Source: Henriciella sp.
Lineage (GTDB): Bacteria; Pseudomonadota; Alphaproteobacteria; Caulobacterales; Hyphomonadaceae
Assembly (NCBI GenBank): GCA_017642885.1
Contig: JAEPOM010000029.1
Span: 1-34,040, forward strand
Direction of reading: 5' to 3'
DNA length: 34,040 bases
Positions 1 to 34,040 of this stretch are shown here, in pieces. The notes under the pieces were generated by a model. That model worked only from the letters and a program-made list of their open reading frames with translations, was not told the DNA's origin and made no database searches. Position numbers and translations under genes: made by a program. Positions within the stretch are counted from its first letter, which is position 1. Each line of letters opens with the position of its first letter.

Positions 1-206
1 GATATAGGACGCCGAAGAACATCGGATCAAAAGGTTGCTGAAATCAGCCGCGAGTTTTTCAACAGAATTGCCCTAAAATGGACTCTGGCGCTTTGGCGAC
101 CTGTCGCTAGCAATGACATCTAAGCAATTCTGGTGACTGTCTTATTTGGGGCTGCGAATTCAATAGGTGGTCGCAACATTTTAGTTTATTTGAAAACTGG
201 AGAGTT
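1..206. other. Window edge: unassigned, possible gene tail
   Basis: One plus-strand frame is open from base 1 to a TAA at 121-123 and would end in ...LWRPVASNDI. This could be the last 40 codons of a gene that starts outside the window, but I recognise no family and the stretch is too short to decide. Bases 124-206 hold nothing I can identify; they lie downstream of the minus-strand membrane-protein gene and show no clear stem-loop followed by a T-run. Confidence 0.2.
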
Positions 207-1886
207 CTATAAAACCAACTCAGTCAACCCCCATACGCCGGCCGTCTGAATGGATTGATTGATCAATTCGCGCCTATATTTCTTGCCTTCTTTCTGGCCT
301 GATAAATAGGCTCCCGCATTCCTCGCCAAGGTAATGATGGCGGCGAGACTAAGATTTTCGACGATTTCCGATTCAAGCCAATCTTGTTCCGTGCTGAAAT
401 GAGCGGTCTCATCTTCGACGGCGCGTTCATTGGGTAAAAAACTAAACGATGACGCCGCTCTTGTGCGGTCATCGAATGTTAAAACCTCCACGCCTGCTTG
501 ATCCGGCGACTCTACAAACGCAACTGTATGATCTTCGCTGAGATGATCCGCACCATTTTTCTTTGCTAGCTTTGCGTAGATGCGCCTCACGTTTTTCAGG
601 CGGTCCTTCAGGCGGTTTACTCGTTCCAATCGAATGTATTCCGAGAGCATTTCACTGGAAGCCTTTTTGAGTTTTCTATTTGATTTTCGAAGCGCGGCGC
701 AAACGCGCTCCTCGTCGTCACTCAGGTGTGGGAGCGGCTTCGACATGAGCTTTAACATCACGACAGAAACAATGTCGACTTGTGAAGCGCCGCTTACCCT
801 GTGCAGTTTCTGTGATCCCATTGCCGCCATGCTCTGAAGGACACTGCGCAATTCCGACATTCTGCTTGCCTGCTTAGCGAGTCTATTTCTTGGTGGGAGT
901 GGCCAGTTGGCAACTTTATGAGTGCAAAGCGCCAAGTCAGATTCTAGCTGATCAAACAGGTCCCGTTTCAAAGCACAGGCTGCTCTTGGATCGAGTTTGA
1001 CAGCCTGCTCGGCTTGCTTTCTGAAGCCAACGGCGATGAGCATCAGGGTTCGTACAACCCTTTGTTCCTGGGCGTCCAGTTGCTTGAGCTTTCGCCTTCT
1101 TCCAAGTAATTTCTGGAACGTCAGTCTCGCAAAAAAATAGGCCAGCAGCCCTGCGACAAGTGAGAAAATAAAGACAACCCAACCGCCGACAGCCATGGAC
1201 ACTCCGCCTCCCAACCATTTGAGCGCGGCACTGTTGAATGCGGCGCCAGAAAGGGTGGAAATTGCAGTGCCCGTGGTAGCTGTGCCAAACACAGATGCGA
1301 CCGAAAAAAGACCAGCTGTTGCTCCTGCGAACCCTAATTTCGCTGCGAAGGAGTTGATGAGCTTTATTGAGCGTCCTTGTCTTTGATTTAGAAGGGCGTC
1401 GACGGTATCACCGCAAGTAAGAGACGCAATCGCATACCAATTTTCAGGATTGATGGGCGCCTTCCTGAGCTTCGTTATGGCTTCTTTTTCGTCATAGACG
1501 CCTTTGATGACTCCAATCTTCCCGCCAACAAATTCCCCTACGCTAACGGCAAAACGGCCTCCTTTTGTTTCCTCTGTGGGGTAGTCTGATTGATGAGGAG
1601 GTTTGGATGGAAGTGTCGCCACTGATTGCGGGGGAGTCACTTCAGCGTGCAGTGGCGATGAGGCACTCTTTTGAGACGATGTCTGCCCGTTCTGTGAATC
1701 AAGTTGATTCTGCGGGTTGAGGCCAAACCTGTTTCTTCCAGCAATTAGCGCCTCATCTGTTATTGCTTTAGCTTCTTCCATGCTCGGTCGCGCCTCTTGT
1801 GACCCTTGGACGAACCCGCGCACTATTCCGATGAGTGCAGCCACGACAATCGGCACGAGTAAAATCACAGATAAAGCTGTGAGCAT
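207..1886 (-). CDS. Membrane protein of unknown function, divergent from the Shango operon
   Basis: I do not recognise the family. The 559-residue protein opens with a strongly hydrophobic segment (about residues 2-24) likely to anchor it in the inner membrane. A Ser/Pro/Gln-rich linker follows. A central Gly/Ala/Thr-rich hydrophobic block contains GTATTGTAISTLSGAAF and WLGGGVSMAVGGW, then a clear transmembrane segment (FIFSLVAGLLAYFFARL). The C-terminal half is highly charged, helical and probably cytoplasmic. I chose the ATG at 1886 over the one 18 bases upstream (1904) because only the former has a good ribosome site (GGGGAG, about 9 bases before). It is divergent from sngA with some 700 bp between, so it may be an accessory of the defence island, but that is inferred only from position. 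The Gly-rich hairpin resembles membrane-inserting segments of other bacterial proteins; a pore or membrane-sensor role is speculation. Confidence 0.75.
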   Translation of the reverse strand: MLTALSVILLVPIVVAALIGIVRGFVQGSQEARPSMEEAKAITDEALIAGRNRFGLNPQNQLDSQNGQTSSQKSASSPLHAEVTPPQSVATLPSKPPHQSDYPTEETKGGRFAVSVGEFVGGKIGVIKGVYDEKEAITKLRKAPINPENWYAIASLTCGDTVDALLNQRQGRSIKLINSFAAKLGFAGATAGLFSVASVFGTATTGTAISTLSGAAFNSAALKWLGGGVSMAVGGWVVFIFSLVAGLLAYFFARLTFQKLLGRRRKLKQLDAQEQRVVRTLMLIAVGFRKQAEQAVKLDPRAACALKRDLFDQLESDLALCTHKVANWPLPPRNRLAKQASRMSELRSVLQSMAAMGSQKLHRVSGASQVDIVSVVMLKLMSKPLPHLSDDEERVCAALRKSNRKLKKASSEMLSEYIRLERVNRLKDRLKNVRRIYAKLAKKNGADHLSEDHTVAFVESPDQAGVEVLTFDDRTRAASSFSFLPNERAVEDETAHFSTEQDWLESEIVENLSLAAIITLARNAGAYLSGQKEGKKYRRELINQSIQTAGVWGLTELVL

Positions 1887-2584
1887 TGGGCTTACTCCCC
1901 GCATCGGAGCTGTCGGAAAAGCTCACTAATCATAGTCGAAGTCCCGCCGAGTTATTGGTTCAATTTTTTAAATGCGCTCGGCCCGAAGTTGAAGTCAATC
2001 GTCGCCGTTCGGGAGTATCCATTCGGAAACGGCGAACATTTACTCATCCGCAAACTCCAGCACATCCCCAGTCAACCATTCCGTCACTCGCATGCGCTCA
2101 TTTCAGTTCGCAGTGCAATGGTAAGCTAAGAAATTGTCCGCTTTGAATCAAACTTACGCCAGTTAGCTTACGGTGCCGAACGATAGAGATGGGCCAAAAA
2201 CTGTTTATCGAAGGTCTGCGCCGGTGTCTAAAATTCGCCCCACGTGGGACTCTCGTCGATACTAAAATGCGAGCATTAGTAGACGTAAGCTGACAGGCTA
2301 ATTTCTCCCCAAGACGGACACCGGTGCTTCCGCATGACCTCCGTGAAGCGCGCAAGGCTTAGTGTTGAGTTGATTTGAGTTTTCTTACGACGCAATACCG
2401 GCCTCGGATCGGAAGGCAACTGCATCAGTGAGGCGGTCAATCTTTACCTAAAAGACTTCGAGATTGGTGTTGTGCGCATCAAATTACTACCGGTCACTTT
2501 AAATCCTTGCCTTCCTCGATGGGCGCGACTTCCCTATGTGAATATTCGCGTTAACAATAAGGTGTAGGTTGGGTCGTCGAAGGG
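1887..2584. other. Divergent intergenic region
   Basis: About 700 bp lie between the divergent membrane-protein and sngA genes and must hold both promoters. No open frame here has a convincing start, ribosome site or recognisable product. A frame between about 2378 and 2566 reads without stops (about 60 codons) but lacks an ATG. The only structure I see is a 9-bp perfect inverted repeat, listed separately. The stretch just before sngA (about 2500-2580) is AT-richer and is the likeliest place for its promoter. Confidence 0.5.
2121..2171. repeat. 9-bp inverted repeat in the divergent gap
   Basis: GTAAGCTAA at 2121-2129 is mirrored exactly by TTAGCTTAC at 2163-2171, with a 33-base spacer. A third partial copy (GTAAGCT) lies at about 2285-2291. 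The spacing is too wide for a simple operator dimer; it could be two separate protein sites or the remnant of a mobile-element end. Function unknown. Confidence 0.4.
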
Positions 2585-5206
2585 ATGATGGTGTTCAGTA
2601 AGCTTAAATTGAATAAACTGATAGGAGTGATCTTTGCGCTCATGGCGATCACTTTATTTGCGCCCGATCATGCCGTCGGACAAAGCGAAGAGGTCAAAGA
2701 AGTCCAGTCCTTCCTAGCCGAAGAAGGCTACCACCCCGGCACACCAGATGGTTTCATAGGGCCGCGAACAATAACTGCGCTTGAAACCTTTCAGCAAGAC
2801 CGGGGGCTCAGTATTACCGGTGAAATAGATACGAAGACGTTGGCTGAAATAGAACGTTCGAAATCACCGGCAGTGCCTGTGCCGACCACTGCGCCAGTGC
2901 CAGAAGTTGAAACAAATGAGCTACCGACGGGTTGGGTCATTGCTGGGTTTCTTGGATTGATTATCGCCTTCCTACTCACGCGCGGGCGAGGCGGTGCGTC
3001 TGCCGAAAAAAAAGTCCGATCAAAAGCAGATCGTTCAACAATTAGAGCCGAAGTCCGCGCTCCAATTCTTGACCTCACAGAGCCTGTTGGGACGTCCAAC
3101 ATGGCGCCGACGAAACCGTTGTCTCATTCGTGCTGGATACCGCAGGGATCATCTTTAACTCTATCAGGCAGAGATATTGGCGGCATGGTCTATGTCGGCG
3201 CAGCACCGAAAACCGGGCATTATGGTGAGCGCTCTCGCGGCTATATCGATCCATCTCTTGCTGTCGCCAAGAGCGGTGGGGATCATGATGGTGAGGGCAT
3301 GCCTTACTGGCCGAATTATAGTGCGATAACGCCTCGGGCCAGAGCGACATATCTGGATTGGTTAGCCTCGGGCCGGGCAGACCCGGAATTCAATGTCGGC
3401 TACATGTTTCTTTATTTCTATGGGCTTGAACGCCGATTTTTCATGGATCGTCCGTACACCCAAGAAGCCGCAGCAATCGTCGATGACGTCAAAAGGCTCA
3501 AATCGGTCTACAAAGACAATTACTCAGCAAAAAACTATCTGAGCCGTTTCATTGACGCGGCTACAGTCCAGTCGCTTGATGTGTCCGAGATTGTGCCGGT
3601 CTTTCAAAGCTCAGAAAACGATCTGCCATTGAGCCTTCGTCTGGCAATCGGGAATCGGTTGCTCAAGGGAGATCCTCTGAGTGCAGACTGGGTTCTAAGC
3701 TGGCTGATGTGTCATCCAGAGCGACGTCTTCGCACACCGGCAACCCGCTGCTGGGAAGAGTTTAGAGCCCTATTTACCCATATATTTGACAAAGAGTATC
3801 CGAACGGCTTGACAGTCAAAGCGCCTAAACGGCTTCTGAAAGCGACTTACCGCGCGGCATCGGGGGAGTTTGAAGCGGCTCTTCGGTTAAGGGCTAATGG
3901 CAAAACTGTGCCAGATATATCGAGTTTGCGGCAACCTCTTACAGTTGCGCAGAAAATCGCCGATACAGCCATGTTGGAACTCGACAAGTATAGCCGGTTC
4001 CTCGGTCGAAATCCCGACGGCCGCGGGAGTGTTGAAGCTCATGCGCTATTGCCGCAAGTGCTCTGGTCTGTATTCCCTTCATCAGAGATCGATGACCTTC
4101 GCCAATGGTGTCGGAACATTGTTTCTGGCGATGGATTTATAGCCTTATCCAAGCTCGTGACGAGACTGGAGGGACAGGCTCCAGACAAAGTTACCAAGCG
4201 CCAACTCACAGGCGCCGCCGATGCGCTTGCGCGTATTGGGTATGGTGTTGCGCCTGATCCGCGCTTCGCTATGCGTACACCCAGCGCGCACGAGCCTGTC
4301 ATTCTCTTTGAACTCGGCGCAGCAGTGACGAAGCTGGAAGCGGTATCTCCAGCCTATCAGAAAACGCTGACCGAACTGGCTCTGGCAGCTTTCGTCGCTC
4401 AAGCCGATCATCAGGTCGTCCCTCAGGAACTTGAGACCCTGAGGCAAATTATATCTGCGACCGGTGCCGAATTGAGAGACGGCGAAATCGAGCGCCTAGA
4501 AGCCAATCTCGCCTGGCTACTCAAAGTTCCACCAAATTTTTCGCTGCTGCGGCGGCGGGTTTCGCAGACAGATGACCAGACTAAAGAAACGCTCAAAAGG
4601 ATTGCTCTGAAAATGGCCAGCGCGGATAATGTCATTCAGCCTGAAGAAGTCCGCAGCATAGAAACGATTTACACCGCGCTTGGCATGGACACATCCGCGC
4701 TTTACTCTGACCTCCACGTCACCAGCACTAACGCAGAGCTTGTCCCGATGAGGCAGCAAACCGAAGGTACAAAAGGCGAACCGATACCCGAACCGCCTTT
4801 CGAGCAGAGCCAGCCTCAATCCCTAATACTCGACAAAGACGTCATTCGCGAAACGCAGGCACAGACCCATGAGGTTTCCAAATTGCTTCAACGCATTTTC
4901 GCAGACGACGCCGTTGACGAAGAGGACCTCACCGCAGATTCAGAGACCGAAGGTGGGCTGGCGGGCCTCGCTCCGCAGCAGCAGTCATTTGTCCTCACAC
5001 TCATGGAACGAGCTGTCTGGACCGAGCAGGATTATGACCGGATTGCCAGTCAATTTGGCCTAATGCCATCAGGAGCACTTGAAGCGGTCAATGAATGGGC
5101 ATTCGAGCATTTCGATGAGGCTCTAATTGAGGCCTATAACGGGTATGAACTCAATCAGGCCGTGATAGACCAAATCAAATCCAGGATAGACAGAGGTGGG
5201 GCATGA
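2585..5206 (+). CDS. sngA: Shango defence protein SngA-like, with peptidoglycan-binding and TerB domains
   Basis: The 873-residue protein starts with a signal/anchor sequence (hydrophobic residues 12-26, small residues near 30-33). Residues 34-93 form a peptidoglycan_binding_1 domain with the usual VQSFLAEEGYHPGTPDGFIG and TITALETFQQDRGL elements. A Pro-rich linker leads to a second hydrophobic segment (about 117-132), and the rest should be cytoplasmic. From about residue 178 there is a TerB-N domain (IGGMVYVG, IDPSL, MPYWPNYS, YLDWLASGRADPEFNVGY, YFYGLERR), a TerB-like helical domain at about 592-710, and TerB-C at about 748-872. TerB plus a DUF2791 ATPase and a helicase is the Shango composition; its stop overlaps the sngB start (ATGA). 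The periplasmic module is not something I associate with Shango. ATG 2585 and ATG 2588 are both possible; the ribosome site (GAAGGG directly upstream) is poorly spaced for both. Confidence 0.8.
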   Translation: MMVFSKLKLNKLIGVIFALMAITLFAPDHAVGQSEEVKEVQSFLAEEGYHPGTPDGFIGPRTITALETFQQDRGLSITGEIDTKTLAEIERSKSPAVPVPTTAPVPEVETNELPTGWVIAGFLGLIIAFLLTRGRGGASAEKKVRSKADRSTIRAEVRAPILDLTEPVGTSNMAPTKPLSHSCWIPQGSSLTLSGRDIGGMVYVGAAPKTGHYGERSRGYIDPSLAVAKSGGDHDGEGMPYWPNYSAITPRARATYLDWLASGRADPEFNVGYMFLYFYGLERRFFMDRPYTQEAAAIVDDVKRLKSVYKDNYSAKNYLSRFIDAATVQSLDVSEIVPVFQSSENDLPLSLRLAIGNRLLKGDPLSADWVLSWLMCHPERRLRTPATRCWEEFRALFTHIFDKEYPNGLTVKAPKRLLKATYRAASGEFEAALRLRANGKTVPDISSLRQPLTVAQKIADTAMLELDKYSRFLGRNPDGRGSVEAHALLPQVLWSVFPSSEIDDLRQWCRNIVSGDGFIALSKLVTRLEGQAPDKVTKRQLTGAADALARIGYGVAPDPRFAMRTPSAHEPVILFELGAAVTKLEAVSPAYQKTLTELALAAFVAQADHQVVPQELETLRQIISATGAELRDGEIERLEANLAWLLKVPPNFSLLRRRVSQTDDQTKETLKRIALKMASADNVIQPEEVRSIETIYTALGMDTSALYSDLHVTSTNAELVPMRQQTEGTKGEPIPEPPFEQSQPQSLILDKDVIRETQAQTHEVSKLLQRIFADDAVDEEDLTADSETEGGLAGLAPQQQSFVLTLMERAVWTEQDYDRIASQFGLMPSGALEAVNEWAFEHFDEALIEAYNGYELNQAVIDQIKSRIDRGGA

Positions 5207-6513
5207 GCAAAATTAAACCGCGAGACCGCGATACTATCGTGCAGGCGCTAAGAGCTGGCGTCGTACCCAAGCTGGGTTTGCAGCATATTCAGGTGGGCCG
5301 GGCCCGAGAGATCGGTGAGCTGGTAAAAGATATCGAACGCATTTCCGACGACGGAAGTGCGATACGCTTTGTTATCGGAGAATATGGGTCCGGAAAGACC
5401 TTTTTTCTAAACCTAATCAGGACAATTGCGCTCGAGAAGGGTTTGGTCGTGATGTCAGCCGATCTTGCGCCAGATCGAAGGATATATGCTTCAGGCGGAC
5501 AGGCCCGCGCGCTCTATGCGGAGATGGCCAGAAATATTGCAACCCGCACCAAGCCTGATGGCGGCGCGATGACCAATATCGTTGAGCGTTTTGTCAGTCA
5601 GGCGCATCAGGAGGCCTCCCAACAGGAGCGTAAAACTGGAGAAATTGTTCGTGAGAAACTCAAACATTTTGAAGACCTCACCGGCGGGTTTGAATTTGCG
5701 AATGTAGTTGGTAAATTCTGGCAAGGGCATGAAAGTGGCGACGAAGACTTGAAGTCTGCCGCCTTACGTTGGCTGCGGGCCGAGTTTTCAACCAAGTCCG
5801 ATGCCAGAAGGGCGCTCGGGACTCAGACCATCATCAATGACCAAAATGTTTATGACCAACTGAAGCTGATGTCAGCTTTCGTCCTAGCGGCGGGATATAA
5901 GGGATTGCTGGTCTCTTTGGATGAGATGGTAAACCTCTTTAAACTAACATCGTCGCAAGCGCGAAACGCCAATTACGAACAATTGCTGCGTATCCTGAAT
6001 GACGTCTTGCAAGGCAGTGCGGCAAACATCGGGTTCTTGTTCGGTGGCACACCAGAATTTCTTATGAATACGAGACGCGGTCTCTACAGTTATGAGGCCC
6101 TGCAAACGAGACTCAGTGAAAATAGCTTCGCCCGGGATGGGCTGGTCGATCTCTCAGGCCCCGTCATCCGTCTTGCAAACTTGACGCAGGAGGATCTCTT
6201 CATCCTGCTCTCAAACATTCGAAAGGTCATGCAAGACATAGATCATCAGGTTCCCGATGAAGCTCTGACAGCATTTATGAAACATTGTTCCGACAGAATT
6301 GGAGAAGCCTATTTCAGAACGCCTCGGAACACAGTAACAGCGTTCGTAAATATGCTGTCCGTCTTGGAGCAAAATCCTAGTGCGTCCTGGTCAGATTTGA
6401 TTGAAAAAATCGAGCTCGAGATTGATGGTGGTGATGATATGAGTGATATAGACGACACCCTTCCATCCACTTCAAACTCAACTGATGATGAACTGTCGAG
6501 CTTCAAACTCTGA
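5203..6513 (+). CDS. sngB: Shango ATPase SngB-like (DUF2791/BrxD-family P-loop ATPase)
   Basis: This 436-residue cytoplasmic ATPase has a Walker A motif at residues 59-66 (GEYGSGKT, followed by FFLNLIR) and a Walker B at about 236-241 (LLVSLDE, with D240 and E241). Later elements typical of DUF2791/BrxD proteins are GFLFGGTPEFL, RGLYSYEALQTRL and the LxNLTQEDLFILL helix. The family occurs beside Lhr-like helicases in BREX types and in Shango, where it is presumed to load or regulate the helicase on DNA; the mechanism is not established. Its ATG sits inside the sngA stop (4-base overlap) and its TGA shares one base with the sngC ATG, so the three are translationally coupled. The acidic C-terminal tail (SDIDDTLPSTSNSTDDE) looks disordered. 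Confidence 0.85.
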   Translation: MSKIKPRDRDTIVQALRAGVVPKLGLQHIQVGRAREIGELVKDIERISDDGSAIRFVIGEYGSGKTFFLNLIRTIALEKGLVVMSADLAPDRRIYASGGQARALYAEMARNIATRTKPDGGAMTNIVERFVSQAHQEASQQERKTGEIVREKLKHFEDLTGGFEFANVVGKFWQGHESGDEDLKSAALRWLRAEFSTKSDARRALGTQTIINDQNVYDQLKLMSAFVLAAGYKGLLVSLDEMVNLFKLTSSQARNANYEQLLRILNDVLQGSAANIGFLFGGTPEFLMNTRRGLYSYEALQTRLSENSFARDGLVDLSGPVIRLANLTQEDLFILLSNIRKVMQDIDHQVPDEALTAFMKHCSDRIGEAYFRTPRNTVTAFVNMLSVLEQNPSASWSDLIEKIELEIDGGDDMSDIDDTLPSTSNSTDDELSSFKL

Positions 6514-8669
6514 TGCAGGCTTTTGACCGTCTGGCGCGCCCGATCCAGAAGTGGATCAGAAGCAAGGGTTGGCGCGAATTACGCGATATTCAGGCCCGAG
6601 CGACCCATCATATCCTGACCACAAATGAGCATCTGATTGTAGCTGCCTCAACAGCCGGAGGTAAGACTGAAGCTGCCTTCCTACCGCTTCTGTCGGACGT
6701 GCTTGATCGTGAAGGCCTTGCCGGGTCAGGTTTTGACCTTGTCTATATCGGACCACTCAAGGCGCTCATCAATGATCAGTGCAAACGGTTACAGGACATC
6801 TGCACCGAAACTGAACTTAAAGTCACGCCGTGGCATGGTGACGTCTCTGCATCAATCAAGTCCAAGGCAGAAAAACAACCATCAGGCATCCTGTTAATCA
6901 CGCCGGAATCCTTGGAGGCGCTGTTTATCAGGAAGGGCAACTCCATACCCCACCTGTTCGGACGAACCCGCGCTTTTATTATCGACGAATTGCACACATT
7001 TCTCGATGCCGAGCGCGGCGTTCATCTGCGGTCTTTGATGGCGCGCCTCGAACTGTCGATCGGGCGGGGTGTCCGGAAGGTTGGTTTATCCGCAACGCTT
7101 GGTGATATTTCACTCGCAAAAGCCTATCTCGACCCCGACCGCCCTGAACAGGTTGCCGATATCGTAGCGCAGGGCGGTGATTCCGAACTGCAAATGCAAT
7201 TGCGTGCCTATATTAACGGCGGTGAAGAAGACAATGCTGCTTTGCGGGCAGTCTCGGATCACTTATTTGACCGACTGCGCGGCAGCAATAATCTCATATT
7301 CGCAGGTTCGCGGGGGCGGGTCGAAGAAGTTGCAGACAGGCTTCGAACAAAAAGTGAGGAAGAGCGCCTTCCCAATGAATTCTATCCACATCATGCAAGC
7401 CTCTCCAAAGAGCACCGCGAGTTCGTCGAAGAGCGCCTAAAAAGCGAGTCATTGCCAACGACAGCAGTCTGCACGTCCACCTTGGAACTGGGGATTGACA
7501 TTGGCGACGTGACCTGCGTCGCTCAGATCGGGGCGCCTTTTACGGTCGCAGGACTTCGTCAAAGGTTAGGCCGCTCCGGGCGACGGGCCGGACAACCGGC
7601 AATTCTGCGCCAGTATGCGATCGAATCCCGAATCGATCAAAACAGTCATTTTGCAGATCGGCTCCGTCTGGACCTCATTCGAAGCGTAGCCATGATCAAT
7701 CTATTGCTCATTGGCTGGTGCGAGGCGCCTAACCGTCGAGCGCTGCATCTCTCAACCTTTGTGCACCAGATTCTTTCGGTCATCGCCGAACGTGGCGGCG
7801 CAAGCGCCAAGCGAATATTTGCGACACTCTGCGAAAAAGGTCCTTTCCGCTCCATAGAGCCGCCGCTATTCGTTAGCGTGCTTCGTCATCTGGGCTCCCC
7901 GGGTGTAGACCTCGTTGAGCAATCGGAAGATGGTATGCTGCTTCTGGGCAAACGAGGTGAGAAGATCGCCGAGCACTATAGCTTCTATGCCGTGTTCAAG
8001 ACCCCTGAGGAATATCGCATCGTCCACGATGGCAAGACACTTGGCACGCTCCCAATCGTGCAGGTGCTGGCACCAAAGATGGCCCTGATTTTTTCCGGTC
8101 GTCGCTGGGAAGTGCTAAGTGTTGAGGAAGCTGACAATACGATACTCGTTAAACCGGCACCTGCGGGGCGTCCGCCGAAGTTCGGTGGGGAACCGGGTCT
8201 GATAGATGATCGTGTCATTCAGGAGATGAAACGCGTCTATCTTGATGATGCCATTCCAGAATATCTTGATGAAACGGCGGCCGGGCTGCTGTGTGAAGCT
8301 CGTCGTAATTTCAAGATGCTTGGTCTTGAAACGCAGAGAATAATAGCAATCGGAGAAACCAAAGCACTTCTCGCCATCTGGCAAGGGAGTGTGAAATCAA
8401 ACACGCTCGCCCTGGCTCTATCGGCTAAGGGTTTCACAGTCGCCGCTTATGATGGCTTGCTTGATGTAGAAGGAAAGAATGCCGATTGCTCACTCGAAAC
8501 AGCCCTCTCAAAAATTCAGGCTGCAGAAACTCCCAGAATTTTCTCAAGCAACACGAACTTGATGTTTGACAAGTTCCACCCCTATCTAAGTACCGAGTTG
8601 CTGCAACAAGACGCCATGTCCGGCAAACTAGACATCAACGCGCTTCCAGCTCTAGCCGATCTGATCTGA
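6513..8669 (+). CDS. sngC: Shango helicase SngC-like (Lhr/BrxHI-type DEAD/DEAH helicase)
   Basis: This 718-residue superfamily-2 helicase keeps all its main motifs. They are a Q-motif-like glutamine (Q27), motif I at 45-52 (ASTAGGKT), motif II as DELH at 158-161, motif III SAT at 193-195, motif IV region (NLIFAGSRGRVE), motif V (TSTLELGIDIGDV) and motif VI at 350-357 (QRLGRSGR). The C-terminal half resembles the accessory region of Lhr-like/BrxHI helicases and ends with a typical PYLSTELL segment, so the protein appears complete. It should translocate on or unwind DNA using ATP. It starts one base inside the sngB stop. An insertion-sequence-like end abuts it: the stop TGA is the start of that repeat, so a few native C-terminal residues may have been replaced. 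Confidence 0.85.
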   Translation: MQAFDRLARPIQKWIRSKGWRELRDIQARATHHILTTNEHLIVAASTAGGKTEAAFLPLLSDVLDREGLAGSGFDLVYIGPLKALINDQCKRLQDICTETELKVTPWHGDVSASIKSKAEKQPSGILLITPESLEALFIRKGNSIPHLFGRTRAFIIDELHTFLDAERGVHLRSLMARLELSIGRGVRKVGLSATLGDISLAKAYLDPDRPEQVADIVAQGGDSELQMQLRAYINGGEEDNAALRAVSDHLFDRLRGSNNLIFAGSRGRVEEVADRLRTKSEEERLPNEFYPHHASLSKEHREFVEERLKSESLPTTAVCTSTLELGIDIGDVTCVAQIGAPFTVAGLRQRLGRSGRRAGQPAILRQYAIESRIDQNSHFADRLRLDLIRSVAMINLLLIGWCEAPNRRALHLSTFVHQILSVIAERGGASAKRIFATLCEKGPFRSIEPPLFVSVLRHLGSPGVDLVEQSEDGMLLLGKRGEKIAEHYSFYAVFKTPEEYRIVHDGKTLGTLPIVQVLAPKMALIFSGRRWEVLSVEEADNTILVKPAPAGRPPKFGGEPGLIDDRVIQEMKRVYLDDAIPEYLDETAAGLLCEARRNFKMLGLETQRIIAIGETKALLAIWQGSVKSNTLALALSAKGFTVAAYDGLLDVEGKNADCSLETALSKIQAAETPRIFSSNTNLMFDKFHPYLSTELLQQDAMSGKLDINALPALADLI

Positions 8670-8708
8670 GGCCCTTGGGTCGGTAACGTACGATAGTCTG
8701 GCCCTTAC
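8668..8708. repeat. Insertion-sequence-end-like motif after sngC (copy 1)
   Basis: GAGGCCCTTGGGTC (8668-8681) and AGTCTGGCCCTTAC (8695-8708) match, in the same order and orientation, GAGACCCTTGGGTC (33971-33984) and AGTCTGGCCTTTCC (34001-34014) at the right edge of the window. The matches are 13/14 and 12/14 bases, with a diverged spacer of 13 versus 16 bases. The bases from here to the next gene (8949) hold no recognisable gene and may be the decayed body of such an element. I cannot name the family. Confidence 0.45.
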
Positions 8709-8949
8709 AAGATCTCGGATTTACCGTTTGGCAAGAGCGTCGTTGGCGAGCGGCACAATAAACAACCGAGCCCGGGCGGCTACTGCGGAACACTCGGCGG
8801 CAACATTCATGCCGACATACGGCCGCTAAGCGAGCAAAAAGAAGACATCAAAAAAATAGCCTCGAGATACTCGCCGCTATTTACCTAACGGAGCAACGTT
8901 AAACTAGAATCATCTTGGTATTTTGGCGAAGTTGTATGAGAATGATATG

Positions 8950-10182
8950 ATGTTCCGTTTTGTGCATACTGCTGACGTTCACCTTGACTCGCCGCTAAAA
9001 TCGCTGGCCCTGCGCGACCCCGATCTTGCAGAACTTGTCGGCGTCGCGACGCGTACAGCGTTCCGCCGAACTGTGGACCTATGCCTATCAGAACAGGTTG
9101 ATGCGTTTATCATTGCTGGCGACCTCTATGATGGCTCTCTTCGCAGTATGAAGACAGCCCGTTTTTTCGCAGAAGAAATGCGGCGCCTAACCGAAGCTGA
9201 TATTTCCGCCTTCATTATTCGCGGCAACCACGACGCCGAATCAGTGATCACACGAGAAATGACGTTGCCGGAGGGCGTACATGTCTTCTCCAATACGGAT
9301 AAACCTATTCCAATGAAGGACGGCGCGGTCGCCATTCACGGCGTCAGTTTCAAAGACGTGCTAGCCCCTGAGTCGCTGCTTCCCAAATACCAACCGGGTA
9401 CTCCCGGTGTCATCGATATTGGCGCCATGCACACCAGTCTCGATGGGTCGCCGCACCATGACGTTTACGCGCCGTGCTCCACAACCGATCTTGCTGCCCA
9501 TGGTTACGCATATTGGGCGCTTGGGCACATCCATAAACGCAGTGTCATCAGACACAACGAATGCACCATCGTCATGCCTGGCATTCCTCAAGGGCGGCAT
9601 ATAAACGAAGACGGCCTAAAATCCGTTAGTCTAGTATCCGTTGCAACCAATGGCGCGTGCGAGATCGAAGAAAGGTACGTTGCGCCCGTGCGCTTCGAGC
9701 GTCTTGAATTGGACGCCTCCGATGCCGCAGACTGGCCGGCGCTGATCACAGCCGCCGTCGAGACATTTACGCCGTTACATGACGCGACTGTCGATCAGGA
9801 TATTATTTTGCGAATTACATGCCGTGCGGGCGGATCGTTTGGGCGCACGCTACAGCGCGACGTTGAATTGTTGGAAGAGGAACTGCAATCGGCAGCGTCC
9901 CGGGTCGGCCGTATATACATAGAACAAGTGGTCTGTGAAATTAAAGAGTCGACGCCCGTAGAGAACAGCCGTGCTTCTGATTTATCGGCGATCATTGAGA
10001 GCGGTAAAATCGATCGCGGTCTGATAGCGACACGGTTGCAAGGCGATTTGCTGCAATTGATTCAAAGATTGCCCGCCGAGCTTCGCGCCGAATTCGATCC
10101 GAATAGCAATCAAGACCTTCTCGACCGTCTGACCAACGATGGCATCACGGACCTTCTATTGCAGATTGAGCACGGCGATTAG
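8950..10182 (+). CDS. Mre11/SbcD-like metallophosphoesterase (YhaO type)
   Basis: This 410-residue DNA-repair-type exonuclease subunit carries all calcineurin-like phosphoesterase motifs in order. They are TADVHLDSP (D9, H11), AGDLYDG (D58), RGNHD (N93, H94, D95), GAMHTSLDG and LGHIHKR. These coordinate two metal ions for DNA phosphodiester cleavage. The DLAAHGYAYWALGHIHKR stretch and overall size fit the YhaO branch rather than classical SbcD. The frame can be extended upstream to a TTG (8923), but MFRFVHTADVHLD is the family's usual beginning; ATG 8950 and ATG 8947 are both possible, with a weak GAG 6-9 bases before. The gene ends 3 bases before its Rad50-like partner, so they form an operon and presumably a complex. 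Position beside Shango suggests a defence or DNA-processing role. Confidence 0.85.
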   Translation: MFRFVHTADVHLDSPLKSLALRDPDLAELVGVATRTAFRRTVDLCLSEQVDAFIIAGDLYDGSLRSMKTARFFAEEMRRLTEADISAFIIRGNHDAESVITREMTLPEGVHVFSNTDKPIPMKDGAVAIHGVSFKDVLAPESLLPKYQPGTPGVIDIGAMHTSLDGSPHHDVYAPCSTTDLAAHGYAYWALGHIHKRSVIRHNECTIVMPGIPQGRHINEDGLKSVSLVSVATNGACEIEERYVAPVRFERLELDASDAADWPALITAAVETFTPLHDATVDQDIILRITCRAGGSFGRTLQRDVELLEEELQSAASRVGRIYIEQVVCEIKESTPVENSRASDLSAIIESGKIDRGLIATRLQGDLLQLIQRLPAELRAEFDPNSNQDLLDRLTNDGITDLLLQIEHGD

Positions 10183-10185
10183 TGT

Positions 10186-13100
10186 ATGCGGTTTAGGGCT
10201 CTCCATCTGACACGCTTTGGCTGTTTTACCGGTCAATCCATCGAATTTGGCCCAGCCTCTGAGGCACCTGATTTTCATGTCATCTATGGCGACAATGAAG
10301 CGGGCAAGTCGACCCTTCGTGACGCCGTAACCGCCTTTCTGTATGGGATCCCCGCCCGGACTGAGTATAACTTTCTACATGATTATAAGGCGCTGCAAAT
10401 TGGCGCCGAGCTCGACCTTACGAACGGCTCGCTTTCCGCTATGCGGGTGAAGGCCAACCGGGAGTCATTGCGCTCGCCCGATGACGCTATCCTGAACGAA
10501 GATACGCTCAGCCGAGAGTTGCTCGGTCTGTCGGAAACCGACTTTGTTAACCTCTTCTCGCTGGACTTGCAGGCTCTTCTCGAAGGCGGCGCAGACATTC
10601 TGCAAGCGAAAGGCGATTTGGGCGCTCTCCTGTTTGCCGGCGCTTCCGGAATCTCTTCCGTTGGCCAATCAATCGATCTGGCCCGCGCGAAAGCGAACAC
10701 CTTCTTCAAGCCGCGGGCGTCGTCTTCACAGCTTGCGCAGTTGAAGAAGCAGCTAAATGACATCGACTCCGAATTGAAGTCGCATGATGTCCACGCGCCT
10801 GAGTTCAAACGTTTAAGACGCGCCGCAGCGGACGCAGAACGAGCCTATGGCGAAGCCGAGCAGGCGCTGAAGCATGATCGCGCATCTTATGAAAAACAAA
10901 ACCATTTATTGAAGGCGCTTGATCCGTGGAGGGAGCTAAACGAATTGCAAACACAACTCGCGCAGTTTGGCGAACTGCCAGCTGCGGACGAAGATGCTCT
11001 TGTCCGCGCGCGAGCCTTGCAAACAGAGCTTAGAGCGCTTCAAGATGTGAAGTCTGATCTTGAGCATGATCTGGCGCGCGCTGAAGAAGACCTCAACTCC
11101 CTGCAGCCGCCTGCCCATCAGGATCGACTTTTCGCCGGAATAGAAGCCCTACAGGTTGACGAACTGGAAGCACGCGCCCGCACAGCTCGCCTCGATTTGC
11201 CAAGTCGCCGTAGTGAATTGGAAGACTTAAACCGCCAAATCAGCGGCACGCTCGGGCGGCTGGGATTGGACCCCGAATCAGACCCTGAGACGCATCTGAT
11301 TTCGAAATCAGACGCAGCCAGAATTGCAGCGCTAGCTGATAAGGGAGAATCCCTCGCGGCAAAAACCGCAGGCGCAGCCTCTGAACTCGAAAACGCCAAG
11401 TCGGCGCTCGCATTGGCGAAAGAAGATCTCTCGGGCCTACCTGAACCGCAAGACTTTACCGCGTTGGAAGACGCGCTGACGACTTATCGCCGTGACTTGG
11501 ATCTCGACCATGTGCACGAAGCAGAGAATGAGCTTGCAAGCGCGCAGCGTCGTCTCGACCGCGCGTTAGGGAAGCTTGCACCATGGACCGGCGCGCCCGA
11601 CGATTTAGACAGGCTCGTTCCGCCCGGCTCGTCCGAGCTTGAGGCGCTGGAGATAAAGAAAGATGACCTCAGCGCAGACCTAAATCGGCTACGATCCGAA
11701 CACAAATCTCTGTGCCGCACCATTGAAAGCGACGCCGCGCAGCTCACCGAGTTGGAAGCTGATCCTGACATTGTCTCCGATCAGGCGGCCACAGACCTCT
11801 TGGAGGAGCGAGAGGAGCGTTGGCGCGAGCACGGCCAGTCCATCGAACGTGGCTCGATTGATGATGTTCAGGCCAGCGCCTACGCGTTTGAGACCTCAAT
11901 GCGGCGTTACGATCTTGCCTTGTCAAAACGACTGGCCCGCGCCTCAGATCTCGGCGAAATCAAATCCCGCAGACTGAACCAGAAGGGCGTGGAAGCGGAG
12001 TGCAAACAGGTCAAAGAATCGATCGCTGAGACCGAAACCGCGCTCAACGATGTACGCGATAAGGTTGCCCGCCTCGCTGCCACACTCGGATTGCCAGCGT
12101 CTACTACCGTCGCTGAATTGAGGATATGGTGCCAAGGACGCGAACGCGCGCTCGACGAATGGGCGGCGGATCAGGACCGCGCCAAAACACTTGAGGCGCG
12201 TAAGGCACGGTTCGCAAAAGCGACATCATTGGTGAAGAACGCCATGGAAGGCGCGGGCGTCTCCAGTACCGGCGGCGACGACACGCTTCTCGCTACCTGT
12301 GAACGCTCGCTTATCACCCTTCGCACCGATGGGGAAACCTACAATGTGGCGAAAGCAAAATGCGATACACTCGCGCGGCAAACGACCCAACGCGAGGCCG
12401 CCGCGAAGGCGGCGCAGTCGGCTTTTGACGCCTGGCAAAGTGAATGGAACGATGCGCTGACGCAGTCGTCGCTGGAAGACGATACACCAGCAGCGACTAA
12501 GGCGCGACTTGAAGATCTCGCCGACCTTTCAATCAAATTTGACGACCGCCAAAAACTCGATCGGCGCATCTCTCTCATGGAGGCGAGTGAAACTGACTTT
12601 TCTGACGCTATCACGCAGCTTGCCGATGATACCGGACTTGGAGATACAAAAGCTGACGCCTCTGAACGCTTCGCGGCCTTGAAAGCAGATGCGAACGAGC
12701 TTCAGAAACGAGACGTTCAACGCGAAGCGCTGGCAGCGCAGCTCGATAAGGATCGCGCCGCGTTGAAATCAAAGACCGAAAAACTTAGTGTTTTGAGTGA
12801 AGAGGCGGAGGCACTTTGCAAGCGCAATAGCGCAGAATACCTGACGGAGTGCATCGACATTCTGAAATCTGCCAGCGAGGCGAAGACACTTAAGGAAAGA
12901 GCTGTAGCACTGCGCCGTCAAATCTCCAGCTTGCTCATCAACAATGACGAGACAGTCTGGTCGGAATCCTTATCGCCGTTGATCGAATCCCCTGACGCGC
13001 TTGCCGCAACCGAAGCCGACCGACATAGCGCCGAATTGCAAATCGACATGGAGGAAAAACGAGTTCGGGAGCTGTATGCAGAGTGGAAGACGGCGGAACG

Positions 13101-13701
13101 GGCAGAAAACGAAATTGGCGGCGATGCGTCTGCCGCGCAATTACAACAGGAACGCACGACGCTCCTTGCAGATATCAAGCGCGGCGCCGAAAGTTATGTA
13201 AGCCTCAAAAGTGGCGCGTTGATCGTCGATGAAGCCGTCCGACTCTTCCGGGATCAGCACAGAGGCGCCATGTTAAAACAGGCGAGCGACGCGTTTTCGA
13301 CGATGACGCTGGGCCGCTATCCGCGATTGGTGACGATGACTGCCGATGACCGCGAGATCCTGGTCGCTGAGCGTCATGACAAAACCACCCTATCCGCGGA
13401 TAGTCTTTCGACGGGCACGCGCGCGCAACTCTATCTCGCATTGCGCATTGCTGGGCACGCACAATACGCAAAATCACATGCCCCCTTGCCCTTCATAGCC
13501 GACGATATTTTGGAAGAATTCGACGATCACCGCGCCAAAGAAACGCTCTTATTGATGACGAAAATGGCTGAGACCGGTCAGGTCATTTATCTCACCCACC
13601 ATCAGCATCTCGTTGACATGGCGCTAGAGTTGGCCGCGGAGCGGTGTACTGTTCATCGGCTCAATCCAACCGCGCCCGATCTCGCGGAGAATGCGGGTTA
13701 G
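10186..13701 (+). CDS. Rad50/SbcC-like SMC-type ATPase (YhaN type)
   Basis: This 1171-residue protein has an N-terminal ABC half with Walker A at 35-43 (GDNEAGKST) after the family opening RALHLTRFGCFTGQSIEFG. A roughly 800-residue coiled-coil region rich in Ala, Glu, Leu and Arg follows, then the C-terminal half with the signature LSTGTRAQL (1074-1082), Walker B FIADD (D1106/D1107) and the H-loop region (YLTHHQHLV). I see no CxxC zinc hook at the coiled-coil apex, which fits the YhaN branch rather than Rad50/SbcC. ATP-driven clamping of DNA would feed the metallophosphoesterase encoded 3 bases upstream. It converges on the OLD-type gene with only 23 bases between, and no obvious terminator. 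Confidence 0.85.
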   Translation: MRFRALHLTRFGCFTGQSIEFGPASEAPDFHVIYGDNEAGKSTLRDAVTAFLYGIPARTEYNFLHDYKALQIGAELDLTNGSLSAMRVKANRESLRSPDDAILNEDTLSRELLGLSETDFVNLFSLDLQALLEGGADILQAKGDLGALLFAGASGISSVGQSIDLARAKANTFFKPRASSSQLAQLKKQLNDIDSELKSHDVHAPEFKRLRRAAADAERAYGEAEQALKHDRASYEKQNHLLKALDPWRELNELQTQLAQFGELPAADEDALVRARALQTELRALQDVKSDLEHDLARAEEDLNSLQPPAHQDRLFAGIEALQVDELEARARTARLDLPSRRSELEDLNRQISGTLGRLGLDPESDPETHLISKSDAARIAALADKGESLAAKTAGAASELENAKSALALAKEDLSGLPEPQDFTALEDALTTYRRDLDLDHVHEAENELASAQRRLDRALGKLAPWTGAPDDLDRLVPPGSSELEALEIKKDDLSADLNRLRSEHKSLCRTIESDAAQLTELEADPDIVSDQAATDLLEEREERWREHGQSIERGSIDDVQASAYAFETSMRRYDLALSKRLARASDLGEIKSRRLNQKGVEAECKQVKESIAETETALNDVRDKVARLAATLGLPASTTVAELRIWCQGRERALDEWAADQDRAKTLEARKARFAKATSLVKNAMEGAGVSSTGGDDTLLATCERSLITLRTDGETYNVAKAKCDTLARQTTQREAAAKAAQSAFDAWQSEWNDALTQSSLEDDTPAATKARLEDLADLSIKFDDRQKLDRRISLMEASETDFSDAITQLADDTGLGDTKADASERFAALKADANELQKRDVQREALAAQLDKDRAALKSKTEKLSVLSEEAEALCKRNSAEYLTECIDILKSASEAKTLKERAVALRRQISSLLINNDETVWSESLSPLIESPDALAATEADRHSAELQIDMEEKRVRELYAEWKTAERAENEIGGDASAAQLQQERTTLLADIKRGAESYVSLKSGALIVDEAVRLFRDQHRGAMLKQASDAFSTMTLGRYPRLVTMTADDREILVAERHDKTTLSADSLSTGTRAQLYLALRIAGHAQYAKSHAPLPFIADDILEEFDDHRAKETLLLMTKMAETGQVIYLTHHQHLVDMALELAAERCTVHRLNPTAPDLAENAG

Positions 13702-13724
13702 TCAGCTCTCCGATCCGCTAAAAG

Positions 13725-15617
13725 CTACCAGGAATCATCGCAGATTTTACTTGTCACAGCGTCCAGGCTTTTAAGCGTCCAATTCCGTTCGGCGGCGATA
13801 CACATCAATTCATAAAGAAACAGAGAGTTCTTTTTCAACTTGGCGACGCCTCCGCACAGAGCTTGGGCTTCTGTTTTCGCCGAAGCAAGCTCATCACCAT
13901 CGATGCCTGTAAAGACGGATTTCTGAATGTCGTCTTTCCAGACTGCCATTTTCGCGCCTACAAAATCATCATCGGCAAAGTCTTGCAGCTTATTCTCACC
14001 CGCCCATTTAAACAGCGCATTGTTGTAGTCCGATTGCTCTTGTCGATTGCCCTCAGAACAATTCGCGTCTCCGTCAAACACCAAGAAAGTTGGTATCTCC
14101 ATCGCTTCGGCGAGCAGGCAGCAGCGCAGTAATCCTGCCTTTCCATTGACGGGAACGATGGAGATCCCACGACGACGAAACTCGCGATCGAGCCCGGAGC
14201 CATATATCCAGGTCGTCAAGACCACTTGGTCCTCAATCCCTTCAACCAGAACCAGCTTGTCGGTGAAAAGCATCTCGCTCAACGCCGGCTGAAGTGTCGT
14301 ATCGAGACGCGCCCTTAGCCCTTTGGGCGGCTGCGGCTTGGTCCCTGTTAGCTCCGCCTCGCGTTTGGCTAATCCATCAAATTCAGCGGTGCAGCTATAG
14401 GCTTCGTCGTCTCCATTTCGCCGGATCACGCGGACGTTCTCAAATCCGCGGCCCGACACGAAATAAGGGCTGTGTGTCGCCGCCAGGACTTGCGCGTTGC
14501 CGTCGGATAGTTCCTGCAAGACCTGCGCAAGGTGTTTCGCCTGTGGCGGGTGCTGATAGAGTTCAGGCTCCTCGATGCCCAGAACAAGGGTAGAGGTATT
14601 TTTGTCTCCGAGAGTCGCCAATTCCTGAAGCAAACTAATCAAATAGGAACGTTGCAAGCCGTGGCCGATGCGCGCAAGACTCCCTTCAAAACCTTGCTCT
14701 CCCGTTTTGAGGCGTGCGGCTGGTTCGTCAATCTTGAATTTTGCCGGATCCTGATACCAGGAAATCGAAACGGTTGCCCGCGGATTGCCCCAATCCTGCA
14801 AACGCTTTTGTAGTGAAGTGGACAAATCGCCGAGCGCGTCATTCTCGGCCGTCATCAGTTTTTGATATCGATCCAGAGTCTCTTTGCGTAAGTTCTCAAT
14901 CTGATTCCCAAAGTCGACTTTGGATCGCACTGCTCTGTCAAGGAGAGTGGTGAAGGCTGTGTTCTTGCTCTCTAGTTCTTCTGTCGCGGCATCTTTTACG
15001 GCTGGCACATAGACCCATTGAATGTGCTTTTCCAGGAGATTCGCTCCTTTGGAAAAGCCATAAAATTGCGCACCGCTTTCTTTCTCAACGAGCTTTTCTG
15101 GGTGCGCTTGTTCATAAGCATTCAACGTCTCTTCCGCGGCGGTCGCACTCGTCCATTTGGGCAGATCAGGAAAAGAGGACTGAAGTTGTACATAGATATT
15201 CTTTTTATCGCCTGCCTTTGGCGCTTCAAAAAAAGATACAAAGTCATTCATAACCATGCGCGAACCGAATTGTTGAACTTTCGCTACGCCATCATTAAAT
15301 ATGGCCCGAACCGTAACGATGAGCTGGTCCCCGCGGACATAGTGTTTCAGATCCTGCTTGGCCTCCGATGAGAGTTCCGTAAATGTTACTTTGATCTCGA
15401 TCGGTTCTTCCGTTTGCTTCTGGAAAAAGTCTTCTTCCTCCAGGTTTTTGACGTCTGTTACGCTTCCATCCTGATAACCGAAAAACACATTCAGTGCTGC
15501 CAGTAGGGTAGACTTCCCGACGCCGTTAGATCCGACCAGAGATGTATAGGCACCGAACTCAATGGTGCAGTCCTTGAAGGCCCGAAAGTTCTTGATAGAA
15601 ACTTTCTGAATTCTCAT
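13725..15617 (-). CDS. OLD-family ATP-dependent endonuclease (ATPase plus TOPRIM)
   Basis: This 630-residue nuclease combines an ABC-type ATPase with a C-terminal TOPRIM domain. Walker A is at 29-37 (GSNGVGKST). The signature-like segment HGLQRSYLISLLQEL lies near residue 320, Walker B (LGIEEPELYQHP) near 345, and the switch histidine in AATHSPYF near 375. The TOPRIM glutamate lies in LVLVEGIEDQ (about 458) and the acidic pair in FLVFDGD (about 511). OLD nucleases nick or degrade DNA; some act alone in phage defence, and others pair with a UvrD-like helicase in Gabija. No Gabija-type helicase is adjacent, so this looks like a stand-alone OLD protein. It faces the Rad50-like gene tail to tail. 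All key residues are present, so I expect it to be active. Confidence 0.85.
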   Translation of the reverse strand: MRIQKVSIKNFRAFKDCTIEFGAYTSLVGSNGVGKSTLLAALNVFFGYQDGSVTDVKNLEEEDFFQKQTEEPIEIKVTFTELSSEAKQDLKHYVRGDQLIVTVRAIFNDGVAKVQQFGSRMVMNDFVSFFEAPKAGDKKNIYVQLQSSFPDLPKWTSATAAEETLNAYEQAHPEKLVEKESGAQFYGFSKGANLLEKHIQWVYVPAVKDAATEELESKNTAFTTLLDRAVRSKVDFGNQIENLRKETLDRYQKLMTAENDALGDLSTSLQKRLQDWGNPRATVSISWYQDPAKFKIDEPAARLKTGEQGFEGSLARIGHGLQRSYLISLLQELATLGDKNTSTLVLGIEEPELYQHPPQAKHLAQVLQELSDGNAQVLAATHSPYFVSGRGFENVRVIRRNGDDEAYSCTAEFDGLAKREAELTGTKPQPPKGLRARLDTTLQPALSEMLFTDKLVLVEGIEDQVVLTTWIYGSGLDREFRRRGISIVPVNGKAGLLRCCLLAEAMEIPTFLVFDGDANCSEGNRQEQSDYNNALFKWAGENKLQDFADDDFVGAKMAVWKDDIQKSVFTGIDGDELASAKTEAQALCGGVAKLKKNSLFLYELMCIAAERNWTLKSLDAVTSKICDDSW

Positions 15618-16330
15618 TTGTTCATCCCATGCTTGAAGAGCAATTTGCTTGACCGTGAAATTGCGATTTTGCAGATGAGTGAAACTCAGAGCTCAACTCG
15701 CGCTAACCTATTCGATAGAGAAAAATGCGCGAAGACACTATCTATATTTCGCCTCGAACTATGTATTTTTGCGGCTGATACTTGTTCTTTGATCGTGGCC
15801 AGTAACGTGAAAATGGCATCACCACATTAAATCAATCGCAGGCGCAACTATTCATCTTCACTCAACCAAGCGCCAAAGACGCCAATCCCAATGGCTTCTG
15901 CTTCGAGTTCCTGCCGTTCGGCATATGTCTCTCCTTCTGGGATCGAACAGCGCTCTCTAAATGTGTGATTTTAGGAAAGTTTCTGCCGGGCGCCGGGCGA
16001 CGGTCTCGCGATATTTGAACTACAGAATTTGGAGCGGACACGGAACGATATCGCTCAAACGACTGAACGCCAATCCAAAGGCTTGATCTTCATGCAAGTC
16101 GACGACATTATGACCATGGGCCGTACGGTCCGAGTCCAAGCTGGCACAAAGTCAAAATGGGCCGCATACTAGAGCATTGGTTTTGTTCCAATTTACAGCG
16201 GCCGTTTCTTGGAGTTCCGGTATCTTCCCTCACTGTCAAGTGAATGGGGTGTGAACCCTGCCTACTTATTCTATCATTTTTGAAGCTTGCCCCGTGCCAA
16301 CTCGAACCACAGGCCGAGTTTTGATTACAA
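15618..16330. other. Gene-free junction with broken open frames
   Basis: This 713-bp gap separates the defence island from the catabolic locus. On the minus strand a start-less frame ending in AEAIGIGVFGAWLSEDE (about 15975 down to 15849) reads like the tail of a protein. On the plus strand another start-less frame (about 15976-16170) ends in GRTVRVQAGTKSKWAAY. Neither has a start codon or a family I recognise, and both are closed by upstream stops, so they look like decayed gene pieces. The promoter of the OLD-type gene must lie just above 15617. The last part (16171-16330) shows nothing I can support. Confidence 0.4.
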
Positions 16331-17365
16331 TCACAACCCCGATGGCACGGTGATCGCCGAACCGGCGCGCGCCTTGTTGAACTCTCTCATTCGAGCGAGC
16401 ACATCAACGCCGACTTGCGCATAAAGATCAAGCAAGTCTACGAGCACCCAATTCTCGCGGATGAGCCCCTCTTCCAGGCGCCAAAAATCAAGGCTGCGCA
16501 ACAAGACTTCTTTACCGGCCGGCGCGATGCCCATCCAGCCATCGTTCGCCAAGGTGAGCCGCATGTTCGGCCAACCCGTCTCACAGACATAATCGCCCTC
16601 TCCCACCCAGTGCGATCGCAGTTCCCCCATCTCATCCAGTTTGCGGTCTGGCATCGCGCGCAAGAACGGGATCTGGTGCCAATTGCGGAACCCGGAAATG
16701 CCACGGCCCGTGCCGATTCCGCAGGGGCCATACCAATTGAAACGTGGGTGCCAATACTGTTCCAAATTCATGACGGTCGGATCTGGATCTGCGGGGTGTT
16801 TGCAGAGATCCGTCAACATATCGAAGACATGTTTGTACGCTTTTCCACCATCGCCCTCGACACGCAAGCCATCTCCACTCATCGGCGCCGGCGTGCATAG
16901 AAAGCCACCGAGTTGCGGCGCCATCGGCCAGGCACGCGCCTGCATCATCAATTCGGGAATATCCCAGATCGCTTGCAATTCGACGACTTGCCCATCCACG
17001 ATCCGAAAGAACTCATGATAGCGCATATGAGCGAGATGACCGGTTGGTGGGATGTCCAGGAACGGCGCGGTGAACGTGCCCATGTAGTTGCCCATGGTGC
17101 CGACCCAATCCTGGCCTTCGGGTGTTGTGCCCGCCATGATGATCATGTCGCGCCGTTCCAGGTCTGGCATGGCCTGAAAGAGCGGGACGTAACAGGTCTC
17201 ATGCATTGCTTCAGGGCCATTGAGGGTTCCGAAGGGGTAGCAAAGGTGAAGTGCAGCGTCAGCGGACATCAACTCAGAGAGTGCGACATTCATTCCATCA
17301 ATAGTTGCGGTTTCGGCAGATTTTCGGAATGGGGCGAGAATTGCCTTGAGGTCGTGTGCTTGCAT
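16331..17365 (-). CDS. Double SnoaL-like (NTF2-fold) protein, paralogue A
   Basis: This 344-residue cytoplasmic protein is built of two SnoaL-like alpha+beta barrel halves. The first is about residues 1-150 and includes GNYMGTFTAPFLDIPPTGH and HEFFRIVDGQVVELQAIWD. The second is about 185-330 and includes FNWYGPCGIGTGRGISGF and ENWVLVDLLDLYAQVGVD. SnoaL-like proteins include polyketide and ester cyclases, hydratases and small-molecule binding proteins, so the reaction cannot be named. Its divergent neighbour at 17507-18526 shares the WYGPCGIG and ENWVxxDLxxL signatures and is a paralogue; the two genes share one operator. The ATG at 17365 has only a weak ribosome site. A third double-SnoaL protein lies at 23118-24185 in the same regulon. 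Confidence 0.8.
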   Translation of the reverse strand: MQAHDLKAILAPFRKSAETATIDGMNVALSELMSADAALHLCYPFGTLNGPEAMHETCYVPLFQAMPDLERRDMIIMAGTTPEGQDWVGTMGNYMGTFTAPFLDIPPTGHLAHMRYHEFFRIVDGQVVELQAIWDIPELMMQARAWPMAPQLGGFLCTPAPMSGDGLRVEGDGGKAYKHVFDMLTDLCKHPADPDPTVMNLEQYWHPRFNWYGPCGIGTGRGISGFRNWHQIPFLRAMPDRKLDEMGELRSHWVGEGDYVCETGWPNMRLTLANDGWMGIAPAGKEVLLRSLDFWRLEEGLIRENWVLVDLLDLYAQVGVDVLARMREFNKARAGSAITVPSGL

Positions 17366-17445
17366 TTCGAGATGAGCCTATATGAATTGCGAACAAAGAG
17401 AATCATGAATCCGAGTTACGTGATTTAGCACACTCAGACACCGGA

Positions 17446-17485
17446 TGGATAACAGGATTGCATTCGAAGTCAAACACGCTAGAGC
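17446..17485. promoter_or_regulatory. LacI-type operator with predicted divergent promoters for the two SnoaL-like genes
   Basis: The 16-bp site TTGCATTCGAAGTCAA (17458-17473) is one of six copies of this palindrome. Read rightwards its first six bases TTGCAT could be a -35, followed after 16 bases by TAGAGC (17480-17485). Read leftwards on the minus strand TTGACT is a good -35, followed after 16 bases by TATCCA (17451-17446), preceded by an extended TG. One repressor dimer would thus cover the -35 elements of both divergent promoters. The match to other copies is seen; the promoter assignment is inference. Confidence 0.7.
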
Positions 17486-17506
17486 TGACCTGAAGAGAGG
17501 GTTCAA

Positions 17507-18526
17507 ATGACGAGAATTTGCGACGCCAAGGCGCTTGTCAGGAAGCATATGCGGTCATTCGACGGCGCTCCGGATGACGCGCTGATTAAACATGGATGCC
17601 AGGGGCTGGGCGATGACTTCAAATGGCGCAGCATGCATCCGTTTTATGAGAGGACCGGGATCGAAGCGGTGGTCACCGAATTTTGGCAACCCCTACGTCA
17701 GTCCTTACGCCACCTGCAACGCCGCGAGGACATTTTCTTCGGCGGCGAGAACGATGTTGATCAGGGCGCTAGCGTATGGACTTGCAGCATGGGCCATTTT
17801 GTCGGTCTGTTTGATGTTGATTGGCTGGGCATTCCCCGCACAGGGCGCATAGCACACCTTCGATATGCGGAGTTTATGCGCGTAGAGGACGAAAAGATCG
17901 TCGAGAGCGCGCTTTTTTTTGATTTGATCGGGTTGATGCATCAAGCTGGCGTCTACCCATTGCCCCCAATGACCGGATCTTACTTTATCTATCCCGGCCC
18001 GCAGACGCATGATGGCATCCTCGATACGCCTCAGGACGAGGCGGAAACGCGTGAAACGATTGATTTGATGAATCGAATGATTGCCGATCTCGATTCAATC
18101 AATCACCTAACCGGCTCCAAATGCCCACCTGAGCTCCTCGCACGCACCTGGCGCGAGGACATGATATGGTATGGCCCATGTGGCATAGGAGCGAGCTACA
18201 CGATCGCGCGATATCAAGAGCAACACCAGCACCCGTTTCGGCTCAATCTGGCTGACAAAACTTATAATGGTCACGTTGCACGCTTTACTGAAGGAACATA
18301 CGGTGGCTTTTTTGGTTGGGCGAATTTGAGTAATCGAAACATTGGCGGCTTTCTGGGCTTACCTGAAGCGACCAAATCAAGTGAGATGCGTGTGGTCGAT
18401 GTCTATCGGCGCGACGGTGACAAGCTCGCCGAGAACTGGGTTTTTATAGATTTACCGTATTATCTCAAACAGCAAGGCCTGGATGTTCTCGAACGTCTCG
18501 CGCAACTACGTGGACACGAGCTCTAA
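17507..18526 (+). CDS. Double SnoaL-like (NTF2-fold) protein, paralogue B
   Basis: This 339-residue protein has the same two-barrel plan as the divergent paralogue. An N-terminal SnoaL-like half contains CSMGHFVGLFDVDWLGIPRT and LRYAEFMRVEDEKIVE. The C-terminal half contains MIWYGPCGIGASYTIARY and ENWVFIDLPYYLKQQGLDVL. It has no signal peptide. The start ATG has a good ribosome site (GAGAGGG, 6 bases before). The LacI-type operator lies about 33 bases upstream of the start. Its stop (TAA) overlaps the stop of the convergent TRIC-type gene by four bases. Probably a small-molecule isomerase, cyclase or hydratase of the shared pathway; keeping two paralogues under one operator suggests consecutive or alternative substrates. 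Confidence 0.8.
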   Translation: MTRICDAKALVRKHMRSFDGAPDDALIKHGCQGLGDDFKWRSMHPFYERTGIEAVVTEFWQPLRQSLRHLQRREDIFFGGENDVDQGASVWTCSMGHFVGLFDVDWLGIPRTGRIAHLRYAEFMRVEDEKIVESALFFDLIGLMHQAGVYPLPPMTGSYFIYPGPQTHDGILDTPQDEAETRETIDLMNRMIADLDSINHLTGSKCPPELLARTWREDMIWYGPCGIGASYTIARYQEQHQHPFRLNLADKTYNGHVARFTEGTYGGFFGWANLSNRNIGGFLGLPEATKSSEMRVVDVYRRDGDKLAENWVFIDLPYYLKQQGLDVLERLAQLRGHEL

Positions 18527-19146
18527 CGGGATTTCGAATGTGGTTTGGGCAAGTTCAAATCGTATTTGATAGCGATCGCACGAATGAGAAAAATCGTTAC
18601 AGCGCCTAGGAATAGACTCAGTGACGCATCGAAGCTCACATTGCGCAATATCCAGAATACCAGACATCCGATCAGCGCGGCCGTGGCGTAGATGTCTTCC
18701 CGAAGCAGCATGGCTTTTTCGCCACAAACGATATCGCGGATCAATCCTCCAGCAGTCGCCGTGATTGTCCCCATTATGATCACGACAAAAATCCCGTGTC
18801 CAAAGTCTAAAGCCTTGGAGGCCCCGGTCATTGCGAAGAGAGATAAGCCAACGGCGTCAATCCAAACCAAAACGCGTAAGCGCGCCCAAAAACCGGGTGA
18901 CAGAAATGCTGCTATGCCGCCGATCATCGCGGCGAGCAAACTGATGGGATCGTTCAACCAGAACACAGGCTGATCAAGGAGAAGATCGCGAAGCGTGCCA
19001 CCACCCACAGCTGGGAGAAATGACACCACGACGATGCCAAACAGATCCATGTCCTGTCGGATCGCAACAAGCCCGCCGGAGAGCGCGAATACAAATACGC
19101 CAGCGACGTCAATTAACCGCAGGAAGATTTCCGCGTCGATCAACAT
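18523..19146 (-). CDS. TRIC-type / UPF0126 membrane protein (YicG-like)
   Basis: This 207-residue integral membrane protein has about seven hydrophobic helices. It is built from two repeats, each with a glycine-rich kinked helix: VGGGTLRDLLLDQPVFW in the first and TATAGGLIRDIVCGEKAML in the second. This is the UPF0126 family. Structurally studied bacterial members are trimeric potassium-permeable TRIC channels, while E. coli YicG has been linked to glycine transport. Its ATG overlaps the serine dehydratase stop by seven bases, so it is translated as the second gene of that operon and would share its operator. An amino-acid transport role beside serine dehydratase would make sense but is inference. 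Confidence 0.85.
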   Translation of the reverse strand: MLIDAEIFLRLIDVAGVFVFALSGGLVAIRQDMDLFGIVVVSFLPAVGGGTLRDLLLDQPVFWLNDPISLLAAMIGGIAAFLSPGFWARLRVLVWIDAVGLSLFAMTGASKALDFGHGIFVVIIMGTITATAGGLIRDIVCGEKAMLLREDIYATAALIGCLVFWILRNVSFDASLSLFLGAVTIFLIRAIAIKYDLNLPKPHSKSR

Positions 19147-20516
19147 TCCACGACATTTACAGCCAAACCACCCTGACTGGTTTCCTTGTATTTCGACGAC
19201 ATATCCAAACCGGTCTGGCGCATAGTTTCGATGACCTGATCGAGAGTCACTTTCATTGGGCCGGTTGAATGCAGGGCGAGACGGGCAGCATTGACCGCTT
19301 TGACCGCGCCGAGCGCATTGCGTTCAATGCAAGGGATTTGAACAAGTCCACCTACAGGATCGCATGTTACGCCGAGATTGTGCTCCATGCCGATCTCCGC
19401 CGCCTGAGCGATCTGTTGCGGTGTGCCTCCCCAAACTGCGGCAAGGCCTCCCGCCGCCATAGAGCAGGCGACTCCAACTTCGCCCTGGCATCCCATTTCA
19501 GCGCCGGAAATCGATGCGCGTTGCTTGTAAAGCAAGCCAATACCGCCGGCTGTCAGCAAAAATGTTTCAACATCCTGCTCTGACTTTGAACTCTCAGCGC
19601 AGTAATGTCTCAGGACTGCTGGAATTATTCCTGCAGCCCCATTTGTAGGCGCTGTCACAACTTTACCGCCGGCCGCGTTTTCTTCGTTGACCGCCATCGC
19701 GTAGGTGTTCAGCCAATCGAAAAGTTGCTCTTTCTCATTCGCCTGCGGCTGCGCGCAAAGTTTGCCCCAGAGATTAGGTGCGCGCCTGGTTACCTCGAGC
19801 GCGCCTGGAAGAGTGCCCTCGGTTTCTAATCCGCGATCGATGCAATTCATCATAACGGCCATGATTTCAGCCAATGAGGCCTTGGTCTCGTGGCGGGGTC
19901 GTTTGGCATCCTCATTCGCAAGAATAATCTCATGAATGTTCAAGGCCTCGCGTTCACAGTGCTGAAGTAATTCTGCCGCGGATCCAAATTCGAACGGGAC
20001 GGTCCCTCCTGCTGACACAAAATCTCTTTCAACGGGCCGCATTAATTGCGCTTTCGATGCAATAAAGCCACCGCCAGTCGAGTAGTACGTTTTCGAAACA
20101 AGCGTTTGGCCATCGGCATTCAGCGTGCAGCACTCCATTTCGTTAGGATGGAGATCGGCCGGTCGGTCGAAATCCATCACAATATCGCGCAGAGGGTCAA
20201 ATTCGATCTGTACTGAGGCGTTGAGTTGCAATCGCTTGCTCTCGGAGAGCATTTTCACTGCCTGATCGGCGCAATCCAAATCAATTGTTTCAGGGTCGTA
20301 TCCAAGCAATCCAAGCGTTACAGCTCTCGGAGTTGCATGCCCTTCTCCTGTGAAAGCAAGCGATCCTCTCAATATGACTTTGAGGCTTTGACCGGCAGCT
20401 GCATCTGGAGACCGAGCAACCGAATGCATGAAACGGCGAGCGATGCGCATGGGGCCAACGGTATGGGAACTGGATGGACCAATACCAACTCGAAAGACCT
20501 CTAAGACGGATAACAT
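19140..20516 (-). CDS. sdaA: L-serine ammonia-lyase, single-chain iron-sulfur type
   Basis: The enzyme deaminates L-serine to pyruvate and ammonia using a [4Fe-4S] cluster. From the chosen start it has 458 residues, a normal length for the fused beta-alpha bacterial form. The N-terminal domain begins [20 protein letters not shown]. The catalytic domain has [14 protein letters not shown] and the three conserved cysteines in [22 protein letters not shown] and VQIPCIERN. The frame extends 26 codons upstream, but [11 protein letters not shown] is the family start and GGAAAG lies about 9 bases before it; an ATG at 20540 would sit inside the operator. The operator ends 18 bases upstream. Its downstream partner is the TRIC-type protein. 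In this regulon it could turn serine released by the pathway into pyruvate, or simply couple amino-acid use to it. Confidence 0.92.
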
Positions 20517-20534
20517 GAGGGCACACTTTCCATT

Positions 20535-20550
20535 TTGCATTCGAATGCAA
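20535..20550. promoter_or_regulatory. LacI-type operator between sdaA and the alpha/beta hydrolase
   Basis: TTGCATTCGAATGCAA is a perfect 16-bp palindrome with the central CG typical of LacI-family sites. It lies 18 bases before the sdaA start and 42 bases before the divergent hydrolase start, so one site may control both. On the plus strand TTGCAT could act as a -35 with a weak TTTCAT 17 bases on; for sdaA the promoter must lie further upstream, putting the site in its leader. Confidence 0.75.
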
Positions 20551-20592
20551 CATGTGCTTTCATTAAGTTCTGCTCGCGATGGAATCAATGCC

Positions 20593-21348
20593 ATGAATCA
20601 TCAATCAGTCGTCTTTCTTCCTGGTTTCATGTGCGATGACCGGTTGTTTCGACCGCAAATCGAAAGCCTTTCCCGAACCGGTATTGCTTGCTCGGTCGGC
20701 GACTTGACGCAGGCTTGTTCAATCGAACGTATGGCGCAACTGGTTCTCAAAGAAGCTCCAAAGCGGTTCGCGATCGCTGGCCTCTCCATGGGCGGAATTG
20801 TTGCGCTCGAGATTTACAAGCAGGCACCAGAGCGTATTACGCATCTGGCCCTCATGAACACGACGGCACGCGCCGATGCAGCTGGCCAAGCGCGCAAAAA
20901 GCAGCTTGGCCGGGTCGCTGCTGGCGAGTTGGATCTTGTGCTACGCGAAGAATTGAAACCGCAATATCTGGCACCCCAGAACAGAACGCCCGAGCGCCTC
21001 GAAATTCTCGAAGCCATGGGTGTGGGACTTGGTGAAGACGTCTTCTGCCGACAAACCATGGCCTTGACCATTCGAGGCTCCTACCTGGAAACCGCAGCGA
21101 GCGTGCTTTGCCCAACTCTGATTATCGCCGGCGCTGAGGACAGGGTTTGTCCGTTGGACCGTCACGAAGAGATCGCCAGTCGAATTGAACAGGCGCGTCT
21201 GACCATACTTCCGGATTGCGGGCATATCTCTACTTTGGAGCAGCCAGAGGCGGTATCTGCGGCCATCACTGAGCTTCTCAAACAACCAGCAGCTCAGGCT
21301 ACGCGTAGCGGAAACTGCAAACTGGAAGTGGTAAAAACACCAAATTGA
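20593..21348 (+). CDS. Alpha/beta-fold hydrolase
   Basis: This 251-residue cytoplasmic hydrolase has the oxyanion-hole strand VVFLPGFMCDD near the N-terminus, the nucleophile elbow GLSMGG (serine near residue 65), the acid in IIAGAEDRVCP and the catalytic histidine in DCGHISTLEQPE. The size and layout fit small esterase, lactonase or ring-fission hydrolases. The frame is open well upstream (from 20428), but that part crosses the operator and the divergent sdaA start and is not protein-like, so the ATG at 20593 is preferred. Its TGA stop lies within the next operator, directly ahead of the cupin gene. Probably opens an ester or lactone intermediate; the substrate is not readable from sequence. 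Confidence 0.88.
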   Translation: MNHQSVVFLPGFMCDDRLFRPQIESLSRTGIACSVGDLTQACSIERMAQLVLKEAPKRFAIAGLSMGGIVALEIYKQAPERITHLALMNTTARADAAGQARKKQLGRVAAGELDLVLREELKPQYLAPQNRTPERLEILEAMGVGLGEDVFCRQTMALTIRGSYLETAASVLCPTLIIAGAEDRVCPLDRHEEIASRIEQARLTILPDCGHISTLEQPEAVSAAITELLKQPAAQATRSGNCKLEVVKTPN

Positions 21349-21372
21349 CTTCGAATGCAAAAGTGCTAAGCA
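21345..21372 (+). promoter_or_regulatory. LacI-type operator and predicted promoter of the cupin operon
   Basis: The site TTGACTTCGAATGCAA spans 21345-21360. Its first six bases are a good -35 (TTGACT), and 16 bases later TAAGCA (21367-21372) follows an extended TG (TGCTAAGCA). The same arrangement occurs ahead of the histidinol-dehydrogenase-like gene. The hydrolase stop codon is inside the site. It lies 34 bases before the cupin start and should control the cupin-SDR-SnoaL-amidohydrolase operon. Confidence 0.75.
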
Positions 21373-21394
21373 TAGGCAGAGAAGGATTGTTGCC

Positions 21395-22387
21395 ATGCCA
21401 GATACTGTTGTACAGGAACGCTCACGAATCGAAGATCGAATTGTTCGCTATGCCGATCTTGAGCCATGCTATGACGCGTTTATCGACACCCGCACGCCGG
21501 GGTCGGACAAGAAAGAGAATTTCACGATTATCGGCCCGGGCGTTTCGGAAAATCCGAACCAGCATGTCCACATTGCGGAGCCACACGGATTCAATATAGG
21601 CGGCGCACGCCAGCCGCCACGCTGCACCAATTCACAGCACAGCCATCAAACTGTTGAAGTTTTCTATGTTCACACAGGGCAGTGGCGATTTGACCTCGGT
21701 GAACATGCTGATGACGCTCAAATCTGCTTGGGGCCGGGAGATCTGATTTCGATTCCGACCAACGTGTTCCGCGGCTTCACGAATACAGGCGAAAGCGATG
21801 GGTTCCTTTGGGCAGTGCTCGGCGGGGACGACCCTGGCCATGTTTTGTGGGCTCCAAAAGTCTTCGATATGGCGCGGGACTATGGCTTGCTTCTTCTTGA
21901 AGACGGTATGCTGATTGATATCAATAAAGGCGAGAAGGTTCCTGCTGGCAAAGCGGTGATGCCAGTCACAACAGAAGCGCAAGTCGCTGCGCTTGACGTC
22001 TTCAGCAATGCCCAGTTGGAAGCGTGCGTTATTCGATCTGGTGCCAGCGTCAATTTCGGACCGTTCAACACGATCAAAGGCGTCCGCGAAACCGAACTCA
22101 TTGGTCCAAAGCCGATCGATTGGTCACATGGATTCACGCTTAACGAGATAGAGATCGAGGCAAGCGCGACGATTCCTTCTCACCGAATGCAAGTTGCTGA
22201 CGTCTATTTCGTGCAGACTGGGAAAATAATTGTGTCCATCGATGATGAGAAAACCATCCTGACAGCTGGCGACACCATCACGTTTCCGGTCGGGACACGG
22301 CGATCTTTCACGAATGCGAACGATGTCGCCGCTCGCATAGTGGCGGTTCGCGGCGGTGACAAGAATCCAGAGATCGAGTGGATATGA
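21395..22387 (+). CDS. Double-cupin protein
   Basis: This 330-residue protein has two cupin barrels. The first (about residues 65-150) has the metal-binding pattern HSHQTVEVFYVHTG and PGDLISIPTNVFRGF. The fourth ligand position of classical cupins appears to be Arg rather than His. The second (about 240-325) has PSHRMQVADVYFVQTGK and AGDTITFPVGTRRSF, with a poorer metal set. Such bicupins include gentisate-type dioxygenases, isomerases and proteins without known activity, so a ring-cleaving role is possible but unproven. AGAAGGA lies 7 bases before the ATG. It is the first gene of a four-gene operon with overlaps or short gaps, and its stop overlaps the SDR start. Confidence 0.75.
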   Translation: MPDTVVQERSRIEDRIVRYADLEPCYDAFIDTRTPGSDKKENFTIIGPGVSENPNQHVHIAEPHGFNIGGARQPPRCTNSQHSHQTVEVFYVHTGQWRFDLGEHADDAQICLGPGDLISIPTNVFRGFTNTGESDGFLWAVLGGDDPGHVLWAPKVFDMARDYGLLLLEDGMLIDINKGEKVPAGKAVMPVTTEAQVAALDVFSNAQLEACVIRSGASVNFGPFNTIKGVRETELIGPKPIDWSHGFTLNEIEIEASATIPSHRMQVADVYFVQTGKIIVSIDDEKTILTAGDTITFPVGTRRSFTNANDVAARIVAVRGGDKNPEIEWI

Positions 22388-23109
22388 ACCAAGAACTGAG
22401 CGGCAAGCGCGCCGTCGTCACTGGCGCCAGTCGCGGCATAGGCCGGGCCATCTGTGAAACCCTGCACCGCGCTGGCGCGATAATTATCCCGGTGGCACGC
22501 CCATCAGACGCGATGGACGACCTTGTCGCAGCCTGTCCAGAGCGCTGCGAACCTTGGACCGGCGACGCCGCCTCCGATGAGCTGCTCGATTTCATCGCGG
22601 GGCAAGACCGCGTTGACATTCTAGTCAATAATGTTGGCACAAACATTCCAAAGCCGATGATTGACGTCGCTGACCAAGACCTGGACCGGATGCTCGATCT
22701 GAATGTTCGCACCACCTATCGCGTGTCGCGCGCCGCGCTGGTTGCCATGCCAAACGGGGGTCGTATCGCTCATATCAGCTCACAGATGGGACATGTCGGC
22801 TCACCCAATCGTACGGTCTATTGCATGACCAAGCACGCGATTGAGGGGCTGACCAAAGCGATGGCCGTCGAACTTGCTGAGAAAGGCATTCGCGTAAATT
22901 CGGTTGCGCCGACCTTTGTCGAGACGCCGATGACGAAGCCGATGCTGGATGACCCCGAGTTTTCCGCCTTCGTGAAACGAATGATCCCGCTCGGAACGGT
23001 CGCCAGCACGGAAGACATTGCCGAAGCGGTGCTCTATCTATGCGGCCCGGCCGGCAAGATGATTACCGGCCATTCTCTCGTGGTCGATGGCGGCTGGACC
23101 GCGCATTAG
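22384..23109 (+). CDS. Short-chain dehydrogenase/reductase
   Basis: This 241-residue classical SDR has the nucleotide-binding TGASRGIG at residues 14-21 (from ATG 22384), the structural motif VNNVGTN, the catalytic serine in HISSQMG and the YxxxK pair in YCMTK. The C-terminal GHSLVVDGGWT is typical. It should oxidise a secondary alcohol or reduce a ketone with NAD(P). The ATG overlaps the cupin stop by four bases (ATGA); a GTG two codons earlier is possible. Similar SDRs work as sugar or hydroxy-acid dehydrogenases next to amidohydrolase-type lactonases, which fits the gene two positions downstream. Confidence 0.9.
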   Translation: MNQELSGKRAVVTGASRGIGRAICETLHRAGAIIIPVARPSDAMDDLVAACPERCEPWTGDAASDELLDFIAGQDRVDILVNNVGTNIPKPMIDVADQDLDRMLDLNVRTTYRVSRAALVAMPNGGRIAHISSQMGHVGSPNRTVYCMTKHAIEGLTKAMAVELAEKGIRVNSVAPTFVETPMTKPMLDDPEFSAFVKRMIPLGTVASTEDIAEAVLYLCGPAGKMITGHSLVVDGGWTAH

Positions 23110-23117
23110 GGGTAAAA

Positions 23118-24185
23118 ATGAGCACGAAACCGATCACCCACGTCGCTACGACGGATATCACCGAGATGATGAAACCCGGCGAAGGCAGGCGCATGGATCT
23201 CCCTGGTTTCGACGCAGAGTTCGTCGATTTTCCGCACTACATTGTTCGTATTACGGAACGGATCTGGCACGATCGCGACGTTGAGAAATGCCTCGATTGG
23301 TACGCAGAAGACTGCGCCATTCATACTATGGCGGGTGACATTGTCGGCGCGCAGACCGTCGTCCAGAACACGTGGGCTACACTGAAAGCATTTCCGGATC
23401 GCCGCCTAGACGCAGACAATGTGATCTGGTCCGATGAAGGCGATGACGCGTTCTATTCCTCGCACCTGATTACCTCCAAGATGACCAATGAGGGTCCAAG
23501 CGAATTTGGGCCTGTCACCGGAAAGCAGATCCGCGTTCAGACGATTGCAGAATGCTTGTGTAAGGATAACCGCGTCATCGAAGAATGGCTGGTGAGAGAC
23601 AATCTCGCCGCTGTGCAGCAGCTTGGGTTCGATCCCGATCGCGTCGCCAGAGAGCAGGCGCAAGCGGATAAAGTGAACAGTTTTTCCCTGATTGATTTTC
23701 ATGCCGCAAACCGCGAGGCAGTTCTTGCAGGAGATTCGGTGTCGACGGACCAGTCCGACGCCGTTGGCATCGCTGCTAACGCTCTTCGCGCGTCGTTTGC
23801 CACACCCGATTTGGACCGGTTGCGCGACGTCTATGATTTCCGTGTTCAGGCACACTATCCAGGCGACGTCTCACTTTATGGGCCCGACCAGGTCCAAAGC
23901 TGGTGCGCCGGCCTACGCAAGGCCTTCCCGGACTTGACTGTATCGATCGATCATGTCGCCGACATTCCGTATCTTGGAACGGCGCGCGACGTTTCATTGC
24001 GCTGGGCCGCAACGGGAACCCATGGCGGCGCCGGGCGATATGGTCCTCCGAGCAACGCACCCATATACATCCTCGGGGTTACGCACTTCCGGGTTATGAA
24101 CGGGCGGGTGCGCGAGCAGATCACGATTTGGGATGACATCGCGCTTCGCCGCCAGATCGCCAGCGCGAGATATCAGGGTGGGTGA
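23118..24185 (+). CDS. Double SnoaL-like (NTF2-fold) protein, third copy
   Basis: This 355-residue protein has two SnoaL-like halves. The first is about residues 35-190 and includes ERIWHDRDVEKCLDWYAED, CAIHTMAGDIVGAQTVV and VIEEWLVRDNLAAVQQLG. The second is about 215-350 and includes YGPDQVQSWCAGLRKAFPDL, YILGVTHFRVMNGRV and REQITIWDDIALRRQI. It is more distant from the 16.3 and 17.5 kb proteins than they are from each other, but has the same architecture and length. The ATG at 23118 has AGGGG about 6 bases before it; the frame is open further upstream only because it overlaps the SDR. The reaction is unknown; a cyclase, isomerase or hydratase-like role is reasonable. Confidence 0.8.
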   Translation: MSTKPITHVATTDITEMMKPGEGRRMDLPGFDAEFVDFPHYIVRITERIWHDRDVEKCLDWYAEDCAIHTMAGDIVGAQTVVQNTWATLKAFPDRRLDADNVIWSDEGDDAFYSSHLITSKMTNEGPSEFGPVTGKQIRVQTIAECLCKDNRVIEEWLVRDNLAAVQQLGFDPDRVAREQAQADKVNSFSLIDFHAANREAVLAGDSVSTDQSDAVGIAANALRASFATPDLDRLRDVYDFRVQAHYPGDVSLYGPDQVQSWCAGLRKAFPDLTVSIDHVADIPYLGTARDVSLRWAATGTHGGAGRYGPPSNAPIYILGVTHFRVMNGRVREQITIWDDIALRRQIASARYQGG

Positions 24186-25074
24186 CCTGCCTTATATCGT
24201 CGATGCTCACCACCATCTGTGGGACCTCGACGCCTGTCGACACACCTGGCTCGCCGAGCGCGGCGTCGTGAGGTTCTTTGGTGATCCGGCTCCGATCCAG
24301 AAGAATTACCATGTCAGCGATTTGCGCGAAGATTTCGGCAAGCTTCCGATCAAGAAGTCCGTCCATATCCAGGTCGGCGTTGAGGTGGATGACAGCATCA
24401 ACGAGACGGACTGGCTGCAGCGCCAGGCGGATCAATTTGGATTGCCGACCGCAATCATTCCGTTCTGTGATCTCACGAGCGATACGGTCGAAGCCGATCT
24501 AGACGCACATCTGGCGCATTCTGCTGTTCGGGGCGTTCGCCAGATCATTGGGCGCAGCGCTGAAGAGGACCGCAAGACGGGCACCTCAGCATTGCTTGGA
24601 AACCAGGATTTCAAACGCGGTCTAAACGTGCTAGCGAGCAAGGGCCTGTCTTTTGACCTGCAGCTCACGCCGCCCCTGATGCAAGCATCCGCTGCACTGT
24701 TAGCCGACATCCCGGATCTAAAGGTCGCGCTGTGTCATGGCGGCTCGCTCAGCACATTTGATCAGGCCAGTCTCGACGAATGGACTCGCGGGCTGAAAGC
24801 GCTGGCAAACCTTCCAAACGTGATTTGCAAACTGTCCGGTTTTGGCATGTTTCAACACGATTGGACGCCGGAAAGCGTCGCCCCGCTAATCCACCGGGCG
24901 ATTGAAATCTTTGGCCCGGACCGGGTTGCGTTCGGGTCAAATTTTCCGGTCGATAAGCTCTATGCATCCTATGGCGACACGATGGGTGCATATCTGAACA
25001 TTTGCGATGCGTACTCGCCGAGCGAGCGCGATCAGATGTTCCGATCTGTGGCGGAGCGCTTTTATCGGATCTAG
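24178..25074 (+). CDS. Amidohydrolase-2 family metal-dependent hydrolase (lactonase-like)
   Basis: This 298-residue TIM-barrel hydrolase has the N-terminal metal motif DAHHHLWD, a mid-protein HIQVGVEV strand, the histidine in LCHGGS and the aspartate in FGSNFPVD. These are the hallmarks of the amidohydrolase-2 group that includes fuconolactonase and 2-pyrone-4,6-dicarboxylate hydrolase. It probably hydrolyses a lactone formed by the SDR. I prefer the GTG at 24178, whose first bases overlap the SnoaL stop and after which the protein-like part begins (GDLPYIVDAHHHLW). An ATG at 24133 would add 15 residues that overlap the preceding gene. Its last four bases, CTAG, also form the stop of the convergent aldolase. 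Confidence 0.85.
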   Translation: MGDLPYIVDAHHHLWDLDACRHTWLAERGVVRFFGDPAPIQKNYHVSDLREDFGKLPIKKSVHIQVGVEVDDSINETDWLQRQADQFGLPTAIIPFCDLTSDTVEADLDAHLAHSAVRGVRQIIGRSAEEDRKTGTSALLGNQDFKRGLNVLASKGLSFDLQLTPPLMQASAALLADIPDLKVALCHGGSLSTFDQASLDEWTRGLKALANLPNVICKLSGFGMFQHDWTPESVAPLIHRAIEIFGPDRVAFGSNFPVDKLYASYGDTMGAYLNICDAYSPSERDQMFRSVAERFYRI

Positions 25075-25829
25075 AAGTGAGATCGAACCTGCGCCGTCAT
25101 TTGCGCAGCGCCGGACAGCATAAACCCATGATCTGACCCGAGCAGAAAAAGGCTCGCACCAGCAGCGCGCCATTTTGGCAACTCATCCAAGTTCCCCGTG
25201 AACATGCCAATCGTGACACCTGCCTCACTACCCTTGGCACAGATGGCTTCAACGGCTTCGATTACCTGAGGGTCGTTAGGTCCTTTAGCGCTTAGCGAGA
25301 CCGACAAGTCAGCCCGTCCAATAAAAAAGGCGTCGATAGTGGAGGCTGCGAAAATCGCATCGAGATTGTCGAGCGCTTCAGCGTCTTCGATTTGCGCGAT
25401 GACCACCGTTTCCTCAGCACTTCTAGCTTTGTGTTCGGCCATACTCCGCGCGCCATAACCTGCCGCCCGAGATGACCCAGCATAACCGCGACCGGTTCCG
25501 AAATGTGCATTTCCGGCCAAGGCTTCAGCATCACCGCCCGTTATCACATGCGGCACCAAAACACCCGTCGCCCCACAGTCGAGCGCGTTGAGAATGTGCT
25601 CAGGCCGATTGGCCGGCACGCGGACGAGGCTTGGCTTGCCCACATGCTGTAAAGCGAGCACGCAATTATTGATGTCACCGCGATCAAACGGCGAATGTTC
25701 GGCATCAAGACAGATAAGATCCAGGTCGCTGCGGCCCAGGACCTCGCAAATCATCGCCGATGGTGTCTTCAAAAACGTACCGACAAGAGGCGTCTGATCG
25801 CGGAGTTTTTGCTTCAAACTCATGCCCAC
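25071..25829 (-). CDS. HpcH/HpaI-family aldolase
   Basis: This 252-residue class II, metal-dependent aldolase cleaves 2-keto-3-deoxy or 4-hydroxy-2-keto acids to pyruvate plus an aldehyde. Family motifs are GTFLKTPSAMICEVLG at the start, CLDAEHSPFD, GVLVPHV, SSRAAGYGA, the metal-binding glutamate in IAQIEDAEAL, and FFIGRADLSVSL. Its start overlaps the end of the MetE-like gene by 10 bases, so it is the last gene of the minus-strand operon; its TAG shares four bases with the amidohydrolase stop. It would supply the carbon-carbon cleavage step of the pathway, yielding pyruvate. Confidence 0.9.
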   Translation of the reverse strand: MGMSLKQKLRDQTPLVGTFLKTPSAMICEVLGRSDLDLICLDAEHSPFDRGDINNCVLALQHVGKPSLVRVPANRPEHILNALDCGATGVLVPHVITGGDAEALAGNAHFGTGRGYAGSSRAAGYGARSMAEHKARSAEETVVIAQIEDAEALDNLDAIFAASTIDAFFIGRADLSVSLSAKGPNDPQVIEAVEAICAKGSEAGVTIGMFTGNLDELPKWRAAGASLFLLGSDHGFMLSGAAQMTAQVRSHF

Positions 25830-26974
25830 AACCTCTCGGACGCCAGCGCCGCACCCTCGGCCAGCGCGCCCAGCTTCGCATAGACAATATCCTCATCAAC
25901 CGCCCCGAACCCGGCAAATGTCGAGAAGCCGCAATCGGTTCCGGCGATCACGCGCTCTTTGCCGACAATGTCGGTAAAGCGTTCGATCCGTTGCGCGACC
26001 AATTCAGGATGCTCGATGAAATTCGTGGTGGAGTCGATTACTCCTGGGATGAGGATTTTGTCTTTTAGCTCGCCGCGCTTTTCGGCGTCCGCGAAGACAG
26101 TCCATTCATGACCGTGGCGAGGATTGGCGTTCTCGAATAAGAGACCTTGTGGTTTCGCTTTGAGCGCGACAGGCAACACCTCGTCCATCGGAGCATCACA
26201 ATGGTGTGGCCCTTCGTAATTGCCCCAGCAGATATGCATCCGCACCCGATCGCCAGGTACATTCCGCAAGGCATGGTTCAGCACTTCCACATGCTGACTG
26301 GCAAGGCGGTGATAGTCTTCTAGCGGTTTGTCCTTGAACATCATATGACGGCCGAGACCGAGGTCTGGCGTGTCGAGTTGCAAGATGTGGCCAGCCTCAA
26401 CAATCGCCTCATATTCTGGGCGCATCGCCTCGGCCAACGCCTCCAGGTACTCATCCTGTGTTCCGTAGAACTCATTCGGTTGGAACAATGCGATCACGCC
26501 GGGGCTTGCCGCGTTCATAAAGCTATCGCTGTGTCCTGCCCCGTCCAGCGCGTCAGCCAAATGGCGCAAGTCTGCCTCGAGAGGCGCCATGCTTTTGACC
26601 TTGATCTCACCGACGCATTTTGGCCGCCGATAAGTTGGCGTCCCCCCACCCTTGGCCTGCCGTTCGAGAAATCCAGGAAATTCTTCGAGATCCGCTGGCG
26701 CGCGCCGGGGACTGTCGCCGTCAAACCCTGTGATTCGGTCCTTGATATACGTCGCGTAGGAGATTTTGCTCATCTCACCGTCGCTGATAATGTCGACCGA
26801 AGACTCTCTCTGACGTTTCACGGTCTCAGAAACAGCGCTCGAAATGACAGCATCAAATTCTGATTGATCGATCTGCTCACCAGCTTCGTGACCAAATACC
26901 AAGTCGGTGACAGACTTGGACCTTGGCAAACTACCGACATGTGTCGTGAGAATTCGATCCTGGCTAATTTTCAT
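25820..26974 (-). CDS. Stand-alone MetE catalytic-domain protein
   Basis: This 384-residue protein corresponds to the C-terminal TIM-barrel of cobalamin-independent methionine synthase; the N-terminal MetE half is absent. The start TTHVGSLPRS and the zinc ligands are visible: H and C in HICWGNYEG, the glutamate in LLFENANPRHGHE, and the cysteine in IAGTDCGFS. The enzyme could transfer a methyl group to a thiol, or act on another thiol or C-S compound; its place in a catabolic operon argues against housekeeping methionine synthesis. GGAG lies about 10 bases before the ATG, and a LacI-type operator is 17 bases upstream. It overlaps the aldolase start. A methylated or thioether substrate for the regulon is an attractive but unproven idea. 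Confidence 0.85.
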   Translation of the reverse strand: MKISQDRILTTHVGSLPRSKSVTDLVFGHEAGEQIDQSEFDAVISSAVSETVKRQRESSVDIISDGEMSKISYATYIKDRITGFDGDSPRRAPADLEEFPGFLERQAKGGGTPTYRRPKCVGEIKVKSMAPLEADLRHLADALDGAGHSDSFMNAASPGVIALFQPNEFYGTQDEYLEALAEAMRPEYEAIVEAGHILQLDTPDLGLGRHMMFKDKPLEDYHRLASQHVEVLNHALRNVPGDRVRMHICWGNYEGPHHCDAPMDEVLPVALKAKPQGLLFENANPRHGHEWTVFADAEKRGELKDKILIPGVIDSTTNFIEHPELVAQRIERFTDIVGKERVIAGTDCGFSTFAGFGAVDEDIVYAKLGALAEGAALASERLWA

Positions 26975-26991
26975 GACGCTTCACTCCGAAT

Positions 26992-27007
26992 ATGCATTCG
27001 AAGTCAT
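26992..27007 (-). promoter_or_regulatory. LacI-type operator ahead of the MetE-like gene
   Basis: ATGCATTCGAAGTCAT is the asymmetric version of the regulon palindrome, with one TGCATTC half and one TGACTTC half around the central CG. It sits between the repressor stop (27012) and the MetE-like start (26974), so close to the ribosome site that it may block transcription coming from upstream rather than a promoter of its own. Confidence 0.65.
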
Positions 27008-27011
27008 ACGT

Positions 27012-28082
27012 CTATGTGCGTGCGCGGGCAATAGAGCCGCCAGGAATTACTGCGCCCTCGAAGACGCGCTTTTCGTGAGATTGCTCCGGGTGTTCAACCC
27101 GATCTGAAATCATTCGAACTGCGGCCTCTGACATCCGGCCAATCGGTTGTCGGATCGTGGTTAGCTCATAGCTCGAAAACTGGCTCATCCCGATACCGTC
27201 AAAACTGATAATTGATAGATCTTCGGGGACCTTCAGGCCAAGGACTGATCTTGCCTCATCCATGCACCCCATCGCCATCATATCGTTGACGCAGATGATA
27301 ACCGTTGGCTCGTCGCCGTCTTGCTGTTTGATGGATTGCAGACCTGCGGCGCCGCTTTCATAAGAAAAGTCACCTTGCGTTTCGGCAGTGATCTGAATAC
27401 CCGAACGTGCCAATGCATCTTTGGTCATGCGAACGCGTTCGCGGTTCACCATGTTTTCGACTGGTCCAGAAATAAGCGCGGCTTTCTTGTGTCGCAGTTC
27501 GGCGAGCTGAGCGACTAGCGATTCCAGTTGTTCCGAAGGATCGCAATAGACGACCGTGTTCGGATGATCGGCAAAGTATCGGTTAAAGAAGACCACAGGA
27601 ATCTTGCGTTTCTCGAGCAGCTGATACTGCTCTTGGGTCATGTGAGATGCAGAAATTACGCCGTCGACCTGGAATTGCCAGGCTTGCTCGATCACCGTCT
27701 CAGCGTCTTCTTCGTTTTCGACTGTGAACAATAAAGCCCTCAAGCCAGCCGCAGAGAGCTCTTCGGTGATTTTAAAGAGCGCCTCCGGATAATAGAGATT
27801 CAACCGGCCCGAAACGAGCACTGCAACCAGATTGGAGCGCTGTGTAATCAGCCCGCGCGCGATCGCATTTGGCTGATACTCCAGCTCCTTTGCCGCTTTC
27901 ATCACTCGTTCGCGCATCTTTCCGGAGATGCTCGAACCGGGTTTGAAACAGCGCGAAACCGCCGATTGCGAGACGCCAGCAAGACGCGCAACGTCGTATG
28001 ATGTCGCGCGCCTTCCCTTGATCAGCGGAATGACCTTGGACTCGTCCTCAGGCGGGTTCTTTTTGTGCGGGTTGTTGGCCAT
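27012..28082 (-). CDS. LacI-family transcriptional repressor of the catabolic regulon
   Basis: This 356-residue regulator has the LacI helix-turn-helix at about residues 27-48 ([20 protein letters not shown]) and the hinge helix QPNAIARGL (about 74-82). A periplasmic-binding-protein-like effector domain follows, with [44 protein letters not shown] and [14 protein letters not shown] charged extension of about 25 residues precedes the DNA-binding domain. Its start lies inside the end of the histidinol-dehydrogenase-like gene (35-base overlap), so it is co-transcribed and probably autoregulated through the upstream operators. Six palindromic sites with central CG occur in this locus and it is the only LacI protein here, so I infer it binds them. 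The inducer is probably a pathway intermediate. Confidence 0.92.
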
Positions 28083-29346
28083 AGCGTCTCACACGAATGT
28101 CTGCCTGTTCCTTGTGACCGGCAAATCCTTCCAAGGCGCAAAGGCGAGAACAATATTCTCCCACCATAACAGAAGCTTCCCGCGTCGCGCGTTGGAATGT
28201 GCAAGTCTTAATGAACTTACCAACCCAAAGCCCGCCTGTATAGCGTGCTGCTTTCATGGTCGGAAGGGTATGGTTCGTGCCAATGACTTTATCGCCATAC
28301 GAGACATTGGTTTCCTGCCCCAGGAACAGAGCGCCATAATTGGTCATGTTATCCAGAAAGTAGTCGGGGTCTTTCGTCATGACCTGCACATGCTCGGACG
28401 CAATCTCGTCGGCAACTTCGACCATCTCTTCGTAACTATCACACACAATGACCTGACCATACTCGCGCCAGGCCTCGCCCGCGACGTCTGCTGTCGGCAA
28501 CCATTCGAGCTGACGCTCGACCGCTTCCATCGTGCGCTTGGCTAGGCTTTCCGAATTTGTCAGGAGCACAGCTGGCGAGGTTGGACCATGCTCAGCCTGT
28601 CCCAGTAAATCGGCGGCGCAAAAGTCTTCATCGACGCTCTCATCCGCGATGATCAGAGTCTCAGTCGGTCCTGCGAACAGGTCGATACCAACCCGGCCGA
28701 AAAGCTGTCGTTTGGCTTCAGCGACGAAAGCATTACCCGGCCCGACAATCATATCGACGGGCGCAATGGTTTCGGTCCCAATCGCCATCGCGCCAATGCC
28801 TTGCACCCCGCCGAGCGAGTAGATTTCATCAGCGCCCGCCATATCCATGGCCACTACGATGGCGGGATGCGGACGGCCTTCGAAGGGGGGAGCAGTCGCG
28901 ATGATGCGCGGCACGCCAGCGACTTTCGCTGTGACGACGCTCATGTGGGCCGATGCGATCAGTGGATACTTGCCGCCCGGAATGTAACAGCCGACGGAGT
29001 TTACGGGCACGTTCTTGTGTCCGAGGATGACGCCTGGAAGTGTCTCGACTTCGACGTCCTGGAGCGCGTTCTTCTGGATCTGAGCAAAGTTCCGGACTTG
29101 CTCCTGGGCAAATCGGATGTCGCTGATCGCCTGCTCATCCAGCTCTTTATAGCAAGCATCAATCTCGTCTCGCGTCAGACGATAGCTTTCAGGGCTCCAC
29201 TTATCGAACTTCTCCGACAGGTCGCGCACAGCCACGTCGCCGCGCGTGTCGATGTCTTCTAGAATATCCTCAACCGTCTTGCGAACCTGCGCATCGGCCT
29301 TTTGCTTGATGTCGGGGTCAATTCCCTCTTTGAGCCATTTCGCCAT
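28048..29346 (-). CDS. Histidinol-dehydrogenase-family NAD-dependent dehydrogenase (catabolic)
   Basis: This 432-residue protein has the HisD fold and keeps its key residues: [36 protein letters not shown], zinc ligands Q and H in GQAEHGP, the catalytic EH in ASEHVQV, the aspartate in [13 protein letters not shown] and the C-terminal zinc histidine in [10 protein letters not shown]. Such enzymes oxidise a primary alcohol to an acid in two NAD-dependent steps. No other his genes are near, and it lies in a LacI regulon; non-histidine relatives such as HpsN oxidise dihydroxypropanesulfonate, so a different alcohol is likely the substrate here. I chose ATG 29346 (CGGAGA about 7 bases before) over a TTG two codons earlier. 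A perfect operator lies 37 bases upstream. Confidence 0.88.
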
Positions 29347-29371
29347 GACCAATCTCCGTGTTAACGGGGCT

Positions 29372-29402
29372 GTCTTAGCAGTTTTGCATTCGAATGCAAA
29401 AC
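29372..29402 (-). promoter_or_regulatory. LacI-type operator and predicted promoter of the histidinol-dehydrogenase-like gene
   Basis: The core TTGCATTCGAATGCAA (29384-29399) is a perfect palindrome, and the symmetry extends three bases on each side to 29381-29402, the longest of the six copies. Read on the minus strand, TTGCAT is followed after 16 bases by TAAGAC (29377-29372) with an extended TG, the same layout and nearly the same bases as at the cupin promoter. Binding would cover the -35. Confidence 0.8.
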
Positions 29403-29430
29403 AAAAAATACGCTTCCGTTCTGTTTTACG

Positions 29431-31062
29431 CTATGCGCCCCCAAGTGTGCCGAACCAGGCCAGAAAAAGCACGATCAAAACGAAGAAACCAAGCAGATAC
29501 CACGCGATATTATCGACCCGCCCTGGCGCCACGTACCAACCATCTTGTTTTTCGGGCAAGCCTTCTGATTTAAAACGGCGTAACTGCCCGACAACGGTTT
29601 GCGGATGCCAGCCCTTCTGGAATCCATCTAGCAGGACGCTGGCCGTCCAGGAAACGGCAATATTGATCACACCCCCGATCACGACATACCAGGGCCATGC
29701 GACGGTCGCCGGCTCCAATCCCAGTATCGGCACCCCAGCCACAATCGCATAAAGCCCGAGAAAGCCTGTCCCGACCCCAACCAACAATCCGCGTTCTGTC
29801 GTGTGCTTGGACAAGAACCCAAGCCCGAACATAGCGAGTTTAGCGCCCACGAAATAGGAGGCAACCTGGCTCAAGCGCTCAAGGATCGACCCACCACTAT
29901 TGATGAAGGCGAAGGCGATCGGTACGGCGAGCACGGCCCAGACAACAGTGAAAGCGCGGGATGCCGCAAGAAAATGCGCGGTGCTTGCTTCGGCTTTGTA
30001 GAAGCGTTGATAAAAATCCGTAACTGAGATTGTCGCGAGTGAATTGAGCGCCGAAGACAGGCTCGACATCGAGGCTGAAAGCACAGCTGCGGCGAGAATT
30101 CCCATCAAGCCTGGAATCGCCAGCGACTGCGCAAAAACCAGGATTATCTCGTTCGGCTGTTCGAACGGTTCGCCCTTAAAGTGGACATACAAGAGCGCGC
30201 CGATGAAGAAGAACAGGAAGTAGATGAAGAACGCGGCAAAGCCCATCATCAAATAGGATTTCTTAGCATCGCCGAGCGTTTTAGCTGCCAGCGCCCGCTG
30301 AACCATCATCTGGTTCGTGCCGTATACGGTGATGTGGAAAAGCGTCATCGCGAGGACGCCTGCCCATACGGTCGGCGCAACAGAGAAATCAAGATCAGTA
30401 TTGATCGGATTGAGTTTTCCATCATTGGCAAGCGTATCGAGCGCGCCAGATAGCGGACTGACTTCGCCAAGCAGACCCCAAAGCACAATCCCTGCGCCGA
30501 CAAAAAGGATCACGCCTTGCAGGACGTCGGTCCAGATCACGGCATTCATGCCGCCCAGCATAGTATAAACCAAAACGACGAGCGTCATCCCAATGATTGC
30601 GATCTGAACATCAATCCCCGTTGCGAATGTAATCACCACTGCGGTGGCGGTCAGGATCGACGCAGTCGTGATCGTCTGGGTCAGTAGGAAGATGGCCGAC
30701 ATGACTGTTCGCGAGGCGAGACCGAAGCGTTGCTCCAGATACTCATAAATCGAGGCCACACCGCTATTGTAGAAAAATGGTAGGAAAAGAACGATGACGA
30801 CGAAAATAACCAGTGGGTAATTGATATGAATGGCCAGCGCCGCCATGCCATCGCCATAGGCCCAGGCGGGTCCGCCAAGGAAGGATAGCGCGCTGACATA
30901 GGTCGCTACGACTGAAATACCGATAGCCCACCAGGGCGCGGACCTGTCGCCAATTTGGTAATCAGCCGCGGTTTTCACCTTTCGACTCATCGCGTAGCCG
31001 AGCAAGAGGTTGCCCACCAAGTAAGCTACGACGATCGCCCAATTTAGCGCACCAAATTCCAT
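29431..31062 (-). CDS. Sodium:solute symporter (SSS/SLC5 family)
   Basis: This 543-residue inner-membrane transporter has about 13 hydrophobic helices. Family signatures are LGYAMSRKVKTAADYQIGDR, WWAIGISVVATYVSALSFLG, the long GGMNAVIWTDVLQGVILFVG segment and SSLSSALNSLATISVTDFYQ near helix 8-9. It should import a small organic solute (sugar, organic acid or amino-acid-like) with sodium. I chose ATG 31062 because GGGAGG lies about 10 bases before it; the TTG six codons earlier lacks one. An operator lies 55 bases upstream, and the histidinol-dehydrogenase-like gene follows. It is the obvious uptake step of the LacI regulon. Confidence 0.92.
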   Translation of the reverse strand: MEFGALNWAIVVAYLVGNLLLGYAMSRKVKTAADYQIGDRSAPWWAIGISVVATYVSALSFLGGPAWAYGDGMAALAIHINYPLVIFVVIVLFLPFFYNSGVASIYEYLEQRFGLASRTVMSAIFLLTQTITTASILTATAVVITFATGIDVQIAIIGMTLVVLVYTMLGGMNAVIWTDVLQGVILFVGAGIVLWGLLGEVSPLSGALDTLANDGKLNPINTDLDFSVAPTVWAGVLAMTLFHITVYGTNQMMVQRALAAKTLGDAKKSYLMMGFAAFFIYFLFFFIGALLYVHFKGEPFEQPNEIILVFAQSLAIPGLMGILAAAVLSASMSSLSSALNSLATISVTDFYQRFYKAEASTAHFLAASRAFTVVWAVLAVPIAFAFINSGGSILERLSQVASYFVGAKLAMFGLGFLSKHTTERGLLVGVGTGFLGLYAIVAGVPILGLEPATVAWPWYVVIGGVINIAVSWTASVLLDGFQKGWHPQTVVGQLRRFKSEGLPEKQDGWYVAPGRVDNIAWYLLGFFVLIVLFLAWFGTLGGA

Positions 31063-31117
31063 ACTAAGCAGGCCTCCCAACCCGATACTTTAGATGACGT
31101 CAGCCGTCTGGAGCTTT

Positions 31118-31133
31118 GTGACTTCGAATGCAA
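31118..31133 (-). promoter_or_regulatory. LacI-type operator ahead of the symporter
   Basis: GTGACTTCGAATGCAA matches the cupin site at 15 of 16 bases. It lies in the short gap between the lipoprotein-esterase stop (31141) and the symporter start (31062). On the minus strand it reads TTGCAT with no convincing -10 at 16 bases, so the exact promoter is unclear. Confidence 0.7.
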
Positions 31134-31140
31134 ATCAGTC

Positions 31141-32637
31141 TTAGCGATTATCCTGTACATTGCAATGAACGGCTTTTTCGCTCTGAGGCGCCGCATTGAA
31201 TCGGCACAAATCATGATTGATGAATGCGGCGTGCCCCGCCTGTGATCCAGGCGGCGAAAACCAGTCATGCTCGCTCACACCCAGGCTATGGGTGTTGCCG
31301 AAATATTCGAATGTTTGACATGCTCCGCCAGCGGCATTTGCACGTTCACAAAGATCAAAATTCCAGATCGGCAATGAATAATAGTCGCGGTCGGAGAAAT
31401 GCAGGTGGAGCGGTTCGGTTAGAAACTCTGCAGCATCAGCCCCACCGATCCGACTCATTATTTCAATCAGGCGAGGATCATGCGAAACGAAAGCTTGTCC
31501 CGCGTCGGTCGTATCCACTTCCCAGGACAAGTTCTCGAATTCACCGACCTGCTCGTTCAAAGTCTCATACATGTCGATGGCCTTCGCACGCAGCGCCCCT
31601 TCTATGCGTGGACGCGAAAACGTCTCCGATTGCCAAGTCCAATCTTCTGGATGCGGCGAACCGATCCAATCAGGCGGAAAGCCAAAAATAAAATTCGCGT
31701 TGGCGGTGCCATCTGACCCGATCGCCGTTCCCGTCCATGTCCCATCTCCTGCGAGAAACGCTTCCGGACTTGTGCTCATGGCGTCAAACGTGGCCAACTG
31801 CTCAAATCGAGCTGCAATGTTGCCGGCCCAGATCGATCCACCAGCAAATTCTATCTCCGACTGAGCTCCTTCACCCGTCGCGGCCAGAACCGTCAGGGTC
31901 ACATCGCCCCCCTGGGAGTGTCCATTTATGAAGTAACGCGAAGGATCGAGCCGGATAGTTCGCGGCGCACCATGCTCATCCAGGACGTTGATGCTTTCGA
32001 CTGATTGGCTGGCCGCGATCAGATTCAACACGTCAACCGCGTAGAAGCTCGGCATCAAATAGGCGCCATTGTCCCAGGCCAACATATCTGAGTGCCCCTC
32101 TGCGGGGACGCCTTTGACTGTACCGTGGCCGCGATACCCGGGCACGAGAACAACATAGCCAGCTTCGGCCCAGGCGTTGATAACATTGCCGTAGACGTCG
32201 CCGTAACTGGACTCCAGCGTGCATCCGAAATGCCAATCAGGGGCATTTTCTGACCCGACCCAGCCGTGCGCGAACACCATGACCGGATAGCCTTGCGGCG
32301 GAGGCGGCTCGAATGGAACATCAATTCTGGCATACAGAGACTGCCCCTCCGATTGGTACCGCGCCATGAGCCGCGTCGCCTGGCGGGGCCGCTCGCCGCT
32401 ATGCTCCTGGCTCGTACAGGTTCGATCGATCGGCGCAATCATAGCCAGCTCACCCTGGCCATACTGCCGGTTGCGTAATGCATCGATGGAGATGTCTGAA
32501 AGACGATCTAACTGGCTGCCTGCGAGAACAGGTTGCGTTCGCGCGCCTTCTGCGGACGGCAAAGCGCCCGCGCAGGCGGTGACGATCAATGCCGCTATGA
32601 ACGGAAATGCGTTAAAAGTTCGTCCGCTGAAGATCAT
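31141..32637 (-). CDS. Secreted lipoprotein alpha/beta hydrolase (esterase-like)
   Basis: This 498-residue protein begins with a lipoprotein signal peptide (MIFSGRTFNAFPFIAALIV, then the lipobox VTAC), so it should be membrane-anchored outside the cytoplasm. The hydrolase domain has VMVFAHGWVGSENAPDWHFG (oxyanion region), VLVPGYRGHGTVKG, the nucleophile elbow GHSQGG, a later acidic loop HFSDRDYYSLP and a candidate catalytic histidine in FGNTHSLGVSEHDW. I chose ATG 32637 because AGAGGA lies 7 bases before it; a GTG seven codons upstream is less likely. It may cleave an ester or depolymerise a substrate before uptake by the neighbouring symporter. The intrinsic terminator of the TonB receptor gene lies just upstream, so its own promoter would have to fit in a very short gap, or it depends on read-through. 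Confidence 0.82.
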   Translation of the reverse strand: MIFSGRTFNAFPFIAALIVTACAGALPSAEGARTQPVLAGSQLDRLSDISIDALRNRQYGQGELAMIAPIDRTCTSQEHSGERPRQATRLMARYQSEGQSLYARIDVPFEPPPPQGYPVMVFAHGWVGSENAPDWHFGCTLESSYGDVYGNVINAWAEAGYVVLVPGYRGHGTVKGVPAEGHSDMLAWDNGAYLMPSFYAVDVLNLIAASQSVESINVLDEHGAPRTIRLDPSRYFINGHSQGGDVTLTVLAATGEGAQSEIEFAGGSIWAGNIAARFEQLATFDAMSTSPEAFLAGDGTWTGTAIGSDGTANANFIFGFPPDWIGSPHPEDWTWQSETFSRPRIEGALRAKAIDMYETLNEQVGEFENLSWEVDTTDAGQAFVSHDPRLIEIMSRIGGADAAEFLTEPLHLHFSDRDYYSLPIWNFDLCERANAAGGACQTFEYFGNTHSLGVSEHDWFSPPGSQAGHAAFINHDLCRFNAAPQSEKAVHCNVQDNR

Positions 32638-32671
32638 CTCGTTGTCCTCTTTGCTCACCAGAGCTCACGAT

Positions 32672-32703
32672 AAGAAAAAAGGGAGGCCTGCAACAGGCCT
32701 CCC
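32672..32703 (-). terminator. Intrinsic terminator after the TonB receptor gene
   Basis: GGGAGGCCTG (32681-32690), a CAA loop and CAGGCCTCCC (32694-32703) form a perfect 10-bp GC-rich stem. On the minus strand it is followed by a T-rich tract (complement of 32672-32680). This is a textbook rho-independent terminator for transcripts coming leftwards from the TonB receptor gene, 66 bases after its stop. Confidence 0.9.
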
Positions 32704-32768
32704 CTCAGACGACACTCGCGCGTCCAATCGCTTCGGAGGAAAACCGAAACGCGCAAATGCCAGGAGGA

Positions 32769-33986
32769 TTAGAAATCCACGCCGAGACGGATGCCCCAGA
32801 TTTGTGGATCAGCATAGTTCGCTTGAATCGATGCCGTTGGAACGTCTGCCTGGCTCGGTGTGAAAATCACAGAGCGGGTGATGACAGCTTCCTCTTCCAG
32901 GTTTTCGACAAACCCTTCGACCTCAAATCCACGTTCTTCATTGCGCCAGGTCAGGCGAAGATCGGTTTTAGTATAAGCGTCTTGCTCAGCCCCTGGTACG
33001 TTAAAGTCAAATGTCCAGTACTCGCCAGAGTAAGCCGTCTGGAGCATTGGCGTTAGGAAGTTTCCGCCACCCAGATCAAAGACATATCCAGCTTGAAGCG
33101 AAGCGGTGAATTCAGGGTTCAGCGCAGGTGTCCAGCCCGCCAGAGAGAGCGAGGGAACGCCGCCAGCGGCAACGATTTCACCCGTGGTCATTGTGACATC
33201 CTGGCGTCCACCAAGATTGCCGAGCCCGTTCACACGGCCAACATTGTACTCGCCAAACTCAGAGTCGAGGAACGAAGCCGAGCCATTGAAGAACCAGGCA
33301 TCACCTGGCAGCCAGTTGAACTCGATCTCCAGACCCGTCGCATCAATCTCGCCACCGTTTTCGGTGAATTCAGAAGCGATACATGTCAGCGGATCGTTTG
33401 GATCGATACAAGCGGTTACGAAGGACTGGGCGTGCATGTCCTCATACTTGTTGTGGAACAGCGCCGCGTTGAGCGTCAGCGTGCCATCGAGAAGCGTGCT
33501 CTTCACGCCTGCTTCATAGGCGGTCACTTTTTCCGGGCCATACGAAGCTGGGGCACCTGCTGCCACGAGCGCTGATCCATTCACGCCGCCAATCCGATAA
33601 CCGGTCGATGCGGTGGCATAGACCATTTCATCATCGCCAAAGTCATATTCCAGACCGGCTTTCCACAAGGTCTCGTCTGACGAGCCGCCTTCACCGCCCC
33701 CCATCAGGGTGGTTTGGTCATCATTGACACGCAGGCCACCAATGACGCGGAACTGATCAGTGACAGAATATGTCAGGTTGCCGAAGAAGGCCGTTGATTC
33801 ACTATCAAACGTGTCATTCGCAGAAGTGTCGTAGCGCTGGAACTGACCATTGTTCAGGAACCCGAACTGCCAGTCTGCTTCCGATTTGTAGTAGAACGCG
33901 CCGATCAACCATTCCAAAGGACTATTGGAGTCCGGATTGGAGGTGAGACGAAGTTCATAGGACTTGACCTGAGACCCTTGGGTCCC
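32769..33986 (-). pseudogene. TonB-dependent receptor, C-terminal part, broken upstream
   Basis: The roughly 400 codons encode the outer-membrane beta-barrel of a TonB-dependent receptor: alternating strands such as ELRLTSNPDSNSP, LEWLIGAFYYKSEADW, RVIGGLRVNDDQTTLMGGGE and YATASTGYRIGGVNG, ending in IWGIRLGVDF with the terminal aromatic needed for barrel assembly. The plug domain and TonB box should lie upstream. Instead the in-frame reading meets a TGA at 33987-33989, just inside a repeat that also occurs at 8668. I infer that an insertion element interrupts the gene near 33970; a sequencing artefact cannot be excluded. An uptake role for the pathway's substrate is likely from position. The last native-looking residues upstream are KSYELRLTS. 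Confidence 0.75.
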
Positions 33987-34040
33987 TCACTCATAATGAG
34001 AGTCTGGCCTTTCCATAGTTCATAGTTTGAGGCTTGGCGA
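33971..34040. mobile_element. Probable insertion-sequence end interrupting the TonB receptor gene (copy 2)
   Basis: GAGACCCTTGGGTC (33971-33984) and AGTCTGGCCTTTCC (34001-34014) repeat, with few changes, the motif after sngC at 8668-8708. The first block is itself near-palindromic (GACCC-TT-GGGTC). Receptor-like coding sequence stops here, so this is the likely boundary of an inserted element extending beyond the window. No transposase is visible in the remaining bases, and I cannot assign a family. Confidence 0.5.

Follow-up and report, generated by a model that had tools for sequence, protein, structure and literature searches.

Does the short palindrome that recurs at gene starts in this locus serve as the operator of the LacI-family repressor encoded beside it, and can the members of a pathway be read from its placement? 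We analysed a 34,040-nt stretch of DNA (the window), in which the original prediction placed six copies of a 16-bp palindrome, each with a central CG and each at a gene start in or next to an intergenic gap, and assigned them to the only LacI protein encoded there. The host is a marine bacterium, and the locus is a nutrient-degradation cluster.

Palindromic sites and the genes they adjoin

All six copies were recovered in place:

17458..17473, no strand: operator 1, TTGCATTCGAAGTCAA, separating two divergent SnoaL genes
20535..20550, no strand: operator 2, TTGCATTCGAATGCAA, exact, separating the divergent genes for serine dehydratase and alpha/beta hydrolase
21345..21360, no strand: operator 3, TTGACTTCGAATGCAA, ahead of the cupin-SDR-SnoaL-amidohydrolase run
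26992..27007, no strand: operator 4, ATGCATTCGAAGTCAT, between the lacI stop and the MetE-like start
29384..29399, no strand: operator 5, TTGCATTCGAATGCAA, exact, ahead of hisD-like/lacI (predicted autoregulation)
31118..31133, no strand: operator 6, GTGACTTCGAATGCAA, ahead of the sodium symporter gene

From 16331 to 32658, intergenic DNA makes up 448 of 16,328 bases. Five of the sites lie entirely within it, and the remaining one (21346) shares three bases with the end of the upstream gene and is otherwise intergenic. The central CG is present in all six, in both sites on contig C20 (see below) and in every row of a 50-site promoter comparison. Symmetry is perfect in two of the six, and the other four combine both half-site words, TGCATTC and TGACTTC. 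As a search string, the operator word reads TGCATTCGAATGCA.

The degenerate 14-mer TGMMTTCGAAKKCA occurs six times in the window, against 0.0065 expected from a dinucleotide Markov estimate. A scan allowing three mismatches to the originally proposed consensus gave five window matches (0.42 expected; five or more in 0 of 100 shuffles). It skipped the site at 26992 because this is four mismatches from that consensus, although it matches TGMMTTCGAAKKCA exactly. The genes of the locus are:

16331..17365, minus: SnoaL-like protein 1 (profile match)
17507..18526, plus: SnoaL-like protein 2 (profile match)
18523..19146, minus: membrane protein (PF03458), encoded downstream of the serine dehydratase
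19140..20516, minus: L-serine dehydratase (sda_mono), TIGR00720 above cut-off, start candidate ATG 20516
20593..21348, plus: alpha/beta hydrolase, PF12697 on the longer ORF 20428-21348, start ATG 20593
21395..22387, plus: two-domain cupin, 330 aa (PF07883; alignment)
22378..23109, plus: short-chain dehydrogenase/reductase (SDR; PF13561)
23040..24185, plus: SnoaL-like protein 3 (PF07366)
24133..25074, plus: amidohydrolase-2, lactonase-like (PF04909)
25071..25829, minus: HpcH/HpaI-type aldolase (PF03328)
25820..26974, minus: MetE-like protein, cobalamin-independent methionine synthase family (PF01717)
27012..28082, minus: LacI-family repressor, 356 aa (PF00356 and PF13377)
28048..29346, minus: histidinol-dehydrogenase-like (HisD-like) enzyme, GGKYPL subfamily (PF00815; motif; ATG 29346)
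29431..31062, minus: sodium:solute symporter (SSS; PF00474), start candidate ATG 31062
31141..32637 (or 32658), minus: hydrolase-like protein without a Pfam hit, weakly assigned to the set
32769..34040, minus: TonB-dependent receptor, C-terminal half (N-terminal half on contig C20)

Among the 23 main ORFs scanned, the repressor is indeed the single LacI protein, with an N-terminal helix-turn-helix (PF00356, 52.7 bits) and a periplasmic-binding-protein-like core (PF13377, 86.9 bits), both above cut-off. Operator 5 lies upstream of the overlapping hisD-like/lacI pair, which is presumably cotranscribed. The sites cover nearly every gene from 16.3 to 31.1 kb, as originally proposed, but the set continues beyond 31.1 kb to the TonB receptor. 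The hydrolase-like gene lacks its own site and stands behind a terminator-like hairpin (32678-32706, upstream of the gene), and we therefore regard it as a weak member. A consensus scan found no sigma-70-like promoter at any site (4 in the whole region, against 9.3 in shuffles).

The sites are confined to one locus

Across the 3.66-Mb genome, TGMMTTCGAAKKCA has seven exact copies, against 0.70 expected from the dinucleotide Markov estimate. The seventh is on contig C20, with a near-copy 34 bp away, and this contig also encodes the part of the cluster's TonB receptor that the window lacks:

C20:34924-34937 and C20:34958-34971: doublet operator of the TonB receptor, on the contig with its N-terminal half

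All seven exact copies belong either to the window locus or to its C20 continuation, so the palindrome is not scattered at random through the genome. Short palindromes in several copies may also be repeats or structural elements, such as mobile palindromic repeats. However, the confinement to one locus, the position at gene starts, the unlike flanks from promoter to promoter and the near-absence of the word from 397 other Pseudomonadota genomes (exact in three, one copy each) leave virtually no chance for such an origin.

Sites and repressor occur together in other genomes

A LacI orthologue (at least 68% identity) is encoded in 6 of 105 Hyphomonadaceae genomes. All six also carry the sites, 5-13 each, and 43 of these 45 sites sit at the locus. 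The other 99 genomes, without such an orthologue, have 0-4 copies each; these per-genome counts are complete over the 105. A motif-blind palindrome search recovered the same 14-mer adjoining the lacI gene of Novosphingobium EMRT-2 and that of a Klebsiella plasmid, and also in two further loci (G118 and G279). Site and lacI are found together in members of the Alpha-, Beta- and Gammaproteobacteria.

We also compared 16 plasmid loci, a chosen sample from 209 hisD-like and 45 cupin records, selected before sites were searched for there; of the six numbered L074-L079, four (L074, L077, L078 and L079) had already been palindrome-searched when the other ten were fetched. The site, or a variant with one or two mismatches, is present in 6/8 loci with lacI and 0/8 without (one-sided Fisher 0.0035). 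Across these loci, the site tracks lacI rather than hisD.

Perhaps another regulator, either a different LacI protein or a non-LacI factor, binds the sites, and the neighbouring lacI is incidental. The site is absent from several lacI-bearing loci (L052, L053 (38% LacI), L078, L083, L024 and the truncated L055), and three of these (L052, L053 and L078) retain the VSQSAVSR recognition helix, which shows that the helix can occur without the site. Against another regulator stand the association with lacI rather than the enzymes on plasmids, and the joint presence of orthologue and sites in six of six family genomes. The genome encodes three LacI-family proteins in total, and the other two differ in their recognition helices and have no site within three mismatches in their 3.1-kb loci. 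We therefore consider another regulator very unlikely.

No relative kept the site set in the absence of a close repressor orthologue among the 105 family genomes, the 397 others and the 16 plasmid loci. With matches concentrated at the locus and moving with the repressor's orthologues, and neither scatter nor repressor-free retention found, the LacI interpretation is supported. The palindromes are very probably the operators of the repressor at 27012-28082, governing the surrounding uptake and catabolic genes as well as its own operon.

Half-site words are kept promoter by promoter

Orthologous promoters retain both sites and half-site type in relatives, with few losses. The operator 1 promoter carries the same 14-mer in five other Hyphomonadaceae loci and TGAATTCGAATGCA in L054, whose metE site is also a variant (TGCATCCGAATGCA). 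Sites are missing from the alpha/beta hydrolase promoter (operator 2) of L020, the cupin promoter (operator 3) of L016 and L054, and the symporter promoter (operator 6) of L016 and L021. In the 50-site comparison, TGCATTC and TGACTTC are kept promoter by promoter, and the flanks differ between promoters. The rows of this comparison and of a flank comparison were chosen for at most one mismatch to four CA/AC words, so the identity of 1.00 at the site is partly selection; the constancy of half-site type per promoter is not a product of this choice. L054 was excluded from the snoaL1 and metE flank comparisons, its sites there being variant. A doublet of sites at the second TonB receptor of genome G022 was found later and lies outside the 50.

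One idea is that TGACTTC contributes a -35 element (TTGACT). Its orientation suits this at snoaL1, cupin, metE and tonB.a, but at the symporter operator the TGACTTC half lies on the gene side, opposite to the other four, and no promoter was called at any of the sites.

The HisD-like enzyme

The protein at 28048..29346 belongs to the HisD family (PF00815, and TIGR00069 above its cut-off), and carries the motif GGKYPL, with K-Y/F-P-L/M in the relatives checked. It differs from HisD in having GKYPL in place of the G-S-A-P-L motif, and in its setting within a catabolic cluster, downstream of an operator. The genome has a second HisD homologue (contig C66, 38% identity, motif region GGLASYPS), and together with the motif this makes a role in histidine biosynthesis unlikely for the window gene.

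The closest solved structures are HpsN enzymes (E 1.7e-121), which could mean that the repressor governs a sulfopropanediol (DHPS) pathway with this gene as hpsN. The Histidinol_dh fold is shared, and the catalytic Glu-His pair and the zinc ligands Gln, His and Asp align. However, PMC11382572 gives the HpsN signature as G-R-Y-A/S-H, with His126 binding the sulfonate; here GGKYPL stands in place of GRYAH, and His126 is replaced by Leu. We rejected the HpsN identity on this active-site motif. The listed family matches of the proteins in the locus, some lists ending at 25 entries, include no sulfolyase or sulfopyruvate family. We consider a DHPS pathway extremely unlikely.

A predicted uptake and catabolic pathway

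The gene set is readable from the sites, as originally claimed, but the substrate is not. The pathway is probably one for uptake and catabolism of a polar, sugar-like compound. The compound would enter via the TonB receptor and SSS symporter, be oxidised by the HisD-like enzyme and the SDR, be opened or cleaved by the hydrolase, amidohydrolase, cupin and SnoaL proteins, and finally be split by the HpcH/HpaI-type aldolase, probably to pyruvate; the order of these steps is tentative. For the cupin, SnoaL and MetE-like proteins, comparing the sequences with solved structures turned up nothing informative.

Transporters in other relatives' loci are of carbohydrate ABC or MFS type. Glycoside hydrolases lie near the locus in Novosphingobium EMRT-2 (L074), and an arabinogalactanase gene in Roseomonas (L084), but no common polysaccharide substrate emerged from the neighbours of the relatives' loci. 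The serine dehydratase had suggested a mycosporine-like amino acid pathway, which one search listing did not support; this gene is absent from the L016, L020 and L021 loci as fetched.

Without substrate, a repressor dimer would sit on each 16-bp site, formed by two half-sites (TGCATTC or TGACTTC) joined at CG. Bound repressor would block transcription of the neighbouring uptake and catabolic genes and of its own hisD-like/lacI operon, until the pathway's substrate or an intermediate released it. Binding, repression and the direction of the response are what we infer from this arrangement.

A probable new example among local LacI regulons

In the text of a survey of LacI regulons (PMC4052901), 1251 of 1303 factors have even palindromes, 1173 have a central CG pair, and 72% are autoregulated. 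The locus resembles the local regulons described there in its even palindrome, central CG, repressor gene within the cluster, predicted autoregulation, and combination of transporter and catabolic enzymes; it differs in its operator word, in the genes regulated and in the enzymes encoded. Eight operators in one cluster seems many for a local regulon, by our own judgement rather than by a count in PMC4052901. An autoregulated local LacI repressor is a well-supported prediction and the best reading of the locus. The regulon is of this well-known kind, with this operator word and gene set as a new member, undescribed as far as our literature searches reach.

With chances slightly better than even, one LacI subgroup and a single 14-bp operator govern an undescribed pathway around a third class of HisD-like enzyme (GGKYPL), passed on with its operators among Alpha-, Beta- and Gammaproteobacteria. 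The half-site words kept at each Hyphomonadaceae promoter would then reflect either a built-in ranking of the operators by strength or sequence shared with promoter elements.

Since the operator accompanies one LacI-type repressor in most relatives examined, it labels the genes that belong to a single co-regulated pathway. The pathway's members, transporters among them, can thus be defined by sequence in uncultured bacteria of sea and soil, and a search for the substrate can start from a defined gene set. Being nearly identical across three proteobacterial classes, the operator is usable as a tag for the pathway in metagenomes. Together, operator and repressor offer an example in which to study the joint spread of a regulator and its sites.

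Predicted operator copies in the window and the genome

The predicted operators share a 14-bp core, TGMMTTCGAAKKCA, which starts at 17459, 20536, 21346, 26993, 29385 and 31119. The six palindrome copies of the original prediction were all located, with 0.0065 copies expected per window (and 0.70 per genome) by a dinucleotide model. Two are the perfect palindrome TGCATTCGAATGCA, and four have mixed halves, one TGCATTC and one TGACTTC. Exact copies also concentrate at the locus, as predicted for a genome scan: the 3.66-Mb genome, which its nearest named loci place with Henriciella/Hyphomonas-type Hyphomonadaceae, holds seven, six in the window (contig C21) and the seventh on contig C20. Besides these, 14 places match with one mismatch, among them C20:34924, which lies 34 bp from the exact C20 copy; with the pattern reversed as a control, a single place matched at up to one mismatch. 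Two genes recur below:

27012..28082 (-), LacI-family repressor
28048..29346 (-), histidinol-dehydrogenase-like (HisD-like) enzyme

The sites had been placed at gene starts, in or next to intergenic gaps, and this holds: five are wholly intergenic and the sixth overlaps the final three bases of a gene, in a region (16331 to 32658) where 448 of 16,328 bases are intergenic. With operons read from gene directions, a site precedes every gene between 16331 and 31080 or the run to which that gene belongs, and the genes of a run would be transcribed jointly. The gene at 31141-32658 is a weak member, because it lacks its own site and sits behind a 13-pair terminator-like hairpin downstream of the TonB receptor gene. 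Terminator-like sites show no overall excess in this region (17 vs 16.0 in shuffles).

At lower coordinates than the regulon lie candidate defence genes. Three genes at 2585-8669 match PADLOC SngA, SngB and SngC (E 4.8e-89, 6e-173 and 1.2e-262), which we take to be components of the Shango anti-phage system. Immediately after them (8923-13701) come a metallophosphatase and a large AAA/SMC-like ATPase resembling SbcCD/Mre11-Rad50, and an OLD-family ATPase-TOPRIM protein (Old/GajA-like, 13725-15617) separates the defence genes from the regulon.

The TonB receptor

The original prediction tied together nearly all genes from 16.3 to 31.1 kb; the sites support this as far as 31080, but the extent was too short, and the regulon, so enlarged, reaches a TonB receptor. 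The C20 site pair lies by the gene encoding this receptor's N-terminal half, and the C-terminal half forms the window end. Both halves match a single 829-aa ORF in a relative's locus (L018, at 91% and 94%), from which we take C20 and the window contig to be probable neighbours. Across Hyphomonadaceae loci the TonB gene carries two sites spaced 34-36 bp, followed in five of six loci by a third half-site, TGCATTCG (e.g. L025 12978-12985). In one family genome, G022, a second TonB receptor is encoded close to the regulon, with its own operator doublet 35 bp apart (L098 1115-1163), 4.5 kb from the first.

Sites and repressor in Hyphomonadaceae

A LacI match at E 1e-60 or better occurs in seven of 105 family genomes; identity is 68-100% in six of them and 45% in the seventh (G069). 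The six hold 5-13 exact pattern matches each (window genome G000 7, G016 6, G021 13, G022 9, G024 5, G071 5), whereas the remaining 99 hold 0-4, with at least one in 33; among the matches listed from those 99, most are other words, such as TGAATTCGAAGGCA. Within the family the sites go with close orthologues of the repressor, which the original prediction had named as support. We assigned 43 of the 45 matches to the regulon, a count that takes in contig C20 of G000, contigs C214 and C475 of G022 and the site of the second TonB receptor (G022 C14:1150); the other two lie elsewhere in G071. G021 has two cluster copies (L018 and L020, on contigs C1 and C8), and both copies have a lacI and sites of their own; L020 as fetched lacks the serine dehydratase pair.

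Fifty sites in the Hyphomonadaceae loci comprise 100 halves: 58 TGCATTC, 35 TGACTTC, 3 CGCATTC, 2 TGCATGC, 1 TGCATCC and 1 TGAATTC. The two bases that follow TG are CA or AC, apart from a single AA; CC is absent, even though all four were permitted in the genome scans. Outside the family, TGAATTC, TGATTTC and TGCATAC also occur. The half-site combination is mostly constant per promoter across species, except in L054 and at the first TonB site of L019; sites are absent from the promoters of the alpha/beta hydrolase in L020, the cupin in L016 and L054, and the symporter in L016 and L021. Identity between orthologous promoters is 1.00 at the site (0.87 at the first TonB site) vs 0.34-0.56 in the 30 flanking bases on each side, in rows chosen for having a site, a choice from which the constancy of half-site type alone is free. 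The exception is the MetE-like gene, where the flanks (0.82 and 0.88) run into genes.

The repressor combines a LacI helix-turn-helix with a periplasmic-binding-protein core. It is one of three LacI proteins in the genome, and its recognition helix reads SQSAVSR; the others read SAKTVSR and SQMTVSR, and their 3.1-kb loci contain no site within three mismatches. The helix by itself does not predict the operator, because three further loci (L052, L053, L078) keep SQSAVSR without a site.

Wider distribution

Exact TGCATTCGAATGCA occurs in 4 of 398 Pseudomonadota genomes, twice in the window genome and once in each of three others; in the 3-kb loci fetched from these three, none of seven locus proteins found a match. 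In the class set (n=385), with the window genome counted, LacI matches at E 1e-85 occur in three genomes and cupin matches at E 1e-80 in five. Among further relatives, G118 (LacI 47%) has the palindrome at the hisD-like, a second hisD-like, TonB and cupin genes, with one off-type match elsewhere; in G279 (45%) the palindrome stands at the hisD-like gene and next to a gene for an MFS transporter. Two Microbulbifer genomes (48-49%) have three pattern matches each, all at the cluster, one of which precedes a TonB receptor just past the fetched locus L023. In G268 and G365 (38%) the cluster is present and the site was not found; G490 (locus L024) had no pattern match.

A motif-blind search for perfect CG-centred 14-bp palindromes, made with no prior knowledge of the motif, returned TGCATTCGAATGCA three times in Novosphingobium EMRT-2 and once on a Klebsiella michiganensis plasmid, where it lies between lacI and hisD. 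It also returned TGCATACGTATGCA, upstream of the gene for a solute-binding protein in Sinorhizobium medicae, and a few unrelated palindromes. The Klebsiella plasmid, typed as conjugative, carries a compact cluster with the same operator (L077 7776-14999: lacI, hisD-like, SDR, MFS, hydrolase, aldolase, cupin).

Sixteen plasmid loci, eleven found via hisD and five via cupin, divide evenly into eight with a lacI relative and eight without. A site within two mismatches is present in six of the former (L074, L077, L079, L084, L085, L086; none in L078 or L083) and none of the latter, one of which (L075) also has no hisD match. The site therefore accompanies the repressor rather than the enzyme. The palindrome in relatives without this repressor, which the original prediction held would count against it, was not seen among these 16 loci.

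Enzymes and putative substrate

The nearest solved structures to the HisD-like enzyme are HpsN. Where the window enzyme reads GKYPL, however, HpsN has GRYAH and HisD GSAPL, according to PMC11382572. The pattern GGK, Y/F, P, L/M is present at every relative locus examined; a second HisD homologue of the window genome (contig C66) reads GGLASYPS. A hisD-like paralogue with GGRFPL for GGKYPL occurs in L050, L074 and L085, with an operator copy beside it in L050 and L074.

Elsewhere the core set comprises hisD-like, SDR, cupin, alpha/beta hydrolase, aldolase (HpcH/HpaI or RraA) and lacI, often with SnoaL, and transporters differ between loci (SSS, MFS and carbohydrate ABC types). Transporters, LacI and aldolase together suggest a sugar-like substrate.

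In the literature searched, with the LacI survey PMC4052901 covered in passages, no paper contained the palindrome and none combined SnoaL with histidinol dehydrogenase; among the papers listed, judged by titles and abstract openings, none described this regulon. Both the observation and its reading as a regulon stand. The predicted system would be of an ordinary type, a local, autoregulated LacI regulon; what sets it apart is how many operators it has, its use of two half-site words and the occurrence of one operator in three proteobacterial classes.
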